64,000 nucleotides of DNA, taken from contig JAKSLB010000011.1 in the NCBI GenBank assembly GCA_024401435.1, positions 1 to 64,000 on the forward strand, read 5' to 3'. A program made the translations under genes and the position numbers. The notes beneath the pieces are model-generated. The model was not told where the DNA came from. It ran no database searches and worked only from the letters and a program-made list of their open reading frames with translations. Shown piece after piece: positions 1-64,000 of the stretch; position 1 is the first letter of the stretch, and each line of letters opens with the position of its first letter. Source of the stretch: Paludibacteraceae bacterium (GTDB lineage: Bacteria > Bacteroidota > Bacteroidia > Bacteroidales > Paludibacteraceae).

Positions 1-78
1 AAAGAACCGAGAAAAAGAACCGAGAAAAAGAACCGAGAAAAAGAACCGAGAAAAAAGAACCGAGAAAAAGAACCGAGA
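1..78. repeat. 13-bp tandem repeat at window edge
   Basis: Six head-to-tail copies of the unit AAAGAACCGAGAA, one of them with an extra A; the array breaks off in the last copy. It begins at the first base, so its true length is unknown. It could be an iteron-like or structural repeat, or an assembly edge. Confidence 0.9.
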
Positions 79-153
79 GGAGGCTTCAAGGGCATCAAAA
101 TGCACAAAAGTGCAAAAAACCGCCCCATTGTGTGTGATATATTTTGAGGTTTG

Positions 154-894
154 TTATGTACTGGATTCTTCTGACGCCACCAATTTAGGAATATACACAA
201 TGAATATAAGGTAGATAGTTTCCTTATTTAATATAGTGCCTTGTGTCATAAGGATATCAAATAAGAACATTACGAACAATGCACAAAAAATGGAATAAAT
301 GAAATATCTAATCCTATGCTTTTTGTGGATTGCGTAAGCGGAAATACAAAAAAGCAACAAATATATTGCTACATACGAGAGTGTTATGATGGTGTGGTAT
401 TCATAGTTTTTGTTTAGTATTCTATATGGGATTCCACTAAATGTATATGGGTTGAAGAAAACATCTTTTGAATCCAGACTGGGTTCATAGTCATCGTCAC
501 GATAAATTGCGTAGTCAATGTGATTAGGATAAATCCGTTTGCAAGATTCCTTTATGCAATATGAATAGAAGAAATCCCTAATGAGGCTATCTGCGAATGA
601 AATAGTGTTTAGTTTTGCGATGTGTTTGTTGTTGTGTAAGGCAAGGGATGAGTCGTATACGGCTTTCAGCTTTGAATATTCGTAGATGTATCCGCCTGTT
701 AATTCGTTTGAGTCATTCCACGATTCATATATTGACTTTCGTTCTTGGCGTACAATGTTGTTGTTGGTGTTGTACTTTTCCAAGAGTCTTTCGTTGGTCG
801 CCATTTGGTCAAAGTAGGAAATTGTTGAGTATGGGATAAATGCAACGATAGCTATTGCGATTGCGACCATTATGACTTTTTCAATTTTGTTCAT
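154..894 (-). CDS. Predicted membrane protein, unknown function
   Basis: A 246-residue protein I do not recognise. The N-terminus has a hydrophobic segment (about residues 8-27, rich in Ile, Val and Ala). A soluble, charged middle of about 140 residues follows. The C-terminal third has three more hydrophobic stretches (about 168-188, 196-214 and 226-238), so a four-helix membrane topology with one large extramembrane loop is likely. It is transcribed away from the 1020 gene. Start at 894 is chosen for the ATG followed by a Lys-containing N-terminus and a signal-anchor-like helix. A lipobox is not visible. Confidence 0.6.
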   Translation of the reverse strand: MNKIEKVIMVAIAIAIVAFIPYSTISYFDQMATNERLLEKYNTNNNIVRQERKSIYESWNDSNELTGGYIYEYSKLKAVYDSSLALHNNKHIAKLNTISFADSLIRDFFYSYCIKESCKRIYPNHIDYAIYRDDDYEPSLDSKDVFFNPYTFSGIPYRILNKNYEYHTIITLSYVAIYLLLFCISAYAIHKKHRIRYFIYSIFCALFVMFLFDILMTQGTILNKETIYLIFIVYIPKLVASEESST

Positions 895-1019
895 ATTTGT
901 ACCCTTTTCCTTGTCTTTTCATATGGAAATATAGAAAATTATATAAGAATTGGCAAGGTATTTTGAATGTTTTTTACTTGACATACATAATATAACAAAC
1001 CTATTAAGGAGTTTATGAG

Positions 1020-1694
1020 ATGAAATTACTAGAGTCTAATGTAGCCGACTATGATAGTATAGACACCATTTGTAGTGAATGGGGCTATGAGGTCATGGAT
1101 AGTGATGAAGAGGAAGGCACTTGGTTGATATACAAGAAGGGATGGGATGATGATATAAGTCTAGCCCCAAGTTTCAATGACTTGACCAATGAGTTGGAGG
1201 AATTGGAAGGATTCAAGTGGATATACAATGACACCGACAATGCTTCAATAGTATGTTGGAACAAGGACATGCTTCGTGAGAGCGGATTCCAGATATGCAG
1301 CAAGAGGGCAAGGAAGATGGATGAGGCTAGTGTGGTTGTGGAGTTCACGGAGGGTGAGATAAATGTAATCAACGAAGTCTTGAAGAACAAGAAATATGAG
1401 TTGAAGATAGACCCTATAGAAAGGGGTACTGGAAAGAGACCACACTACTTTAAGTTTGAATGTGACGGACAGAGTGTAGAGATTACCAAGCTAGGGGACA
1501 ATAAGGTAAGTCTATTCATAGAATCAACCGCATATTGGGCTGAAGAAGTTGATAAGATGTTGAAGACCATAGAATATACAAGGTTCTATGCTGATAGGTT
1601 GGAGTCTTTGAGGATTTTCTTGAAGACGACCATTAGTCTATGTAAAAATCGTAGTGCTATGGGTTCTGACTTGTATGACTTGTATATTGCCTAA
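1020..1694 (+). CDS. Hypothetical protein, 224 aa, acidic
   Basis: No family recognised. The protein is soluble, acidic in its N-terminal third (Asp/Glu run around residues 29-36) and has no membrane segments. The start has a good Shine-Dalgarno sequence (AAGGAG about 10 nt upstream). A TTGACA hexamer at 978-983 may belong to its promoter, but the -10 is poor. It is monocistronic and is closed by a strong hairpin terminator shared with the convergent gene at 1733. Confidence 0.6.
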   Translation: MKLLESNVADYDSIDTICSEWGYEVMDSDEEEGTWLIYKKGWDDDISLAPSFNDLTNELEELEGFKWIYNDTDNASIVCWNKDMLRESGFQICSKRARKMDEASVVVEFTEGEINVINEVLKNKKYELKIDPIERGTGKRPHYFKFECDGQSVEITKLGDNKVSLFIESTAYWAEEVDKMLKTIEYTRFYADRLESLRIFLKTTISLCKNRSAMGSDLYDLYIA

Positions 1695-1699
1695 CAATG

Positions 1700-1729
1700 A
1701 AAAAAACCGACCATTTAGGTCGGTTTTTT
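1700..1729. terminator. Bidirectional rho-independent terminator
   Basis: GC-rich stem ACCGACC/GGTCGGT with a short loop, flanked by A6 on the left and T7 on the right, between two convergent genes. It can serve both strands. A near copy lies at 47304-47330. Confidence 0.85.
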
Positions 1730-1732
1730 TAT

Positions 1733-2302
1733 TCATTCCATATACCTAAAATGCCACAATTTTTTGCTCCGTTCCATAAGCGTTTTCATACCGACATTAT
1801 CCATTGAATGCAGATACATATTTTTATGTAGATTTATATATCTATCTATGTATACATTGTTCAAGAAGAAAAGATTGGAGTCACCTTTTGGCAAAATGCC
1901 TTGAAAGTCGCATCCTACAAACCAAGGCAGCTTTAAGGTGTATTTATATGCCATTTCGCTCAATTCACGGGGCACAATGTCAAAGTTCTCAAATAAATCG
2001 CATCTATACTTTTCACCGACAATCAACGGGGTGTAGTCCAAGTTTTTCAACTTATTGTTTCTGCAATCAAATTCGCCATTGACATAATGTGGGCAACCCT
2101 TCAAACTTTTCAGATTATTGCCATATATGTTCATATATTGGTTTTGATTTATATCCAGTGTGTTCCCTACCGAAAGGATGTTTAGACCCAATTCATCCAA
2201 TCCCATATCACTCAAGTCAACATAGTCACGGACTATGAGGGTCTTTCCCAAGTATTCCTCATAGTTATCGCAATCTAGGACATCTATCTTTATCATTTCC
2301 AT
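1733..2302 (-). CDS. LRR-family paralogue, short and degenerate
   Basis: Member 1 of the thirteen-gene family. It has the family N-terminal cap (about residues 1-45: NYEEYLGKTLIVRDYVDLS), but only about three recognisable repeat units (for example EFDCRNNKLKNL). The C-terminal family motif is weakened (LMERSKKLWHF in place of NERYRKL). Start placed at 2302 (ATG-GAA-ATG), not the upstream codon, because it matches the other caps and sits 7 nt downstream of a TTGACA-N17-TAAATT promoter. That predicts a leaderless mRNA. Function unknown. Confidence 0.65.
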   Translation of the reverse strand: MEMIKIDVLDCDNYEEYLGKTLIVRDYVDLSDMGLDELGLNILSVGNTLDINQNQYMNIYGNNLKSLKGCPHYVNGEFDCRNNKLKNLDYTPLIVGEKYRCDLFENFDIVPRELSEMAYKYTLKLPWFVGCDFQGILPKGDSNLFFLNNVYIDRYINLHKNMYLHSMDNVGMKTLMERSKKLWHFRYME

Positions 2303-2338
2303 ATTATATAATTTAGCATTTTTATGGCATATTGTCAA
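2303..2338 (-). promoter_or_regulatory. Sigma70-type promoter, leaderless start
   Basis: On the minus strand: TTGACA (2338-2333), 17-bp spacer, TAAATT (2315-2310), then 7 nt and the ATG of the gene ending at 1733. No Shine-Dalgarno fits in between. Confidence 0.7.
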
Positions 2339-2370
2339 TATAAAAAAAGACCATTTATGTCGTTTTCATC

Positions 2371-2399
2371 TTGACAATTGTTATATAATTTTGTATATT
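2371..2399 (+). promoter_or_regulatory. Sigma70-type promoter with TTATATAATTTTG spacer
   Basis: TTGACA, 17-bp spacer, TATATT. The right 13 bp of the spacer (TTATATAATTTTG) recur in the promoters at 25944, 54913 and 61343. Confidence 0.8.
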
Positions 2400-2419
2400 T
2401 TTAGAAAAAAGGAGATATA

Positions 2420-2629
2420 ATGGGACATCGTTATTACAAGGAATACACCTTTTGCGTTGGCAGTGAAATTCACGACAACGAAACCATATATAGGATTGAG
2501 GCACATACGAAGGCTGAGGCTATGAGGAAGGCTAGGGGATACAAGGTATTTCCAACCGACCGCATCAAGTTTTATGGTGCGAAGGTGATAGCCTATTGGT
2601 ACAATGGCGGTTGGGTATGGAGTAGGTGA
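2420..2629 (+). CDS. Small hypothetical protein, 69 aa
   Basis: Basic, aromatic-rich small protein of unknown function. It has a clear SD (AAGGAG) and lies 20 nt after the promoter at 2371. Its stop is 1 nt before the ATG of the LRR gene at 2631, so the two are probably co-transcribed and translationally coupled. Confidence 0.6.
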   Translation: MGHRYYKEYTFCVGSEIHDNETIYRIEAHTKAEAMRKARGYKVFPTDRIKFYGAKVIAYWYNGGWVWSR

Positions 2630-2630
2630 T

Positions 2631-3377
2631 ATGATTGTAGTTGACTACATAAACGAAAGCAATTATCACCAGTACAAGGGCATGACCATATCGGTTAAGA
2701 ACGATGTGGTGTTGAGTGGTCTTGGGTTGGAGAATTTACCCATCAAGTTTGACATTGTTGGTAAGAATTTTGATTGTAGTGACAATCTATTGAAGAGTCT
2801 TGAAGGATGTCCTAGGAAGGTCGGTAGGTCTTTCAATTGTTCCTACAATAAATTGAAGGATTTGAAGGGTTGTCCAAAGGAAGTAAAGGTCATATTCAGT
2901 TGTAGTCATAATGAGTTGACTAGCTTGATTGGTTGTCAAGAGGTATATGAAGGGTCTTTTGATTGTTCCAACAACAAGTTGAAAAGCCTTGAAGGAAGTC
3001 CAAGGGAGGTAGGCACAAGTTTCACTTGTTCACACAATATTATAACAAGCCTAGAAGGGTGTCCAAGCATTGTCGGTTTGAATTTTTATTGTATTGGGTG
3101 TAGTTTGAAGGACTTGAAGGGTAGCCCAAGGAAGGTTGGAGGTATTTTCTGTTGTGTATGTAATAAATTGGAATCCTTGGATGGTTGTCCAAAGGAAGTA
3201 GGCGAGTTTTTTGACTGTTCCTACAACAAGTTGAAAATCCTTGACTATGTACCAGATTATGTTGGTGAGAAGTTCTTTTGTAGGGACAATCAAGTAGAAG
3301 ATTCGGTGATTAAAGTCCTAAATGAAAGATATAGGAAGTTGCAGATATTGAAGAATGTAAAGAATAGTTTACGATAG
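2631..3377 (+). CDS. LRR-family protein, about 9 repeats
   Basis: Family cap in residues 1-48 (NYHQYKGMTISVKNDVVLS, then LPIKFDIVG). About nine 21-residue repeats follow, each with the core F-x-C-x-x-N-x-L-x-x-L-x-G-C/A-P. The C-terminal family motif NERYRKLQILK closes the protein. The N-x-L-x-x-L core is that of leucine-rich repeats with Cys in place of the usual Leu, so a solenoid fold is likely. No signal peptide or membrane anchor, so it is probably cytoplasmic. Start 2631 is preferred over an upstream in-frame ATG at 2604 because it matches the caps of the paralogues. Confidence 0.75.
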   Translation: MIVVDYINESNYHQYKGMTISVKNDVVLSGLGLENLPIKFDIVGKNFDCSDNLLKSLEGCPRKVGRSFNCSYNKLKDLKGCPKEVKVIFSCSHNELTSLIGCQEVYEGSFDCSNNKLKSLEGSPREVGTSFTCSHNIITSLEGCPSIVGLNFYCIGCSLKDLKGSPRKVGGIFCCVCNKLESLDGCPKEVGEFFDCSYNKLKILDYVPDYVGEKFFCRDNQVEDSVIKVLNERYRKLQILKNVKNSLR

Positions 3378-3403
3378 TTCTAATATATAGACAGGCTATG
3401 TTC

Positions 3404-4005
3404 CCCCAAAGTGTTGATGAAACTATAAAATAATTTCAAACATATATAAACTATAGATATAAAGTGGAATACTGGCACTATTCTATGATATATACGAGTT
3501 TAAGTGGTTGTTATGCCACTATCCTATCTTGAATGTGCCAGATTCTAGATAGGATTTTTGTTTATGAAACGGGCGTATAAGATAAGATTATATCCTACGA
3601 TAAAGCAACAAGTGTTCTTTAAAAAGACATTTGGTTGTGTCCGTTTCGTACAAAACAAGTATCTTGAACTTAAACAAGACATATACAAGGGAACTGGAAA
3701 GCAATTCTATCCAAAACTAGCAAACTATGTAGTTGTTGTGGTTACAAGAACACAACACTTACATTGAATGATAGAGAGTGGACTTGTCCTCAATGTGGTT
3801 CTTGGCTAGACCGTGATAAAAATGCTGCCGTTAACATCCTTAATGAAGGAAAGCGGATTTTAATGACTACCGTAGGGCTTACGGAAAGCGACATTTCGCC
3901 AAAGACTGTTGATACTGGTTGGGTTGCCAACCTTGAGCAGTAATGTTGTAATGCCTAATGTGTTGACATTGAAAATATTTTTATATTTTCATCAACACTT
4001 TGGGG
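3404..4005. repeat. Inverted repeat flanking a TnpB remnant
   Basis: A 19-bp perfect inverted repeat: left arm 3404-3422 begins CCCCAAAGTG; right arm 3987-4005 ends CACTTTGGGG. Outside the perfect arms both sides carry similar sequence (ACATAGCC against ACAGAGCC in the same sense). The pair bounds the decayed TnpB at 3564-3943 and may mark the ends of a miniature mobile element. Between 3423 and 3563 there is no gene, only small hairpins (for example TCCTATCT...AGATAGGA near 3520-3552). Confidence 0.6.
3564..3943 (+). pseudogene. tnpB: Internally deleted TnpB (IS200/IS605 OrfB) remnant
   Basis: The first about 50 residues are a normal TnpB N-terminus (MKRAYKIRLYPTIKQQ, then FGCVRFVQNKYLE). 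Near 3715 the reading frame changes and the sequence jumps to the C-terminal zinc ribbon and RuvC-III region ([25 protein letters not shown]). Roughly 200-250 residues with the first two RuvC catalytic motifs are missing, so this is not an active nuclease. The zinc-ribbon cysteines are intact. Confidence 0.85.
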
Positions 4006-4071
4006 ACAGAGCCATAGACAATATGAATGATATTTTCTATATTGTATGTCATAGAAATAGAGGTATGTCAA

Positions 4072-4974
4072 ATGTCAATCTATGGCAATTATGGAACAAG
4101 CATCAAGGAAGCAAAGGATATCAACGAGGCATTGGGTCTATGTGGATTGGATTACAATGTCTACAAGAAGGAGATGTTCTTCAACATAGACACCAAGAAC
4201 GATATGGGGAATGTCGTTGAGGTAAAAGTGCCCATTGGCACATACAATGTCATTGTCGGTGAGCGTAATGGCATATACAACACATTGGGGATTGTAAGCA
4301 AGGACTACAAGCCATTGTCCAACAAGGAAGTCTTTGGGTTTTCTGACAAGATTGGCAACATCAAGTATGTATCTGGCGGTATAACTACAAATGGCATCAA
4401 TTACATCGTTATGTCATTGGAAGATAACAAGTTGGATATAAACGGTCATAGTTTTGTACCGCATATTGTGTTGCAGAATTCATTCAATTCATATAATGTT
4501 AACGGACGCACTGGTGCAACAATCACCTATGTAAACAATGATGTTGCCTTTAGCCTTGGTGACAATATGTTCAATCTTGGCTTTAGAAGGAAGAGCCGTA
4601 CTATGGGTGATATTCCAAAGGAAACTATGCCCATTGAGAAGTTGAAGACCCTAGACAAGGAATTTACTGAAAACATTAAAGCCTTGATGAACAAGAAGAT
4701 AAGCCATATTGACCTATCCAACATCCTAGACCATCTATATCCAAGCAAGGATGATATGACCCCAAGTGCGTTGGTACGCAATGAGGAAAGGAAGATGAAG
4801 TATGTTGAGGAATACAACAAGGGTGAGGAAACCTATGGCAAGACTGCCTTCAATGCGTTCCGTACATATTTCCATTTCTTGAACAATGACAAGCCTAGGA
4901 AGGGTTGTGACAAGAATTTCCAGACATTGTTGTATCCGCACAACGATACATTGAAATACTTTATGGGAGTGTAG
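4072..4974 (+). CDS. DUF932-like phage/plasmid protein
   Basis: 300 residues. The pattern of a short N-terminal region, a central block reading VIVGERNGIYNTLGIVSKDYKPLSN, a glycine-rich GGITTNG segment and a later NGRTGATITYVNNDVAFSL block fits the DUF932 family of phage and plasmid proteins (role unknown, often next to DNA-metabolism genes). Start set at 4072 because the conserved frame begins MSIYGNYG and an AGAGG-type SD lies upstream. An overlapping ORF in another frame is a shadow. Confidence 0.6.
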   Translation: MSIYGNYGTSIKEAKDINEALGLCGLDYNVYKKEMFFNIDTKNDMGNVVEVKVPIGTYNVIVGERNGIYNTLGIVSKDYKPLSNKEVFGFSDKIGNIKYVSGGITTNGINYIVMSLEDNKLDINGHSFVPHIVLQNSFNSYNVNGRTGATITYVNNDVAFSLGDNMFNLGFRRKSRTMGDIPKETMPIEKLKTLDKEFTENIKALMNKKISHIDLSNILDHLYPSKDDMTPSALVRNEERKMKYVEEYNKGEETYGKTAFNAFRTYFHFLNNDKPRKGCDKNFQTLLYPHNDTLKYFMGV

Positions 4975-4977
4975 AGT

Positions 4978-5172
4978 ATGAAGAAGGAAGAAAGGGTTTG
5001 GGTTCGTGTAGCCCCATATGCCATTGTCAAGTTCATTGAGGCGTTGCATAATACGGGTATCAAGAACATTTCGGTATCCCAAGAGGATGATACTCTATGT
5101 GTTTCTTGGGTGTATGGTCAATTATGGAAGGCTATTGACACCAATAATGAAATAGGTCAAGTCAATGGCTGA
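4978..5172 (+). CDS. Small hypothetical protein, 64 aa
   Basis: No recognised family. It starts 3 nt after the DUF932-like gene and its stop overlaps the start of the next LRR gene (5165), so the three probably form one transcript. Confidence 0.55.
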   Translation: MKKEERVWVRVAPYAIVKFIEALHNTGIKNISVSQEDDTLCVSWVYGQLWKAIDTNNEIGQVNG

Positions 5173-6019
5173 TTTAGTTGATTACATTGATGAAAAGAAC
5201 TTTAGAAGATACATAGGCAAGACTATATTTGTTAAAAGGAGTGTCCACCTTGTTAATATGAAATTGGTAGAATTACCTATCACTTTCATAGAAGTGGGTG
5301 GTAATTTTGAATGTCACCATAACAATTTGACATCATTGAAAGGATGTCCAGAGTATGTTGGTGGTGAATTTAATTGTAGTAATAATGAATTGACAAGTCT
5401 TGAACATTGTCCAGAGTATGTTGGTGGTAATTTTGATTGTGCTTACAATGAGTTGAATACACTAAAGGGAGTACCAAAGCATATTTTTGAAAATTTTGAT
5501 TGTTCAGAAAATAAACTCACAAGTCTAGAATATGCTCCCATTGAGGTGGATAATCATTTTAATTGTTGTTGGAACAATCTAACTTCTTTAAAGCATTCGC
5601 CTAAAAAGGTTGGTGGTAGTTATTATGTACATAGGAATAGACTTAAATCCCTAGTTGGTGCTCCAAAGGAAATATATGGACATTTCTATTGTTCATATAA
5701 TAAGTTGAGAACACTTAAAGGTTCTCCTAGGATAGTGTATGGGGATTTCAATTGCGATTGTAATTTGCTACATTCATTAAAGCATTCCCCAGAATGCGTT
5801 AGACATAATTTTAGTTGTATTGGTAATGCTTTGGATAGCATTGATGATGCACCAGGTATATGTACCACTTTCAGTTGTGATGATAGCACTTTATCCAATA
5901 TACAAACGGAAAGGTATAGGAAACTATATGTCTTGTATAGGGATTGTGACAAAAAGGACATACCAAGCTGGATGGCTTCCTATATTGAATTAGGTTCAAA
6001 ATTAGTATTTAGCCGTTGA
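5165..6019 (+). CDS. LRR-family protein, about 10 repeats
   Basis: 284 residues. Cap RRYIGKTIFVKRSVHL and LPITFIEVGG in the first 45 residues. About ten repeats follow (FECHHN, FNCSNN, FDCAYN and so on). The C-terminal family motif appears as TERYRKLYVLY, followed by a unique tail of about 30 residues. It overlaps the preceding small gene by 8 nt and is convergent with the minus-strand LRR cluster, whose last gene ends 5 nt away. Confidence 0.75.
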   Translation: MADLVDYIDEKNFRRYIGKTIFVKRSVHLVNMKLVELPITFIEVGGNFECHHNNLTSLKGCPEYVGGEFNCSNNELTSLEHCPEYVGGNFDCAYNELNTLKGVPKHIFENFDCSENKLTSLEYAPIEVDNHFNCCWNNLTSLKHSPKKVGGSYYVHRNRLKSLVGAPKEIYGHFYCSYNKLRTLKGSPRIVYGDFNCDCNLLHSLKHSPECVRHNFSCIGNALDSIDDAPGICTTFSCDDSTLSNIQTERYRKLYVLYRDCDKKDIPSWMASYIELGSKLVFSR

Positions 6020-6023
6020 GTTT

Positions 6024-6650
6024 TTAATTTCCTATATAGTTATTTTTCAAGACTTTCAACTTCCTATATCTTTCATTTAGCATATAGAGCATTTCAGTAG
6101 TAACATATTCGTTCATACTATAATACATAAAACTTGAACATTCAATAGGTGCTCCTTTCAAACTTATTAGAGGGTTGAATTCACAATTTATCCAACCATC
6201 TATTTTTTGTGGGCATCCTTCAAGATTCTTCAATTTGTTATATGAGCAATCAAAATAACCATTGGTTATAGATGGAGAACCTTTAAGTGAGGATATTTGG
6301 TTATGGGACAAGTCAATCCCACCTCCTATATTGGAAGGGAATCCTTCTAGGTTAGTTAATTCATTGTATTGGCAATCAAAATAATCACCAATTTCATTCG
6401 GTGCTCCATCTAGACTTGTCAATATATTGTCAGAACAATCAAAGAAACCACTTACATTTACAAACTTTATTGGTAATTTCTTCAATCCCAAGTGGCGTAA
6501 GCACACATTGCCTTTCACGGAAACTATACATCCTATGTATTTTCTATAGTTTCCAACATCAATGTCATTGTTGACAACAATGACTTTTTTGGTGTTCCAA
6601 TCAATCGGTATTTCATTTATGTCAACATATTCAATTTGAACTATATTCAT
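6024..6650 (-). CDS. LRR-family protein, about 5 repeats
   Basis: 208 residues. Unlike its relatives it has an extra 30-residue N-terminal extension (VQIEYVDINEIPIDW...) before the cap NYRKYIGCIVSVKGNV. About five repeats follow, then LNERYRKLKVLK. It is the last gene of a minus-strand operon (8804 to 6024) and follows the 6662 gene after 11 nt. Confidence 0.7.
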   Translation of the reverse strand: MNIVQIEYVDINEIPIDWNTKKVIVVNNDIDVGNYRKYIGCIVSVKGNVCLRHLGLKKLPIKFVNVSGFFDCSDNILTSLDGAPNEIGDYFDCQYNELTNLEGFPSNIGGGIDLSHNQISSLKGSPSITNGYFDCSYNKLKNLEGCPQKIDGWINCEFNPLISLKGAPIECSSFMYYSMNEYVTTEMLYMLNERYRKLKVLKNNYIGN

Positions 6651-6661
6651 TTCATTATGTC

Positions 6662-7858
6662 CTAGTTGTCAAATGTTTTATTGAACTCTTTGAGTTTTTG
6701 TAATTTTTTATACCGCATTTCTAGAACGGATACCATAGTGCTTGATATGTTTTTGTTGTACGCACAATCTATGTAAGTTCCAATCATATCTGGAGCATCA
6801 TCTAGGTTTTTTAAATCATTATGAGAGCAATTTAGGTAATCTTCTATTTCTTTAGGACTTCCAACCAAACTTGTCAACTTATTATGTGAACAATCAAAAT
6901 ATCCACATACTTTCTTTGGAGCACCTTCAAAGTTTGACAATTGATTGCATGAGCAATCAACATTACCGCTTACATATCTTGGAGCACCTTTTAAATTTGT
7001 TAATTGGTTATGGTAACAATAAAAACCACCACCAATTTTGAAATCCTTTGGAATATCTTCTAGACTTGTCAAATTGTTATTAGAACAATTGAAATGACCG
7101 CCAACATACTTTGGACATCCTTTCAATGTTTTCAAGTAGTTAAATGTAAAACTAAAATCACCGCCTATGTGTTTAGGTGAGTATTTTAGGTCTTTTAATC
7201 TATTTGAATCACAAATGAACTGACCATCAATTACTTTGGGGCAACCTTTCAAACTTGTCAATTTATTGTTTGTGCAATCAAAATCAACGACACATTCTGG
7301 GCAACCTTCCAATGTTGTCAATTCATTATATTGACAATGGAAATAAAAACTTACTTTGGGACTACCTTTAAGGTTTGTTAACTTGTTTTGGGAACAATAA
7401 AAACTCAAATGGATGTTTTCAGGTGCTCCATCTAGACTTGTCAATAGATTGTTACTACAATCAAACCATCCATTGACTTTCCTTGGACTTCCTTTAAGAC
7501 TTTGCATATTGTTAAATGTACAATCAAAATTTAACACTTCATTTGGAGAACCAACCAAATCTTTCAATTGGTTGTATGCACATTTAAATAAACCACCAAC
7601 TTTCTTTGGTGCTCCCTTTAATGATACCAATTCGTTGCTACTACAATCAAAATCACCGCCAACTTTCTTCGGTGCTCCTTCTAGACTTGTCAGATGATTG
7701 TATGAACAATCAAAGTTGCCACCTACAGATGTGAAATTGATAGGCAATTTCGCATCCGCATTAGTAAGTACGCCACATAAATTAACATCACCAATTACGG
7801 AAATGGTCTTGCCAATATATTTATGGTAATTTCCTTTATAAATATGGTCAACTTTCAT
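6662..7858 (-). CDS. LRR-family protein, largest, about 16 repeats
   Basis: 398 residues, the longest member. Cap NYHKYIGKTISVIGDV, then about sixteen repeats with the alternating GAP/GCP turn, ending in EMRYKKLQKLK, the family C-terminal motif. Its start (7858) touches the stop of the upstream paralogue, indicating translational coupling. No secretion signal. The repeat number, double that of its neighbours, points to expansion by unequal recombination between 63-bp units. Confidence 0.75.
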   Translation of the reverse strand: MKVDHIYKGNYHKYIGKTISVIGDVNLCGVLTNADAKLPINFTSVGGNFDCSYNHLTSLEGAPKKVGGDFDCSSNELVSLKGAPKKVGGLFKCAYNQLKDLVGSPNEVLNFDCTFNNMQSLKGSPRKVNGWFDCSNNLLTSLDGAPENIHLSFYCSQNKLTNLKGSPKVSFYFHCQYNELTTLEGCPECVVDFDCTNNKLTSLKGCPKVIDGQFICDSNRLKDLKYSPKHIGGDFSFTFNYLKTLKGCPKYVGGHFNCSNNNLTSLEDIPKDFKIGGGFYCYHNQLTNLKGAPRYVSGNVDCSCNQLSNFEGAPKKVCGYFDCSHNKLTSLVGSPKEIEDYLNCSHNDLKNLDDAPDMIGTYIDCAYNKNISSTMVSVLEMRYKKLQKLKEFNKTFDN

Positions 7859-8499
7859 TATGCATTTTCCCTATCAAACAATATTCGTAGTTTTCTACAA
7901 CGCTCTTTAAAAATAGCTACACATTCCTTTGTTATGAATTCATTATAATCGCAATGTAAGCCTCCACCTAAATATCTTGGAGAACCTTTCAATTCTATCA
8001 ATGGATTTCCCTTGCAGCATAATAGACCGCCTATGAATTCTGGACTACCTTCAAAGTTTTTTAGGAAATTATTCGTACAATCAAAATCTCCACCAACTTT
8101 CTTTGGTGCTCCATTTAGACTTGTCAAACCATTACCTCTACAATCAAAATAACCACCAACTTCCTTTGGACTATATTTTAAATCAATTAAACGATTATGA
8201 TTACAGTCAAAGCTACAACCTACTTTCTTTGGGCTATGTTTTAAATCAATTAAACGATTATGAGAGCAATCAAAGCTACCACCTACTTCCTTTGGAACAC
8301 CTTCTAGACTTGTCAACCTATTATGAGAACAATCAAAGCGTCCTGCAACTTTCAAGAACTTTATAGGTAGTTTGTGTAAGCCTAGACAACTCAAATCTAC
8401 ATCTTCATATACATTAAGGGTCATACCAATGTATTCCCTATAATTATATTCTGTTATTTCATTAGTGATTGTTAGGACTTCCATATTTGTATTTCTCAT
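7858..8499 (-). CDS. LRR-family protein, about 7 repeats
   Basis: 213 residues. Cap NYREYIGMTLNVYEDVDLS and LHKLPIKF, about seven repeats, several nearly identical to each other (HNRLIDLKHSPKKVG against HNRLIDLKYSPKEVG), and a C-terminal KERCRKLRILF in which the usual Tyr is Cys. Second gene of the minus-strand operon, 2 nt after the 8502 gene. Confidence 0.72.
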   Translation of the reverse strand: MRNTNMEVLTITNEITEYNYREYIGMTLNVYEDVDLSCLGLHKLPIKFLKVAGRFDCSHNRLTSLEGVPKEVGGSFDCSHNRLIDLKHSPKKVGCSFDCNHNRLIDLKYSPKEVGGYFDCRGNGLTSLNGAPKKVGGDFDCTNNFLKNFEGSPEFIGGLLCCKGNPLIELKGSPRYLGGGLHCDYNEFITKECVAIFKERCRKLRILFDRENA

Positions 8500-8501
8500 A
8501 A

Positions 8502-8804
8502 TTATTCGTAAATGAAATCGTATACATCGGTGTTGGTGTTGTAAGCCAACGCCTTATACACGCCATTGTGTTCTACAAACTTCTTGAGTTTCTTTTTGGC
8601 TAGGTTTAAGTCAAATGTTTCAAGTGTTGAGAAGAAATCATTGTCATCATCAAGTACAAGCATAAATCCGTTTTCAGAGGAATCCTCATATAGATACCAC
8701 TTTTCTTGTCTATCCGTGGTGAATGTATAGCAACCCTTATATTCACCCTTTTTGACAACGCTTACTTCAAACTTTTGTCTAATGATATTGAGTAGTTCTT
8801 CCAT
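8502..8804 (-). CDS. Hypothetical protein, 100 aa
   Basis: Acidic soluble protein, not recognised. It is the first gene of the minus-strand LRR operon, and its stop lies 2 nt before the next start. The region 8805-8878 upstream is AT-rich with no clear TTGACA promoter. Confidence 0.6.
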   Translation of the reverse strand: MEELLNIIRQKFEVSVVKKGEYKGCYTFTTDRQEKWYLYEDSSENGFMLVLDDDNDFFSTLETFDLNLAKKKLKKFVEHNGVYKALAYNTNTDVYDFIYE

Positions 8805-8878
8805 TTTAACCTCTATTTTGATGTTGTTTTCTATGTATTTTGTAATTTATGAACCATCATTCATCCTATGGCATAGTA

Positions 8879-9757
8879 TTAAAATAACATAAACATCCTC
8901 AACTTTCTATATCTTTCGTTAAGAATATTTATCATTGTGTCTGTGATGTAGTTGTTTACATTGCATATTAATGATTCACCTACGAATTTAGGTGTTCCTT
9001 CTAGACCTATCAACTTGTTATAAGAACAAATGAAATCCCCACCAACTTTTTGCGGTGCTGCTTCTAGACTTGTCAAGTTGTTATGAGAACAATCAAAATC
9101 CCCACAAACTTCCTTTGGACATCCTTCTAAACTTGTTAGTTTGTTGTAAGAACAAATGAAATTACCACCAACTTCTTTTGGTGCTCCTTCCAGACTTGTC
9201 AAATTGTTGTTATGAGAACAATCAAAATCTCCACCAACTACCTTTGGTGTTCCTTCTAGACCTATCAACTTGTTATAAGAACAAATGAAATTACCACCAA
9301 CTTCCTTTGGTGTTCCTTCTAGGCTTGTCAACTTGTTGTCAGAACAATCAAAATCACCACCAACTTCTTTTGGTGCTCCTTCTAAACTTGTTAGTTTGTT
9401 GTAAGAACAAATGAAATTACCACCAACTTCTTTTGGTGCTCCTTCTAGACTTGTCAAATTGTTGTTATGACAAATAAAATCACTACCAACTTTCTTTGGA
9501 CATCCTTCTAAACTTTCCAACTTATTTTCATGACAATAAAAAGAACCACCAACTTTTTTCGGTGCTCCGTCTAAACTTGTCAAATTGTTAAAAGAGCAAT
9601 TAAAATCACCACCGACACTAACGAAATTAATTGGTAGTTTTCCAACTAGAATGCTTACTATATCTACATTTCCCTTTACGGAAATGGTCTTGCCGATATA
9701 ATCCATATAGTTATTTCTATTTATGTAGTCAACTTCAATCATAGTATTTTTAATCAT
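8879..9757 (-). CDS. LRR-family protein with near-identical repeats, about 11
   Basis: 292 residues. Cap NYMDYIGKTISVKGNVDI and KLPINFVSVGG, then about eleven repeats that are far more alike than in the other members (GAPKEVGGNFICSYNKLTSL recurs with one or two changes), ending LNERYRKLRMF. At DNA level the units are close to identical, which indicates recent expansion or gene conversion. A minus-strand promoter (TTGATT, 17 bp, TATATT) lies near 9790-9820, divergent from the 9858 gene. Confidence 0.75.
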   Translation of the reverse strand: MIKNTMIEVDYINRNNYMDYIGKTISVKGNVDIVSILVGKLPINFVSVGGDFNCSFNNLTSLDGAPKKVGGSFYCHENKLESLEGCPKKVGSDFICHNNNLTSLEGAPKEVGGNFICSYNKLTSLEGAPKEVGGDFDCSDNKLTSLEGTPKEVGGNFICSYNKLIGLEGTPKVVGGDFDCSHNNNLTSLEGAPKEVGGNFICSYNKLTSLEGCPKEVCGDFDCSHNNLTSLEAAPQKVGGDFICSYNKLIGLEGTPKFVGESLICNVNNYITDTMINILNERYRKLRMFMLF

Positions 9758-9823
9758 TTAAACCGAAATGTATTAGACATTTTTTAATATAGCAAATTAT
9801 GTAAGAATAATCAAGACTATGTA

Positions 9824-9851
9824 TTGAAAAAATGATATAATTTACTATATT
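9824..9851 (+). promoter_or_regulatory. Promoter abutting the start codon
   Basis: TTGAAA (9824-9829), 16-bp spacer, TATATT (9846-9851). The ATG at 9858 follows after 6 nt, again predicting a leaderless transcript. It is divergent from the promoter of the gene ending at 8879. Confidence 0.65.
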
Positions 9852-9857
9852 ATGGAT

Positions 9858-10487
9858 ATGGAAAAGGAAATTATAACTGTTGACCACATAAGTAGATTCA
9901 ACTATACGAACTATATAGACAAGTATGTGATTGTTGAAGGTGATGTGTTGTTGCAAAGTATGGGTATTGCTATTATTCCTATTAACTTCATCAAGGTATA
10001 TGGTGATTTCATTTGTTATGAGAATGAATTGATTGACCTTGAAGGTTGTCCAGAGTATGTTGGTGGTAACTTTGATTGTTCTGATAACAATTTGGAATCA
10101 TTGTGGTATGCACCAAAGGTAGTTGAAGGAATTTGTTATGATTGTAGTTGTAACAAGTTGGCAAGCCTTGAAGGTTCACCAGAGACCTTCAATGGTAGTT
10201 TCTTTTGCAATGGAAATGAATTTACAAGCCTTAAAGGAGCACCGAAGAAAGTAGGTGGTTCTTTCTATTGTTGTAACAACAATTTGACAAGTCTAGAAGG
10301 TTCTCCAGATTATGTGGGCAGTGAATTTGATTGTACTAGAAATCCTTTGACGAGTCTAGAAGGAGCACCTGAGTTTGTAGGTGGTCGTTTATTTTGTGAT
10401 TCTATTCATATACAAAAATGCGAGTTGAACTTGGTCAATGAAAGATATAGAAAGTTAAATGTTCTTCATAAGTCATACAAAGGATAG
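9858..10487 (+). CDS. LRR-family protein, about 7 repeats
   Basis: 209 residues counted from MEKEIITVDHISRFN. Cap NYTNYIDKYVIVEGDVLL and IPINFIKVYG, about seven repeats, C-terminal NERYRKLNVLH. The 9858 ATG is preferred over the one at 9852 because 9852 directly abuts the -10 hexamer. It heads a plus-strand run of three LRR genes. Confidence 0.72.
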   Translation: MEKEIITVDHISRFNYTNYIDKYVIVEGDVLLQSMGIAIIPINFIKVYGDFICYENELIDLEGCPEYVGGNFDCSDNNLESLWYAPKVVEGICYDCSCNKLASLEGSPETFNGSFFCNGNEFTSLKGAPKKVGGSFYCCNNNLTSLEGSPDYVGSEFDCTRNPLTSLEGAPEFVGGRLFCDSIHIQKCELNLVNERYRKLNVLHKSYKG

Positions 10488-10496
10488 GTGAGTTAT

Positions 10497-11579
10497 ATGG
10501 GTTGTGTTGATGAAATTGTTTATGGTGATGTGAATTATTTCAATTACGAACAATACATAGGAAAGACAATATCCGTAGTAGGTGGTAATGTCGTTTTGAG
10601 CAATTTGGCATTTAGAAGACTTCCTATCAATTTTGTTAGTGTGGATGGTGATTTTGATTGTTCATGTAGTAATTTGAATACACTTGAAGGTTGCCCAGAA
10701 TATGTTAGGAGGAATTTTAATTGCTATGGTAATCAATTGTTGACAAGTCTTAAAGGTTGTCCAGAGTATGTTGGCGGTGAATTTGATTGTATCCATACTG
10801 CAATTACAACTCTAGAAGGAGCACCTAAATATGTAGGTGGTAGTTTTTATTGTCAACATAATAGGTTGACAAGTCTAGATGGATTGAACCTTGATGTGAT
10901 ATTTGGAGAGTTTCGTTGTAACCATAATGAATTGACAAGCCTAAAAGGATGTCCAAGAAGAATAAATGGTGATTTTATTTGTTCATATAACAAATTGACA
11001 AGTCTAGAATATGCTCCAGAATATGTTGAACAAGTCTTTAGTTGTAATAGCAATAAGATAACAAAACTAGAATATTCACCAAGATATGTTGGCGGTATGT
11101 TCAAATGCGAGTCAAATGAATTGTCTAATTTGGAAGGAGCACCAAAAGAAGTTGGTGGATTTGATTGTTCAAATAATGTTTTGTTGAGTCTAGAAGGGTG
11201 TCCAACAAAAGTATATGGTTCGTTTGATTGTTCAAATAACCATTTGACTAGACTAGATGGTTGTCCTAGTGTTGTTGAAGGTAATTTTAATTGTGCCAAC
11301 AATATTTTGAATAGTCTAGAGGGATGCCCTAAAAATGTGAAATCCTTTTATTGTACTAATAATAAGTTGAGAAGCCTAAAAGGATGTCCAAGGAACATAT
11401 ATGGTAGTTTTTGTTGCAACAACAATAAATTGACAAATTTTAATGGATGTCCAGAATATGTTGAAGGTTTCATTGATGTAGAAGGTTGTGACATACAAAA
11501 GCAAGAATTGTATATTTTGGAAAAAAGGTATAAGATGATGAAGGTTTTTAAGAACAATGAGGTAATGAATGACAAATGA
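10497..11579 (+). CDS. LRR-family protein, about 13 repeats
   Basis: 360 residues. Cap NYEQYIGKTISVVGGNVVLS and RRLPINFVSVDG, about thirteen repeats, and a variant C-terminal motif (EKRYKMMKVFK). Start 10497 is chosen over a GTG at 10488 because AGGTGA lies at SD distance from it. Its 3' end overlaps the start of the 11569 gene. Confidence 0.75.
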   Translation: MGCVDEIVYGDVNYFNYEQYIGKTISVVGGNVVLSNLAFRRLPINFVSVDGDFDCSCSNLNTLEGCPEYVRRNFNCYGNQLLTSLKGCPEYVGGEFDCIHTAITTLEGAPKYVGGSFYCQHNRLTSLDGLNLDVIFGEFRCNHNELTSLKGCPRRINGDFICSYNKLTSLEYAPEYVEQVFSCNSNKITKLEYSPRYVGGMFKCESNELSNLEGAPKEVGGFDCSNNVLLSLEGCPTKVYGSFDCSNNHLTRLDGCPSVVEGNFNCANNILNSLEGCPKNVKSFYCTNNKLRSLKGCPRNIYGSFCCNNNKLTNFNGCPEYVEGFIDVEGCDIQKQELYILEKRYKMMKVFKNNEVMNDK

Positions 11580-12264
11580 TGAAGTTATCTATGTTAAGAA
11601 CATTCATAATGGAAATTATAAGAAATACATAGGAAAGACTGTATTTGTTAACGAAAATGTTACTTTAGATAATATGAATTTTAAAAGATTGCCAGATATA
11701 AAGTATCTTTATGTCGGTGGATACTTTAATTGTTCAAATAATCATTTGACAAGTTTAAAGGGATGCCCAAAGGAAGTCGGTGGTAATTTCTTTTGTTCTT
11801 ACAACAAATTGACAAGTCTAGAATATGCACCAAAGTATGTCGGTGGGAGGTTTGATTGTAACGGCAATAAACTTACAACATTGAGTGGGGGGCCTAATAC
11901 GGTTATTGGTGATTTCATATGTGTACGCAATATGTTAACAAGCCTTGAAGGTTCTCCTAGTTGTGTCGGTGGAGATTTCATTTGTAGTAAAAATATGTTG
12001 AAAAATTTTGAAGGTTCTCCTAAATATATAGGCGGTGACTGCCAATTTAGTTATGGTCAAGATTTTAGTCTTGATGGCTTTTGTTGTGAATATTTTGGTG
12101 GAAAACTAATAACTTCTTTATATTCTATTGCTCCAGATGGAAAAGTTTCTCATATTAGTGATGAAAAATTTGTAATGGATATGGAAATCATAAATGAAAG
12201 ATATAGAAGAATGAGAATGTTCAAGAATCCTACAATTGATGAATATTTAAAAAATGAAGAATAA
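11569..12264 (+). CDS. LRR-family protein, about 5 repeats and a unique tail
   Basis: 231 residues. Cap NYKKYIGKTVFVNENVTLD, about five repeats, then a diverged stretch of about 60 residues (CQFSYGQDFSLDGFCCEYFGG...) before the family motif NERYRRMRMFK. It overlaps the upstream paralogue by 11 nt, so translation is probably coupled. Confidence 0.7.
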   Translation: MTNDEVIYVKNIHNGNYKKYIGKTVFVNENVTLDNMNFKRLPDIKYLYVGGYFNCSNNHLTSLKGCPKEVGGNFFCSYNKLTSLEYAPKYVGGRFDCNGNKLTTLSGGPNTVIGDFICVRNMLTSLEGSPSCVGGDFICSKNMLKNFEGSPKYIGGDCQFSYGQDFSLDGFCCEYFGGKLITSLYSIAPDGKVSHISDEKFVMDMEIINERYRRMRMFKNPTIDEYLKNEE

Positions 12265-12267
12265 GCA

Positions 12268-12296
12268 TTGACAAATATTATATAATTTATTAGTTT
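12268..12296 (+). promoter_or_regulatory. Probable sigma70-type promoter
   Basis: TTGACA, 17-bp spacer containing TTATATAATTT, but a poor -10 (TAGTTT). It lies just after the LRR run and upstream of the gene at 12321. Confidence 0.5.
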
Positions 12297-12320
12297 TGGT
12301 ATAAACAAAGCGAGGTATGT

Positions 12321-12500
12321 ATGAAGCGTTTTTTGGATGGTTTTGAGAAAGGAATCAATGCATTTGCACCTGTTGTTGGTGGTGCTATCGGTGGTATGTT
12401 GCTTGTAAAAGGGTGTATTGAAAAGGAAACCATTAGCATTGTTTTAGGTGTTTTTGTTATTGTTGCGAATATGATTTCATCCTATATGTGGAAAAAATAA
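12321..12500 (+). CDS. Small two-helix membrane protein, 59 aa
   Basis: Reading frame MKRFLDGFEKGINAFAPVV through to MWKK. Two hydrophobic helices (about residues 13-32 and 38-55) with Gly-rich first helix and charged ends. SD-like GAGGT precedes the ATG. Role unknown; small phage membrane proteins of this kind are sometimes lysis or superinfection-exclusion factors, but nothing here decides that. Confidence 0.55.
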   Translation: MKRFLDGFEKGINAFAPVVGGAIGGMLLVKGCIEKETISIVLGVFVIVANMISSYMWKK

Positions 12501-12517
12501 ACAAAGAGAGGTAAGTT

Positions 12518-12883
12518 ATGCCTGAATTCAATGACATCTTTAATTCTACAATGACTATGTTGAACATTCCACAAGGTTCGTTCAATGAAAAGTACGCAAA
12601 GCCCATTGATGAACTTGCAAGCCTTCTTGAAAAGGAAGGGATTGAGTTCTTCTCTAGGAACATCCACGATGGAAAGCAGTTGCTTTTCTCTTGGTGTGGC
12701 GGTGATGTGGTATGTCATTCTGGTTCATACGGAAGTGGTGGTGGATTGCTTGAAGTGATGGGAGATATGCTTCTTACGAAGAAGGAATCATCGGTTGATT
12801 CCGTATTGGGCTACCTTTCCGTCAATGATGTGTTTAAAAGGGTCAAGAAGGCTTGGAAGAAGACCAATGCAAAGCAAGACTGA
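12518..12883 (+). CDS. Hypothetical protein, 121 aa
   Basis: Soluble protein with a central CGGDVVCHSGSYGSGGG segment and a Lys-rich C-terminus. Not recognised. SD AGAGAGG upstream. It starts 17 nt after the membrane protein and overlaps the next gene, consistent with one operon. Confidence 0.55.
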   Translation: MPEFNDIFNSTMTMLNIPQGSFNEKYAKPIDELASLLEKEGIEFFSRNIHDGKQLLFSWCGGDVVCHSGSYGSGGGLLEVMGDMLLTKKESSVDSVLGYLSVNDVFKRVKKAWKKTNAKQD

Positions 12884-13082
12884 CATAGTAGAAAAGTACA
12901 AGAAACAACTTGGTCAACTAACTAGGGCAACCGAAAGGAAAATGCTCAAGAAGGATATGGAAATATACTTTCTTGAGCAAATGATTGAGGATTTCAAGGC
13001 TCTATGCGATGAAGAACAAATTGAAATGGTTAAAAACCTAGATACACAAAGGAGAAATAAATATGAAAAACATAAACATTGA
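12867..13082 (+). CDS. Small charged helical protein, 71 aa
   Basis: Lys/Glu-rich, predicted mostly helical (MQSKTDIVEKYKKQL...). Start at 12867 is inferred from operon overlap; a longer in-frame form reaching back to 12795 would overlap the previous gene almost entirely and is less likely. Function unknown. Confidence 0.45.
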   Translation: MQSKTDIVEKYKKQLGQLTRATERKMLKKDMEIYFLEQMIEDFKALCDEEQIEMVKNLDTQRRNKYEKHKH

Positions 13083-13476
13083 AATTGATTGGACTCAGGA
13101 ACCTTCTATGGGTTCTCCTATCATCAAGACAACAAAATTAAATGTTCCATATGATGAAGGTAAGAATATTGTTGCCTTGTGGCAGTGCGGTCAATGCATT
13201 GAAGAAGAATTTTGTGATTGGCGTTTTAATAAATTGGATAGAATTTTTGAATCTGAATTTGGAATTACGCCTGAAGATTGTAGTTTTGATGAAGTAGATG
13301 GTGTTTCTTGTGGTGTTCCTTATCCTATGACTCTCCGTGTTGATGGTGTAGAAATCGGTATGATTGAGGACTGCGGTGTTTATGGGTATGATGATTTGTT
13401 TGACCCCACTTGTGATGACTATGAAGAGTTCTACAATGAAAAGTTGTATGAATTGATTAATGAAATAGATTGTTAG
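13063..13476 (+). CDS. Hypothetical acidic protein, 137 aa
   Basis: Acidic, Cys-containing soluble protein (WQCGQCIEEEFCDW). It has SD AAGGAG and overlaps the preceding gene by 20 nt. Not recognised. It is followed after 1 nt by an LRR gene. Confidence 0.55.
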   Translation: MKNINIEIDWTQEPSMGSPIIKTTKLNVPYDEGKNIVALWQCGQCIEEEFCDWRFNKLDRIFESEFGITPEDCSFDEVDGVSCGVPYPMTLRVDGVEIGMIEDCGVYGYDDLFDPTCDDYEEFYNEKLYELINEIDC

Positions 13477-13477
13477 T

Positions 13478-14233
13478 ATGGATGATGTAATCCTAGTTGA
13501 ATCTATTTGTCCTACAAACTATAAGCAATTCATAGGCGAGAAGGTTTCCGTATATGGAAATGTCAATCTTCATGGTTTGGAATTGACAAGGATACCTATC
13601 AATTTTGTAGAGGTGAGGGGATACTTTGATTGCGGATATAACAACCTTGAAACATTGGATGGTAGTCCAAGGACAGTAGGAAGGGAATTCTTTTGTTGTC
13701 AGAATCATTTGACAAATCTAAATGGAGCACCATCTAGGGTTTGTGGTTCTTTTGATTGTAATAACAATGACTTGACAAGTCTTGAAGGAAGTCCGTCCTA
13801 TGTAGGTTGTACATTTGATTGTTCTAATAATCAATTAAACAATTTGATAGGTTCTCCAAAGGATGTTGGTTATTTTGATTGTGAATATAACAATTTGACA
13901 AGTCTAGAAGGAGCACCAAGCAATACTAGAGGTTTCAATTGTTCGTTCAATTTGCTAGAAAACCTAATTGGTTCTCCTAGGGTCATTGAAGGTTCTTTTA
14001 GGTGTAAGTACAATCAAATCAAAAGTCTTGTTGGTTGTCCAGATTATGTTAACGGTGAATTTGATTGCTCTAATAACAAAATCAAAAGTATTGATGTGCT
14101 ACCGAAGTATGTAGATAAGTTCTTTTGCGATAGTGTAGATGTCAACGCATTAATAATTATAAATGAAAGGTATAGGAAATTGAAGGTACTTAAACAAAAG
14201 GTTTGGCAGATAGCCAATAACACAGAGGAGTAA
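13478..14233 (+). CDS. LRR-family protein, about 9 repeats
   Basis: 251 residues. Cap NYKQFIGEKVSVYGNVNLH and RIPINFVEVRG, about nine repeats, C-terminal NERYRKLKVLK. It is embedded in a small-gene operon (12321 to 14571) rather than in the paralogue runs, so copies have dispersed within the region. Confidence 0.74.
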   Translation: MDDVILVESICPTNYKQFIGEKVSVYGNVNLHGLELTRIPINFVEVRGYFDCGYNNLETLDGSPRTVGREFFCCQNHLTNLNGAPSRVCGSFDCNNNDLTSLEGSPSYVGCTFDCSNNQLNNLIGSPKDVGYFDCEYNNLTSLEGAPSNTRGFNCSFNLLENLIGSPRVIEGSFRCKYNQIKSLVGCPDYVNGEFDCSNNKIKSIDVLPKYVDKFFCDSVDVNALIIINERYRKLKVLKQKVWQIANNTEE

Positions 14234-14235
14234 TA

Positions 14236-14571
14236 ATGAAAAAGGAAGATTTGGAAAAATTCAACCCTATTATGAAGCAAACCCTAAAGTCCCAAGCGGA
14301 AATCTTAAAGTTGTTGCTTTATATTTCCATTGTTTTCATTTTCCAAATGTATTCATTGTACCAATATCTTAATGGAAACCATTGGGTCTATATTATAACG
14401 GCTACCGCTTGCGTGTTCTTGATTTGTTACAATGCTTTTAGGTTGTTGATTGAATTTTCTATGTTGATTACATTGAATATGTCAAACCTATCAGTCAACA
14501 CCATTAGTACATTAAGGGCGTTCTTGGAAAAAAGAGATGACCTATTTGAAAAAGACAATTTGAATACCTAA
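14236..14571 (+). CDS. Small membrane protein, 111 aa
   Basis: Two hydrophobic helices (about residues 23-42 and 50-72) and a charged C-terminal tail. Not recognised. It starts 2 nt after the LRR gene and is closed by the terminator at 14581. Confidence 0.55.
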   Translation: MKKEDLEKFNPIMKQTLKSQAEILKLLLYISIVFIFQMYSLYQYLNGNHWVYIITATACVFLICYNAFRLLIEFSMLITLNMSNLSVNTISTLRAFLEKRDDLFEKDNLNT

Positions 14572-14580
14572 TTCAACAAG

Positions 14581-14614
14581 AAAAAGGATTTCCTTCATAG
14601 GAAATCCTCTTTTT
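14581..14614. terminator. Bidirectional terminator
   Basis: Stem AGGATTTCC/GGAAATCCT with A and T tracts on either side, between convergent genes. It overlaps the stop region of the minus-strand gene. Confidence 0.8.
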
Positions 14615-15237
14615 CATTTATTTTTAATGCATCTTTTAATCCAAGAAAGTAATTCGTTTGGTTTGCCTATACTTTCGTAGTATCCACCACCATCCCTTAT
14701 TTTTACGGATATGTCTTCGCCTTCAACGCATAAAGAAATGAAGTAGTGGTTTCCATCATCAAGACTACAAGAATATGTTGTGAAACTACCATCACTCATA
14801 TCAAAGCCTATCATTGAAACCTCATTGAATATATTACGCAAATCCATAACGAAACAATTCTTTATGACTTTTTTCTTCTTTAGTTCCCTTTCAACATCAA
14901 TATATTTCGCCTTTAATAACGATGTTAAGTCATTTGTCATTTCATCTAGGTCTAGTGCAAGAAGGTCATTGATACTATATTCTTTTGTGACAGAACATTT
15001 TATTACATTATAGCCATATTCCATACAATGAACAGATAACAAGTCGTCTTCGCTAAATGGTACATCACCATTCAACTTTGTAATCCTAAATGTATGGTCT
15101 TCATAGTCCATCTTCATCATACCATCTTCGTGACCAACCCAAGAATATTTAGGAAGTTTTGATTTCCATTTTCTTTCATACTCATCACAAAAATTATTGA
15201 AAATTTTAAGGTTTTCTAGTCTTTCTTCTTGTTTCAT
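14614..15237 (-). CDS. Hypothetical protein, 207 aa, paralogue of next gene
   Basis: Soluble protein resembling its upstream neighbour in length and in a central helix (LLALDLDEMTNDLTSL then YIDVERELKKKK, against LLDIEPSKILEDIKI then LIDVNREIKLRK). Both end in an aromatic helix. No function recognised. Its start overlaps the stop of the 15234 gene. Confidence 0.55.
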   Translation of the reverse strand: MKQEERLENLKIFNNFCDEYERKWKSKLPKYSWVGHEDGMMKMDYEDHTFRITKLNGDVPFSEDDLLSVHCMEYGYNVIKCSVTKEYSINDLLALDLDEMTNDLTSLLKAKYIDVERELKKKKVIKNCFVMDLRNIFNEVSMIGFDMSDGSFTTYSCSLDDGNHYFISLCVEGEDISVKIRDGGGYYESIGKPNELLSWIKRCIKNK

Positions 15238-15833
15238 GCGTCAATCACCCAATAATATTTAACGAAGTCGCAAAATTCTTTAACTATTTTATTTAAATCC
15301 GTGTCTATGTTCCCAGATATTGTCTTTTCTTGTGAGGATTCAAAAATACCTATGATGTGTTCTTTTGTATCGTAGGTTATGTGTATATAGATAGAATCCT
15401 CTGGATTTTCGCCAAGTATACACGCATAGGTATTTCCAAAAACAAACTTAAATGTATATCCGTTTCTTTTGACTTCTTCAAAGAATTTAAGAAGCGAAAG
15501 TTTTCTCAACTTTATTTCTCTATTGACATCAATAAGTTTATGGTTTCTAGCAATCTTAATGTCCTCCAATATCTTTGAAGGTTCTATGTCTAGTAATTTG
15601 TCAAGGTCATATTCAATATTAACCGATACATCCTCATTACACAAAGTGCTAACTATTATGGCATCCTTTTTATTCTTCTTGATTATAATGTCATCACGCA
15701 CTTGAAAGTAATATGTAACATTGTCTTTAACATAAAAAAACTTTCCACTATCAACATACCCAAAGTCTATGTTCCATTTATTTGAGTAATCTGTCATAGT
15801 TTTAACGAAATTTGAGTGTATTGGTGTTGGCAT
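15234..15833 (-). CDS. Hypothetical protein, 199 aa, paralogue of 14614
   Basis: Shares the central helix described for the adjacent gene and has an alternating beta-rich N-terminus. A minus-strand promoter TTGACA-N17-TAATTT lies at 15899-15871, divergent from the promoter at 15918. Function unknown. Confidence 0.55.
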   Translation of the reverse strand: MPTPIHSNFVKTMTDYSNKWNIDFGYVDSGKFFYVKDNVTYYFQVRDDIIIKKNKKDAIIVSTLCNEDVSVNIEYDLDKLLDIEPSKILEDIKIARNHKLIDVNREIKLRKLSLLKFFEEVKRNGYTFKFVFGNTYACILGENPEDSIYIHITYDTKEHIIGIFESSQEKTISGNIDTDLNKIVKEFCDFVKYYWVIDA

Positions 15834-15917
15834 TTTAATCTCTATAGTTTTTTGTTTTTAACCACCATAAAAATTATAAAACAAAATGGTTTTTGTCAAT
15901 AGATTTTAACCAAAGAC

Positions 15918-15953
15918 TTGACAACTCTTATATAATTTTCTATATTATATGGT
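15918..15953 (+). promoter_or_regulatory. Sigma70-type promoter, leaderless start
   Basis: TTGACA (15918-15923), 17-bp spacer with TTATATAATTTTC, TATATT (15941-15946), then 7 nt to the ATG at 15954. No room for an SD. Confidence 0.75.
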
Positions 15954-16679
15954 ATGAATGATGTTTTAGTCATAAATGGTGATATAGAATACTTGTATAG
16001 TAGTTACGAAGGAAAGAACCTTATTGTGAATGGTTCTGTTCATTTGGATGGGAATGTGTTCCCATTTGAATGTAATTTCCTATGCGTAACTGGGGATTTT
16101 TTCATATCAAATCCCCAATTCAATACAATGAAGGGTTGTCCTATGTATGTAGGCGGTAGTTTTATTTGGAGTAACGAAAAATCCAATCCAAAATACCGTT
16201 TGACATCATTCAAGCATTCTCCAATATATGTTGGTGATTCATGTTCATTTTATTCCATTGATGCTAGAACTATGGCTTCAAGCAATCTTGAGTATGTAAG
16301 AATGTTAAAACTTGAAGATATGAGGAATTTTGTTTCATTAAAGGGTTCACCGAATTGTGCTAATTATTTGTATATGCGTAATATGCCGAAATTGAAATGC
16401 TTTGATGGACTACCTAAAAGCATTACGGAACTTGTGATATATGACATTCCAAATATTTTCTATTTGGGGAGAAATGTTCCAAAGCATTGTAAAGTTATTT
16501 GTGGCAATTGCAATGCATTAGGAAAATATGATGTTTATTTTCACAATAATAAAGTGTACAAGGTGAATACCGATGAACAAAATGCAAGAAATGATAAGAT
16601 GAAAAGTATAGTGAAGTCAAAGGTTATTTTGAAAATCAAGGAAGAATATGGTTTTGATATCACAGATTATGTGAGGTAG
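15954..16679 (+). CDS. Divergent LRR-family protein
   Basis: 241 residues. Related to the LRR family through the YEGKNLIVNGSVHLDG cap, the GCPMYVGGSF unit and similar turns, but most repeats have lost the F-x-C-x-x-N core and the C-terminal NERYRKL motif is absent. It may be a family member under relaxed or altered selection. It precedes a typical member by 2 nt. Confidence 0.6.
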   Translation: MNDVLVINGDIEYLYSSYEGKNLIVNGSVHLDGNVFPFECNFLCVTGDFFISNPQFNTMKGCPMYVGGSFIWSNEKSNPKYRLTSFKHSPIYVGDSCSFYSIDARTMASSNLEYVRMLKLEDMRNFVSLKGSPNCANYLYMRNMPKLKCFDGLPKSITELVIYDIPNIFYLGRNVPKHCKVICGNCNALGKYDVYFHNNKVYKVNTDEQNARNDKMKSIVKSKVILKIKEEYGFDITDYVR

Positions 16680-16681
16680 TT

Positions 16682-17263
16682 ATGGAAAAGTATGATGTTG
16701 ATACAATTGATGAATCCAATTGGCAAGAATATATAGGCAAGAAAGACCTTTCCGTAAAGTTTGTGAAATTGCGTAAATGTAGTTTCAATGATAACAAATT
16801 GCCTTTTACTTTGAACAAGTGCGAAATGTGTTGGGTAATTGATTGCAACCTTAAATCTCTTGAAGGTTTTCCTAAAGAGGTTGTTGGAAACTTTTATTGC
16901 AGTGAAAACCCATTGAAGAACCTTGTAGGTAGCCCAAAGATTGTAGGCGGTAATTACTATTGCGACAATTGTAGACTTGAATGTCTAGAAGGTGCTCCAG
17001 AACGCATTGGAAATGGTGATAATAAGGAGGCAAGTTTCTATTGCTATGACAACAAATTGGAAACCCTAAAGGGTGCTCCAAGATATGTATGCGGTGATTT
17101 TGATTGCTCTGGCAATTACATCACATCGTTGGAACATTCACCTGATTATGTTGGCGGTTCGTTCATTTGTGATGACGGAAATATACCTAGTGAAATGGTT
17201 TCAGTGCAAAATGAAAGGTATAACAAGTTGAGGATTTTGCACAAGAATTTCAACGATGATTAA
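16682..17263 (+). CDS. LRR-family protein, about 5 repeats
   Basis: 193 residues. Cap NWQEYIGKKDLSVKFVKLR, diverged from the consensus, then about five repeats (FYCSEN, FYCYDN, FDCSGN) and NERYNKLRILH at the C-terminus. Second gene of a two-gene unit with 15954. Confidence 0.7.
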   Translation: MEKYDVDTIDESNWQEYIGKKDLSVKFVKLRKCSFNDNKLPFTLNKCEMCWVIDCNLKSLEGFPKEVVGNFYCSENPLKNLVGSPKIVGGNYYCDNCRLECLEGAPERIGNGDNKEASFYCYDNKLETLKGAPRYVCGDFDCSGNYITSLEHSPDYVGGSFICDDGNIPSEMVSVQNERYNKLRILHKNFNDD

Positions 17264-17280
17264 AATTATGTAAAAAACTA

Positions 17281-17309
17281 TTGACATTTCTTATTTAATT
17301 ATCTAAATT
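17281..17309 (+). promoter_or_regulatory. Sigma70-type promoter, TTATTTAATT variant
   Basis: TTGACA, 17-bp spacer with TTATTTAATT, TAAATT. The same variant occurs at 53571 upstream of cas7. About 70 nt of 5' UTR separates it from the SD and ATG at 17383. Confidence 0.75.
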
Positions 17310-17382
17310 TAATTTGTTAAACCAATATTCCTAAATAACCCCTAAAGAATGGAGATGTGGAATAAGACCAAAGGAGATAAAA

Positions 17383-18156
17383 ATGGCAAAGGATTACAAT
17401 ACTATGGTGAGTGCGTTTATTGGCACTCTAAAGACAAAGAATACCATCAATTCCTATAGGAATCAACTTACAAAGTTTGAAACATTCATTAAAGGCATTG
17501 GAAAGACCTATGACCAAATCACTGCCGAAGATGCTGAAAAGTATAAGAAGTCTGATTTTGTAAAAAAGGCATACAAGCACGGAAAGTGTGTAGGCAATAG
17601 TACACCAAGTTCAATGAAGTGTCATTTGAACGCAATTTCTTCATTTTATAAATTCCTAAACATTGAACCTAATCCGTTTGTTGGACTCCGTGAAAGTATC
17701 AAGGAAACGAAGGTTGAAAAGTTCAAAGTGCCTACAACCGATGAAGTAAAGAAAATCATTTCTGACACCGATATGTCAAATGAATTGAGGGTGGCATTGA
17801 TTTATTCAACAATCTATGGTGTAAAGATTGGAAATATCAAGGATTTCAACACAAAGGATTGTGTAAAGGTCAATAATTTCAAGGTTACTGATTTTATGAA
17901 GAACAAGGACTTTGAAAATGTTGATATTTCAAACATCAATGTTTCCGCTTTGAAGATGCGTTTGTCTTACTATATGAAACGAAAGGTTTCTGAAGGATTG
18001 TTGAATGAAGAATATTCATTCAAGGATTTCCGTCATTACTATGTGTGTGAGTTGTGCCGTGAGGGTAAGTCTAGTGAAGATATTTGCAAGATTTTGAACT
18101 TCTCAACAGTATTCAACACAAATCGTTACATTGAAAAGTTGAAGCCGTTTATCTAA
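17383..18156 (+). CDS. Tyrosine-recombinase-like protein, altered active site
   Basis: 257 residues. N-terminal SAM-like core-binding domain (about 1-100, NTINSYRNQLTKFETFI) and a C-terminal catalytic-like domain. The final part has FKDFRHYY (the R-H of the usual H-x-x-R-H) and a C-terminal Tyr (TNRYI) where the nucleophile is expected. The first catalytic Arg region reads YGVKIGNI (Lys in place of Arg), and the first His of the second motif is Lys. Known members cut and rejoin DNA; this one may be weakened or act as a DNA-binding factor. No att site is visible nearby. SD AAAGGAG. Confidence 0.65.
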   Translation: MAKDYNTMVSAFIGTLKTKNTINSYRNQLTKFETFIKGIGKTYDQITAEDAEKYKKSDFVKKAYKHGKCVGNSTPSSMKCHLNAISSFYKFLNIEPNPFVGLRESIKETKVEKFKVPTTDEVKKIISDTDMSNELRVALIYSTIYGVKIGNIKDFNTKDCVKVNNFKVTDFMKNKDFENVDISNINVSALKMRLSYYMKRKVSEGLLNEEYSFKDFRHYYVCELCREGKSSEDICKILNFSTVFNTNRYIEKLKPFI

Positions 18157-18157
18157 T

Positions 18158-18514
18158 ATGAGTGTTAATGCAATTTTGGAATCTATGACAGACCCTATAT
18201 TCATAGATGTATATAGGTTCTTGAAACATAAGAATGGTGATAAAATCACATACTACAAGAAATTCATGGGTAAACCTTATATTAAGGTTGAAATGGATGG
18301 TTTGGGTATTTATAAATTGTATGTGATGAAGTTTAAGTTCTTCAAAAAATATAAGGATTCCTATTTTGATGACAATTGGTGTTGGGTTTCATATCCACCA
18401 ACCAATGACCTATGTCATTTGATGAAATTGGTTGGAGAACTTTCAGCTTTCAAGAAAAGGTATAGGGATAGGGAAATGGAACTTGATGCTATTTCTATTG
18501 AAGAAAATTCATAA
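18158..18514 (+). CDS. Hypothetical protein, 118 aa
   Basis: Basic, aromatic-rich soluble protein, not recognised. It starts 1 nt after the recombinase-like gene, so probably the same transcript. Confidence 0.5.
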   Translation: MSVNAILESMTDPIFIDVYRFLKHKNGDKITYYKKFMGKPYIKVEMDGLGIYKLYVMKFKFFKKYKDSYFDDNWCWVSYPPTNDLCHLMKLVGELSAFKKRYRDREMELDAISIEENS

Positions 18515-18527
18515 ATGGAGAAAAAAT

Positions 18528-19346
18528 ATGACAAAATTCTTTGTATTGAGTGATTTGCACTTTGACCAGTATTTGGATGAGGTCGGTGAAAATGGTATGG
18601 TGCAAATGTATGAAAGTTATCTTTCAAAGATTGATGACATTAGTGAAAGAACATTGCTTTGTGCAGGGGATATTTCTGGAAGTATCCAAGGTTGGAAGAA
18701 TGCAAAGTTCTTGTTTGATAAGTTCAAGAAGGTAATTCTTGTCCTTGGCAATCACGATATGGTTAGATTGTTCAAGAATGAAATCAAGGAAGATGGCTAT
18801 TACCAAAATACGGAAAGCAAGGTTTCTTGGATTAAGAAATATGTGAAAGAGAACTGTCCAAATGTAATCTTGCTTGATGGTGAATGTATTGACTATGAAG
18901 GTATCAAGATTGGTGGTACTTTCGGTTGGTATGATTGGGTGGATGATGAAAATCCTCTTGATGAAATGGAGTGGAAGGATTGGTTTGATGGATATTATTG
19001 GAACTATTACAATCAAAACCTAAAGACCATTGCGTACAATGAGGTAAAGAAGATGAAGATGGTTCTAGACCAAAAGCCAAATATCTTCATCACCCATGTA
19101 GCACACGCATCTTGCAATACAAATCCAATGTATCGTGGTAGTAGTAGCAACAAGTTCTTCTATTATAGTCCAGATGAATATGAGTTGGAAGGCTGCAAGT
19201 ATATCATTTGCGGTCATACCCACGATTCGGTATTGAAGAATGAGGATGGACATATCATTATGTGTAATCCTATGGGATATGCCAATGAGGAATCACCATT
19301 GAAGTTGAATGGTCTTGAATTGAAGGATTTCTTGTTTGAGATTTAA
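18528..19346 (+). CDS. Calcineurin-like metallophosphoesterase
   Basis: 272 residues with the full metallophosphoesterase signature: D-x-H at residues 9-11 (SDLHFD), G-D near 48 (CAGDIS), GNHD near 76 and a late GHTHD. These bind two metals and hydrolyse phosphoester bonds; the substrate (nucleic acid, cyclic nucleotide or protein phosphate) cannot be told. Start 18528 has SD TGGAG and fits the family N-terminus; a longer in-frame ORF start at 18432 would overlap the previous gene. Confidence 0.85.
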   Translation: MTKFFVLSDLHFDQYLDEVGENGMVQMYESYLSKIDDISERTLLCAGDISGSIQGWKNAKFLFDKFKKVILVLGNHDMVRLFKNEIKEDGYYQNTESKVSWIKKYVKENCPNVILLDGECIDYEGIKIGGTFGWYDWVDDENPLDEMEWKDWFDGYYWNYYNQNLKTIAYNEVKKMKMVLDQKPNIFITHVAHASCNTNPMYRGSSSNKFFYYSPDEYELEGCKYIICGHTHDSVLKNEDGHIIMCNPMGYANEESPLKLNGLELKDFLFEI

Positions 19347-19382
19347 TTGTATATGTGAAAATTTTCAACTATAGGTAATAAT

Positions 19383-19559
19383 ATGGGTTTTTTCGGTTAT
19401 AATTTAAATTGTAACTCAATCAATGTACATTTAGACCACCATTTGGTATACGAAGAAGATGATGTCAATGACATTGTTGATAAGTATGAAACAAAGATTG
19501 GTGAACTACAAGAGGAAATAGAAAGACTTAAAGAAGAAATTGCCGATTTGAAGGCATAG
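19383..19559 (+). CDS. Small coiled-coil protein, 58 aa
   Basis: Reads MGFFGYNLNCNSINVH and ends with a heptad-like helix (KIGELQEEIERLKEEIADL). A short coiled coil is likely. The frame ends exactly at the terminator. Function unknown. Confidence 0.5.
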   Translation: MGFFGYNLNCNSINVHLDHHLVYEEDDVNDIVDKYETKIGELQEEIERLKEEIADLKA

Positions 19560-19592
19560 AAAAAAGGGTGAGGAACTTCCTCACCCCTTTTT
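19560..19592. terminator. Bidirectional terminator
   Basis: Stem AAGGGTGAGG/CCTCACCCCTT with flanking A and T tracts, between the convergent small coiled-coil gene and the structural block. Confidence 0.85.
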
Positions 19593-19615
19593 GAAATTTA
19601 TTTCAAATCTAACGA

Positions 19616-19984
19616 TTAGAGTTCAATTTCATCAGCTTCCTTGGCAACTTCACCATCAATAGCGGGCCATTCTGCCTTAACTTCATCGGCAACATAGTCG
19701 CCAGCGGAGAGAAGCATATAGTCGCCAACCTGGGTTTCTACAAAGAGAGCGGAAGCGTCAACAACATCAGACTTGCAATAGCCAGCACCGAAGTAGTGAG
19801 CGGAATCAGCAACCCAATCTTCTTGGGGGAGCTGCATCTTCTTTACCTTGTAGAGGTCACCAACGAAGGACTTGCCTTCAGCCATCTTGTGATACCAACC
19901 ATCGGCATAGGATGCGGAATCAAAGAGGTCTTCAGGCTGAACATAATCATTACCTTGGGTATAAATTGTAGCAGTACCTAACAT
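19616..19984 (-). CDS. Probable virion protein, 122 aa
   Basis: Not recognised by family. It directly follows the major capsid gene and shares its codon use (richer in G/C third positions than the rest of the window), which suggests high expression late in infection. Strong SD AAAGGAG. Acidic, with no membrane segments. A head decoration or other small structural role is an inference from position only. Confidence 0.5.
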   Translation of the reverse strand: MLGTATIYTQGNDYVQPEDLFDSASYADGWYHKMAEGKSFVGDLYKVKKMQLPQEDWVADSAHYFGAGYCKSDVVDASALFVETQVGDYMLLSAGDYVADEVKAEWPAIDGEVAKEADEIEL

Positions 19985-20005
19985 AATTATTATTCTCCTT
20001 TTAAA

Positions 20006-21289
20006 TTAGAATTCGTTAATGTTCATAGAACCGTTGTTAGAGAACAAGCCATCAAACTTGATATGACGATAGTAGTTTTCTGCACCGAGTAGGTTGTTGC
20101 AGAAAGCATATCTGGACATAATGCCAACTCTTGGAGAGAAGTCATAGGGGTCCTTTGCGTCATCAACAACATTAGTTACATAAGGACAGAAGATAACACC
20201 AGCATCATCGTTAGTATTACCCTTGTATGCCAAGAGAACTTCGTTGTTGTCAGTACCGAAACCATCGGCTGCGTAGTCATCACGGAAGATACGAATCTTG
20301 CCGTTTAGAGTACCAATTTCCTTGGTAGCAACATCTTGGTTGATGGTGGACTGAATCTTGTTGAAATAGACGGAGGATGCTTCAAGAGCGGTAGCAACAT
20401 TGGGGGAAACCACGGCAATGTTAGCAGTACCTCTACGGGTAGCAACACCAATCTGGTTAGCATAGTTGGTAATGATGGTAATCATGTTGGAGAATCTTTC
20501 CTGAGACCAACGACCAACCCAACCATTGCCAGCCTTGTCATCAGCAGCCTTAATGGTCTGCATATTGCAAAGAGCCTTACAATGACCGATAGTTTCACGG
20601 TCAATTTCAGCGGTCATTTCGTACTGGAGCACTTCAAGCATGTGCTTCATAATATCAATGCCCTGCATAGTCTTGATGTCATCAATGACTTCCTTGGACA
20701 TAGAAGCAGCCAACTTTCTAGTCTGTGCTTGGATTGGCTGGCTTTGGAATTGGATACCGAGTTCTGGCATCTTTTCAAAGCGTTGAGCATCACCACCGAG
20801 CTTCCAATGTTCTGGAACGGACACATCGGCAGCTGCGGTACCTGCATCGGGAATACCACTTGCGTTAGCGGTAGAGCCAGTGAAACCGCTAAAGCGGTCA
20901 ACTGCCTTCCAAGCGGCTTCAACGATTTCGTTGGGGTTCTTGGTGTGGTAGATGTTACGGATTGCGAACACCTGACCGATAGGACCAGTCATAGGCTGGA
21001 CACCAACGAGAACATTGGCGAAAAGGTTGGGGAAAACTCTACGGACTAGGGCAGAGGAAATCTGTGCATAAGCACCCTTTGCCTGACCACCAGCGGGGAT
21101 ACCTTGGTTTAGACCAGTAGGAGTGAGACCGATACCGAAGTCTTCATTGAGCATGAAGTTCTTCTGGTTTTCTAGAAGGATTCGTGCGTTTTCACGAATA
21201 GTAGAATCTGAAATCTTATTCAACTGATACTTATCTTGTTCAGCATTTTCACGGATAAGACTACGAGATTTATTCTTAAAAGTAATCAT
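20006..21289 (-). CDS. Major capsid protein, T4 gp23-like
   Basis: 427 residues. Resembles T4 gp23: a charged N-terminal propeptide, then SSALVRRVFPNLFANVLVGVQPMTGPIGQVFAIR, which lines up with the gp23 RRAIPNL...GVQPM.SPTGQVFALR block. The sequence NFMLNE at residues 44-49 followed by Asp50 fits the (L/I)-x-E cleavage rule of T4-type prohead protease, giving a mature protein of about 378 residues. It forms the hexamers of the head shell. It lies directly after the scaffold gene, as in T4. No gp21-like protease is present in the window. Confidence 0.9.
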   Translation of the reverse strand: MITFKNKSRSLIRENAEQDKYQLNKISDSTIRENARILLENQKNFMLNEDFGIGLTPTGLNQGIPAGGQAKGAYAQISSALVRRVFPNLFANVLVGVQPMTGPIGQVFAIRNIYHTKNPNEIVEAAWKAVDRFSGFTGSTANASGIPDAGTAAADVSVPEHWKLGGDAQRFEKMPELGIQFQSQPIQAQTRKLAASMSKEVIDDIKTMQGIDIMKHMLEVLQYEMTAEIDRETIGHCKALCNMQTIKAADDKAGNGWVGRWSQERFSNMITIITNYANQIGVATRRGTANIAVVSPNVATALEASSVYFNKIQSTINQDVATKEIGTLNGKIRIFRDDYAADGFGTDNNEVLLAYKGNTNDDAGVIFCPYVTNVVDDAKDPYDFSPRVGIMSRYAFCNNLLGAENYYRHIKFDGLFSNNGSMNINEF

Positions 21290-21305
21290 TGTTTTTTATC
21301 CTTTT

Positions 21306-22322
21306 TTATAAGAGTTTGTTTACCATAGATGAATAAGAGTCATCAGATTCATCAATAAGTTTTCTAAATTTGGACTTTACAAAGTTGTCGGTTGATTCAT
21401 CCATACGGAACTTCATCTTTCTAGCGGAACGCTGTTCCTTTAGTAGCTTGGTTTCGGACTTTCTCATTTGGATAGTCTTTGCCATTTCAGCCTTTTCTAG
21501 AAGCATGTTCTTGAAATCATCAATGTCGTTCTTTGTTTCTTGATATTTCTTGTCCTTGAAGAATTCGTTCAAGGTAAGAGAGTCGCTTGGGGAAAGGTCT
21601 TTGGTCTTTTCAGCGATGAGAGCCATCTTTGCATACTTTTCGTTGGATTCTTGAAGTTGCATATTTGCTTCAACATGGGACTTTAGACTTTCTTCAAGTT
21701 CAGCAATTTGAGCCTTTGCATTTGCCAACTTCTTGTTGCCACTTCTATCAAGAGGAACATACTGTTCTTCAAAGAGATTCTGAATACCAACGATGATTGG
21801 TTCAAAGGTTTCATTGACAGCCTTCAACTTAATCATATCTGGAGTGATTCTCTTTGCAATAGTACCTTCAAGATACAAGTCCAAAGACTTGATGGTAGCA
21901 TCTTCAATTCTCTGAAGTTCCTTTGCATAGGATTCCTTCAAATTGTCAAGTTCTGCACCATACTTTTCCTGATAGCCCTTTTCAAAGTATTCTTCAATGA
22001 AGGAAGCGGACTTTTCTTCAAGAAGTTTTGCTCTTTCTTGAAGCATTTCATCAGCCTTCTTTGCAAGGGTGATAGCCTTGGATTCGCAATATTGGTTAGC
22101 AAGTTGTTCAAGTTCGGCAGTCTTTGCGGTAACGGCAGAGTCAATTTGAGTTTGACAATATTCATCAGCCTTTGCACCCATTTCAGCTTCAAGGGAAGCC
22201 TGTGCTACGGCTAATTCTTCCATAACCTTTTTGTCAACTGCGGTCTTGAATGCAGTTTCAATGGCAGAAATATCGTTTTCTGAAATACCAAGAGATAGTA
22301 ATGTATTCTTTATTTCTTCCAT
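21306..22322 (-). CDS. Prohead core (scaffold) protein, T4 gp22-like
   Basis: 338 residues, very rich in Glu, Lys and Ala, predicted almost wholly helical with long coiled coils. There are many L-x-E sites, as expected for a core protein digested during head maturation. The position immediately upstream of the gp23-like gene matches T4 gene order. Sequence similarity to gp22 cannot be measured here; the call rests on composition, length and context. Confidence 0.7.
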   Translation of the reverse strand: MEEIKNTLLSLGISENDISAIETAFKTAVDKKVMEELAVAQASLEAEMGAKADEYCQTQIDSAVTAKTAELEQLANQYCESKAITLAKKADEMLQERAKLLEEKSASFIEEYFEKGYQEKYGAELDNLKESYAKELQRIEDATIKSLDLYLEGTIAKRITPDMIKLKAVNETFEPIIVGIQNLFEEQYVPLDRSGNKKLANAKAQIAELEESLKSHVEANMQLQESNEKYAKMALIAEKTKDLSPSDSLTLNEFFKDKKYQETKNDIDDFKNMLLEKAEMAKTIQMRKSETKLLKEQRSARKMKFRMDESTDNFVKSKFRKLIDESDDSYSSMVNKLL

Positions 22323-22397
22323 TTTTATTATTCCTTTTTAGGGGTTTGTATTATATATTTTTAGCCTTTCCAATTTTTTTAATTTTTCCCTTAAAAA

Positions 22398-22430
22398 ACA
22401 AGAAACACCCCATTTATGAGGTGTTTCTAT
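22398..22430 (-). terminator. Terminator after the 22456 gene
   Basis: Stem AGAAACACC/GGTGTTTCT with a T-run downstream on the minus strand. It separates the small gene at 22456 from the scaffold-capsid unit. Confidence 0.7.
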
Positions 22431-22455
22431 ACAACTTATCAACAATTTGTCAATA

Positions 22456-22806
22456 TTAAGCCATTGTAACCTTTAAAATGCTTGAATATTCCTTGTCAAT
22501 TGCCGTAGCCAAGTGTTTTAGTTCCGCACCGATGGTGAGGTTTGCGTGTCCAACTTCGCTACTAACCCTTCCTTCTTCATCTTCACGGATTACATAGACA
22601 ATATCATCATCATCTTCGTATACTACCTTCAATAGTTCATCAAACTTGATTCCATCAAAGTCAACTACGCAAGTGACTATTCCGTTTGCATTGTCAATGT
22701 TTTCAATGTCTAGAACAATGTCGTGGGTTGAAAGAAATTCATTGAGCATTTCAATCACTTCTTCAGCTTTGTCGGTTTCCAAATGGTATTCGTTTAGCAA
22801 AATCAT
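22456..22806 (-). CDS. Hypothetical protein, 116 aa
   Basis: Acidic small protein (DDDDIVYV segment) of unknown role between the tail-terminator and scaffold genes. Start 22806 (MILLNEYHL) is chosen for an AAGGA-type SD; the longer frame starts inside the preceding gene. Confidence 0.55.
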   Translation of the reverse strand: MILLNEYHLETDKAEEVIEMLNEFLSTHDIVLDIENIDNANGIVTCVVDFDGIKFDELLKVVYEDDDDIVYVIREDEEGRVSSEVGHANLTIGAELKHLATAIDKEYSSILKVTMA

Positions 22807-22819
22807 ATTGTTTCCTTTT

Positions 22820-23827
22820 TTACTTATATATTGCATCAATGTCATTTTGTGGTGGTATGCTATACTTCATTTCGGTAACATACTTGCCAGTCAATATGTT
22901 GTTGTCGGCATCCAAGAATTCCTTTTCGTGGATTTCACCATTCCATTTATCCAAGTTGAACCTATCCCTCATAGATGTTTCTTGTGTCTTGGGGTCTATC
23001 TTGTAGTTACCGCTAATGCCTACATAGGTCAATTCGCTTGTTGCACTTGTGGCACTTACATTGCGTTCCCTTGTATGGGAGTTCATATACATCTTGATTT
23101 GGTCAATGATTACACCATCGGCTATCTTGTTGTAGATGAAACCTTCTAACTTGAATGATGCCTTGATAAATACTTCCCTCTTTTGTTCTTCACCAAATTC
23201 CAATCCGTCATAATCAATGTTTATGCTATCCATTATAATCTTTATATCCCTAGTTATGTCAAAGAACCAAAATTCCTTTACATATAGGAAATTCTCTGGA
23301 TAGAACTTTCTTGCTATTTGTTCCATTATTTGTGCAGCATCCGTAAACTTGTCGCAACTTGCCACTAGGTCAAATTGAAAGTTGTATGGAATGGGCATAG
23401 TGTCCTTCCAAAACATCTCTTGTAGATGATATGGAACTTCTGGCATTTTAGATGAATACCAATCACGGGCAACACCTGGGGATGTTTGTCTTTCGCTATC
23501 CCAAGTTAGTTGTGATATTGAATATGTGATGTTTGGTTGTTGGATTATATAGGTGTTTCCACTTTCTTGTTCGGTTCTATAATCGTGTGCCTTGCTACGA
23601 GGACCGTACTTGATAGGAACTTCTATTATTTTAGCCATCTTTCCATCTTCATCGTGACGGATTACATGAATGTCCTTGAAAAAATCACCAAAACATATTA
23701 TGTAACTCCTAATGGTGTCCGCAAAATAGTAGTTACTTGGTGCTACCTCTTGGTTTTGTGCGTTCTTCCAAAATCCGTATTTTTGTGGATTGTATGCACT
23801 ATTCTTGAAATTGTCAAAATCAGCCAT
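22820..23827 (-). CDS. Tail sheath stabiliser/terminator, T4 gp15-like
   Basis: 335 residues. The block RSYIICFGDFFKDIHVIRHDEDGKMAKIIEVPIKYGPRSKA aligns in pattern with T4 gp15 (RRYATLMGDLFSNIQI...IRVPITYASKE), followed by the TRDIKIIMDSINID segment that corresponds to KRDIKIVLMSAAID. gp15 caps the contracted-tail end and joins tail to head. The transcript start lies in a CATATATAATGT box right after the hairpin that ends the gene upstream. Confidence 0.8.
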   Translation of the reverse strand: MADFDNFKNSAYNPQKYGFWKNAQNQEVAPSNYYFADTIRSYIICFGDFFKDIHVIRHDEDGKMAKIIEVPIKYGPRSKAHDYRTEQESGNTYIIQQPNITYSISQLTWDSERQTSPGVARDWYSSKMPEVPYHLQEMFWKDTMPIPYNFQFDLVASCDKFTDAAQIMEQIARKFYPENFLYVKEFWFFDITRDIKIIMDSINIDYDGLEFGEEQKREVFIKASFKLEGFIYNKIADGVIIDQIKMYMNSHTRERNVSATSATSELTYVGISGNYKIDPKTQETSMRDRFNLDKWNGEIHEKEFLDADNNILTGKYVTEMKYSIPPQNDIDAIYK

Positions 23828-23837
23828 ACATTATATA

Positions 23838-23870
23838 TGAAAAAACCTTGGTTTTACCCAAGGTATTTTT
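23838..23870 (-). terminator. Terminator fused to promoter box
   Basis: Stem ACCTTGG/CCAAGGT then T6, running directly into CATATATAATGT and the ATG of the gp15-like gene (23827). It terminates the ATP-grasp gene. Confidence 0.75.
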
Positions 23871-24730
23871 CATCGGTACATCAAGTCAATCACACCACTA
23901 CAAGGACTAAATGTGAATTCCGCAAAATATATCCTATTCACATAGAAGAAATCTATTCTAACGAACTTGAATGGCTTGCATAATTCCTTCACTATCGGCT
24001 TCATTTCATCCAAGATTTTTATGAAGTTTGAAGGAAGGTCTTTCATTTCTGGTTTAGCTCCTATAAAATATGGAGTAGCCTTTCCGTTGGAATCAACATT
24101 CGCTAGGTTTTGTATCACATTCTTACTTGATTTCTTATGAAGGTTCAAGCATACTATTTCACCATCAACACAATAGAACATCCAATCAACGATGTTTCCG
24201 TTGTATAGTGAGGGTTGAATTAAGAAACCTGGTTTTATTCCTTCGTATTGCCATTCGTAGCCAGCTACATAGGCATAGTTCAAAGAAAGCCATTCATTCA
24301 CCTTATCTATTGTGAATTGCTTGTTTCCACCCTTGTAGAACTTTGTGTTCCAACCGCTTCCGTGATTTGTCTTTACATAGAAATAGTTACAATTTCCATA
24401 GACATCACTAGGTACATCCAAGTCATTTGTAGTTATTTTCCTATATTCAGACTTGTATGTGGGAACTAGCAAGTGTTCAAGACCAAGGTTTGTTAGATAT
24501 TCCCTAGCTGCTATCTTGTCTGATAGTTGGGTTTTCAAAGTATTCTTGTCATATATCTTGGCATTGCCAATGATACCCTTCAAGTCATTTGAGTTTATAT
24601 CAACGCCCTTGTTCTTCAACCAATTTATGGCTTCAATCTCTCTAATAGACGGTTCAGAGAAACGGAATAAGTTGTATTCCGTTTGTTCCTTGCCTTCAAG
24701 CCATAGTTTCTTGTATTCTTCTTCCGTCAT
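23870..24730 (-). CDS. TupA-like ATP-grasp protein
   Basis: 286 residues. The order KIYDKNTLKTQLSDKIAAREYL, then VPTY, then FYVKTNHGSGWNTKF, and late FKFVRIDFFYVN and FAEFTFSPCSG fits the TupA-like ATP-grasp family (PF14305), whose members join amino acids or sugars in cell-surface polymers. In a phage it could modify the virion surface or the host envelope; substrate unknown. Start 24730 (MTEEEYKKLW) is used rather than an upstream TTG, because it lies right after the stop of the zinc-finger gene. Confidence 0.7.
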   Translation of the reverse strand: MTEEEYKKLWLEGKEQTEYNLFRFSEPSIREIEAINWLKNKGVDINSNDLKGIIGNAKIYDKNTLKTQLSDKIAAREYLTNLGLEHLLVPTYKSEYRKITTNDLDVPSDVYGNCNYFYVKTNHGSGWNTKFYKGGNKQFTIDKVNEWLSLNYAYVAGYEWQYEGIKPGFLIQPSLYNGNIVDWMFYCVDGEIVCLNLHKKSSKNVIQNLANVDSNGKATPYFIGAKPEMKDLPSNFIKILDEMKPIVKELCKPFKFVRIDFFYVNRIYFAEFTFSPCSGVIDLMYR

Positions 24731-24731
24731 A

Positions 24732-25274
24732 TTATCTTGTGTACTTTGATGTATATATAGTTCCTTGTGCAAAAGAGTAATCAGGTAATCCTAGTTCCCT
24801 TGCTCTCTTTTTAATTTGTTCTTCCCTAGAAAGAACTTCATTTGAGGTTTCCTTGTTGATATGTTCCTCAACCTTTGCTTCGGTTTCTACATTTTGCACA
24901 TAGGGTGTCTTGTTAACAACCAAGTCGGTCTTTAATTCAACCTTCTTTGACATATTGTCCTTTGGTTGTTCATTTTCATCCTTTTTAACCACAATGTCCG
25001 TTTCATTGGGTTCTTTGGACATATCCTTGATGTTGAACTTCTTTAGACATTGGTCACATAGACCACTCTTGTGATAAATTCCGTGAATGCCTACAAAGTG
25101 TTGTTGTCTTTCATTACAAGAAATACACATTGGGATTTCATCATTGAGTTCAAAGTGATTGACATATTCCTTAACTGTATAGTCTGGTTCTTCAACCGAA
25201 ATATGCTTTAATAGTTTTTGCTTGGAATCAAATTCCGCACCACAAATTTTACATTTAAAAGTTTCTTTTTTCAT
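24732..25274 (-). CDS. Zinc-finger protein with disordered C-terminal half
   Basis: 180 residues. N-terminal C2H2-like finger (CKICGAEFDSKQKLLKHI) followed by a second cysteine cluster (CISCNERQQHF...CDQCLKKF). The rest is Lys/Glu-rich and probably flexible. Similar fingers occur on phage DNA-binding and homing proteins. It has a leaderless-type start: AATATA box at 25282-25287 (plus coordinates) and 7 nt to the ATG. Confidence 0.6.
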   Translation of the reverse strand: MKKETFKCKICGAEFDSKQKLLKHISVEEPDYTVKEYVNHFELNDEIPMCISCNERQQHFVGIHGIYHKSGLCDQCLKKFNIKDMSKEPNETDIVVKKDENEQPKDNMSKKVELKTDLVVNKTPYVQNVETEAKVEEHINKETSNEVLSREEQIKKRARELGLPDYSFAQGTIYTSKYTR

Positions 25275-25287
25275 ACTGTTAAATATA
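25275..25287 (-). promoter_or_regulatory. TATATT box 7 nt before ATG
   Basis: Minus-strand TATATT with no TTGACA at -35. The transcript would start at or very near the ATG of the zinc-finger gene. Late-type promoter by inference. Confidence 0.55.
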
Positions 25288-25318
25288 TATTTTCAATTTT
25301 TTTCTATATTTCATCCGT

Positions 25319-25657
25319 ATGGATACATTAGAAACGCTTAAACAATATCTTATAGACCTTGAATGCGAACATTATGAGTTCAACAACGATGATGTTGTAA
25401 ATATGACCCCTATCGCATTAAAAGTGGCATATGTTAGACTTATTAATGATGCGGAAAAGTATGATGATGTAGAATTGAATAGGAAGAAGAAACTACTAAC
25501 ACTGCAAATGAGATTGAATAATGTAGTAATTCCTCAAGATAGAGATTTTTGGCTATACGAAATTGAATTGAAAAGTGATATTGAGACTCTCATTCAATGT
25601 TTGAATGTTTCTAACGAATGCAATAATAAGAATAGTGAAAATGAAAAGATTAAATGA
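25319..25657 (+). CDS. Small helical protein, paralogue 1 of 3
   Basis: 112 residues. Shares with the next two genes a pattern of NNDDVVNMTPIALKVAYV, a charged helix and RKKKLLTLQMRLNNVVIP. Role unknown. A TATATT box ends 8 nt upstream of the ATG, so the mRNA may be leaderless. Confidence 0.55.
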   Translation: MDTLETLKQYLIDLECEHYEFNNDDVVNMTPIALKVAYVRLINDAEKYDDVELNRKKKLLTLQMRLNNVVIPQDRDFWLYEIELKSDIETLIQCLNVSNECNNKNSENEKIK

Positions 25658-25961
25658 ATGTACAATCAATGAATATTTCTATATCCTATCACATAGTCAA
25701 TTTATGCCATTTAATAGAGATGACATCAAAACTTTGAATGACTATGAATTGAACATATTCTATATCAAGATAATGAAAGCAAAATGCGATGATGTAGAAT
25801 GGGCTAGGACAAAAAAGTTGATTGAACTTGAAATGGCATATAGAGGTGTTAAGATACCACTTGAAAAGGATATGGATGCATTTCAAGAGTCTCTTTTGAT
25901 GGCACTTAATAGATTGAAAATTCAAGAAAAATGGAATGAAAATTTGACAAACATTATATAA
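25641..25961 (+). CDS. Small helical protein, paralogue 2 of 3
   Basis: 106 residues from MKRLNECTINEYF. It shares the family pattern NRDDIKTLNDYELNIFYI and TKKLIELEMAYRGVKIP with its neighbours. It overlaps the upstream gene by 17 nt. The promoter for the third copy lies inside its 3' end. Confidence 0.55.
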   Translation: MKRLNECTINEYFYILSHSQFMPFNRDDIKTLNDYELNIFYIKIMKAKCDDVEWARTKKLIELEMAYRGVKIPLEKDMDAFQESLLMALNRLKIQEKWNENLTNII

Positions 25962-25972
25962 TTTTGTATATT
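25944..25972 (+). promoter_or_regulatory. Sigma70-type promoter
   Basis: TTGACA, 17-bp spacer with TTATATAATTTTG, TATATT. It drives the gene at 25990 and lies within the end of the preceding gene. Confidence 0.8.
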
Positions 25973-25989
25973 TATCTTGGAATGATTAT

Positions 25990-26334
25990 ATGGGAGATTG
26001 TATGGGAGATTTGGATGATTTAAACGATTTGAAATATTTGAAAGGTTTGGACGGATTTTTTAAAGGCGATGTTGTATATGTCAACATTGAAAGATACAAT
26101 GAAGACATTTCAAAGTTGTCAGATGATGATTTGCGATATCTATTGATTCAATGGACTAATGAATCACAAAATTGGATTATATGTAGTAAAAAATTGAAGT
26201 GCGAAATTGAAAGAATCAATAAGTTGTTTTTACTTGAAATCTCATATAGGAAATCAAAAGGCATAAATATTAAACCTATTACACTTATGGAAAGGAATTT
26301 CCCAAAGATTGGTAACACATATTATACACTTTAA
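25990..26334 (+). CDS. Small helical protein, paralogue 3 of 3
   Basis: 114 residues. Core LSDDDLRYLLIQWTNES and INKLFLLEISYRKSKGINI match the two upstream genes; it has an extra N-terminal Asp/Leu-rich segment (GDLDDLNDLKYLKGL). The start could be 25990 or the next ATG at 26002. Function unknown. Confidence 0.5.
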   Translation: MGDCMGDLDDLNDLKYLKGLDGFFKGDVVYVNIERYNEDISKLSDDDLRYLLIQWTNESQNWIICSKKLKCEIERINKLFLLEISYRKSKGINIKPITLMERNFPKIGNTYYTL

Positions 26335-26343
26335 GGTTGTGTT

Positions 26344-26952
26344 ATGGAATTGGCATTAGACAAAATCAAGACTATGGTTGACTTTATTACCACTAATGGA
26401 ATTAAGGATTATTCCATTCATCATAATCAATGTTCTTTTGGCATTGAAAATGTTAGTAATGTTAAAAGTTTTAGCGTATTTGTTAATGGAGATAACAATC
26501 AAATTACCGCTGGATTCTACGACATATATGGAAAAGTTTGTAATGTGAACAATTTCTCATTGGATAATATGTCATTATGTGAATTGATAAGACATATTCA
26601 AGTAGAAAAGGAAAAGGCTGATGAGGAAGCTATAAAAGAAAAAATGGAACAAGATTGTCGTTTGGAAAGAAAAAGAAAATTGACATCTATGTTGATTCAT
26701 AGGTTTTTTGGTGAATATAAACCTGAAAAGGATACCACAAAACAAGAATGTTATTTGTTTGAATATGGTGGTTATTTCTATGAGTGTTCGGTGTCATTAT
26801 GTGATGAATTGACAGTAAAACCTTATAGTATAGTTATCATCAAACGAAGAAAAATAGGTGATAAGAAATACCTATTATTATCTGGTGATTTCTATGAGGA
26901 TGAAATGGATATGATTAAAGGTATGGTTGATGGTTTCATCAAAGGTAGCTAA
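26344..26952 (+). CDS. Hypothetical protein, 202 aa
   Basis: A beta-rich N-terminal half and a charged central helix (EKEKADEEAIKEKMEQDCRLERKRK) before a second beta-rich half. The architecture recalls the genes at 14614 and 15234. Not recognised. It starts 9 nt after the preceding gene, in the same operon. Confidence 0.5.
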   Translation: MELALDKIKTMVDFITTNGIKDYSIHHNQCSFGIENVSNVKSFSVFVNGDNNQITAGFYDIYGKVCNVNNFSLDNMSLCELIRHIQVEKEKADEEAIKEKMEQDCRLERKRKLTSMLIHRFFGEYKPEKDTTKQECYLFEYGGYFYECSVSLCDELTVKPYSIVIIKRRKIGDKKYLLLSGDFYEDEMDMIKGMVDGFIKGS

Positions 26953-26980
26953 AGTGTTATCAATGTTTGTGTATTGAATA

Positions 26981-27007
26981 AAAAGACCACCATAATTGGT
27001 GGTCTTT
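26981..27007. terminator. Terminator between convergent genes
   Basis: Stem AAGACCACC/GGTGGTCTT with T-run; nearly the same stem is used at 30589-30620. Confidence 0.8.
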
Positions 27008-27011
27008 TAGG

Positions 27012-27791
27012 CTAACTATGAGGACACATTCTTTTTTCTATATCAGGTATGAAATTTGAGAAATCCACACAAGGAACGAATTCAACATTTGGTTTGTCAT
27101 TTACTTCTCCCTTGCCGATTCTTACAAGCATCATTTCCTTGACATCAATACCACATCTCTTTTTAAGCATATACTTGTACATAGAAAGTTGTAGTGAATA
27201 GTGGTGATAGTTTATGTCATCATATTCATGAAGCTCATTCTTCATCTTATCACCGAACTTACCTACCTTGTCAATTGTCTTTGATGTTTTCCAGTCAAGT
27301 ATAGCCCAAGAGTCCGTTGTCTTGTTATAGCATAATAGGTCAATAGTGCCACCTAACTTGAAATCATCATCAAACACTATATATTCCGCTGCAATTGGAA
27401 TGAAATGCTTAACCAACTTTTCATATACAATGTCACAATTCTTTACATATTCTAGAAACTCTGGGTATCTTTCCCATTCTGGTGTACCTTCATATAGTTT
27501 TCTATTCCACTTTAGTTCAAGATACTTATGAACTTCCGTACCCATATCGGTAGCATTCTTGCCCTTTGATTCCCATAGCTTGGTAACTTCATCAACACTC
27601 ATTCCGTTCTTTGCTGCATATCTAGCCTTGATGCTTTCCCAATCCTTTTCCGCTTCAAATTTCTTTATGAAGCCAGTTACAGAACCATATTTCTCACCAT
27701 TGCGAAGATATGTATGTGTGGATTCAATGAACTCAATACCATCCATATTGTCAAGAAGTTCAATGAACTTTGGATTGACATTATTCATCAT
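27012..27791 (-). CDS. PD-(D/E)XK exonuclease, RecB/Cas4-like
   Basis: 259 residues. Catalytic core in order: TEVHKYLE (His/Glu of motif I), FKLGGTIDLLC (Asp of motif II), WAILDWKTSK (D-x-K motif) and a late QLSMYKYML (motif Q/Y). This is the layout of PF12705-type single-strand exonucleases. It lies directly downstream of the sigma-factor gene and overlaps it by 11 nt. It may act in recombination or DNA end processing. No CxxC iron-sulphur cysteines of Cas4 are seen, so Cas4 proper is unlikely. Confidence 0.8.
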   Translation of the reverse strand: MMNNVNPKFIELLDNMDGIEFIESTHTYLRNGEKYGSVTGFIKKFEAEKDWESIKARYAAKNGMSVDEVTKLWESKGKNATDMGTEVHKYLELKWNRKLYEGTPEWERYPEFLEYVKNCDIVYEKLVKHFIPIAAEYIVFDDDFKLGGTIDLLCYNKTTDSWAILDWKTSKTIDKVGKFGDKMKNELHEYDDINYHHYSLQLSMYKYMLKKRCGIDVKEMMLVRIGKGEVNDKPNVEFVPCVDFSNFIPDIEKRMCPHS

Positions 27792-28359
27792 ATTCCCCCA
27801 TATCGTTGCCTTCTACATTCTCATAGAATTGGAGTGAACATATCTTCTTCTTTTCATCACTTTCCTTGTTTGTTTGACCAAACATTGACATAGTTCCCAC
27901 TTCGGTAAAGTAGGCGAACACATTTGTATAGTTCTCATAGTCATATCGGTTCAAATACTTTAGGATAGTCATCAAAGATTCCATTTCAATATCCATAGAA
28001 CTTGAATATTCTCTACCCTTGCAAATGCCTAGGGTATTCAATCTTCCGTGCATAATCTTCAATATGTCAATCAATACTTTTCCACGGACATCTTCAAGTT
28101 CCTTAAAGCACTTTCTCTTTTCATCATCACTCATTGCTTGGAATTGTGCTCCAAGTTCAGAATACATATTCCTTCTTCTATTGATGAATTCCTTCTTCTT
28201 GTCAAATTCATCTTGGGAATATGTACCCTTCTTCAACTTGTTATTACATTTTGATTCGTAATCATCCAACCAATCAGGTGGTTCTATCATACAGGTTAGT
28301 TCTATGGTTCTTTTTACCAACTCCCATAATTTCTTGTTGTCAACATAGTTTTTTGCCAT
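27781..28359 (-). CDS. Late sigma factor, T4 gp55-like
   Basis: 192 residues. The N-terminus AKNYVDNKKLWELV resembles gp55 NYVNNKELLQAI. Later, NRYDYENYTNVFAYFTEVGTMSMFGQTNKESDEKKK resembles the gp55 stretch with NFDETKY, NPHAYITQACFNAFVQRI and KKERKE; an aromatic-rich region 2 is recognisable. gp55 directs host RNA polymerase to late promoters that have only a -10 element. Start 28359 is used because it is 6 nt after a minus-strand TATATT box and matches the gp55 N-terminus; the longer frame begins at a TTG. Similarity is distant and should be confirmed with profiles. Confidence 0.6.
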   Translation of the reverse strand: MAKNYVDNKKLWELVKRTIELTCMIEPPDWLDDYESKCNNKLKKGTYSQDEFDKKKEFINRRRNMYSELGAQFQAMSDDEKRKCFKELEDVRGKVLIDILKIMHGRLNTLGICKGREYSSSMDIEMESLMTILKYLNRYDYENYTNVFAYFTEVGTMSMFGQTNKESDEKKKICSLQFYENVEGNDMGEYDE

Positions 28360-28371
28360 ATTGTAAATATA
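28360..28371 (-). promoter_or_regulatory. TATATT box 6 nt before ATG
   Basis: Minus-strand TATATT (28371-28366) followed by 6 nt and the ATG of the gp55-like gene. It lies after an imperfect hairpin that ends the upstream transcript. Confidence 0.5.
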
Positions 28372-28439
28372 TAAAAACGACAAAGCACCACAACGGATTG
28401 CTCCATTGTGTGCCTTGTTGTTCTCTATCTCAAAAATGT

Positions 28440-28715
28440 CTATTTAATTACAAATCCCTTGCCCCATTTCTCTATGTATAGGTCATAGAGTTTGTCCTTG
28501 TCATTTAAGATTTCTTCAAGGTCTTCTATCTTCCTCTTTAAAATGAGATTTTCAGTAAAGTATTCCTTGTTTTCTTCAATAAGGCGTTCATTCTCACCGA
28601 CAATTGTTGACTTGTCAATGACAATGTTATTGTAGATTTCGCACCAAGCCTCATCTAGTTCTTCTACACCACTTTCCTTCGCCTTGCGAAGTTTGCATCT
28701 TAAATTGTTGTCCAT
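28440..28715 (-). CDS. Coiled-coil protein, 91 aa
   Basis: Charged, with a long heptad-like helix (ENERLIEENKEYFTENLILKRKIEDLEEIL), so a coiled coil. Not recognised. Adjacent upstream ORF is 3 nt away. Confidence 0.5.
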   Translation of the reverse strand: MDNNLRCKLRKAKESGVEELDEAWCEIYNNIVIDKSTIVGENERLIEENKEYFTENLILKRKIEDLEEILNDKDKLYDLYIEKWGKGFVIK

Positions 28716-28718
28716 ATA

Positions 28719-28877
28719 TTATCCATTGATTTGTTCAAATGAAACTATTTCAATATGGTCTTTTGACTTGTATCCCAATCCCCACCATTCTTCTGCTTCA
28801 CACTTTGACTTAAATGAACCTATTGTGGTACGGATTACATCACTATTGCATTCTTTGTATTGTAGTCTAAAAAGCAT
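28719..28877 (-). CDS. Small protein, 52 aa
   Basis: Frame starts MLFRLQYKECNSDV and ends EQING. It is packed between two other short genes with 3-nt spacings, which supports it. Function unknown. Confidence 0.45.
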   Translation of the reverse strand: MLFRLQYKECNSDVIRTTIGSFKSKCEAEEWWGLGYKSKDHIEIVSFEQING

Positions 28878-28880
28878 TCC

Positions 28881-29018
28881 CTACACCTTTGGCTTTAGTT
28901 GAACCTCAATACCGACCTTGTAACGGAGTTGGTCATATAGCCTATACAATTCCTTGTGCGTACCTTCTTTTTGAATGAAAGTCTTTCCATCCTTTGAAGC
29001 CGTAAATATGTACATCAT
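28881..29018 (-). CDS. Small protein, 45 aa
   Basis: Frame MMYIFTASKDGKTFIQ...; its start overlaps the stop of the 29015 gene (AATGATG), a typical coupled arrangement. Function unknown. Confidence 0.45.
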   Translation of the reverse strand: MMYIFTASKDGKTFIQKEGTHKELYRLYDQLRYKVGIEVQLKPKV

Positions 29019-29290
29019 TCTATATCCGTGTCCTTCTCATATAGGTAGAACTTTTCATAACCAACAACCACTTGCATATTGCCTTCATTATAGATTGGCT
29101 TGTATACCATTCCATAGATATGATATATAGTATCCTTTTCCATAAAGTAACACTTGGGTGCTCCTTGGTAAATGTATGGCTCTTGAACAACCTTTCTATC
29201 TTCAGTAAAGATTTCGGCATCCAATTCACTTGCCTTGATGGTCAATTCATTATATGTCTTCAACTTGATTTCTTTTGCGTCTGTGCTCAT
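29015..29290 (-). CDS. Hypothetical protein, 91 aa
   Basis: From MSTDAKEIKLKTYNELT. Soluble, beta-rich. The start at 29290 follows an AT-rich box TTTTTATAT. It is divergent from the tagged protein at 29342. Not recognised. Confidence 0.5.
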   Translation of the reverse strand: MSTDAKEIKLKTYNELTIKASELDAEIFTEDRKVVQEPYIYQGAPKCYFMEKDTIYHIYGMVYKPIYNEGNMQVVVGYEKFYLYEKDTDIE

Positions 29291-29341
29291 ATATAAAAAT
29301 CTAGTAAAAAATAAAGCATTTGTCAATGACATATATAAAAT

Positions 29342-30049
29342 ATGAAAACTATATTATTGACCGAAAATGAATACAATAAGGTTATGAGTGTCCTAAATGA
29401 AAGTGTAAAGGATTTGTCTAGCCTTATTATAAAGATGAACCAACATATTTCAAGTAAGGATACAACCCGTCCAAACTTGATGAGTGTTCATTATAATGCT
29501 GATAGGAATAGATTTGAAGCAACTGACGGATACAAAATGCTTATTGTTGATGGTGATTCCTTTGGTGTACATTCCGTACAAGATGTCAAAGATAGATTGG
29601 AAGGTATGAAGGATGACCCTATGGAATCAGAGTTCGGCTTTGTAGATGACACCAAGGGCGGTCTTTGCATATTCTACCTTATAAGCAAGACAAAACTCCG
29701 TGCATTTAAGAATGCGTTTGAAAAAGGAGACTTGTATTATCCAAATGTGGATGTAGTCATTCCACTAAAGCACAATGTGGTAAATGTTAAGGAATCAGTA
29801 GGTAAGGACTATTACCCAGTTAAGGTGCAAGATGATGAACACCCTTTCTTGGACAATGGTGATTGGTTGCTTTCATATAATTTTTATTTTACAAAAGATG
29901 ATGTGATTGAAATGACAAAGTATATGAAATGGTTTGGTAGATATTCCTTTGAGGACACAATGATGTGGGACCCAGACAAGGCTAGTTCTCCGCTTGTATC
30001 ATATCAAGACAATTTCACTATACTCCGTACGCCAAGACATCATCACTAA
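29342..30049 (+). CDS. Protein with prohead-type N-terminal tag, 235 aa
   Basis: Residues 1-20 read MKTILLTENEYN-KVMSVLNE, with Glu at 8 and 20 in L-x-E context. Three other proteins in the window share this tag. The rest of the protein is unrelated to them and not recognised. In T4, similar N-terminal sequences carry internal proteins into the prohead and are cut after Glu. A CATATATAA box sits about 10 nt upstream of the ATG. Confidence 0.55.
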   Translation: MKTILLTENEYNKVMSVLNESVKDLSSLIIKMNQHISSKDTTRPNLMSVHYNADRNRFEATDGYKMLIVDGDSFGVHSVQDVKDRLEGMKDDPMESEFGFVDDTKGGLCIFYLISKTKLRAFKNAFEKGDLYYPNVDVVIPLKHNVVNVKESVGKDYYPVKVQDDEHPFLDNGDWLLSYNFYFTKDDVIEMTKYMKWFGRYSFEDTMMWDPDKASSPLVSYQDNFTILRTPRHHH

Positions 30050-30069
30050 TAACAAAAAGAGGACAAAAA

Positions 30070-30570
30070 ATGAAAAAGGTACTACTTACAGAAAATGAAT
30101 TTCAAAAGGTCAAACACCTATTGAATGAAAGACACAACAAAGATTATTTCAATGTTACCTATGTTGACTATGAACTAACCGAAGATGACTATAAGGATGG
30201 CTATGGCAAAATGGAAAGTTCTTGGGATGATAGACCACATAAGTCTTATGGTTCATTCAAGGAATTGATTGAAAAAATTGAAGATTATATCAATCTTCCA
30301 AGTGGTGTTGAAATCAAGCCATCAGACTTGTTTGTTTCCTATGGTGATGAAGATGATGGGTCATTTAGAATTCAATTTTCGGCATTAGTTAAGGTTAATA
30401 ATGACTACTATGAATCTATGGAAGCACCTAGCGAAGGTGAACTAAAGTCTTGGCGAATGGGTAAGAAGAAACTATATGCACTTGATATCACAGTGAAAGT
30501 TGAATCCAATTTTGAATTGGATGAACTTGTAGAAGCTGGTAAGGAAATCGGTGTAGTTGATATTGAATAA
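30070..30570 (+). CDS. Protein with prohead-type N-terminal tag, 166 aa
   Basis: Tag MKKVLLTENEF-QKVKHLLNE (residues 1-20), then an acidic body (Asp/Glu-rich, DDGYGKMESSWDD). No family recognised. SD AGAGGA precedes the ATG. Probably co-transcribed with the tagged gene at 29342, and closed by the terminator at 30589. Confidence 0.55.
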   Translation: MKKVLLTENEFQKVKHLLNERHNKDYFNVTYVDYELTEDDYKDGYGKMESSWDDRPHKSYGSFKELIEKIEDYINLPSGVEIKPSDLFVSYGDEDDGSFRIQFSALVKVNNDYYESMEAPSEGELKSWRMGKKKLYALDITVKVESNFELDELVEAGKEIGVVDIE

Positions 30571-30588
30571 CATCAATGCTTTTTGAAA

Positions 30589-30620
30589 GAAAAAGACCAC
30601 CTAACAAGGTGGTCTTTTTT
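30589..30620. terminator. Terminator
   Basis: Stem AAAGACCACCT/AGGTGGTCTTT with T6. It lies right against the 3' end of the split tRNA gene on the other strand. Confidence 0.8.
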
Positions 30621-30662
30621 CGTGGACGGACTCGGGCTTGAACCGAGAACCCACGGGTTTGC

Positions 30663-31357
30663 ATTTGTGTATGTTTCCATACTCTGCGGACTATATCTTC
30701 AACTTTCCTTTCGGTTAAGTTGTAGGACGCTTATGCGGTAATTAAGAAGACTGTACTTCTCCGCTAGTCTCTGCACCTTCTGATGGTGTACCATCAGCTT
30801 GGCTCAGTGTTGACATACCAGTATGATATTTAGCAAGCCATTTTGCAACCGCTTTGCCAGTAACACCATACATTCGCCCAATAGCTTCTTTACTCATTGT
30901 CTTGGACAATTCATAAACATGGTCTAATGTAGGTCGTTTATTGCGTTCACTTTCGTAGCAGCACTTGCATTCAATTGAACAAAATCGTTCCTGCTTATAC
31001 TGTAATGTAAGTCCGCAATTTTCACATACTGGGTTAGTTTTCTCTGAATTCATCCTATGTTCATTTGATAATTTCTTATCAAAGCCACATCTTCGTAGGA
31101 ACACATGAAGTTTTGTATGTTGAGATTTACTTATAACAATCAAGTTTTCAAGCCGATTATTTAGACGATTCATATCCAAGTGATGAATTTCTTCACCAGG
31201 CAAGAGTTGTCTACCAAGTTCTTTCTCAATGAAATAGATATGTTCATATACATAACCTTTATATCCACTACCTTTAAATGCAGACGGATGGTCAGGCATG
31301 TATAAAATTCTATATCCATTCAACAACTTAAACTTCATATATCCTTGCAGAAAAAAT
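30663..31357 (-). other. Group I intron (approximate limits)
   Basis: Between the tRNA halves. Core elements near the 3' end: a Q-like ACTGAGCC segment, R (GTGCAGAGACTAG, near 30760-30775) and S (AAGATATAGTCC, near 30690-30702), in the right order and spacing, with a P8-like hairpin between Q and R. The HNH ORF occupies the 5' part and runs into the core. Exact ends are uncertain by a few bases. Confidence 0.75.
30742..31338 (-). CDS. HNH homing endonuclease in the group I intron
   Basis: 198 residues from MKFKLLNGYRILYMP. HNH core EIHHLDMNRLNNRLENLIVI (about residues 57-76) and HTKLHVF, then a zinc-like CENCGLTLQYKQERFCSIEC segment, and a helix-turn-helix-like C-terminus (SKEAIGRMYGVTGKAVAKWL). 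The last about 25 codons overlap the intron core, so their sequence is shaped by the RNA. Start 31338 has SD AAGG; the longer frame upstream is tRNA sequence. Such enzymes spread the intron by cutting intron-less alleles. Confidence 0.8.
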   Translation of the reverse strand: MKFKLLNGYRILYMPDHPSAFKGSGYKGYVYEHIYFIEKELGRQLLPGEEIHHLDMNRLNNRLENLIVISKSQHTKLHVFLRRCGFDKKLSNEHRMNSEKTNPVCENCGLTLQYKQERFCSIECKCCYESERNKRPTLDHVYELSKTMSKEAIGRMYGVTGKAVAKWLAKYHTGMSTLSQADGTPSEGAETSGEVQSS

Positions 31358-31439
31358 GAGTCCGTAGCTCTAACCAATTGAGCTATCCGTCCAAGGACAA
31401 ATATAAAAAAGTTTTTAAGTCTTGTCAATGTATGAAATT

Positions 31440-31468
31440 AAAAAAAGCACCAAATAATTGGTGCTTGA
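31440..31468 (-). terminator. Terminator of nrdG
   Basis: Stem AAGCACCAA/TTGGTGCTT followed by T7 on the minus strand, 6 nt after the nrdG stop. It separates nrdG from the tRNA. Confidence 0.75.
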
Positions 31469-31473
31469 ATTGT

Positions 31474-32004
31474 TTATACCATAGTAACGGCAATTCCGTG
31501 GGCTAGACTTTTGTTTATGTCAATAATCCTTTGATTGTCAGAACCTCTAAACTTCAATGTTATGTTTCTCTTGTTTAGTATGAACGGACCGTCAACCAAG
31601 TAATCACACATAGAAATCAATTGCTTTGCATCTTCCCTTTCCATAAGTTTTTCGTATGTATATCCACTCCATATCCATACATCTTTACTAGGAAATTGTT
31701 CCTTGAAAGCCTTTACAAGTTCTATGCAAGAACCGATATTGTACTTTGAGAATGGTTCGCCACCAAGTATTGATATTCCGTTGTAATAATCATAGGAGGA
31801 TATTTCATCGCAAATCTTCTTTAGATGATTTTCATTGAATTCTTCACCACTTTCTGGATTTTGGTATTGTTCGTTGTGGCAACCTTCACAATGAATGTCA
31901 CAACCACTAAACCATACGATTACTCTAATTCCAGTTCCATTTGATGTACAAGCACTTCTTGTGTTTTCGTGCATCGTGTCTATTTGTATAATCTTTCCTT
32001 TCAT
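31474..32004 (-). CDS. nrdG: Anaerobic ribonucleotide reductase activase
   Basis: 176 residues. Radical-SAM motif C-x3-C-x2-C at Cys35, Cys39 and Cys42 (CDIHCEGC), followed by ILGGEPF, the GGEP SAM-binding motif. NrdG uses S-adenosylmethionine and an iron-sulphur cluster to make the glycyl radical in NrdD. Its partner gene nrdD lies about 2 kb upstream on the same strand, with two genes in between. Confidence 0.93.
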   Translation of the reverse strand: MKGKIIQIDTMHENTRSACTSNGTGIRVIVWFSGCDIHCEGCHNEQYQNPESGEEFNENHLKKICDEISSYDYYNGISILGGEPFSKYNIGSCIELVKAFKEQFPSKDVWIWSGYTYEKLMEREDAKQLISMCDYLVDGPFILNKRNITLKFRGSDNQRIIDINKSLAHGIAVTMV

Positions 32005-32282
32005 TACTTATTCATTCCATGATTGAAAACGATTGTAAAGTCAGTACCAATGATTCCTACTGTAATGTCATCTCTTGAATTGTCAATGACAATCTTTATT
32101 ACACCATTCAATACATAGTCAACGCCATTGGGGGTTGTTATATACGGCTTTCCGTATTGCATAAGTAGATTGAATGTTTGTTCATTGAACTTGACATAAT
32201 TAGCTATTTGACCAAATTGAAAGAAACAATGATTTGCTTGATTCAATATTTGTGCTATTAATTTTTGTATCTTTTCTTCCAT
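32004..32282 (-). CDS. Hypothetical protein, 92 aa
   Basis: Small soluble protein, not recognised. Overlaps the nrdG start by 1 nt. Its start is 7 nt after a TATATT box (32295-32290), a leaderless-type arrangement. The box overlaps the end of the upstream gene. Confidence 0.55.
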   Translation of the reverse strand: MEEKIQKLIAQILNQANHCFFQFGQIANYVKFNEQTFNLLMQYGKPYITTPNGVDYVLNGVIKIVIDNSRDDITVGIIGTDFTIVFNHGMNK

Positions 32283-32295
32283 ATCATTAAATATA
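32283..32295 (-). promoter_or_regulatory. TATATT box 7 nt before ATG
   Basis: Minus-strand TATATT, no -35 hexamer, start codon 7 nt downstream. It may drive the small gene and nrdG. Confidence 0.5.
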
Positions 32296-34050
32296 TCAAA
32301 TGTCCTTGTATAGTTGAATGCCTACTTTCCTCTTGAACAACCCACATTTGTTGTTTTTGGAGTTTTCATTTAGTTCTGGTCCTATGAATATGTAGTCTTT
32401 AGCCGTTATATGCTCTTTAATCAACTTACACCATTCCTTAAATTGTATATTGCTCATTTCTCTTGGTGTACCATTCCAATGCTCATATTCTTCACCAAAT
32501 GGTGGGCATACTACAACAACTTTGTTTGTTTCAACGACTTGTGCCAATACATCTCTTTGTTTCCATCCATACCAATCACAAAAGTCCTTGTTGATGTCAT
32601 ATGCTTCTATGTTTGGCTCTAAACCTCTATCATTGAACCATTTCCTACAACCTTCAACAATGCCACCGAAACCAGCCATAGGACAATACACACCGCTTGA
32701 AATGTCAACATTAGATTGTTCAACAATCTTTAATAGGTCATTTGACCGCAATGCCGTTACCTTTGGTGCTATCTTTGCTATTGTGAACCTATCAAGAACT
32801 AATGACAATATACTATCACCATCTACAATGATACCATCTTCAACAATACATTCATCAAAAGCCTTTTTGTGCTTTGCTACGAAACTTTCATATTTTCCGT
32901 TGTCTATGCTATACTTCAAGATGCTAAACATATTTCCTACGGCTTTCTTCAGACAACCCCTATTTTCCCAAGCAACCTTTGGGGAAATCTTGTTTCCTAC
33001 ATAACAATCCCATATAGGATGACTACTAGACCACTTGTTTGTTCCTGGAAATGGTTTGGATAAACAATAATCAACAAGTTGATTCAATTTTATCCCAAAC
33101 ATCTCCTTGATTATCTTGGAATCCTTCAAAAAAGTCTTTCCATATTTCTCATTCACATAGGAAATGCATTCATCCACATTAGTTATTATCCGTATGTTGT
33201 GCTCCAACATACACCTATATTTGCTCTTGACTTTCTCAATCGGTTCTCTATTGTAGGGGTCAATCATTTCTCCATCCTTGAAGAAATGTGAACCCTTTAT
33301 TTCTATTAATTCCTTTCCAATGATGAAATCTGGATAATAGTTGAACTTGTTGCCATCATATTCATATTCAAATGACAATGTTTCATTTCTAACTATATCT
33401 ATACCCTTGTCCTTGCTATGAAGATAATATGCCAATTCCCAAGAACTATCAAAACTTAAATCTTCATAGTAGTATCTTTCAGAACAACCCCAAGATGTAT
33501 GATGTCCATTGTTGTTGAATATGGATTTCTTTATCTTCTCTATGCTTTCTTTCGTACCACCACCATTCTTTACACCATACTTCGCTATACAATTCTTCTC
33601 ATATTCCTCTTGAAATGTCCTTGTACCAAACATTTTTGTGTCACCATATTTTGCTATCCTAGTTTCTAATGTCTTGTTGTGAATTTCCTTGTTCTTTTGT
33701 GCATTATCTACACCATATCGTTCAACCAATGTTGACTTTATGCTTTCCTTGGTCTTTTCCAATTGCCAAGGAGATTTTAATCCAGTCCTTTCTTGAAATT
33801 TTTTAATTGCTAGTTCTTGTGGCTTCATTCCGTGGGTTTCAATGCATATCAACTCACTTCTACAAAATTTGCACAAGTCCAAGTATTTGTTTTTCCTAAC
33901 TAATGGATTTGCTCTAAAGTGTCTTCCACATTTTGTACAATCACCTTCATAGTCGGTTCTACACCTCAAGCAATGCTTTGAGTTGTAGTTCTTTGGTGTA
34001 TATTCCTCACCACAACATTCACATATTCTTTTTGACATCATTTTAGCCAT
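32296..34050 (-). CDS. Nuclease fused to a methyltransferase-like domain
   Basis: 584 residues. N-terminal zinc ribbons (CECCGEEY...CLRC and CTKCGRHF...CKFC), then repeats of the ERYGVDNAQKNKEI type seen in phage homing nucleases. Next comes a PD-(D/E)XK-like core around residues 240-252 (YYPDFIIGKELIEIKG), and a C-terminal region with GFGGIVEGCRKW and VVVCPPFGEEYEHW, resembling the SAM-binding and catalytic (PPF) motifs of DNA methyltransferases. It could cut and modify DNA or be a homing enzyme with a captured domain. Start 34050 lies 6 nt after a TATATT box. Confidence 0.6.
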   Translation of the reverse strand: MAKMMSKRICECCGEEYTPKNYNSKHCLRCRTDYEGDCTKCGRHFRANPLVRKNKYLDLCKFCRSELICIETHGMKPQELAIKKFQERTGLKSPWQLEKTKESIKSTLVERYGVDNAQKNKEIHNKTLETRIAKYGDTKMFGTRTFQEEYEKNCIAKYGVKNGGGTKESIEKIKKSIFNNNGHHTSWGCSERYYYEDLSFDSSWELAYYLHSKDKGIDIVRNETLSFEYEYDGNKFNYYPDFIIGKELIEIKGSHFFKDGEMIDPYNREPIEKVKSKYRCMLEHNIRIITNVDECISYVNEKYGKTFLKDSKIIKEMFGIKLNQLVDYCLSKPFPGTNKWSSSHPIWDCYVGNKISPKVAWENRGCLKKAVGNMFSILKYSIDNGKYESFVAKHKKAFDECIVEDGIIVDGDSILSLVLDRFTIAKIAPKVTALRSNDLLKIVEQSNVDISSGVYCPMAGFGGIVEGCRKWFNDRGLEPNIEAYDINKDFCDWYGWKQRDVLAQVVETNKVVVVCPPFGEEYEHWNGTPREMSNIQFKEWCKLIKEHITAKDYIFIGPELNENSKNNKCGLFKRKVGIQLYKDI

Positions 34051-34094
34051 ATAATAAATATAAAAATGCCGTTGGGGTTTCCCTCAACGGCATT
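34051..34094 (-). promoter_or_regulatory. Terminator hairpin fused to TATATT promoter box
   Basis: Hairpin AATGCCGTTG/CAACGGCATT (34094-34065) whose T-run leads into TATATT (34062-34057), then 6 nt and ATG. One short element ends nrdD and starts the next gene. Confidence 0.7.
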
Positions 34095-34115
34095 CCTATG
34101 AGTAAAAGATTAAGA

Positions 34116-37100
34116 TTAGATATGTTCTACTCTATTCTTAATGTCGTGTAGTCTTGCTTGACAACAATCATTTGAATTTAATAAATAACCGCACACTCTA
34201 CGGATAATTGTCATTCTAGCCTTATCGGTGTTACCGCAAGCAGGGCATTTCCAAATGAGTTTTCCTTCGCCATTGTCAATGAGTTCAATTCTACCTTCAA
34301 AACCACACTGGCATCTATCGGTAGAGCCGTTTAGTTCGGCATAGCCAATGTTGTTATAGATGTATTCCATAACACTCAAGACAGCATCAACATTGTTACG
34401 GAGGTCGCCCATTTCAACATAGGATATAGCACCGCCCTTTGAAAGTTTTTGCAACTTGGATTCGTATTCAAGTTTAGTGAATGCATCCATTTCAACCCAA
34501 ACTGGAATATGATATGAATTGGTGATGAATTCCTTATCAGATACGCCAGGTACGATTCCGTGTCTTTTCTTTAGAGCCTTTGCGAACTTGCCTACAAGGT
34601 TTTCTGCTGGAGTGCCATAGATGGAATAGCCGATATGTTCAACTGCCTTCCATTGTTCGCACTTTTCATTCATCTTGTTAAGGATATCTTGAGCAAGTTT
34701 CATAGTATCTTCATCTTCCCAATAGTTCTTACCAGTTAGATAGTATACAGTTTCGTGGAGACCCATATAGCCAACGGAGATTGTAGAGTAACCATTAAAT
34801 AGCAACTTGTCAATGGTTTCGTGTTTGTCAAGTCTAGCAAGAGCACCGTGCTGCCAAAGGATAGGGGCAACATCGCTCTTTACTCCACGGAGTCTTTCGT
34901 GGCGAAGTCTTAATGCTCTATGTGCAAGTTCCATTCTTTGGTCAAGGAGAAGCCAGAACTTTTCCATATCCTTCTTTGAGCAAAGGGCAATATCTGGAAG
35001 GTTGAGTGTGAATACACCTTGGTTAAATCTACCATAATACTTTGGTACACCACCCTTTGTAACAACCTTCCAAGGGTCATCCTTTGAAACCTTTACATCA
35101 CTCAATGTACTACGACAGTTGTGAGAAACTATACCTGACATATTGAACATATCGCAATCAGTTTCAAAGTCATAGGTGGCTTCCTTTTCAACCTCTTCAA
35201 TATTCAATATTTTTGAATATTCCTTTGTATCACATAGGATTACACTATCATTGGTAGTAAGATTTGCACATTCAACTCTACCTCTTTGAGTATGTAGAGG
35301 ATGGTCTTCGGTTATAGTAACTGAACCGAATTCGTGAGTTACCTTATACAACTTTAATGGTGTATATGCGTTGTTTATGATAACGCCACGGATAGGTACA
35401 AATTGATTGCCTGCCAAAATCTGCACATCGGCATCATCAATCTTCTTATAGAATTGATGATAATGTTGTGGTACATCGTGATAACCCTTGTTTGAATTCA
35501 AATGTCCATGATTGCCTCTAATGATGGGGTCTTTCATATTTACGCATAGGTCATTTGCTTCTTTTTTATAGACGATACTTTCAGTTTCATATAGAGAATC
35601 AATGTCGCAAATTGTAAGGACACTAAATTCATAATTATCTTTATCATAGTCTCCAATGAAATAGGAGTCACCAAGAGTACCTTTATACTTTATTGATGTT
35701 CTATGTTCAGAGAATCTACGACCGATGTCCTTGCTAGAACCTATGTAGAACTTGTTTGTGGGCTTGTGTGTAACCTTATATACACCACATTGTCCACGAT
35801 ATGACACATCATATGTGAATTTCCCGTGTTGTTCACCCTTTCTAGAACATTTGTTTCTTACAAGTGATGCAGCCTTGGAAATTTGGATGTTATAATAGAT
35901 TTCATCATCAATCTTTATTGTAACGGTTTCCTTGCCTACGGCAGCACCCATTGTTGGGAAAGCATTGCCGTTATGGAGTTCCTTCATAACCTTTTCAGAC
36001 ATATAGTCTGGCACTTGCTTGTCAGCGGTACACTTTGCTGCAAGTTCGGTTAGATAGTAATACTTTGTACCTGGCTTGTAGTTATCTTCTTGTAGATAAT
36101 AAATCACTTTGGGGAATGCTATGCCTACATAGTGACCTGTTTCATCCTTGACACCCTTCATTCTTCTTTTGATGGTTTCTTCAATGACAATAGCTAGGTC
36201 TTCCTTTTCCTTTTCGTTCTTTGCTTCATTGAGGTACATACAAACAGTAACAAATGGGGCTTGACCATTTACAGTCATTAGGGTGTTGATTTGATAGAGA
36301 AGTGTCTTGCAGCCCTTATAGATATCCTTACGGGTTTCTTCTTCAATGAAAGCATCAAATTCTTCCTTGGTCAACTTTTCTTCAAGTTTCTTATGTTCTT
36401 CTCTGAATGTCTTTCTTGTTTCTTCCACAAATGGTGCTAGGTGAGCCAATGAAATGGTTTGACCGCCATATTGAGAAGAGGCTACCTGTGCAATGATTTG
36501 TGCGGTGATGTTTGATGCGGTACTAAAGGTGGAAGGCTTGTCAATCTTTACCTTATTGATGCAAGTTCCGTTTTGAAGCATATCTTCAATGTTCAATAAA
36601 TCGCAGTTATGTTCATGAGCAGCGAAATAATCCATATCGTGAAAATGACCGATACCATCCTTATGAGCCTTGTAGATATCTTCTGGTATTAGATAACGCT
36701 TTGAATAGTCCTTTGATTGAATGCCAGCCATATAGTCACGCAATGTGCTATTCAATTCTGGATTCTTGTTTGCATTTTCTTGAATTATTTCTTCATTAGT
36801 TCCGTCAAGAAGTGTTCTTAATTCATCATCGGTAGTGTTCTTTCTTCTTGCTAATTCTTTTTCATATCTATAAGTGATGTATTCTCTTGCTACATCAGCT
36901 TTACCAGCCTTGATGATAGCATTCTCAACCATAACTTGGATATCACTTGCATTTACGGAGTGTGTCTCATTCTTTACAACATTTTCAATGTCTTTAGTCA
37001 TTGCCTTGATTTCATCGTTGGTGAATCTATCTTCAATTCTAACCATATTGTTTGCATTGCTAATGGCATTGTAAACATTCATCTTTGAGAAATTTGCTTC

Positions 37101-37130
37101 TGAACCATCTCTCTTAATTATTTTACTCAT
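34116..37130 (-). CDS. nrdD: Anaerobic ribonucleotide reductase, intein-containing
   Basis: 1004 codons; about 728 residues after intein removal. N-terminal ATP-cone (about 1-100, MSKIIKRDGSEANFSK) for allosteric control. The glycyl-radical domain follows. The C-terminus has a zinc site (CQCGFEG...CPACGN) and the radical loop RRVCGYL with Gly981. It reduces ribonucleotides under anoxic conditions and needs NrdG. The intein sits at residues 396-671, between PTMG and the conserved CRS motif. Start 37130 is preferred because of SD AAAGGA and the family N-terminus; the longer frame begins at a poor site. Confidence 0.93.
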   Translation of the reverse strand: MSKIIKRDGSEANFSKMNVYNAISNANNMVRIEDRFTNDEIKAMTKDIENVVKNETHSVNASDIQVMVENAIIKAGKADVAREYITYRYEKELARRKNTTDDELRTLLDGTNEEIIQENANKNPELNSTLRDYMAGIQSKDYSKRYLIPEDIYKAHKDGIGHFHDMDYFAAHEHNCDLLNIEDMLQNGTCINKVKIDKPSTFSTASNITAQIIAQVASSQYGGQTISLAHLAPFVEETRKTFREEHKKLEEKLTKEEFDAFIEEETRKDIYKGCKTLLYQINTLMTVNGQAPFVTVCMYLNEAKNEKEKEDLAIVIEETIKRRMKGVKDETGHYVGIAFPKVIYYLQEDNYKPGTKYYYLTELAAKCTADKQVPDYMSEKVMKELHNGNAFPTMGAAVGKETVTIKIDDEIYYNIQISKAASLVRNKCSRKGEQHGKFTYDVSYRGQCGVYKVTHKPTNKFYIGSSKDIGRRFSEHRTSIKYKGTLGDSYFIGDYDKDNYEFSVLTICDIDSLYETESIVYKKEANDLCVNMKDPIIRGNHGHLNSNKGYHDVPQHYHQFYKKIDDADVQILAGNQFVPIRGVIINNAYTPLKLYKVTHEFGSVTITEDHPLHTQRGRVECANLTTNDSVILCDTKEYSKILNIEEVEKEATYDFETDCDMFNMSGIVSHNCRSTLSDVKVSKDDPWKVVTKGGVPKYYGRFNQGVFTLNLPDIALCSKKDMEKFWLLLDQRMELAHRALRLRHERLRGVKSDVAPILWQHGALARLDKHETIDKLLFNGYSTISVGYMGLHETVYYLTGKNYWEDEDTMKLAQDILNKMNEKCEQWKAVEHIGYSIYGTPAENLVGKFAKALKKRHGIVPGVSDKEFITNSYHIPVWVEMDAFTKLEYESKLQKLSKGGAISYVEMGDLRNNVDAVLSVMEYIYNNIGYAELNGSTDRCQCGFEGRIELIDNGEGKLIWKCPACGNTDKARMTIIRRVCGYLLNSNDCCQARLHDIKNRVEHI
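35118..35945 (-). other. Intein with GIY-YIG domain in NrdD
   Basis: 276 residues. It begins Ala-Ala-Val-Gly-Lys-Glu-Thr-Val (an intein block A with Ala, not Cys or Ser, at position 1) and ends VSHN before Cys+1, the canonical C-terminal splice junction. Inside is a GIY-YIG homing domain (CGVYKVTHKPTNKFYIGSSKD...RRFSEH) and a block-B-like TEDHPLHT. Ala1 inteins splice without the first acyl shift, the Cys+1 attacking the upstream peptide bond directly. The insertion site is the active-site CRS of NrdD. Confidence 0.85.
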
Positions 37131-37192
37131 ATTATTTCCTTTAGAGGTATAGTATATATGACTAAATATATCAAGATTCATTTTTTAAAAAA

Positions 37193-37209
37193 GGGCGGTT
37201 AAACCGCCC
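37193..37209 (-). terminator. Terminator hairpin before nrdD
   Basis: GGGCGGTT/AACCGCCC stem with T6 on the minus strand; ends the 37215 gene. Confidence 0.7.
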
Positions 37210-37214
37210 AAATA

Positions 37215-37442
37215 TCATTCATCAATTTCATCTTTAGGTTCTTCTATCTCAAAGTTCTTGAAGTACCTTTTAAGTATTTCATTCCAATCATCACGGAGTT
37301 TGTAGTACAAATCTTCGCCATATTTTTCTTGTAGATACTTGGAACGCATATTGTAGTTGATATATGTGTCCTTTCCATCTTCATCCTTCAACCAATTGGT
37401 ATAGTACCAAAAATACCTAGACCTTCCGTTTTCTTCAATCAT
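37215..37442 (-). CDS. Hypothetical protein, 75 aa
   Basis: Aromatic- and charge-rich small protein. It overlaps the Mom-like gene by 4 nt, so coupled to it. Not recognised. Confidence 0.55.
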   Translation of the reverse strand: MIEENGRSRYFWYYTNWLKDEDGKDTYINYNMRSKYLQEKYGEDLYYKLRDDWNEILKRYFKNFEIEEPKDEIDE

Positions 37443-38263
37443 TGTTCATTCCTTTTCATCAATGCTAGTTTTAATGGATTTATCTTTTCCTTAACCTTAT
37501 CTTCTTCCTCAATGAAGGTATCACCATCCTTTATAAGTTTCTTCATATAACCACAACATTTTGGACAGGTATAGTATACATCATATCTCTTGTCATATAC
37601 TATTTTAGTTCCTTTGCAACATTCAACTGGTAAAGTTCCTTTTTGTGTAGGGTGTGGTTGTTCATCATATAGTATGTTCAAGTTCTTGTCCATAATGTAA
37701 GCATATCTATGTTTTCTTGAAGTATTTAACCAACAACCTTGGTAATCATGTTTTTCACCACGGCATTTCACCTTTCCACCCCAATCATAGCAGAAGAATT
37801 CAGCCTTTTGGTCTGTCAATCCGTAATATTTAAAGTTACATACTTGATAAATGCTTCCTATGTGTCTTGAACTATCCGCTAATGTTATTACGGCACGGAT
37901 TGAATGGTCTTTATGCATAATCTTCATAGAGTTTCCTAATAGGAATGATGTTGCATTTGTACCATTCAATATAGGCAACATACATAGCCTAGAAAGTTCA
38001 AGGACGGACTTATCATCGTTGCCTAGACCAAACCACCCCATAAGCGTATTGTTGCCTTGTGGTGTGGAATATGTGGCTACACCGACAAGTTTCATATTGA
38101 TGAACAATCCATAGGCATACATTGAAAAAAATCTAGCATCTCCAAGATAATGATATTGTCTTACAAAGTCATATGCTCTATTCTTTGAAATTTCCTTCAC
38201 CTTGAATATTGACTTTGCCTTGACTTCTCTATTCTTGAATTTTTCTATGATTTCTTCGTACAT
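37439..38263 (-). CDS. Mom-like DNA modification protein with C-terminal NPLK tag
   Basis: 274 residues. The run YDFVRQYHYLGDARFF, GVATYSTPQG, LELSRLCML, then ADSSRHIGSIYQVCNFKYYGLT is that of the Mom family (GNAT fold), which modifies adenine in phage DNA. A zinc-like cluster follows (CCKGTKI...CPKCCGYM). The C-terminus ends in INPLKLALMKR, a tag shared with three other modification enzymes nearby. Start is 6 nt after a TATATT box. A second, broken copy follows upstream at 39088-38278. Confidence 0.7.
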   Translation of the reverse strand: MYEEIIEKFKNREVKAKSIFKVKEISKNRAYDFVRQYHYLGDARFFSMYAYGLFINMKLVGVATYSTPQGNNTLMGWFGLGNDDKSVLELSRLCMLPILNGTNATSFLLGNSMKIMHKDHSIRAVITLADSSRHIGSIYQVCNFKYYGLTDQKAEFFCYDWGGKVKCRGEKHDYQGCWLNTSRKHRYAYIMDKNLNILYDEQPHPTQKGTLPVECCKGTKIVYDKRYDVYYTCPKCCGYMKKLIKDGDTFIEEEDKVKEKINPLKLALMKRNEQ

Positions 38264-38275
38264 ACAGGAAATATA
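38264..38275 (-). promoter_or_regulatory. TATATT box 6 nt before ATG
   Basis: Minus-strand TATATT at 38275-38270; no TTGACA. It lies 2 nt before the stop codon (38278) of the broken paralogue. Confidence 0.5.
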
Positions 38276-38277
38276 TA

Positions 38278-39088
38278 CTATTGGCTTTGATACAATTTCT
38301 TACGCATTAAAGCAATCTTCAAAGGATTTGTTTCAGTTTTTTCTTCAATTCCATTGTTGATTATATGCATATAACCACAACATTTTGGACAGGTATATGT
38401 GATTCCATTTCTATTGTCAATTACCTTCTTTGTTCCTTGACAACACTCAACGGATATTGTGTTCTTTTGTGTTGGATGTGGTTGTTCCTTGTGTAGGCAT
38501 ACTAAAGTTTTGTCAAATATGTATGCGTATCTATGCTTTCTTGTCCTTGGAAGCCATACACCACGGAGTTTTGACCAATCTCCTCTTTGAATTATTTTTT
38601 CCACCATTGTCGTATGAATAAAATTCGGTTTTCTTGGCGGTCAATCCATAATATTTGAAATTACATACTTGATAAATGCTTCCTATGTGTCTTGAGCTAT
38701 CCGCTAGTGTTGTGACCGCTCTTGTTTTATAGGTGTTATGCATCATCCTCATTGAATTTCCAAGTAGGTATGATGTAGCATTGGTATTGTTTAATTCTGG
38801 CAACAAACAAAGCCTTGATAATTCCAATACGGAAGTGTCATTACACTTTAAACCAAACCATCCTTCCAATGCGTGTATGCCTTGTAGAATTGAATATGTG
38901 GCTACACCGACAAGTTCATCTTTATTGAACATTCCGTATGAATACATAGTAAAGAATTTTGCATCTCCAAGATAATGGTATTGCTTTACAAAGTCATAAG
39001 CCTCTTGTTTGTTTATTTCTTTTATTTTGAATAATTCTTTTGCTTTGACTTCTCTATTCTTGAATCTTTCTATGTCATTTAAATCCAT
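38278..39088 (-). pseudogene. Frameshifted Mom-like paralogue
   Basis: A second copy of the Mom-like gene. The N-terminal two thirds (39088 to 38531) match it, then the frame shifts at an A6 run near 38602. Removing one A would restore GGKIIQRGDWSKLRG and the remaining C-terminus, with the same CPKCCGYM cluster and TNPLKIAL tag. Both halves keep normal codon use, so the change is recent, or a sequencing error in a homopolymer, or a +1 frameshift site. Confidence 0.75.
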
Positions 39089-39127
39089 ATAGTAAATATA
39101 AAAAAGGTGGTCAATGACCACCTTTTT
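39089..39127 (-). promoter_or_regulatory. Terminator hairpin fused to TATATT promoter box
   Basis: Hairpin AAAAAGGTGGTC/GACCACCTTTTT (39127-39101) whose T tract becomes TATATT (39100-39095), then 6 nt to the ATG of the Mom-like paralogue. Same design as at 34051 and 40840. Confidence 0.7.
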
Positions 39128-39145
39128 GTTAAATTTGTTTAATGA

Positions 39146-40096
39146 TTAATCCCTAATGTTAGACATAATCTTATCAACAAGAGTGTCAATGATGTCAAAG
39201 TTAACATCAACAACTAGATTTTTACCATCAACAACCTTACCAATGACAACATTGTTAATGACATTCTTAATGATTTTGCCGATGTTCTTTTCTAGACTAT
39301 TCTTGTACATTCTTGTGGAGTTACTTCTTTCTCTTACAGTGAAATGGTAGGCGTCAAAACGGATTCTTAATTCATCACCATCCTTTGCATCACCACGATA
39401 TACATATTCATTTCCATTGCAAATTTCAATTTCTGGGTCTATGATGGAGAAAGCACCGAATCTCTTCAAAAATCTTTCATTCAACTTTTCATCCAATTCA
39501 TGGATGAATTTTTCAACAAGTTCCTTGTAGTTTGATTTTACCTTTCTATCAAGTTCCCTTCTAGCATTTGCAATTAGGGCATCTCTACCAGAAGCTACAC
39601 CAGCATATTCACGGTCATTGGAATCCTTGCCCTTTTTCATTTCAGACTTGTAGAATTCAACAAACAAATCTTCTATCAACTTGGTAGATATGTTAAGATA
39701 GACAGTGATGTACTTTTTGCCAATCGTGAACTTGCTTTCATCAATGTTTCCATATCTTTCAACAATGGCAGAATTGCTAGTATTCTTTACCATATAGATA
39801 AGTTCCTTGATGAATTCATTTGCTTTATCCTTGTCTGTGAAACCATAAACATGCATTCCGTACTTCTTGGTATAGTCCATTAGGTCAACACCATATTTTT
39901 CCTTTACGAATTTAAATACAACACCACTATAGTTATCAATAGAGTGTCTATAATTCAATTCCTTGTTGTATTTTTCAGCAGCATCACCATATTGATTTTT
40001 CTTTTGTGCGTTTCTGTTAACGACATCATCAACATCTTCACCTAGAATTTGACATACCTTACGATATTCACTCTCGGTCAATAAAACAGTCTTCAT
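39146..40096 (-). CDS. Protein with prohead-type N-terminal tag, 316 aa
   Basis: Tag MKTVLLTESEY-RKVCQILGE (Glu at 8 and 20), then a Lys/Asp-rich, mostly helical body; a late segment has alternating beta and helical regions. No family recognised. SD AAAAGGA. It lies inside the modification region, so a role as an injected protein acting early on the host is possible but unproven. Confidence 0.55.
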   Translation of the reverse strand: MKTVLLTESEYRKVCQILGEDVDDVVNRNAQKKNQYGDAAEKYNKELNYRHSIDNYSGVVFKFVKEKYGVDLMDYTKKYGMHVYGFTDKDKANEFIKELIYMVKNTSNSAIVERYGNIDESKFTIGKKYITVYLNISTKLIEDLFVEFYKSEMKKGKDSNDREYAGVASGRDALIANARRELDRKVKSNYKELVEKFIHELDEKLNERFLKRFGAFSIIDPEIEICNGNEYVYRGDAKDGDELRIRFDAYHFTVRERSNSTRMYKNSLEKNIGKIIKNVINNVVIGKVVDGKNLVVDVNFDIIDTLVDKIMSNIRD

Positions 40097-40119
40097 AGTT
40101 TAAAAATCCTTTTGATATA

Positions 40120-40839
40120 TTATATATGTTTTTTAAACAACCTTGAAATTTTGTTTACTTTGACATTATCTAGTCTTTCTTTGCAAATGTTGAAATAGTG
40201 TTCATCTATTTCGCAGCCGATATAATCCCTTCCACACATTTTAGCAGCAACACAAGTGCTACCACTCCCCATAAATGGCTCTAACACCAAGTCACCTTCT
40301 TTTGAAGAATTTTCAATCAAAATCTTCATAAGTTCAACAGGCTTCTCTGTGTCGTGGATGTTGTTTCCGTTTTCATCCTTTGTCTTTATGTTTGGTATGC
40401 TCAAAATGTCACTTGTTCCGCAATTGTTGATTTGTTTACCAAATCCTTTGCGGAAGAACAATATGTATTCAAATTGCGACATATAGAATTGTCCCATAAT
40501 TTTATTGCCTTTATCCCATATCAATGACTTGATGAAATGAAAACCTACATTTGTGAATTCATTCAACATTTCAATCAAGTTAACATGATTTGTCATAACA
40601 TAGCAATGAGTACCTTCCTTTAGTACTCTATAGAACTCTTTGGCATATTCTTTGCACTTGATGTCGTTGTGCTTGAATACTATTCCCTTCTTATTTTCAT
40701 CCTTTTGTAACATACCACCAGCATTTCCAGCAGTACCTCTAGCCGTGACTAGATATGGAGGGTCTGTAACAATTAGGTCAACGCTTTCGTTAGGTATCCG
40801 TTTGAATACTTCTAAACAACTTTCATTATAGATTTCCAT
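40120..40839 (-). CDS. DNA methyltransferase, DPPY type
   Basis: 239 residues. Motif IV DPPY at residues 26-29 (VTDPPYL) and SAM-binding motif I LEPFMGSGST near 200, in the order catalytic then SAM, that is the beta class of N4-cytosine or N6-adenine methyltransferases. There is no obvious target domain beyond about 100 variable residues between them. It lacks the NPLK tail of its neighbours. Start is 7 nt after a TATATT box. Confidence 0.88.
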   Translation of the reverse strand: MEIYNESCLEVFKRIPNESVDLIVTDPPYLVTARGTAGNAGGMLQKDENKKGIVFKHNDIKCKEYAKEFYRVLKEGTHCYVMTNHVNLIEMLNEFTNVGFHFIKSLIWDKGNKIMGQFYMSQFEYILFFRKGFGKQINNCGTSDILSIPNIKTKDENGNNIHDTEKPVELMKILIENSSKEGDLVLEPFMGSGSTCVAAKMCGRDYIGCEIDEHYFNICKERLDNVKVNKISRLFKKHI

Positions 40840-40876
40840 ACCTAGAAATATAAAAAAGCACCAATTATGGTGCTTT
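40840..40876 (-). promoter_or_regulatory. Terminator hairpin fused to TATATT promoter box
   Basis: Hairpin AAAGCACC/GGTGCTTT, T6, TATATT (40852-40847), then 7 nt and ATG. It ends the 40865 gene (its stop is inside the hairpin) and starts the 40120 gene. Confidence 0.7.
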
Positions 40877-41620
40877 ATTTTTCAAAGCCCTTTTTAATGG
40901 GTTTGATTCATCTTTGGGTGTATTGACTTTTTCCAACCTATTCTTTGACACCTCATAGAACTTTGGACTTAACTCTATTCCTATGAAATCTCTATTGTTC
41001 TTCAACGCAGCTTCACCAGTAGAACCACTACCCATAAAGCAATCCAAGACAACTTGACCTTCACTTGAACTATTACGAACCATTCTTTCAAGAAATTCTA
41101 CAGGTTTGCAAGTTGGATGTCCGTATAATGCCTTGTCTTTTGCATTCAATGGTGTTACATAATAAGTCATCGCATCTTCGTATGCGTGTGGGTCATTATG
41201 ACCAGGTGTAAAGAAATTTAAACAAAATTCCGTATCGGTCAACCATTTCTTTCCGTATGCTGGAATTGGATTTGTCTTATGCCAAGTTAGTATGTTGTAG
41301 TTGTAGCCAAATTCATTGACATAAAGATTCAAGTAATCCATTACTTGCTTCTTGTTGCACCATACATAAAGATTCATACCATTCTTGCATATTCTACGAA
41401 ATTGCTCCGCATATGCCTTGATGTCATATCCATTCTTGATGTCCAAATCACCCAATTCACCTCCCATTTTTTCAAATTTTTTAGCATAACCAATACTACC
41501 ACCAGCATTTTCACTATGAACTTCATATGGTGGGTCGGTAATGATAAGGTCAACGGAATTATCTTCCATCTTCTTTAAGAATTCCAAGGAATCTTCATTG
41601 TATATACTAAACTTTGCCAT
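40865..41620 (-). CDS. DNA methyltransferase, DPPY type, NPLK tag
   Basis: 251 residues. DPPY at 29-32 (IITDPPYEVH) and LDCFMGSGST near 205: beta-class amino-methyltransferase. It ends ESNPLKRALKNK, the C-terminal tag shared with the Mom-like proteins and the 44869 enzyme. The start is 7 nt after a TATATT box (41633-41628). Both domains are complete, so it is probably active. Confidence 0.88.
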   Translation of the reverse strand: MAKFSIYNEDSLEFLKKMEDNSVDLIITDPPYEVHSENAGGSIGYAKKFEKMGGELGDLDIKNGYDIKAYAEQFRRICKNGMNLYVWCNKKQVMDYLNLYVNEFGYNYNILTWHKTNPIPAYGKKWLTDTEFCLNFFTPGHNDPHAYEDAMTYYVTPLNAKDKALYGHPTCKPVEFLERMVRNSSSEGQVVLDCFMGSGSTGEAALKNNRDFIGIELSPKFYEVSKNRLEKVNTPKDESNPLKRALKNKAP

Positions 41621-41633
41621 ATGCTTAAATATA
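41621..41633 (-). promoter_or_regulatory. TATATT box 7 nt before ATG
   Basis: Minus-strand TATATT (41633-41628) just 1 nt before the stop of the upstream gene; no -35 hexamer. Confidence 0.5.
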
Positions 41634-41634
41634 T

Positions 41635-42072
41635 CTAGGAATTATTGTACTTTTTTATGGCATTCATGAACTTTTCATCAATTTCTTTGACTTTTGCTTG
41701 ATACTGGGCATCAATGATTTTTGCAGCCTTTGTATGCTTAAAGTACCTATGAATGCTATCTTGGATGAAGTCATAATCAACTTCTTTAATATCATTCCAA
41801 GAAATCATACTTGCGGTTGTAGTTACAAATGTTGCATCATAGTCATACAAAAGTTCTATACCAGTGACACTTGAAAAACTAATGTCGGCATTGTCATTTA
41901 TGGTTTTAACCCATACACTAAAGAAAATATGGTAATCATTTTCATAAATATTCAAGCCGATAACATCACCAGAATAGTCATCCTTATATCCAGTTTCTTT
42001 AACCTTGTAGTCAAGATTGATGGCTAGTTCCTTAATCTTTTCAATAACCTCTATAGCTTCGGTCTTTGTCAT
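41635..42072 (-). CDS. Hypothetical protein, 145 aa
   Basis: From MTKTEAIEVIEKIKEL, with SD AAGGA. A beta-rich body and C-terminal helix. It overlaps the upstream gene by 4 nt. It resembles in outline the genes at 42069 and 42358 (a single-strand-rich half and a helix), but no family is recognised. Confidence 0.55.
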   Translation of the reverse strand: MTKTEAIEVIEKIKELAINLDYKVKETGYKDDYSGDVIGLNIYENDYHIFFSVWVKTINDNADISFSSVTGIELLYDYDATFVTTTASMISWNDIKEVDYDFIQDSIHRYFKHTKAAKIIDAQYQAKVKEIDEKFMNAIKKYNNS

Positions 42073-42353
42073 AGGAAATCCTTCAATGTATTTTTTGCGG
42101 TGTTTAAGCACTTGTCAACAAGTTTTTGCAAGTCGGTGTTAAACAAAATGTTTTCGCTATGGATGATTTCATCTTTGAAAATCAATGAAAAATGTGAACC
42201 AGCAATCTTGTAGTTGAAAGTTTCATCAAGATAGTCAAAAGAACCTACGATGCTTTCTTCATCTTCTGAAACAAAGGTGATACCGCCTTCACCATATAGA
42301 TGGTGAGACAACAACTTTGTGATTGCATTGAATAAAATTCTTCTTACATTCAT
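42069..42353 (-). CDS. Hypothetical protein, 94 aa
   Basis: Soluble, with the FKDEIIHSENILFNTDLQKLV pattern. Middle gene of a three-gene operon (42699 to 41635). Not recognised. Confidence 0.5.
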   Translation of the reverse strand: MNVRRILFNAITKLLSHHLYGEGGITFVSEDEESIVGSFDYLDETFNYKIAGSHFSLIFKDEIIHSENILFNTDLQKLVDKCLNTAKNTLKDFL

Positions 42354-42357
42354 TTGT

Positions 42358-42699
42358 TTAATCCTTTTCCTGTTTTAGTTTTTCATAGGCGTATTGTATA
42401 ATATTGACACCAATGCAACGCAAATCAATGAAAGCATCAATATCATTGTACATTATTTGGTTTGCTAGTTTAACTATAATGGTATCCCTAAATGCGGTAA
42501 TTTCTTCACTAGTCATTTTGTCATAGTTCAAATCAATTTTCAAGTCTTCAAAGTCATATGCTTCGCTAGTCACACAACCTATATGATTGAACATAAACTG
42601 GAATTCCATTGATTTTTCGTTCTGTCCTATGTAAACGGAGAAATCAATAAGATATTCCAAGTTGTACATAGTATCATCAATTTTAATGAGTCCTTTCAT
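42358..42699 (-). CDS. Hypothetical protein, 113 aa
   Basis: First gene of the operon, divergent from the 42728 gene. Acidic, beta-rich N-terminus, helical C-terminus. SD AGG only. Not recognised. Confidence 0.5.
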   Translation of the reverse strand: MKGLIKIDDTMYNLEYLIDFSVYIGQNEKSMEFQFMFNHIGCVTSEAYDFEDLKIDLNYDKMTSEEITAFRDTIIVKLANQIMYNDIDAFIDLRCIGVNIIQYAYEKLKQEKD

Positions 42700-42727
42700 T
42701 TAAACCTCCAAATATAGATAAAATAGT

Positions 42728-42877
42728 ATGAAAAGAATGTTATTATGGATATTGCCCATTATACCTATTCTCATTTGGGCGAAGAATGGAATAAGAAAAG
42801 AGAATACCGCATTAAGAGTTATAAGTCACGATTTGGATAAACACATCAAGAGAGAGCAGAACCTATGGAAGAAATAA
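42728..42877 (+). CDS. Small signal-anchor protein, 49 aa
   Basis: MKRMLLWILPIIPILIW is a basic start plus hydrophobic helix; the rest is charged and helical. The last 13 nt overlap the ATG of the next gene. A type II membrane anchor or spanin-like protein is possible, but there is no direct support. Confidence 0.45.
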   Translation: MKRMLLWILPIIPILIWAKNGIRKENTALRVISHDLDKHIKREQNLWKK

Positions 42878-43119
42878 AGGATAAGGTGTCTAAAACATTG
42901 GAATCTTTCTCAAATGACTATTATATACCAAGGACATTTGAACTTTGTAGATACAACACAACAACTTCACAATTAGAAACAATTTGTATATCAAAGGACA
43001 TAAAGAACTTTTGCAATTATGAAGATTGGTGCTATGTACACAAGCATAGGGATTATGTAACCCTCATATCAAAGGATTGTACCTACATAGTTAGAACATC
43101 CAAGGTTAAGGTGTTATAA
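42865..43119 (+). CDS. Hypothetical protein, 84 aa
   Basis: Soluble with aromatic C-terminal half (CNYEDWCYVHKHRDYV). It overlaps the small membrane gene by 13 nt and is convergent with the next minus-strand genes. Not recognised. Confidence 0.5.
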   Translation: MEEIKDKVSKTLESFSNDYYIPRTFELCRYNTTTSQLETICISKDIKNFCNYEDWCYVHKHRDYVTLISKDCTYIVRTSKVKVL

Positions 43120-43120
43120 T

Positions 43121-43216
43121 CTACTTTCGTTGAAAACGGCAAATCTTGATTGCATCAATCTTTAGGTATACGATGTCTGGATTATAGATACCGATAAGTT
43201 CCTTAATTTTAGTCAT
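43121..43216 (-). CDS. Very small ORF, 31 aa
   Basis: Frame MTKIKELIGIYNPDIVY... Its ATG overlaps the TAA of the upstream gene (ATGACTAA), the usual coupling signature. Too short to assign. Confidence 0.35.
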   Translation of the reverse strand: MTKIKELIGIYNPDIVYLKIDAIKICRFQRK

Positions 43217-43394
43217 TGTCTTCACCAACCTCATTTTCATTGTAGTTTTCTTCATAATCAACACAATCAGGGTCACAATATGGAGTTCCGTATTGTGGAC
43301 ATTCGTTCATATTGTCAATATGTTTGTTGCAATTTTTGCAAAACGCACATTTGACCATATTGACATATAATTGGTCTTGTATAATTATATTCAT
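43209..43394 (-). CDS. Small zinc-ribbon-like protein, 61 aa
   Basis: Cysteines in CAFCKNCNKHI and CPQYGTPYCDPDC suggest a zinc site; acidic tail. Stop overlaps the next ATG. Function unknown. Confidence 0.5.
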   Translation of the reverse strand: MNIIIQDQLYVNMVKCAFCKNCNKHIDNMNECPQYGTPYCDPDCVDYEENYNENEVGEDND

Positions 43395-43810
43395 AGGTCT
43401 ATACGGAGATGTGAGCCATCATACATCTCAAATGGAATGTTCTTTGCAACAACAACATCCATAATCTTTTTGTTATAAGAACGCATAGAAGAGTGTGCTT
43501 TAACTTCAACCTTAACTAGGTCTTGGATGTTGTGTTCTACCAAATATCTAGCAATGTCAGCACCGTTCTTTGTTTCGTTAAGGTCATAGTCCAAGTCAAT
43601 TGAAATGCCTTCCCTTTTCATAACGCAAGCATCAATCAACTTGATTGCGTCTGCATAGGTGCGAGCCAAAACAAGAACATTCTTTGTGTCAAAGATACAT
43701 TTGGGGTCTGCAAAGGTCTTGATATCCTTTTCGTATGGGATGATTGGCTTAATCATCTCATCACTTTCCAAATCACCAGGAAATCGGTTATCATCTACAA
43801 AAATACGCAT
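43391..43810 (-). CDS. Cyclic-phosphate processing receiver-like domain
   Basis: 139 residues. The pattern RIFVDDNRFPG, TYADAIKLID, ISIDLDYDLNETKNGADIARYLV fits the receiver-like cPPRD family (PF20274) found in phages and associated with processing of cyclic-phosphate RNA ends or related nucleotides. Acidic residues DD at 5-6 and DLDYDL around 94-99 would bind metal. It overlaps the zinc gene by 4 nt. Confidence 0.6.
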   Translation of the reverse strand: MRIFVDDNRFPGDLESDEMIKPIIPYEKDIKTFADPKCIFDTKNVLVLARTYADAIKLIDACVMKREGISIDLDYDLNETKNGADIARYLVEHNIQDLVKVEVKAHSSMRSYNKKIMDVVVAKNIPFEMYDGSHLRIDL

Positions 43811-44068
43811 TTAAACCTCAACTTTTAATAATGCGGAGTTTAATCTAATCCAATCGTAGTCTTTAATGCCCAGATTGAATTTCTTGTTAAACATTTTAAC
43901 TACAAAATCATTGTTATTGTACTGATTCTTTGTACAAAAGACAAAATCATTATCCATTTGTGTTTTCAAAAACTTGATGTTTTTAGTAGTAGACACTACA
44001 AATACAAGTTTATCTTTTAAAACACCTTTAAATGTGTCAATGTTCTTCAAGAGCATTTCGTTTGTCAT
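43811..44068 (-). CDS. Hypothetical protein, 85 aa
   Basis: Start at 44068 (MTNEMLLKNI) with SD AAAGGAG; the longer frame begins inside the promoter. First gene of the 44068-43121 minus-strand operon. Not recognised. Confidence 0.5.
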   Translation of the reverse strand: MTNEMLLKNIDTFKGVLKDKLVFVVSTTKNIKFLKTQMDNDFVFCTKNQYNNNDFVVKMFNKKFNLGIKDYDWIRLNSALLKVEV

Positions 44069-44097
44069 ACACATTCTCCTTTGAATTTCCAACATTC

Positions 44098-44126
44098 AAT
44101 ATAGCAAATTATGTAATACTTGTCAA
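44098..44126 (-). promoter_or_regulatory. Sigma70-type promoter
   Basis: Minus strand: TTGACA (44126-44121), 17-bp spacer with ACATAATTTGC, TATATT (44103-44098). It drives the operon that starts at 44068. Confidence 0.75.
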
Positions 44127-44170
44127 GTGTTAAATGAAATATTATATTTTTATAGCAAAGGCTAGGATAT

Positions 44171-44569
44171 ATGAAAACATTTAAGGATTTAAAACACGAC
44201 ATCTGGAACATAATGATGGACTATGGTTTCAACATTTTAACCGACATCAAATACACAAACAATAATTATGGTTTCAAGATTGGTAAAGGATTCAATAACA
44301 TATTTGAGTTGAAACTCCAAGATTGGTACATTAAGGATGAAGAATATATCCAAATCAAAAATGCCGTTTCTATTGCTTTGGATAAGTATATTAGATATGA
44401 CTATTGGATGTTTTTCCGTAAGGTTAAGGTGTATAAGCAAGGAGTATTCCAATGTCAAAATATCAAGACTTTAAATGATTTAGGCGAAAACTACCATTAT
44501 GACTACACAACTAATGAAATAGTGTACGAAAAGTCAATTGTGTTAAATGAAGAAACCAATGAGGAGTGA
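44171..44569 (+). CDS. Hypothetical protein, 132 aa
   Basis: Soluble, aromatic-rich. Its stop overlaps the start of the next gene by 4 nt. Not recognised. Confidence 0.5.
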   Translation: MKTFKDLKHDIWNIMMDYGFNILTDIKYTNNNYGFKIGKGFNNIFELKLQDWYIKDEEYIQIKNAVSIALDKYIRYDYWMFFRKVKVYKQGVFQCQNIKTLNDLGENYHYDYTTNEIVYEKSIVLNEETNEE

Positions 44570-44757
44570 TAATGACACAAGAGGAAGTATATGATTTCTT
44601 TCTAGAATACAACCTATTTGCACAATATGATAGTGTTGATGTTGGATATGACATCTACGATTCATCTCATTGCGTTATAGCAACATTGCAAGACAATCCA
44701 ACTATGTATGATTGTCTTATGAAAATTAAGGACTTAAAAGATTCTAATTTTATATGA
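44566..44757 (+). CDS. Hypothetical protein, 63 aa
   Basis: Acidic small protein, coupled to the preceding gene. Not recognised. Confidence 0.5.
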   Translation: MIMTQEEVYDFFLEYNLFAQYDSVDVGYDIYDSSHCVIATLQDNPTMYDCLMKIKDLKDSNFI

Positions 44758-44766
44758 GGTATAATT

Positions 44767-44847
44767 ATGAAAAATGCTTACAAATTGTTTGTTGGTGAAG
44801 AATTATTTAAAAAGTCAAAATTGAAAAATGAAAAAGACCTTCTTTAA
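44767..44847 (+). CDS. Very small ORF, 26 aa
   Basis: Frame MKNAYKLFVGEELFKK. It ends inside the terminator hairpin, as other real genes here do. Weak support. Confidence 0.3.
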   Translation: MKNAYKLFVGEELFKKSKLKNEKDLL

Positions 44848-44868
44848 GGTCTTTTTATATTTATTGAT
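44831..44868 (+). promoter_or_regulatory. Terminator hairpin fused to TATATT promoter box
   Basis: Hairpin AAAGACCTT/AAGGTCTTT (44831-44856), T tract continues into TATATT (44856-44861), then 7 nt to the ATG at 44869. No SD present. Plus-strand example of the pattern seen on the minus strand. Confidence 0.7.
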
Positions 44869-46029
44869 ATGTGGAATTATAAAAGCGAAACTAAAAAGTC
44901 TAGTGGTTATGAAGATGTAATGGATGAGTTGTCAAAGTACACATCCATTGCCTATAAGAATGCTACCAAGCAAGAACAAGAGGATATGATTGAAAAGGTT
45001 TTCAACATATATCGTACAAAGAACATCTTCCCAATATCATATTATAACACCGCTGGGGTATGCGATGAAATCATTAGATGTATGAAGGCTGACGGAAAGG
45101 AATTGGACTTCAATAGTTCAATTGGACAATCCGTATGCAAGTTCTTGTTTGAAAACCTTCACAAGGTTGAGTGTAAGGGTGTAAAGAATAATAGCATATA
45201 TGACAAGTTCTATGATGACCACAAGTTGAAAAGGGCTATCAAGTTATCACTAGACATAAAGGAAGGGGTAAAGCCTTCTGAATTGTTCGGTGCGTTGGAA
45301 CTAATCGGTGGTAATTCTGCAACAAACTTTAAGCCAATGTCCGCAAAATCAATCTATGAGTATTTTTTACCAAATGGCGGTGCAATATATGACTATTCTT
45401 GCGGATTCGGTGGTAGAATGCTAGGTGCTTTGACAACAAAAAGTCCTTGTACCTATTATGGTTGCGAACCTTGTACCGAAACATTCCAACACTTGAATGA
45501 ACTTGGTCAACATATTGAAATGGTATCAAAGAGGAAAGATTCATACCACATCTTTATGCAAGGTAGCGAAATTCCATTTACCGATAATAAAGAATTTATT
45601 GATTTTGCATTCAGTTCACCACCATATTTCAACTTGGAGAAGTATTCAGATGAAGATACACAATGCTACATACAATATCCAACATTAGAATCTTGGTATG
45701 AAGGATATGTAAAGCCTACCATTCAAAACATATATAACTATCTAAAACCTGAAAAGTATTATGCCGTTAACATTGCCGATTTCAATGTTGGAAAGACTAG
45801 GGTGAAGTTTGTAGACAAATGGTTGGAAATATCTGAAAGTATAGGTTTCAAATTTGTTAAGACAATTGATATGAACATTACTGTAAGAAGCAACACAGGC
45901 AATCAAACTGGTTCAAAGGATAAGAAAGAAGGAATTTATGTGTTTAAGAAAACAAACAATTCCATTGTTGTGAATGAAACCAATCCTTTGAAAAGGGCTT
46001 TGCTAAAGAAACAAGGTGCTTTGATTTAA
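44869..46029 (+). CDS. DNA methyltransferase-like protein, NPLK tag
   Basis: 386 residues. SAM-binding-like YDYSCGFGGRMLGAL followed by YYGCEPC, and catalytic-type FAFSSPPYF with SPPY at 250-253, so a gamma-like order (SAM then catalytic). The first about 170 residues resemble no known domain to me. The C-terminus reads ETNPLKRALLKKQ, the shared tag. Probably part of the same modification pathway as the genes at 37439-41620, although it is encoded on the other strand. Confidence 0.8.
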   Translation: MWNYKSETKKSSGYEDVMDELSKYTSIAYKNATKQEQEDMIEKVFNIYRTKNIFPISYYNTAGVCDEIIRCMKADGKELDFNSSIGQSVCKFLFENLHKVECKGVKNNSIYDKFYDDHKLKRAIKLSLDIKEGVKPSELFGALELIGGNSATNFKPMSAKSIYEYFLPNGGAIYDYSCGFGGRMLGALTTKSPCTYYGCEPCTETFQHLNELGQHIEMVSKRKDSYHIFMQGSEIPFTDNKEFIDFAFSSPPYFNLEKYSDEDTQCYIQYPTLESWYEGYVKPTIQNIYNYLKPEKYYAVNIADFNVGKTRVKFVDKWLEISESIGFKFVKTIDMNITVRSNTGNQTGSKDKKEGIYVFKKTNNSIVVNETNPLKRALLKKQGALI

Positions 46030-46037
46030 GAAAATAA

Positions 46038-46066
46038 ACAAGTTTATTGCTTTGCGATAAACTTGT
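46038..46066 (+). terminator. Terminator
   Basis: Stem ACAAGTTTAT/ATAAACTTGT and T7, running into a TATATATA box upstream of the next gene. Confidence 0.75.
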
Positions 46067-46096
46067 TTTTTTATATATACTATAAAAGGAAAAATC

Positions 46097-47296
46097 ATGA
46101 AGAAAGTTTTACTAACCGAAAGGGAATATCTTAAAGTTTGTGCCATTTTAAATGAAAAAACTAAAGAAATTGATGAAAAGAAAGAAAAGGTTATAGATGC
46201 CATCATCAAGTCATATAATGATATAAAGGTTAATGGTTATAGAAATTCAATTTATAGTGAACTATATGAAAATTTTTTGTATGAATTCGGTGTTAAAATT
46301 TTTGATGATAACAAAATAACTATAGTTGGAAATGTATTAAATGTTATTTATAAAAATAGTAGTAGTCCATACGAATCATCATTTAGAAAGTTTAAATCTA
46401 ATGTAAAAAGTCATTTTAAAGACTTTAAGTTTAGTAAATGTTTTAAATATGTTGAAGAACAATATTACAAAAATAATAAAAATGATGAGCGTGAACTCAT
46501 TAAAGATTTGAGAGCAGATAACTACACATCTTATGGATATTCTGCTGAAGTTAAGTGTGAATTGTATCTTGATAAGATTCCTAGTGAAATTGTTGATAAA
46601 TATTATGAAAAATTTGTTAATATTGAAGCTAAATATGATGATACATTAAATTCCATAGATTTTTCAAGTATTAAAATTCCAGATAGAGATTGGGTAAAAA
46701 TGATTGCCTATAAGAAAAAACAATCAGATGAAAAGGTGCTAGTTAATTCTATTAAAGATGATACTAAATTACTTAATAGATTTTTAATTGCCTCTATTAT
46801 TGGTTGGAATGAATTTTCAAAATTGGCAGCAGAAAAATTAGGTCTTGATATTTATAAATTAAATGCATATAAGAATGAGTTCATTTCTTCTGGTAAAGTT
46901 CCAGATAAGTATTTGGAAGAATTTAATGCTTCAAAGGAAGGGAAATATGCATTTGATTATAGGTATATGACAACAAAAATTAAGAACGCTATACTAAATA
47001 ACGAAAACATTGTTGATATTAGAGAAATTAAAGAGGATAAAAAATATACAAATTTAGAACCCGATAAAAGAAATGGTATATGTTGGACTATAACATTAGC
47101 CTATGAACTTACATTATCTAATGGTAATACAGTTAGTTTCCAATATGATGACCATACAAGTGAAAGAATAGAAGGTCCTTCATATGGATATGAATGGGGT
47201 CATTCAAGCATTCCAGTTGGTTGGACAAAAGAATTTGATACCCAAGATTCAATAATAAAACTAATAAATAAATTGGTTGAAGAAGGTATGAAGTAA
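46097..47296 (+). CDS. Protein with prohead-type N-terminal tag, 399 aa
   Basis: Tag MKKVLLTEREY-LKVCAILNE (Glu at 8 and 20), then a long Lys/Asp/Glu-rich body, predicted helical, and a more ordered C-terminal beta-rich part (SNGNTVSFQYDDHTSERIEG). It is the largest tagged protein. SD AAAGGAAA. Its base composition is even more AT-rich than its neighbours. Confidence 0.55.
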   Translation: MKKVLLTEREYLKVCAILNEKTKEIDEKKEKVIDAIIKSYNDIKVNGYRNSIYSELYENFLYEFGVKIFDDNKITIVGNVLNVIYKNSSSPYESSFRKFKSNVKSHFKDFKFSKCFKYVEEQYYKNNKNDERELIKDLRADNYTSYGYSAEVKCELYLDKIPSEIVDKYYEKFVNIEAKYDDTLNSIDFSSIKIPDRDWVKMIAYKKKQSDEKVLVNSIKDDTKLLNRFLIASIIGWNEFSKLAAEKLGLDIYKLNAYKNEFISSGKVPDKYLEEFNASKEGKYAFDYRYMTTKIKNAILNNENIVDIREIKEDKKYTNLEPDKRNGICWTITLAYELTLSNGNTVSFQYDDHTSERIEGPSYGYEWGHSSIPVGWTKEFDTQDSIIKLINKLVEEGMK

Positions 47297-47303
47297 ATAA
47301 AAT

Positions 47304-47330
47304 AAAAACCGACCATTATGGTCGGTTTTT
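47304..47330. terminator. Bidirectional terminator
   Basis: Stem AAAAACCGACC/GGTCGGTTTTT, near copy of the one at 1700-1729. Confidence 0.85.
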
Positions 47331-47345
47331 ATCTTCATTTTTTAA

Positions 47346-47930
47346 TCAATTCTTGAAATTGTCAAATGATTCAACCAAGCTATCGTAGGCATCATCATCG
47401 TATAATGTCAATGCGATTTCTTCAAATTCATTTTCAAAGTCATAATCATCAACATCCCAAGTATATTTTTCTTTTGCTTCCTCAACTATGGAATCAATAT
47501 CATAGTCATCTGCATTAAGACCCTTTTCATTCATAACATTTAAAATGTAGTTGCGAATGTTATTTTCGCTAAAAATGTCATCTTCTTGGATGTACATAAA
47601 ATTGCCATCAACATTAGAACCCATCCCTACGAAAAGATTAGCTTCTTCGGTCACAACATAGTTTACTTCAACATCTCTCCATTTTTCACACAATTTTTCA
47701 AGAAATGTTGTTGGTGGATTCCAAGGTGTGTTAAAGATATACGCAATTTTATCATCATCATCGTCTTCAAGACAAGCCTCACTTGCGTTCCATTTGCACC
47801 CATAGTTGCCATTTTCACACAATGAATCAAAGTCAATATCATTGTCTTCAATCTTTAGAGTGTTCTTTATTTCTTCTAGCTTTTCTTTGTTAGCTTTAAT
47901 TTCAAGTCTATTATAAGCCCAGTTTGGCAT
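47346..47930 (-). CDS. YubB ferredoxin-like domain protein
   Basis: 194 residues. N-terminal MPNWAYNRLEIKANKEK, a WNASEA segment and TPWNPPTTFLEKL fit the DUF1281/YubB ferredoxin-like family found on plasmids and phages (role unknown), followed by an acidic C-terminal region. SD AAGGAGA. The 160-nt gap 47931-48090 holds only its AT-rich upstream region (minus-strand TATATATTTA). Confidence 0.6.
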   Translation of the reverse strand: MPNWAYNRLEIKANKEKLEEIKNTLKIEDNDIDFDSLCENGNYGCKWNASEACLEDDDDDKIAYIFNTPWNPPTTFLEKLCEKWRDVEVNYVVTEEANLFVGMGSNVDGNFMYIQEDDIFSENNIRNYILNVMNEKGLNADDYDIDSIVEEAKEKYTWDVDDYDFENEFEEIALTLYDDDAYDSLVESFDNFKN

Positions 47931-48090
47931 AATAATTCTCCTTAATTATATGTTAAATATATACGGCTAGAATTATATTTTTCCTAAAAAAAATAAAAAT
48001 GTCAAAAAAAGACAAAATCAAAACATACATAAATATAGTCTTTACATATTGTGAAGATTTTTTAAATTTAAATAATATAAGAGTAATAAT

Positions 48091-49953
48091 ATGGCAAAAC
48101 AATATAGTGCAGAAAGCATAGAATTATTAGAATACCCAGATTGTGTCAGAAAGAGACCTGATATGTATTTGGGAGCAACAAGTGGTCAAAACCCACCAGC
48201 ATTGTATAGAATGTTTAGGGAAGTCCTTGACAACTCGTTGGATGAATACCTTATTGGCGTAAACAAGCACATCGTAATTAAGCTAAACACAAAGACTAAT
48301 GAATATACCATTATAGACAATGGTAGAGGTGTACCTAGTGACATAAATCCAAAGACTGGAAAGAATGCTTTGTTTATGGCGTTCGGTCAATTGCATGCAA
48401 GTGGCAAGTTTAGTAAGGATAGTTACAAGGTTTCAAGTGGTAAGAATGGTGTAGGTTCATCTTGTACCAATGCTTTATCCTCCTCATTCATAGCATATTC
48501 AAACAATAACAAGGCTGGTGAATGGGTTTCGCAAGCATTCAAGAAAGGTTTACCCATCGGTGATGTCAAGGCTGATAAGCCCAAGGATAGGTCTTTTGTA
48601 AAGAAAAATGGCACTATCGTTAAGTTCATTCCAGATACATCCGTATTTGAAAATGTAAAACCTGATATAAATCGTATCAAGAAGGAAATCAAGGACATAC
48701 AATATCTTTGTCCTAAATTGAAGATTTCCCTATATGTTGATGATGTATTGGAAGAATACTATTCTGAAAAGGGTATATCTGAACTTGTAGGTGAAGAAGA
48801 ACAATTCCCAATCTTCACATATACGGCAGAAAACATTGATGTTGCATTGAATTTCACAACGAAGGATTCAAATACATTCCGTTCCTATGTAAACCTAGTC
48901 TATACGGATATGGGCGGTACTCACCTAAATGGTCTACGAAAGTCTATATGCAACATTATCAAGGACAAGAGTAAACAAAAGATTACAAACGATGATATTC
49001 TTGAAGGTGTTGTTGGTATAATCCACTACAAGATGAGTGAACCACAATATCAATCACAGACAAAGAATGAATTGACTAGTGCTAGTGCGGAAAAGGATGT
49101 CATTGAAATCCTTACTCCACAACTTGAAAAGTATTTCCGCAAGAACAAGGAACTTACGGATAAGATTGTCAAGTATGCCGAAAAGATGCTTGAACAAAGA
49201 AACAAGATGAAGACAAACAAGGCTTTGCTAAAGGGTCTTGACAAGTTGAGCAAGGGAGCAAAGTTCATTAGTGATAAGTTCCTTGATGCGGATAGAAAGA
49301 AATACCGCAATGTCAATGACCTTGAAATGTTTGTTGTTGAAGGTGATTCCGCTGGCGGTCACTTCAAGTATGCCCGTGAAGGTTTCCAAGCAGCACTTAA
49401 ACTCCGTGGTAAGGTTCTAAATGCTACAAAGGCTAGTGACAAGGAGTTGTTCGGTGATGGCAAGAATGTTAAGGGTAATAGGGAAATCCAAGACCTTATT
49501 GCAGCACTCGGTTGTGGTATCCTAGAAAACTATGATGAAGGCAAGTTGCGTTTCAATAAGTTGATTCTATTATGCGATGAGGATAATGATGGCGGGCACA
49601 TTACGAACCTAATACTAGCATTCCTAATAAAGTATATCCCTCAATTGATAAAGGATGGTCATGTCTATATCGTAGACGCACCATTGTTCATTGGAAACTC
49701 CGCAAATTATCGTTCCTATGGTAAGACAAGAAACGAAGTTGAGAATGACATGAAGAAACACAACATCAAGAATTATACAATCATCCGTGCAAAGGGTTGG
49801 GGTGAAACTAACGCAGAAGAACTTTCTGAACTTTGTCTAAATCCAAAGACAAGAAAGTTGATACAACTTGAATGGGACTCCACTACCGAAGAAATGTTGG
49901 AAAAAACTATGGGTGAAGATGTATCATTTAGAAAGGATATGATGGGAGTTTAA
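48091..49953 (+). CDS. Type II DNA topoisomerase, ATPase subunit (T4 gp39/60-like)
   Basis: 620 residues. GHKL ATPase motifs: DNSLDEYLIG near 47, DNGRGVP near 76, GKNGVGSS near 118. TOPRIM motifs: VEGDSAGG near 416 and DEDNDGG near 496. In T4 these are split over gp39 and gp60; here they are one chain. It pairs with the gene at 49955, 1 nt downstream, to form an enzyme that passes one DNA duplex through another during replication. Confidence 0.92.
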   Translation: MAKQYSAESIELLEYPDCVRKRPDMYLGATSGQNPPALYRMFREVLDNSLDEYLIGVNKHIVIKLNTKTNEYTIIDNGRGVPSDINPKTGKNALFMAFGQLHASGKFSKDSYKVSSGKNGVGSSCTNALSSSFIAYSNNNKAGEWVSQAFKKGLPIGDVKADKPKDRSFVKKNGTIVKFIPDTSVFENVKPDINRIKKEIKDIQYLCPKLKISLYVDDVLEEYYSEKGISELVGEEEQFPIFTYTAENIDVALNFTTKDSNTFRSYVNLVYTDMGGTHLNGLRKSICNIIKDKSKQKITNDDILEGVVGIIHYKMSEPQYQSQTKNELTSASAEKDVIEILTPQLEKYFRKNKELTDKIVKYAEKMLEQRNKMKTNKALLKGLDKLSKGAKFISDKFLDADRKKYRNVNDLEMFVVEGDSAGGHFKYAREGFQAALKLRGKVLNATKASDKELFGDGKNVKGNREIQDLIAALGCGILENYDEGKLRFNKLILLCDEDNDGGHITNLILAFLIKYIPQLIKDGHVYIVDAPLFIGNSANYRSYGKTRNEVENDMKKHNIKNYTIIRAKGWGETNAEELSELCLNPKTRKLIQLEWDSTTEEMLEKTMGEDVSFRKDMMGV

Positions 49954-49954
49954 T

Positions 49955-51376
49955 ATGAAGTTATCAGAATTATTGGAAACCAACATTAAGGAATATGCCA
50001 TTGAAGTTGCCGAAGATAGAGCATTGCCTTCATTTAGAGATGGTATGAAGCCTTCTCAAAGAAGATTGATAAAGGCTCTACTTGACAAGAATGCAACATT
50101 TGACAAGAAAACCATCAAGTCCGCTCAAATAGTCGGTGATGCTATGGGAAACTACCATCCACACGGTGATAGCGGTCTTGCGGGTGCTTTGGAAACATTG
50201 GTCAACCAACCTTACAATATTGTTTATGGTCAAGGCAACTGGGGTTCTTTGACGGATGGTGCAGCTTCAACTAGATATACCGAATGTAAGTTGTCTGACC
50301 TCGGTATGAAATACATTGAATGCTATGAAGTTGCCGATGAAGTTCCAAACTATACGGGTGAAAAACTTGAACCTGTTGACTTCCCAACTAGATTTCCAGC
50401 ATACTTTGTGAATGGATGTAAGGGAATTGCGGTGGGTCTTACTTGCGAAATACCTAACCACAATCTTGAAGAAATAGTGTCCGCAATGAAGGATATAGTC
50501 AAGAAGGGTGATAAGTTTGGCATCAAGGACTTGTTGAAATCCGTAAAGGGTCCTGACTACAAGTATGGTGGTAGACTTATCTCTACGGAAGAAGACTTGA
50601 AGACCCTATATGAAACTGGCAAGGGAAAGATTTCCTATGAATGTGAATATACATTGAGCAAGTACAAGATGAATACATTGTTGACCATAACAGGTTATTG
50701 CCCCAATTTCAACCCAGCAAGTTTCCAAGATGATATGATTAAGTTGATTGAGGATGGTGTAGTCATTAGTGCAAATGATAGTTCAACAAAGACCGAACCT
50801 TGCAAGTTTGAAGTCATATTGAAGAATGAGGATGTATTTGAAAAGTATGTTCATAAGTACATCCAAAAGTCCGTCACATATCAACTCTATGCACTTGATA
50901 GAACAAAGTCAAAGTCTGAAGACAAGGACATTGATACAAAAATCCTTATGCCTAATATGATTGACCTTATGAAAATGTGGGTCAATTGGAGAAAGGAAGT
51001 TGAAACCAAGGTCATCGCAAAGGAAAAGGACATCATTGAAAACAAGAAGTTCAAGACCCTTTGTAGATTGGATGCTGCAACTCATCTTGATATTGTCAAG
51101 AAGGGATTGGAAAGTGACGACACCATAGGCTACTATGCTTCATCTATGCCATTCCTAAAGAAGAACAAGAGAGCCGATGAAGGTGCTAAATACATATCTG
51201 ACCTAAAGATTGGCTCTATCAAGAAAATGGATATTGACAAGATTAAGGATGAATTGAATGGCTATGAAAAGGAACTTGAAAGCCTTAATAACGACCTTTC
51301 AAACATTGATAAGGTAGTGTTGAGGGAACTTGACAAGCTAAAGAAATTCTACAAACCTAGAAACTTGAAAGTATAA
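49955..51376 (+). CDS. Type II DNA topoisomerase, cleavage subunit (T4 gp52-like)
   Basis: 473 residues. N-terminal winged-helix and tower layout; catalytic Tyr108 in AASTRYTE, preceded by the QRRLIKALLD and YHPHGDSGLAGALE segments typical of the GyrA/ParC family. A coiled-coil region follows. Length is close to T4 gp52. Operon with the ATPase subunit. Confidence 0.92.
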   Translation: MKLSELLETNIKEYAIEVAEDRALPSFRDGMKPSQRRLIKALLDKNATFDKKTIKSAQIVGDAMGNYHPHGDSGLAGALETLVNQPYNIVYGQGNWGSLTDGAASTRYTECKLSDLGMKYIECYEVADEVPNYTGEKLEPVDFPTRFPAYFVNGCKGIAVGLTCEIPNHNLEEIVSAMKDIVKKGDKFGIKDLLKSVKGPDYKYGGRLISTEEDLKTLYETGKGKISYECEYTLSKYKMNTLLTITGYCPNFNPASFQDDMIKLIEDGVVISANDSSTKTEPCKFEVILKNEDVFEKYVHKYIQKSVTYQLYALDRTKSKSEDKDIDTKILMPNMIDLMKMWVNWRKEVETKVIAKEKDIIENKKFKTLCRLDAATHLDIVKKGLESDDTIGYYASSMPFLKKNKRADEGAKYISDLKIGSIKKMDIDKIKDELNGYEKELESLNNDLSNIDKVVLRELDKLKKFYKPRNLKV

Positions 51377-51380
51377 CACA

Positions 51381-51406
51381 AAACCCACCTTTATGGTGGG
51401 TTTTTT
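51381..51406 (+). terminator. Terminator of the topoisomerase operon
   Basis: AAACCCACC/GGTGGGTTT stem with T6, then CATATATAAG, which may be the promoter box of the next gene. Confidence 0.8.
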
Positions 51407-51433
51407 CATATATAAGTAAAAGGGTGTATACAA

Positions 51434-52288
51434 ATGAAGTTGACATATAAAATGCTAAAGGAAGCAAAGGAAAGTGAAAGACTTATCCTTGAAAGCAAGG
51501 AAGAAAACCGTGGTATCATACTTCACGCAATCCGTGATTATTGTCTAGATTGTGGTGATTGCTATAGTGAAGATTCCTTTGAATGTGGTGATGTTACTCT
51601 TGAAAGTGTAAAGAATTGGAAACTTGAAACATTGAAGAAGGCTATAAAGGAAAATCCTTCCTTCTCCATAGAAATAGCTCAACTAATTCCAAACGCAAGC
51701 ATAAATGGTTCAGATGTTACGGATGTGATTGAAAGCCTTACCGATGAAGAATTTAACAAGTACATCAAGCCAAAGATTAAAAAGGTTGATTGCATGAAAG
51801 AAAACGGAAAGAAGGCAAAACACCCATTTGCTAGACCTTGTAAGTTCTGTGGCAATTGGTTTATATTCAATGACCTTGAAGAACAAAATGCTTGGGAAAT
51901 GGTTGAGGAAAAGAAGGAAAGAATTAAACTTGCACAAGAAATCGCACCAGATATGAAACCTGAATATATTGAGTTGATTCTACTTTCCCACACTTGTAAC
52001 GATTGCTACAATGCTATGTTCAATCCAATGTATGAAAGCACAATCAATGAAAGTGCAATGAATGATGAAATCCGTGAATGGTATATGAAGGAATATCCAA
52101 CCGATGAACTAGGTTCAAGTTTGAGAGGTACTTTCAGCGGTGCTATGGAATGTCTAAATGCTGGTGATGACATATATGACTATATCGGTGTTGGAGATTC
52201 TATCATTAGGGAAAGATTGTTTAGTCAACTTGCACAAATGAACAATGTTGATTATGGTTATATCTATAACCTTTGGTTGAATGCCTAA
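51434..52288 (+). CDS. Cysteine-rich hypothetical protein, 284 aa
   Basis: Cysteines occur in DYCLDCGDCYSEDSFECG, in CKFCGNWF and in CNDCYNAMF, suggesting one or more metal sites. The N-terminus (MLKEAKESERLILESKEE) has Leu-x-Glu sites but does not match the 20-residue tag. Not recognised. Confidence 0.5.
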   Translation: MKLTYKMLKEAKESERLILESKEENRGIILHAIRDYCLDCGDCYSEDSFECGDVTLESVKNWKLETLKKAIKENPSFSIEIAQLIPNASINGSDVTDVIESLTDEEFNKYIKPKIKKVDCMKENGKKAKHPFARPCKFCGNWFIFNDLEEQNAWEMVEEKKERIKLAQEIAPDMKPEYIELILLSHTCNDCYNAMFNPMYESTINESAMNDEIREWYMKEYPTDELGSSLRGTFSGAMECLNAGDDIYDYIGVGDSIIRERLFSQLAQMNNVDYGYIYNLWLNA

Positions 52289-52318
52289 AATATGAGTGAC
52301 TTTTCATGTTGAAATCCT

Positions 52319-52348
52319 AAAAAAAGACCCACTTGTGTGGGTCTTTTC
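52319..52348. terminator. Bidirectional terminator
   Basis: AAAGACCCAC/GTGGGTCTTT stem with A and T tracts between convergent genes. Confidence 0.8.
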
Positions 52349-52791
52349 TATTTGTTCACTATAATGCACTTGCTAAAGTCTATTGTTTCTTGTGGATTGT
52401 GCTTTTCATACAATTTGTCAAGTTTCCTTCGTAATTCAATCCGTTTGTATTCAATATCCTTTTCCATTTTGGCTTTAAATGCAAGTTGGTGTATTACTTC
52501 CAATGAATAATCAATAGCCTTTTCATATTCAATGTAAAGAGAAAAATTATCCGCAAACATAAACAAAACCTTACATTCATCAACTATTGTTACTAACGCT
52601 TCATATTTACTATTCTTGATTGTTACCTTGTTGTAATATTCCATTACTGATGGAACGATATAAAGATTATATCTATCCATATATGTTTCAATGAACGCCT
52701 TGAATTTGTCCTCCAATTCAACACATTTTGGATTTATGTAATTTTCATATGCGTTCTTCTTCTCTTTTAATACCCTCCTCAATTTAACCAT
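52348..52791 (-). CDS. Hypothetical protein, 147 aa
   Basis: Charged, helical at both ends, with a beta-rich middle (NLYIVPSVMEYYNKVTI). It overlaps the 52784 gene. Its C-terminal helix (KMEKDIEYKRIELRRKLDKL) recalls those at 14614 and 15234. Not recognised. Confidence 0.5.
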   Translation of the reverse strand: MVKLRRVLKEKKNAYENYINPKCVELEDKFKAFIETYMDRYNLYIVPSVMEYYNKVTIKNSKYEALVTIVDECKVLFMFADNFSLYIEYEKAIDYSLEVIHQLAFKAKMEKDIEYKRIELRRKLDKLYEKHNPQETIDFSKCIIVNK

Positions 52792-53167
52792 TTCTTGCCA
52801 ACTCCTTCAACTTACACAACATCTCCTCTCTTTTGGATTCAATAATGAAATTTGTACTTTCCACATCATACCAGTCCTTGAGGTCTTCAAGGGAATGTTT
52901 TCCAAGTTCCCTTCTATTGAAATCCCTTTGAAATGTCATTGATTGTTGTGATACCTTTTGAACATCAACTTGGATTATGTTTGTCGTCTCATAGCAAGAG
53001 AAACTAAATTTATAATTATTCAAATCTAATTGGACTTGAAAAGTGCCGTTATAATAAACAAATTCTTCTAGATGATGCTTCCGTATATAACCATTCATCA
53101 ATCTCTTAAATAGGATTTCCCTTCTATTATCTTTGTTGTATATTCTTAACTTGAATAATGGTTTCAT
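52784..53167 (-). CDS. Hypothetical protein, 127 aa
   Basis: Basic N-terminus, beta-rich middle, helical end. Same operon as its neighbours. Not recognised. Confidence 0.5.
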   Translation of the reverse strand: MKPLFKLRIYNKDNRREILFKRLMNGYIRKHHLEEFVYYNGTFQVQLDLNNYKFSFSCYETTNIIQVDVQKVSQQSMTFQRDFNRRELGKHSLEDLKDWYDVESTNFIIESKREEMLCKLKELARNG

Positions 53168-53176
53168 ATATCACCT

Positions 53177-53500
53177 TCATCGTATTTGATATTTTTCGTT
53201 GAATTTTTCCAATGTGGTTGTCATTTGTTCCTTCTTTTCATTGATTATCATTTTCAATGTTTCATTCAACAAAGCATTCTTGACATCCTCAAATACAATT
53301 TCATTGAATGTTATAGCTGGAATTTCTACAAAAACATATTTATCATTAAATGTGACACTTACCTTCACTACATTGTTAGATATGGTTGTTATATGGTACA
53401 TCTCATTTTCAACTAATATGAAAGCAGATTCTTCAATACCATAAACACGATTGTTTGGTATTTTTGACCTATTTATGAAATTTTGAATGATTTCTTTCAT
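53177..53500 (-). CDS. Hypothetical protein, 107 aa
   Basis: From MKEIIQNFINRSKIP. First gene of the operon. Start at 53500 is 7 nt after a TTGACA-N17-TATATT promoter; the longer frame begins with a TTG inside it. Function unknown. Confidence 0.5.
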   Translation of the reverse strand: MKEIIQNFINRSKIPNNRVYGIEESAFILVENEMYHITTISNNVVKVSVTFNDKYVFVEIPAITFNEIVFEDVKNALLNETLKMIINEKKEQMTTTLEKFNEKYQIR

Positions 53501-53536
53501 ATATGACAATATAAGAAATGATATTTTTTATGTCAA
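53501..53536 (-). promoter_or_regulatory. Sigma70-type promoter, leaderless start
   Basis: Minus strand TTGACA (53536-53531), 17-bp spacer, TATATT (53513-53508), then 7 nt and ATG at 53500. Confidence 0.7.
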
Positions 53537-53570
53537 TGTAACTTTTTTAAGATTTTTTTAAAAATATCTC

Positions 53571-53599
53571 TTGACAATCCTTATTTAATTTCTTAAATT
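53571..53599 (+). promoter_or_regulatory. Promoter of cas7, TTATTTAATT variant
   Basis: TTGACA, 17-bp spacer with TTATTTAATT, TAAATT; the same design as the promoter at 17281. About 50 nt of 5' UTR and a GAGGT SD precede cas7. Confidence 0.75.
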
Positions 53600-53656
53600 A
53601 TGTAACAATAATGGACAAGTAGTCCAAAAACACAAAAAACAAAAAGAGGTATGTAA

Positions 53657-54856
53657 ATGAAGAAGATTATTCTCACCGAAGAAGTCAAGGCTATCAAGAT
53701 TGATGTTGAAACAGTTGGTGCCCGTGGCATTATCAACTTTGATGGTTCTGAACAAAAGAATCTTTACAATGGTTCTTACAACTACAATAGTAGGAACATT
53801 TCTAACGCAAGTTGGAATTTCGCTGGTTACACCGACAACATTAAACTTGGTAAGGGAATCTTTGGTGTCGGTAAGCAGTTTATGGGCTATAAGGAGAATG
53901 ATGATGGTAAAATCGTTGTAGATGATAACGGCAATCCTATCAAAGAATACAAGGATGTAATTCTCCGTAGAAACATTATTAGCAACGAATCATTCAAGCA
54001 GATGGTGTTTTCAAAAAAGTGTCCGTATAACACTACCGACATTTGGTATAAGGAACCTGATGTGGTTTCCAACTATCTTGCAAACCCCATTATGATTTCA
54101 AAGGGATATCTTGGTCTTGCAGAAGAAACCAAAGCACAGAGAAATTCTATGCTCAATTTCACAAATCTCAAGATTGACGATGTAACTTTGGCAAATGTTG
54201 CATTTGGTTCTACGAATACCATTTCAGATAATGATGGCGATAAGGCAACATCTATCCACAATAAAGAAACATGCGATGAATGTGTATGGACTGGTTCTAT
54301 CACATTAATGTGTTGTGGTATTGGTAATATTGTTCTTCTCAACAATGCGGCAGGTAAGAGTGCAAAGCCACTTAAATCTACGGAAGGTGCGTTCCTTAAT
54401 GCTATGCAGAATTCATTTAATGATAATACACTAAAGATTGGGGATTACATTTCCACAAACTCTCTCAATCCTACAATCCTTCACGGCATCCTTCTCAATG
54501 AAAAGAGTATGGCTACTATTGCAAACACTCTTATTAAAGAAATCCGTGATTTTGATACCCGCACCAATGCAGGTGGTTCAAGTGGAAATTTCAGAATTAC
54601 TGCAATGTCTTGGAAGGATAAGTATCAAGAATATCACGATATTGATTTAGAGTCCTATGATAGAGATGAGCCGTTTGGAAGCATTGCAATTGGAAACGAA
54701 TTCCGTGAAGCAACAAAGGAAGAAATTGAAGCCTTCAATAACGCAAGACTTGCAAATGAGAATAAAGCAAAAGAAAGAAATGCTCAAAAGGAAGAAGATA
54801 AGAAGAAAAAGAAGGAAAAAAAGGCAAAAAAGGAATCCGCTAAAAAGGCAGATTAA
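53657..54856 (+). CDS. cas7: Cas7-like backbone protein, I-F2 (I-Fv) type
   Basis: 399 residues. From memory of Shewanella Cas7fv, the order of features agrees: an N-terminal RGIINFDG (against GVVNWNG), AGYTDNIKLGKG (RGYTNLTGK), ILRRNIISNESFKQMVF (ISQNCIRHHLFREQ), then NSLNPTILHGILLNEKSM near the end and a Lys-rich tail of about 30 residues absent in the relative. Cas7 coats the crRNA in the effector complex. No Cas8 gene is present nearby, as in I-F2. Alignment by eye only. The first eight residues (MKKIILTE) recall the phage tag but lack its second half. Confidence 0.65.
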   Translation: MKKIILTEEVKAIKIDVETVGARGIINFDGSEQKNLYNGSYNYNSRNISNASWNFAGYTDNIKLGKGIFGVGKQFMGYKENDDGKIVVDDNGNPIKEYKDVILRRNIISNESFKQMVFSKKCPYNTTDIWYKEPDVVSNYLANPIMISKGYLGLAEETKAQRNSMLNFTNLKIDDVTLANVAFGSTNTISDNDGDKATSIHNKETCDECVWTGSITLMCCGIGNIVLLNNAAGKSAKPLKSTEGAFLNAMQNSFNDNTLKIGDYISTNSLNPTILHGILLNEKSMATIANTLIKEIRDFDTRTNAGGSSGNFRITAMSWKDKYQEYHDIDLESYDRDEPFGSIAIGNEFREATKEEIEAFNNARLANENKAKERNAQKEEDKKKKKEKKAKKESAKKAD

Positions 54857-54869
54857 TAAATGCTAATAA

Positions 54870-54902
54870 AAATGGGGTATAAGTCAAATACCCCATTTTT
54901 TC
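54870..54902 (+). terminator. Terminator of cas7
   Basis: AAAATGGGGTA/TACCCCATTTT stem and T-run, separating cas7 from the cas5-cas6 transcript. Confidence 0.75.
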
Positions 54903-54912
54903 ATAAAAACGC

Positions 54913-54941
54913 TTGACAATCCTTATATAATTTTGTATATT
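54913..54941 (+). promoter_or_regulatory. Promoter of cas5-cas6
   Basis: TTGACA, 17-bp spacer with TTATATAATTTTG, TATATT; identical design to 2371, 25944 and 61343. The ATG with SD AAGGAG follows after about 20 nt. Confidence 0.8.
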
Positions 54942-54961
54942 ATACACAACAAGGAGATTAT

Positions 54962-55954
54962 ATGCCTATTTTAAGAATGCGATTTGAAAATGTCCATTAC
55001 TATTATGGTTCAAAGAACACCATTTCTGAACAATTTAACACTGGGAAACTTGGCATTACCGATTATGAATTGCGTAATGTATTTGCTAATATGTTAAATG
55101 TATGTCCAATTTCATTTCTACCCCCCAAAAACCCTAATGATAGTTCAAAAAAGAAGGTGGGTGATTGTTATGTTTCTTGGTTTGCTACAAACGAACTCAT
55201 TAAGAAGCACAAGGAACTTTATGAATTGGCTAAAAGTGCTTTAATTAAATATAACGACAATGCCGATGATGATAGATTTCTTAAAATGAAAGAAACTGTT
55301 AGCACTTTACATTGTGGCGAACAAGACAAAGGTGGTGAAGGTAAAGGCAGTGAAATTATTCATTTTCACGGACAAACTTTTACACCTAAAAACAATAGAC
55401 CGTTAACTCTAGGTGCTTTGTATGATATTTTCTTCATTGTATGGGATGAATTTGTGAATATCGTAACTAAAATTTGTAATGATGATATTCACAATTTAAG
55501 ACCTTGGGAAGATATTATGACCAAATTGTATGAAGAATATCATAAGCATAATGATTTGGTTGTGAACTTCATTGATAAAATCAATGGGAAAGATTATCCG
55601 TGTTGTATGTATAAGTTGGCAACTTGTGTAAAGACTGGGAATGTTGCCGATAGCACAATTAGAAATGATTCAAAGACAATAATCAGTGACTTTTCAATGA
55701 GTCCAAGATTCCCACAAAAATCAACTATCCGTATGGATGGCGAAATCTACATTGAAGTTTCAGAAGAAATGAAGAATGAATTCCTTAATGGTTGTGGGTA
55801 TGCAACATTAGGCAATGGTTTCATTGAAATTGAAAAAACTAATAAATTTGAAAATCATTACGAAGTCTATGGTTTTGAAGATGACTTCCTTGAAACTTTG
55901 AAGAAGCCTATTCATAAAGAAATTGACTTTGATGCCTTTACAAACCTTACATAA
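54962..55954 (+). CDS. cas5: Cas5-like protein, I-F2 (I-Fv) type
   Basis: 330 residues, the length of Cas5fv. Agreement by eye with the I-F2 protein is best at the C-terminus: DGEIYIEVSEEMKNEFL, GYATLGNGFIEIE, in a beta-helix-Gly-beta pattern like Cas5fv (GQLEISIDVDR...YLGKKGLAYV), and at ITDYELRNVFANMLNV against the ENTLDTVMGVLNRL helix. It should hold the 5' end of the crRNA and in I-F2 takes over large-subunit functions. Less certain than Cas1 or Cas3. Confidence 0.55.
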   Translation: MPILRMRFENVHYYYGSKNTISEQFNTGKLGITDYELRNVFANMLNVCPISFLPPKNPNDSSKKKVGDCYVSWFATNELIKKHKELYELAKSALIKYNDNADDDRFLKMKETVSTLHCGEQDKGGEGKGSEIIHFHGQTFTPKNNRPLTLGALYDIFFIVWDEFVNIVTKICNDDIHNLRPWEDIMTKLYEEYHKHNDLVVNFIDKINGKDYPCCMYKLATCVKTGNVADSTIRNDSKTIISDFSMSPRFPQKSTIRMDGEIYIEVSEEMKNEFLNGCGYATLGNGFIEIEKTNKFENHYEVYGFEDDFLETLKKPIHKEIDFDAFTNLT

Positions 55955-55992
55955 TTTTCTACATTTTAACTAACATATAAAAGAGGTAAAAT

Positions 55993-56544
55993 ATGTATCA
56001 TCACACTATACAATTCAAAGAAGCCAAGAACGAATATAGCTACCATTGCAATATGTATAAGTTGTTTGGATATGATAACTATACACAAAATGCAAAAATC
56101 CCAAGGTTTCAAATTTTAGGTAATGGTTGGGTTGATTTTTATACCAATACCGATGTATTTTCAAACACTAGTGTAATTGAATGCAAGTATTCAGAACAGA
56201 TAGATGCGTGTGTTGATAATTTTTCTTTAGTGTATGTTCCACGCCATAAGAACCAATATGGAAAGAAAGTCTTATATGTCAACCCCACAAACGATGACCT
56301 CAAGAAAATTAAAAACAAACTTGAAAAGTTCCTTTGTGAACAAGGACTTGATGTTGAAGAAATTGACATTAAGTATGAAACCAGAAGGACTATTAAAAAT
56401 TGTAAAGGCAAAAATTCTAAATTGAAAAGCATTTCTTACGCAATTTCAAAAATTGTGTTGAATAAGTCTTGTGACATTTCTTACCTACTTGAAAATGGGT
56501 ATGGTGCTTTCAAATACAATGGTCTTGGGTATGTAAAATTGTAA
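55993..56544 (+). CDS. cas6: Cas6-like crRNA-processing nuclease
   Basis: 183 residues, the size of Cas6f. It lies between cas5 and the array, and ends with a Gly-rich loop GYGAFKYNGLGYV typical of Cas6 C-termini. A putative active-site His is not assignable with confidence. It would cut each repeat after the hairpin. Its stop codon lies within the first bases of the leader block shared with array 2. Confidence 0.55.
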   Translation: MYHHTIQFKEAKNEYSYHCNMYKLFGYDNYTQNAKIPRFQILGNGWVDFYTNTDVFSNTSVIECKYSEQIDACVDNFSLVYVPRHKNQYGKKVLYVNPTNDDLKKIKNKLEKFLCEQGLDVEEIDIKYETRRTIKNCKGKNSKLKSISYAISKIVLNKSCDISYLLENGYGAFKYNGLGYVKL

Positions 56545-56618
56545 GTAGAATGTAAGTTTCTTTTTAATACACTATATATTGTTGTTATTGAATATTTTCT
56601 ACACAATATATAGTGTAT
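56541..56618 (+). promoter_or_regulatory. Leader of CRISPR array 1 with inverted repeat
   Basis: A 16-bp perfect inverted repeat, ATACACTATATATTGT at 56567-56582 and its complement at 56603-56618; the right arm covers the first 4 nt of the first repeat. The whole segment is nearly the same as that before array 2 (from about 60678). Likely acts in spacer acquisition (leader recognition). Confidence 0.75.
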
Positions 56619-57127
56619 CACTCCTATGCGGGTGAAATTTATTTGCTACAATAATAGAAACATTGTAATAGAAGAGTATCACTCCTATGCGGGTGAAATT
56701 TATGTTTAAACATTCTACTTTATATAAGATTCGTCAGTATCACTCCTATGCGGGTGAAATTTATAGGTGAACACTTGTACCAAGTACAATCATCATATGT
56801 ATCACTCCTATGCGGGTGAAATTTATGGGCAATGAATGACAGCAGATGATTTATTCCTAGTATCACTCCTATGCGGGTGAAATTTATATATGGTGGTCGT
56901 GGTCTTGGCTTTGATAAATCGTATCACTCCTATGCGGGTGAAATTTATATAAATTATGGTTGAAATCCTCGCAAACATCGTGTATCACTCCTATGTGGGT
57001 GAAATTTATAATACTAGATGGCAACTCTATGTATGTACGCAAGTATCACTCCTATGCGGGTGAAATTTATGCAACAAAGAATTGGGAAAGATGATAACAA
57101 ATGGTATCACTCCTATGCGGGTGAAAT
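56615..57127 (+). CRISPR. CRISPR array 1, nine repeats, eight spacers
   Basis: 28-nt repeat beginning GTATCACTCC and ending GGGTGAAATTTAT. Spacers are 33 nt except the third (34). Repeats start at 56615, 56676, 56737, 56799, 56860, 56921, 56982, 57043 and 57104; the seventh has one change (CTATGT), and the last loses its 3' end (GAAATAAA) next to cas1. The hairpin TCAC-CC/GGGTGA lies in the repeat. The leader is at the cas6 side. Spacers show no match to this window by eye. Confidence 0.97.
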
Positions 57128-57145
57128 AAAAACAATAGGATTTTT

Positions 57146-57940
57146 ATGAAGTATTTTCAATTATCAGAATTGTTGCATACGGATGAAAGGTCGTGTGCAA
57201 TTTTCATAGAAAAATCAAAGATAACTAAATCAAACAATCAATTAATAGCAGACAATCATATACGAAAAGAAGTCATAAATTACGGATTATTTTGTAGTAT
57301 TATAATGGGTCGTGGTACTAGCATAACACACGATGCTATGGAGTTATTGGCATCAACAAATACTTCTTTGGTTGTAGCCTCTAATGAATGTAAAAGTATA
57401 CAAATGTTATCATTATCACCTACGGCAAATACGACTAAAATATACAAACAAATAGAAATATTACAAAATGAAAACAAGTTGAAAGATGTGCAAAATTCTT
57501 TATTGAATGAAAGATTTAATGCTAACACTTCATATGATGAATATCAAAAATTAGGTCAAGAAGGACATTTTATGAAATGTCTATATCAAGATAAATCAAA
57601 AGAGTATGGTGTTAAATGGATTCATAGGGATTACAATGCTACTTGTGGTATAAACGCTAGATTGAATTTATTGAACTCTTGTTTATATGGTATAACAACC
57701 GCTGTAATTCATACATTAGGAATGAGTCCTTATATTGGATTTATACATAAATCTTCTTCATTGCCTTTTGTATATGATTTATCAGATTGTGTTAAAAAAG
57801 AAACAAGTATTGATGTTGCATTTGAATGTGAATCAAAACAAACTACTAATGAAATGATGATTAATATGTTCATTGATAGATGTGATGGTTTGAAAATAAC
57901 AAAAAAACTTTCAACGATAGCTTTGAGTATATTAAAATGA
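57146..57940 (+). CDS. cas1: Cas1 integrase, I-E-like
   Basis: 264 residues. Catalytic Glu139 (GQEGHFM), His201 (GFIH) and Asp211/Asp214 (VYDLSD) are in place, with the same spacing as E. coli Cas1 (Glu141, His208, Asp218/221). The block NSCLYGITTAVIHTLGMSPYIGFIH is of the I-E type; also GRGTSITHDAMELLA. It integrates spacers as a complex with Cas2, which starts in its stop codon. It is about 40 residues shorter than E. coli Cas1. Confidence 0.93.
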   Translation: MKYFQLSELLHTDERSCAIFIEKSKITKSNNQLIADNHIRKEVINYGLFCSIIMGRGTSITHDAMELLASTNTSLVVASNECKSIQMLSLSPTANTTKIYKQIEILQNENKLKDVQNSLLNERFNANTSYDEYQKLGQEGHFMKCLYQDKSKEYGVKWIHRDYNATCGINARLNLLNSCLYGITTAVIHTLGMSPYIGFIHKSSSLPFVYDLSDCVKKETSIDVAFECESKQTTNEMMINMFIDRCDGLKITKKLSTIALSILK

Positions 57941-58131
57941 TAATTATAGATGCTTCAAAATTAACTAAAAAAGAAAGAGGGTTACTATCTGCATTTTGTG
58001 TAAAAATAACTCCTTCCATATATGCAACCCCTTGTAATATGAAGATTGTAAAAACTTTTGTGAATAGATGTAGCGATTCTTGTATAATTTACAATCAAAT
58101 AGGAAATAAAATATTGACAATAAACCATTAA
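57937..58131 (+). CDS. cas2: Cas2, I-E-like and short
   Basis: 64 residues. LTKKERGLLSAFCVKITPSIYATPCNMKI follows the I-E Cas2 pattern ([22 protein letters not shown]). It lacks the C-terminal about 30 residues of E. coli Cas2. Overlaps cas1 by 4 nt (ATGA). It would form the core dimer of the spacer-integration complex. Confidence 0.8.
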   Translation: MIIIDASKLTKKERGLLSAFCVKITPSIYATPCNMKIVKTFVNRCSDSCIIYNQIGNKILTINH

Positions 58132-58142
58132 ATTGCTATATT
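58114..58142 (+). promoter_or_regulatory. Promoter of cas3
   Basis: TTGACA (58114-58119), 17-bp spacer, TATATT (58137-58142). It lies over the end of cas2. An SD GGAG precedes cas3. Confidence 0.75.
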
Positions 58143-58219
58143 TGTTACATACACATTTGTGTTGTTGATTAATCCGTTTTCAACATGGTTGAAAATAAAC
58201 TCTTTACGGAGTATTAAAT

Positions 58220-60685
58220 ATGCTTAAAGCAAAATTGAATTCAAACATCTCTTTGAAAGACCATAGCACCGATGTAGCAAATAAAAGCTATGACCTTGCA
58301 AAATCCTTAAATTGTAACGAAGAGATTTGTAACGCAAGTAGATTGGCAGGGATGTTTCATGACATTGGAAAGTCTATTTCAAGAATTCAATCTTATTATA
58401 ACGGAAGTCCAAGTAGCAACATTCCACATCCGTACCATAACGAAATCGGCTGGCTTTGGCTTCAAAAGCATAAGGATGAAGTTGTAGAATTAATCAAAAA
58501 GTTTAATGCCGTTCCAATTGATTTGAATGAGTCAAACCGAAAAATTGCGGATGAATACATTTTTCAAATTATTTCTTCTTGCGTATATTATTCTCATGCA
58601 AAGAGATTAAATGTTGTAGAAAATAAAAAGACCATTAAAAACGACATCAATGTTGCCGAAAAACATTATATGTTGCAGAACAACGATGGTGAAATTTCAA
58701 GTTTTATGAAGGATTTGTTTAATGTTGATTTTAACAAAATTCAATCATTGAACAATAAAGAACCAAAACTTATCGTTGAAAGAGATGTGTATGGTTTAGA
58801 CTTTGGTTATGTTACATTACCAAAAGCTGGAAGTAATACACCTATATTTAGATATGAAAAGATTGCATATGCAAATGCAATTCTCTTGTTGATTAGAGCA
58901 TTGCTCATTGAATCAGACCATATTGTTTCTTCAAACAATAGTGAAGATATTATTTATGACATCATTGAAAAGAATGAAATGCCTAGTGAATGGCTAAAAG
59001 GTGATGATGAAACAATCAAAATAAATAAGCGTAGATTTAATGAGTGCTTTGATGCCGTAAAAACGACACAAGAAAATAACACATATTCTGTTGTTAATAT
59101 GACCGCAGGTGGTGGTAAGACATCTGTGGGATATCATCTTGGTTTGCGAAGCAATAAGAAAACCATTTTCCTTTGTTCTAGAAAGGAAGTTGCAAAGAGC
59201 ATTTACGATGAATTGAAAGACCTTGAAAGACTCTTTGGAACTAATGAAGGCATTGAATTGGTGTACGAAACAAAAAGGCAAAATTCTACAAAAGAAGGTG
59301 ATTGTAGATTTTGCGTAGGCACTATTGATACATTTATTGGAACTTGTGTTAATGGACGCAATATGGGGAATAACATTGAAGATTCTTCCGTAAGGATGTT
59401 CAACCTATTCAACTCCAATTTAGTTTTTGATGAATATCATGAACTTATGGATGACACAAGCCTTTTCACTTTGTTTATTCATTTGATGTCCGCTAGAGCA
59501 AACATCATAAAGAACGATACTTTCACTCTACTTCTTTCAGCTACACCAGTTTACATTAATTCCCTTGTATTTGGTGTGGGTAATGAGTTTGCTAGTTATT
59601 ATCCTTCAAAGTATAATCATTGTAGTCCACAACATAATAAAACATACCATTCAAGTTGTGTAAAGTGTGTTTCTCCAATTTATAACAATTGTTTTGGCAT
59701 TTTCAACGCAATTGAAACTTCTCAATTGTATTTTGTTGATGGTAAAAATATATGCGTAAACAATAATTTGTTGTATGTAGATAAGTTCAATGCCATAAAT
59801 AGACTTATTCAACATAATGGAAAATATGGTACAAATCCCATTTCCGTAACGGCTAGTCCTTTGATTCAAGCAAGTATGAATATAAGTTGCGAAAGACTTG
59901 TAGAAAGTGTTTCAAATCCTTGGAATACCATTCAAAGAATTGGTAGATGTAATAGATATGGCAAGTTAAACGATGCTTATATTGAGCACTACATTAGTGA
60001 AGAGGGTTCACCAGAATCATTATTGCATCCATTTGTTAAAATCAATGATACAATGAAAAACATCATTCGTAATTGGCGAAATTATCTTAACACTAGCGTT
60101 GGAACTACTGGTAAGAATCTAGTTCTATCAAATTACTATGAAATGTTTATGCTTTTCTATCGTACAAATTCTACATTGATTGAAAGTCATATTGAATATT
60201 GTTATAAAGAAGGGTTAAATAATCTTGAAATCTTTTTCCCCAAAAAGGTTAATTATTTAGAAGATGGCAAAAAGATAAATTGCACATCTTTGCGTGGTTG
60301 TGCCGAAAGTGTAATGACTATATATGGTACTGATAATAATGGAAATTTGAGATGGATTGGTTCTAATTATAAAAATGATAAAGAAATTCCATTTACTGTA
60401 AAAGATTGGGAATTGAAGAAATTGTTAGGTTATTGGCGAGGACATGAGAATGTATTAAAGAATATTTTGCTTAAATCTAGACCCAATGAATTTAGTGGCA
60501 TCAAGAAATTTATTAAGTATAAAAGTGGAATTAAAAAACTCTCTGACAATAAAATAAAATTCCTAATTGAAAATTGGGAATGGATGAGTAAGAATTATGA
60601 TTTACCTATAATCGTCCCTCCAAAGGCTTGTAAATATGATTTCAAAACTGGTAGAGAAAGGGTGGTCATAGAAAATTGTAAGTAA
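58220..60685 (+). CDS. cas3: Cas3 helicase-nuclease, HD then DExH
   Basis: 821 residues. N-terminal HD nuclease: His47-Asp48 in MFHDIGK and later IPHPYHNEIG. Helicase: Walker A AGGGKTS with Lys300, DEYH at 404-407, SATP near 440, and QRIGRCNRYG near 574. It is a free-standing Cas3, not fused to Cas2 as in classical I-F systems. It degrades the target strand after recruitment by the effector. Its last codons lie in the duplicated leader block. Confidence 0.93.
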   Translation: MLKAKLNSNISLKDHSTDVANKSYDLAKSLNCNEEICNASRLAGMFHDIGKSISRIQSYYNGSPSSNIPHPYHNEIGWLWLQKHKDEVVELIKKFNAVPIDLNESNRKIADEYIFQIISSCVYYSHAKRLNVVENKKTIKNDINVAEKHYMLQNNDGEISSFMKDLFNVDFNKIQSLNNKEPKLIVERDVYGLDFGYVTLPKAGSNTPIFRYEKIAYANAILLLIRALLIESDHIVSSNNSEDIIYDIIEKNEMPSEWLKGDDETIKINKRRFNECFDAVKTTQENNTYSVVNMTAGGGKTSVGYHLGLRSNKKTIFLCSRKEVAKSIYDELKDLERLFGTNEGIELVYETKRQNSTKEGDCRFCVGTIDTFIGTCVNGRNMGNNIEDSSVRMFNLFNSNLVFDEYHELMDDTSLFTLFIHLMSARANIIKNDTFTLLLSATPVYINSLVFGVGNEFASYYPSKYNHCSPQHNKTYHSSCVKCVSPIYNNCFGIFNAIETSQLYFVDGKNICVNNNLLYVDKFNAINRLIQHNGKYGTNPISVTASPLIQASMNISCERLVESVSNPWNTIQRIGRCNRYGKLNDAYIEHYISEEGSPESLLHPFVKINDTMKNIIRNWRNYLNTSVGTTGKNLVLSNYYEMFMLFYRTNSTLIESHIEYCYKEGLNNLEIFFPKKVNYLEDGKKINCTSLRGCAESVMTIYGTDNNGNLRWIGSNYKNDKEIPFTVKDWELKKLLGYWRGHENVLKNILLKSRPNEFSGIKKFIKYKSGIKKLSDNKIKFLIENWEWMSKNYDLPIIVPPKACKYDFKTGRERVVIENCK

Positions 60686-60751
60686 AATGTAAGTTTCTTT
60701 TTAACATACTATATATTGTTGTTATTAATTGGTGCTTACACAACATATAGT
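60678..60751 (+). promoter_or_regulatory. Leader of CRISPR array 2
   Basis: Nearly the same as the leader of array 1, starting at GTAAGTAAAATGTAAGTTTC, with the inverted repeat kept apart from one mismatch in its 12-bp core. It begins in the end of cas3. Confidence 0.75.
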
Positions 60752-60962
60752 GCATCACTCATATGTGGGTGAAATTTATACAAAGTTTACACCACCTATA
60801 AGCACGGAGCTAGTATCACTCCTATGTGGGTGAAATTTATTTACAAGGAACTCAAAGCCCTTTTTCTTGGTAGGTATCACTCCTATGCGGGTGAAATTTA
60901 TTAATAACGGCTTGCAATTTTGTATGCTTCTTCCGTATCACTCCTATGCGGGTGAAATTTAT
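60752..60962 (+). CRISPR. CRISPR array 2, four repeats, three spacers
   Basis: Repeats start at 60752, 60813, 60874 and 60935; spacers are 33 nt. The leader-proximal repeat has three changes (GCATCACTCATATGT), the second has one, the last two match the consensus. Divergence at the leader side suggests little recent acquisition here. Confidence 0.95.
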
Positions 60963-60964
60963 AA

Positions 60965-61066
60965 GTAACCAAGAATATTATTGAATACGATGATGTTGCC
61001 TTCTACCTAGGTGATGGTATTTTTGTAGAAGCAGAAGAAATGTTAGGAAACGATTTCTATTTTTAA
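60965..61066 (+). pseudogene. ORF fragment cut off by array 2
   Basis: Frame VTKNIIEYDDVAFYLGDG to NDFYF with a normal stop but no start codon before a stop in the last repeat. It looks like the 3' end of a gene whose beginning was replaced by the leader and array. Too short to assign. Confidence 0.4.
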
Positions 61067-61079
61067 GGGGATATTCCGT

Positions 61080-61346
61080 ATGATTGTACAAAATAAAACC
61101 AAATATGAAGCAATTCAATTCAATGGAAACAATGTGGATGAAGTTAATGCCTTCATTGAAAAGTATAAAATGAAGGATTATTGCATTGTCAATGAAAATG
61201 AAATCAAATACTGGTTTGATTGTTTTGTTGGTTGGCAGACCTTTCCAATCGGTTCGTATCTAGTGTCTTGCGATGACAATGACATTTTGGTGTATGCGGA
61301 AGATAAATTCTTTGAAAGGTACAAAGAAGTTGTAGAAAACACTTGA
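61080..61346 (+). CDS. Small PGDYG-like phage protein, 88 aa
   Basis: KYEAIQFNGNNVDEVNAFIE, then FPIGSYLVS and DKFFERYKEV. The overall KYEAIQF...G.YLV...FxxxY layout recalls the PGDYG-like family of small phage proteins, role unknown. SD GGGG; its C-terminus overlaps the next promoter. Confidence 0.45.
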   Translation: MIVQNKTKYEAIQFNGNNVDEVNAFIEKYKMKDYCIVNENEIKYWFDCFVGWQTFPIGSYLVSCDDNDILVYAEDKFFERYKEVVENT

Positions 61347-61371
61347 CAATGCTTATATAATTTTGTATATT
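61343..61371 (+). promoter_or_regulatory. Sigma70-type promoter
   Basis: TTGACA, 17-bp spacer with TTATATAATTTTG, TATATT; drives the small-gene operon at 61395-62743. Confidence 0.8.
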
Positions 61372-61394
61372 ATACTCAACACAAAGGAGTATGA

Positions 61395-61691
61395 ATGAAT
61401 GAGTTTATCACAAGATTGCTTGAAGATGGTCTTACCATTGAAATTTCAATGAAGGACGGAAATTTGGTATATGACCTTAAAACAATGATGAAGAGCGAAT
61501 GCATTGTTACTGACAAAGGTAATGGAATCTTGAACCTTTCTGGTCGTTATGATTGGAATGTTGATTATGACACCAATGATGATGACTATAAGGGTTTCAT
61601 TGAATACATTGCAAGAAACTGTTCTTGTGGACGGAGCTATTGTAGTTGCTCTTGGAGTGACTTGCTTGCAAAATATGACATTGTTATTTAG
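61395..61691 (+). CDS. Hypothetical protein, 98 aa
   Basis: Cysteine pairs at the C-terminus (CSCGRSYCSCSW) suggest a metal site. SD AAGGAG. First gene of a plus-strand operon. Not recognised. Confidence 0.5.
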   Translation: MNEFITRLLEDGLTIEISMKDGNLVYDLKTMMKSECIVTDKGNGILNLSGRYDWNVDYDTNDDDYKGFIEYIARNCSCGRSYCSCSWSDLLAKYDIVI

Positions 61692-61702
61692 GAGGTTAAA
61701 AT

Positions 61703-61978
61703 ATGACTGAAAAGGATAGAGCTGAATTCAATGAATGGGTTTCCAAGATGGAGCATCACGACATCAATTGGAAGCCTATGTGGGATTTCCCAACAGTAGC
61801 CGAAGACAAGAAGATTAAGGATAGACCTTTGGTTGTGATGACCGATATGGGATATGTCTTTTCTGCCTTTTACGATGGAAGGGGTAAGTTTGCCTTGGCA
61901 TCCATTAGGAATAACAAGGTTGAGTATGACACCATTGAGAAGAAGTCTAGCCTTATTGCTTGGGCGTTTAGTGAATAG
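61703..61978 (+). CDS. Hypothetical protein, 91 aa
   Basis: Soluble, aromatic-rich N-terminus (HHDINWKPMWDFP). SD AGGAGG. Not recognised. Confidence 0.5.
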   Translation: MTEKDRAEFNEWVSKMEHHDINWKPMWDFPTVAEDKKIKDRPLVVMTDMGYVFSAFYDGRGKFALASIRNNKVEYDTIEKKSSLIAWAFSE

Positions 61979-61986
61979 AGGTTGAA

Positions 61987-62133
61987 ATGCGTATAGAAAT
62001 TGCAAAGATGAATTTTGCACAAAACAACCTTGACATTGAATTAGGTACTTTGCAAGTATATACGGACAAAAGTACATATCCTTTGCTTTGTATTGAAGAA
62101 TCTGAACGGAAAAATGATTGTGAATTCTTGTAA
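61987..62133 (+). CDS. Small protein, 48 aa
   Basis: Frame MRIEIAKMNFAQNN... Starts 8 nt after the previous stop. Overlaps the next ORF. Weak but well placed. Confidence 0.4.
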   Translation: MRIEIAKMNFAQNNLDIELGTLQVYTDKSTYPLLCIEESERKNDCEFL

Positions 62134-62209
62134 ACGACATATTAAGCATTGGAAGAATTACATCAAGGCTTTGGAAAAGGTCATCAAAAAGAGAAAAAGA
62201 AATGCGTAA
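62114..62209 (+). CDS. Very small basic ORF, 31 aa
   Basis: Frame MIVNSCKRHIKHWKNY..., strongly basic. Overlaps both neighbours by 20 and 8 nt. Weak support. Confidence 0.3.
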   Translation: MIVNSCKRHIKHWKNYIKALEKVIKKRKRNA

Positions 62210-62399
62210 GTACGATTGTAAGATTATGGTTAAATGTAGGGGTATTTGCACTGCAACCTATAACATCAAGGCAAATCTTGAAATTGATGAAACCAAGTCA
62301 CTTGAACAAATTGAAAAAGACATCATCAATGACATTAAACGACAATATAACATTGGTATGGTCATTGACTACACCATTTCATTCAAACGGGTAAAGTGA
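62202..62399 (+). CDS. Hypothetical protein, 65 aa
   Basis: Small soluble beta-alpha protein (YDCKIMVKCRGICTATYNI). Overlaps the next gene by 4 nt. Not recognised. Confidence 0.5.
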   Translation: MRKYDCKIMVKCRGICTATYNIKANLEIDETKSLEQIEKDIINDIKRQYNIGMVIDYTISFKRVK

Positions 62400-62743
62400 T
62401 GTACATTAGACTTTATTCAAAGGATTCAAGACCAAGACTTGTTACTTGTTGTAAGGTTGATGCTCAAAAGGTTTGCACGGAAGTCAAGAATTTCAAGTGC
62501 GTCAAGCGAACAAGTTTCTTTGGATTCAAGTATGAAAAGGACAAGGAATCCACAATTGATGAAACCGATAGTGGATGGTACTTGAATGTATGGCTTGATG
62601 GTTCTGTTGCATCAGAACAACTAAAGATTGGAAGAAGCTATTGGGTTCAAGAGAGTTTGGCTACCGAACCGATTGAGTACAAGGTTGAAACAAGAAAAGA
62701 CCTTGAAGAACTCAGGTCTTTCCTTATGAAGGCTATTTCTTGA
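62396..62743 (+). CDS. Hypothetical protein, 115 aa
   Basis: Soluble, with a beta-rich body and helical end. Last gene of the operon. Not recognised. Confidence 0.5.
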   Translation: MMYIRLYSKDSRPRLVTCCKVDAQKVCTEVKNFKCVKRTSFFGFKYEKDKESTIDETDSGWYLNVWLDGSVASEQLKIGRSYWVQESLATEPIEYKVETRKDLEELRSFLMKAIS

Positions 62744-62769
62744 TTTTGCAATTTTCAAATATATAATGT

Positions 62770-62976
62770 ATGAACGAAACCACAAGACAACTCTACGCAG
62801 CAGCGAACGCTGGACACGGAAATGAACTACTCAATAGTGCATTAGGTATTTATGCTTTAAGCGGTTTGGGTTGTCTACTTATCATAATATGCATTTTGAT
62901 TGCACTATTTGCATTGAAATACTTGATATTTGATGTGATTTTCAATATGTTTGATGATGAAGATGAAGATGACTAA
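62770..62976 (+). CDS. Single-pass membrane protein, 68 aa
   Basis: Hydrophobic helix at about residues 28-56 (GLGCLLIIICILIALFAL) and an acidic tail (FDDEDEDD). A TATATAATGT box, like that upstream of the gp15-like gene, lies right before the ATG. Role unknown. Confidence 0.5.
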   Translation: MNETTRQLYAAANAGHGNELLNSALGIYALSGLGCLLIIICILIALFALKYLIFDVIFNMFDDEDEDD

Positions 62977-63938
62977 TTGGAATTTAATTTTTCCAATAGC
63001 TTCAATTTCCTTCTTCTTTCAATTTCAACTTCTAGAACCATAGATGTATGGTCAACTACCCACACCCTAAAGGGTGTGAGCTTGTAATGCACCAGAGCAG
63101 CCATGCACCCTGCCTTCCAAGTCCGCAACGCTCCGTCTAGGGGCATCTTGAACGAGGAAGGATGTTTGCTCTTCTGAGCGATGTTGATTGCAGCGTTCCA
63201 GTCGGCATCAAGTACAGTACCGTTCTTGCAATAGAACCTTCGGTTCTTGCGGGTACCTTCCTTCTTGCCAGTGGTACAATCGGTCTGACTTGTCAAAAAC
63301 GGAGAAACTGTTTCTACTCTTTTTCCATTGAGTAGTGCCTTGTATGACAAGATTTGCTTGAACTTGTAGAATGGAATCTGATACATTCTACGGTTGTGGG
63401 ATTTCCGTTTGAACCCCTTGTTAGTCTTTGCTGTCTTCTGCTTGATGCCAGATAAGTCTTCCATCACGACAATGGAAGCTGGTGTGCTTTGAATTACCGC
63501 ATTGGCAATCTTCTGGCACATGTCGGTAGACTGGTTCTGCTCCTTGATGGACAGCTTGCGAGAGTGCCTATTAGCAGACTTGGTGCCCTTCTTCTGCAAG
63601 CATCTCTTTAGGTATCTAAGTTTTCTTCTACGCTTGTTGTACTCCTTGTCGTGAAACATCACACCTTCGGAGGAGATTGCGAACCTGCGTTCGCCCATAT
63701 CCAACCCGATGCAGTTATCATCATACAACGGCACATCTGGCACATTGAATGTTATTGCAAGGAAGAACCTTCCGTTCCGCATGAAAATCAGTGGGTCATC
63801 TGTGGTATATTGCACAAACAACGAATCCAACCTATCATAACCGACAATATCCGCTACGGCTCTTCTGCAAGACTTACCTGAGCATAATGCAATGGTCTTG
63901 CGATTGAACTTGGAATACAGTCGCTTGTCCAATCTCAT
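62973..63938 (-). CDS. tnpB: TnpB-like RNA-guided nuclease, N-terminally short
   Basis: 321 residues. RuvC-I Asp80 (GLDMGERRF), RuvC-II Glu160 (VVMEDLSG) and RuvC-III Asp246 (LDADWNAA). The family's first about 110 residues are missing. The zinc ribbon keeps only two of four cysteines (DCTTGK, FYCKNG). The higher G+C content points to recent arrival. The hairpin typical of an IS200/IS605 right end lies inside the 3' part of the gene (63061-63078), and the frame continues into the phage sequence. Its upstream part may extend out of the window. Confidence 0.8.
   Translation of the reverse strand: MRLDKRLYSKFNRKTIALCSGKSCRRAVADIVGYDRLDSLFVQYTTDDPLIFMRNGRFFLAITFNVPDVPLYDDNCIGLDMGERRFAISSEGVMFHDKEYNKRRRKLRYLKRCLQKKGTKSANRHSRKLSIKEQNQSTDMCQKIANAVIQSTPASIVVMEDLSGIKQKTAKTNKGFKRKSHNRRMYQIPFYKFKQILSYKALLNGKRVETVSPFLTSQTDCTTGKKEGTRKNRRFYCKNGTVLDADWNAAINIAQKSKHPSSFKMPLDGALRTWKAGCMAALVHYKLTPFRVWVVDHTSMVLEVEIERRRKLKLLEKLNSN
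63051..63078 (-). mobile_element. Right-end hairpin of an IS200/IS605-type element
   Basis: CACACCCTAAAGGGTGTG hairpin (63061-63078) followed on the minus strand by GGTAGTTGAC, a common right end of these elements and the 3' end of the guide RNA scaffold. The expected boundary to phage DNA is near 63051. The left end is not in the window. Confidence 0.55.
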
Positions 63939-64000
63939 TGTAGGTTAGATGTGCCATATAACTTTCACCCGTGTTCACCTATTAGTTTAGCATTTGTTGA

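Follow-up and report, generated by a model that had tools for sequence, protein, structure and literature searches.

Two described subtypes of type I CRISPR-Cas come closest to the system reported here. Subtype I-F2 (I-Fv, Shewanella putrefaciens type) has no Cas8 or Cas11 gene, arranges its effector genes in the order cas7-cas5-cas6, and combines Cas5fv and Cas6f with Cas1f and a Cas2-Cas3 fusion; subtype I-E (E. coli) has Cas8e, Cas11, Cas7e and Cas5e, a free-standing Cas3 and a 61-nt repeat period. On phages, the Vibrio phage ICP1 is described in PMC11656645 as carrying a complete CRISPR-Cas system with adaptation genes. The type I variants of huge phages presented in 2020 are reduced systems, almost all without Cas1 and Cas2, as far as the relevant text of PMC7162821 describes them.

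The locus analyzed here lies in a 64,000-nt stretch of a Paludibacteraceae assembly (contig JAKSLB010000011.1, positions 1 to 64,000), hereafter the window. Like I-F2, it has no Cas8 or Cas11 gene, keeps the order cas7-cas5-cas6 and encodes related Cas3 and Cas7 proteins, whereas its Cas1 belongs to the Cas1e group, its Cas2 and Cas3 are free, its Cas5 is putative, its Cas6 is Cas6e-like and its period is 61 nt; in L026, an I-F2 locus, the period is mostly 60. With I-E it shares the Cas1 group, the free-standing Cas3 and the 61-nt period, and there may be a weak resemblance in Cas2 and Cas6 (with its histidine). Unlike I-E, it lacks Cas8e, Cas11, Cas7e and Cas5e, with no open reading frames for the first two, an hhalign probability of 1.1 for Cas7 against Cas7e (two Cas7e sequences only) and one of 0.1, no signal, for Cas5 against Cas5e. 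The ICP1 system is of subtype I-F, and its Cas1 is only distantly similar to the window Cas1 (24.9% identity); the huge-phage variants described in PMC7162821 differ in belonging to I-C, in lacking Cas6 and in having a Cas5 that is Cas5d-like. We consider it probable (about 0.7) that the type I CRISPR-Cas system in the window is encoded by a phage and belongs to a lineage sister to subtype I-F2, with the mechanism and role proposed below.

Table 1. Features of the CRISPR-Cas locus, in window coordinates.
Feature	Position	Strand	Basis or remark
Phage-type promoter 5′ of cas7	53571..53599	+	TTGACA-17-TAAATT, consensus match
cas7, Cas7fv-like backbone subunit, 399 aa, lysine-rich tail	53657..54856	+	hhalign with relatives
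Phage-type promoter 5′ of cas5	54913..54941	+	Consensus match
Putative cas5, 330 aa	54962..55954	+	Position; family common to other phage loci
cas6, Cas6e-like, 183 aa	55993..56544	+	hhalign; His18, C-terminal GYGAFKYNGLG loop
Leader of array 1	56545..56614 (limits approximate)	+	Common to leader 2, partly leader 3
CRISPR array 1: 9 repeats of 28 nt, 8 spacers	56615..57131	+	Last repeat with changed end
cas1, Cas1e group	57146..57940	+	PADLOC, tree; E139, H201, D214
cas2, short (64 aa), weakly Cas2e-like	57937..58131	+	PADLOC, Pfam; same place in L029
Phage-type promoter 5′ of cas3	58114..58142	+	Consensus match; overlaps cas2 end
cas3, HD nuclease and helicase, no fused Cas2 domain	58220..60685	+	Closest named family Cas3fv
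Leader of array 2	60686..60751 (limits approximate)	+	Likeness to leader 1
CRISPR array 2: 4 repeats, 3 spacers	60752..60962	+	First repeat with three changes

Anatomy of the locus and its phage context

The locus (53571-60962) is complete in outline, comprising cas7, cas5, cas6, array 1, cas1, cas2, cas3 and array 2 in a single orientation (Table 1), and every element of this layout was recovered where the original prediction had placed it. It is carried on a 90-kb tailed-phage contig whose structural genes include a portal protein (phrog_213, 6.9e-66), a major head protein (phrog_138, 3.3e-65), a tail sheath stabilizer (phrog_227, 1.6e-36) and a scaffold gene, confirming the proposed phage location. 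No Cas8 or Cas11 gene was found in the locus, where the largest other open reading frame encodes 97 aa in antisense; the absence of any unassigned frame of Cas8 size agrees with the Cas8-less architecture that had been proposed.

With at most one mismatch allowed, the window contains 18 copies of the motif TTGACA-17-TATATT where 1.8 are expected, a count reached in 0 of 100 shuffles; among them are the sites 5′ of cas7, cas5 and cas3. This promoter type is common to other parts of the phage. The phage-style promoters claimed for the locus therefore hold as a sequence type, but a looser promoter scan of the region remained at chance level (64 against 55.3 expected, sd 7.3).

Spacers measure 33 nt in seven cases and 34 nt in one in array 1, and 33 nt in all three cases in array 2, giving the anticipated repeat-plus-spacer period of 61, once 62. 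The repeat forms a hairpin of -6.3 kcal/mol (z -2.5), a value equalled in 3 of 200 shuffles, and the sequences 5′ of the two arrays are 85% alike over 117 nt. An exact-pattern scan for the repeat among viral contigs gave no match.

Effector and RNA-processing proteins

Alone, the window Cas7 reached Cas7fv at an E value of only 0.95 and had no PADLOC match. Once three relatives were added, the resulting four-sequence set matched 59 Cas7fv sequences with an hhalign probability of 98.2 (P 5e-14), and 0 of 100 column shuffles performed as well, supporting the predicted kinship with Cas7fv. The relatives themselves gave PADLOC matches to Cas7fv of 3.1e-14 (L029), 3e-9 (L036) and 5.2e-4 (L011).

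For Cas5, comparison with the cas5 products of phage loci of a Cas6b type gave an hhalign probability of 97.7, whereas comparison with Cas5fv gave 0.4, with 17 of 150 shuffles as good and no detectable similarity. The Cas5fv identity originally assigned to this product thus found no sequence signal. Single window proteins also gave no signal against small Cas7fv, Cas5fv and Cas6f alignments, and larger sets gave one for Cas7 only. As single queries, Cas7, Cas5, Cas3 and Cas1 found no relative among viral contigs; neither did Cas7 in phages, plasmids or the genomes of 100 relatives, nor Cas3 in phages or, at 1e-12, in the remaining 357 genomes sampled from the family. When PDB sequences were searched with Cas7, Cas5 and Cas6 singly, and with a profile of the Cas5 set, all matches were at chance level.

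The cas6 product had been proposed as Cas6f, an identity rejected on the profile comparison (0.6, with 8 of 150 column shuffles as good). The Cas6 set instead matched 10 Cas6e sequences with an hhalign probability of 46.3 (P 2e-4), better than all of 150 column shuffles, and His18 aligns with His20 of E. coli CasE. These 10 sequences were drawn from 14 candidates, L128, L135, L138 and L139 having been dropped because their open frames span at least 320 aa. Since the same Cas6 set also scored above all 150 shuffles against a Cas6b-like set, at a lower score (23.9 versus 33.6), part of the Cas6e signal may be general to Cas6. Cas6 alone had no Pfam or PADLOC match, and a PDB search with the profile of the Cas6 set returned chance matches and no Cas6e chain. 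Judged from its histidine, its G-rich loop and the I-E-like 28-nt repeats, the protein appears to bear a weak resemblance to Cas6e.

Cas3 and Cas1 phylogenies and related loci

Scans recovered three further loci of the window's kind. L029 holds the same gene set in a different order, while L011 and L036 have the effector and Cas6 as in the window, with no cas1 or cas2 in the stretch examined (L011 starts at the first base of its contig). A larger set of phage loci (L012-L025, L027 and L030), on contigs of up to 389 kb, encodes the same effector. These loci resemble the window in their related Cas3, Cas7 and Cas5 and in that no Cas8 was seen; they differ in their order, cas3-cas7-cas5-cas6-array where complete, in a Cas6b-like Cas6 (PADLOC Cas6b 1.5e-38 in L017, the others by a profile built here), in longer repeats, about 36 nt at a period of 66 nt, and in having no cas1 or cas2 match in the stretch examined. 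The 22 viral loci include redundancy, with identical scores for L012 and L013 and near-copies in L017-L024; L031 and L087, which agree in length and coordinates, seem to be a single record present in two collections. Scanning the viral set again with a Cas3 pair yielded no new contig, and a scan with a Cas1 pair returned the contig of L029 and no new one. The scan of genome contigs gave 79 loci from the best 80 of 86 relatives, so that its counts are lower bounds. In these scans, the lineage of the window system was seen mostly on phage DNA.

The window Cas3 matched Cas3fv in PADLOC (2.1e-42), and its HD, Walker A, DExH and QRxGR motif residues are invariant in a 12-row alignment; it is gapped where three plasmid proteins carry an N-terminal part. 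The Cas2-Cas3 fusion typical of I-F2 is absent, cas2 and cas3 being separate open reading frames, as predicted. A Cas3 tree, built from 35 rows with one locus per set of near-copies, joined the four loci of the window's kind with L033, L028 and eight loci of the Cas6b kind in one clade (96/96), within which the grouping of the four was weak (82/61). This phage clade is sister to, and not part of, a group of 15 chosen I-F2 rows plus L031 (100/98); the 15 I-F2 rows alone received 100/100.

The sister position of the Cas3 clade and the three similar loci contradict the original view of a lone recombinant derived from I-F2. A related explanation, that the window holds a divergent I-F2 system with an acquired Cas1e-Cas2e pair whose Cas5fv and Cas6f have diverged beyond detection, would fit the I-F2 kinship of Cas3 and Cas7 and the size and order of cas7-cas5-cas6. 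We regard it as quite unlikely, given a Cas6 that resembles Cas6e and not Cas6f, a Cas3 without Cas2 fusion, a Cas3 tree in which the window falls, with strong support, outside the 15 I-F2 rows included, and the difference in repeat period from L026.

The Cas1 protein matched Cas1e (PADLOC 4.8e-46) far better than Cas1f (1.3e-12), in line with its predicted I-E-like character, although its 153 bits fell short of the 215.6 set as the NCBIfam cut-off for Cas1e. Its E139, H201 and D214 sit at the positions of E. coli E141, H208 and D221, so that the catalytic residues are in place. In a Cas1 tree of 28 rows, the window and L029 grouped together (99/96) and joined five Cas1e rows (93/89, below the starred level, with long-branched rows flagged by the program), apart from 11 Cas1f rows (99/99), taken from 53 gathered, and 10 Cas1 rows of the host's relatives (100/100), for which 11 of 16 loci were given and one had no frame. 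Tree and profiles thus agree in placing Cas1 with Cas1e and not with the Cas1f of I-F2. Cas2 gave weak matches (PADLOC Cas2 0.0031 and Cas2e 0.017; Pfam Cas2CT1978 0.016). From these sequence comparisons, the window and L029 appear to carry an I-E-like adaptation module.

Loss of adaptation or cleavage would leave a partly dead system, a fixed crRNA-guided binder that might, for example, silence genes of the host or of rivals. The short Cas2, the short arrays (8 and 3 spacers), the changed first repeat of array 2 and last repeat of array 1, and the lack of cas1 and cas2 in the stretches of L011 and L036 are consistent with such decay. We nevertheless consider it unlikely, because the Cas1 catalytic residues and the HD and helicase motifs of Cas3 are intact, the frames are open, and 9 of the 13 repeats over both arrays are identical.

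The loci are best read as one lineage of Cas8-less type I effectors, carried by phages, in which the processing and adaptation modules seem to change. More tentatively, and with less than even confidence, Cas8-less type I effectors may form an old, mainly phage-borne lineage swapping modules (Cas6e-like with Cas1e; Cas6b-like without adaptation), with bacterial I-F2 as a branch that left it, gaining Cas1f, Cas2-3 and Cas6f, and the window as an unnamed subtype. The loci show that small type I effectors lacking a Cas8 gene are present in phages, apart from the bacterial I-F2 group as sampled, and occur alongside two different RNA-processing modules. This opens the origin of Cas8-less effectors to testing. 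The window is also a further example of a phage system equipped with adaptation genes, described as rare in the relevant text of PMC7162821, and draws attention to compact effectors unlike the solved I-F2 complex (5o6u and others).

Tests of a host origin, spacer searches and proposed function

An origin of the system in the presumed host found no support. No Cas6e was found in 101 genomes (the assembly's own and those of relatives), no Cas7fv exceeded the cut-off in 395 genomes of the phylum, and the Cas1 proteins of the host's relatives lie far from the window Cas1 in the Cas1 tree. One Cas7fv match in the phylum (5.8e-4 over 36 positions, with an internal stop) was dismissed. Counting against this, I-E is present in the phylum, where 12 of 148 genomes have Cas6e. 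The assembly's own cas1 (contig C139) lies next to an array whose repeat is unrelated to that of the phage, and the assembly's 21 spacers, all from C139 with none found on the C46 stretch, gave no clear match to the phage (best 17 nt exact).

The spacer searches revealed no target. Array 1 spacers gave one 27-nt match among phages at E 0.6 and no match among plasmids; array 2 spacers had no match among phages. Against the assembly's own genome and 100 relatives, with up to six candidates scored per genome, array 1 gave three weak matches elsewhere (E 0.002 to 0.006). Both arrays with the intervening genes had no match inside spacers in 358 family genomes, where two candidates per genome were scored and weak matches could escape; short matches in cas1, cas2 and cas3 in 12 other family genomes (78-91% identity) were judged to be chance. 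The best weak spacer match joined array 1 spacer 5 to a serine-hydrolase-like gene in genome G083 (L114), at 85% over 34 nt. A search allowing up to three mismatches in 350 family genomes, a set that does not include G083 (from another family), returned the array itself only, and the gene was taken as a chance match.

We propose that Cas1-Cas2 would insert 33-nt spacers into the arrays next to the leader, and that Cas6 would cleave each repeat just past its hairpin, so that a handle of 8 nt, AAATTTAT, remains. Cas5 would cap this handle and, by analogy with Cas5fv in I-F2, would probably replace the missing Cas8 in PAM reading and Cas3 recruitment; Cas7 copies would line the spacer, and Cas3 would unwind and shred the target DNA. 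The phage may deploy the system from its own promoters during infection, against competing phages, satellites and other mobile elements.

Outside the window, a single repeat at contig position 65097-65124 accompanies a third leader-like stretch. As single phage repeats can serve as RNA anti-CRISPRs, according to the part of PMC11656645 concerned with them, this element might suggest a decoy against host CRISPR, in which repeats or Cas proteins mimic host parts. We hold this to be very improbable: no Cas6e match was found in the 101 genomes, the array beside the assembly's own cas1 has an unrelated repeat, and the single repeat matches the phage's own arrays.

Cas3 and effector genes of the phage-borne system

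The locus is a real, well-formed type I CRISPR-Cas system carried by a phage, with the gene set, arrays and orientation that the original prediction had assigned to it. Phylogenetic placement makes its lineage sister to I-F2 (I-Fv), a Cas8-less subtype with Cas7fv, Cas5fv, Cas6f, Cas1f and a Cas2-Cas3 fusion, and sequence comparison makes its processing and adaptation side I-E-like. The best PADLOC match of the window Cas3 was Cas3fv (2.1e-42). In a Cas3 tree of 35 rows, including five outgroup rows, the phage rows formed a single clade (support 96/96) whose sister was a group of 15 I-F2 rows (100/100) with one odd viral locus (L031) alongside; because the outgroup rows are distant, the root is less certain than the groups. 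The window paired with L011 (100/100) and L029 with L036 (100/100), and these four window-like loci fell into one weakly supported group (82/61).

Profile comparison with relatives added supported a relationship of Cas7 to Cas7fv: the window-set alignment matched 59 Cas7fv sequences with an hhalign probability of 98.2 (its columns 1-270 of 366 paired with Cas7fv columns 1-286 of 330), and its comparison with Cas7e gave 1.1. The gene between cas7 and cas6, called cas5 by position, belongs to a family common to the other phage loci (97.7), and profile comparison did not join its product to Cas5fv. In I-F2, according to PMC6546366, the large subunit is replaced by an extra helical domain of Cas5fv, which reads the PAM. 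By analogy, the putative Cas5 might take over the large-subunit role and PAM reading; at 330 aa versus 224 aa for E. coli Cas5e, it is longer and so has room for an extra helical domain.

I-E-like processing and adaptation

The main point of the original prediction held; the Cas6f identity that it proposed for Cas6 was not borne out. The Cas6 set was collinear with ten Cas6e sequences across most of the protein (46.3, P 2e-4; 22.1 in a first comparison with only two), and none of 150 column shuffles reached the Cas6e score (best 17.9 versus the real 33.6), against 8 of 150 that were as good for Cas6f. Comparison with the Cas6b-like set of other phage loci likewise gave 0/150, and its real score was lower (23.9). 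The invariant His18 aligns with E. coli CasE His20, the catalytic histidine of that enzyme, and the C-terminus carries a G-rich loop. The repeat has an 8-nt tail after its hairpin, the same length as the I-E handle. Among PADLOC Cas6 models, the type IV-A3 model matched L029 (2.8e-5) and L036 (5.5e-5), and none matched the L011 or window Cas6.

The Cas1 tree, with long end branches flagged by the program, placed the window beside L029 (99/96) and grouped it with Cas1e (93/89), separate from Cas1f and from Cas1 of the host's relatives, in agreement with the proposed I-E-like Cas1. Residues E139, H201 and D214 align with E. coli E141, H208 and D221, the catalytic residues. Cas2, just 64 aa long, is weakly Cas2e-like.

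Related loci in viral and genomic collections

Queried singly, the window proteins had no close relative in viral_contigs, phages or relatives' genomes. The Cas3 query retrieved four plasmid records; the three examined are I-F2 loci, and the fourth has an annotated cas7fv. Searching with the window Cas3 aligned to the Cas3 of these three loci yielded 22 loci in viral_contigs, and a second alignment, made of three phage Cas3 sequences, yielded at least 79 in genome_contigs; all were sorted by annotation with profiles built in this analysis. Two viral loci resembled the window, L011 (277-kb contig) and L029 (42-kb contig); thirteen had cas3-cas7-cas5-cas6 with the other, Cas6b-like Cas6, three were cut versions of these, two had cas3 without effector genes (L028; L032, itself cut), one was true I-F2 (L026) and one was L031. 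Among the 79 listed genome loci, 65 held a Cas7fv-like gene (including L087, weak), six had cas1f and cas3 only, six had a weak Cas3 only, L036 was window-like and L033 was a lone Cas3 at a contig end. A 2022 survey of virus-encoded systems may include some of these loci.

The Cas3 of both L028 and L033 belongs to the phage clade, with no adjoining effector genes in the sequence examined; L033 breaks off within cas3. A record named Bacteriophage sp. (L006, MT835722.1), possibly bacterial, carries a seemingly complete I-E locus with E. coli-like gene sizes, Cas1e and an array of ~24 repeats.

The window-like loci share the same parts in differing order: cas3-cas7-cas5-cas6-cas1-cas2-array with 25 repeats in L029, cas3-cas7-cas5-cas6-array in L036, and cas7-cas5-cas6-array-cas3 in L011, where the contig start truncates cas7. 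In the stretches examined, cas1 and cas2 occur only in the window and L029. Their 28-nt repeats recur about every 61 nt and, in the window, L011 and L029, fold into a hairpin.

Searches of an open literature library turned up no published description of this module combination. The available text of the 2025 classification (PMC12669027) mentions an I-F1/I-F2 intermediate variant and module shuffling, and in that text, figures aside, we found no mention of a phage lineage of this kind; PMC10910872, PMC12607003 and PMC7162821 deal with other variants. Spacer searches among phages, plasmids, the own genome and its relatives, and family genomes found no target. By analogy with other phage systems (PMC11656645; PMC13037316), the phage could use the system against rivals.

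Phage context and transcription

The 90,168-base contig C13, of which the window covers bases 1-64000, comes from an assembly of 204 contigs and 3.83 Mb. Its gene content identifies it as a tailed phage, with portal, major head protein, scaffold, tail sheath stabilizer and head-maturation-protease-like genes, besides anaerobic ribonucleotide reductase, type II topoisomerase and RtcB ligase.

Coordinates of side features on C13 and in the window-like locus L036
Feature	Coordinates	Strand	Observation
Similar proteins	2604-16679		Numerous; pattern NYxxYIGKTISVxGDV (by eye)
Homing-endonuclease-like gene	32296-34050		In addition to the stretch inside the reductase gene
Anaerobic ribonucleotide reductase gene	34116-37181	-	Homing-endonuclease-like stretch inside (phrog_314); possibly an intein
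Transposase/TnpB-like gene	62973-63938	-	Matches Cas12f1-like TNB and OrfB models
Single repeat	65097-65124 (L003:5097-5124)		Identical to array repeat; beside portal gene
Two genes	80087-81436; 83563-84777	-	Relative in common with the TnpB-like gene
L036 array	L036:14319-14770		Repeats vary in and near the loop, e.g. CCCGTGTGTGCGGG, CCCGTTTATACGGG; stem pairs seemingly retained (by eye)

Three leader-like stretches occur on C13: two precede arrays 1 and 2, and a third, less similar to these, precedes the single repeat, with which it may form an array without spacers or a unit resembling an RNA anti-CRISPR.

Promoters of the type TTGACA-17-TATATT number 18 in the window versus 1.8 expected, including sites upstream of cas7, cas5 and cas3. 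The CRISPR locus is thus probably tied into the phage's own transcription. Genes beside L114, a G083 stretch with a weak spacer match judged due to chance, in a same-order genome, may point to a Bacteroidota host; if the host is of that phylum, this promoter type would be unusual, and the phage's true host may not be the source of this assembly. The promoter sites often carry TTATATAATTTT between the two elements.
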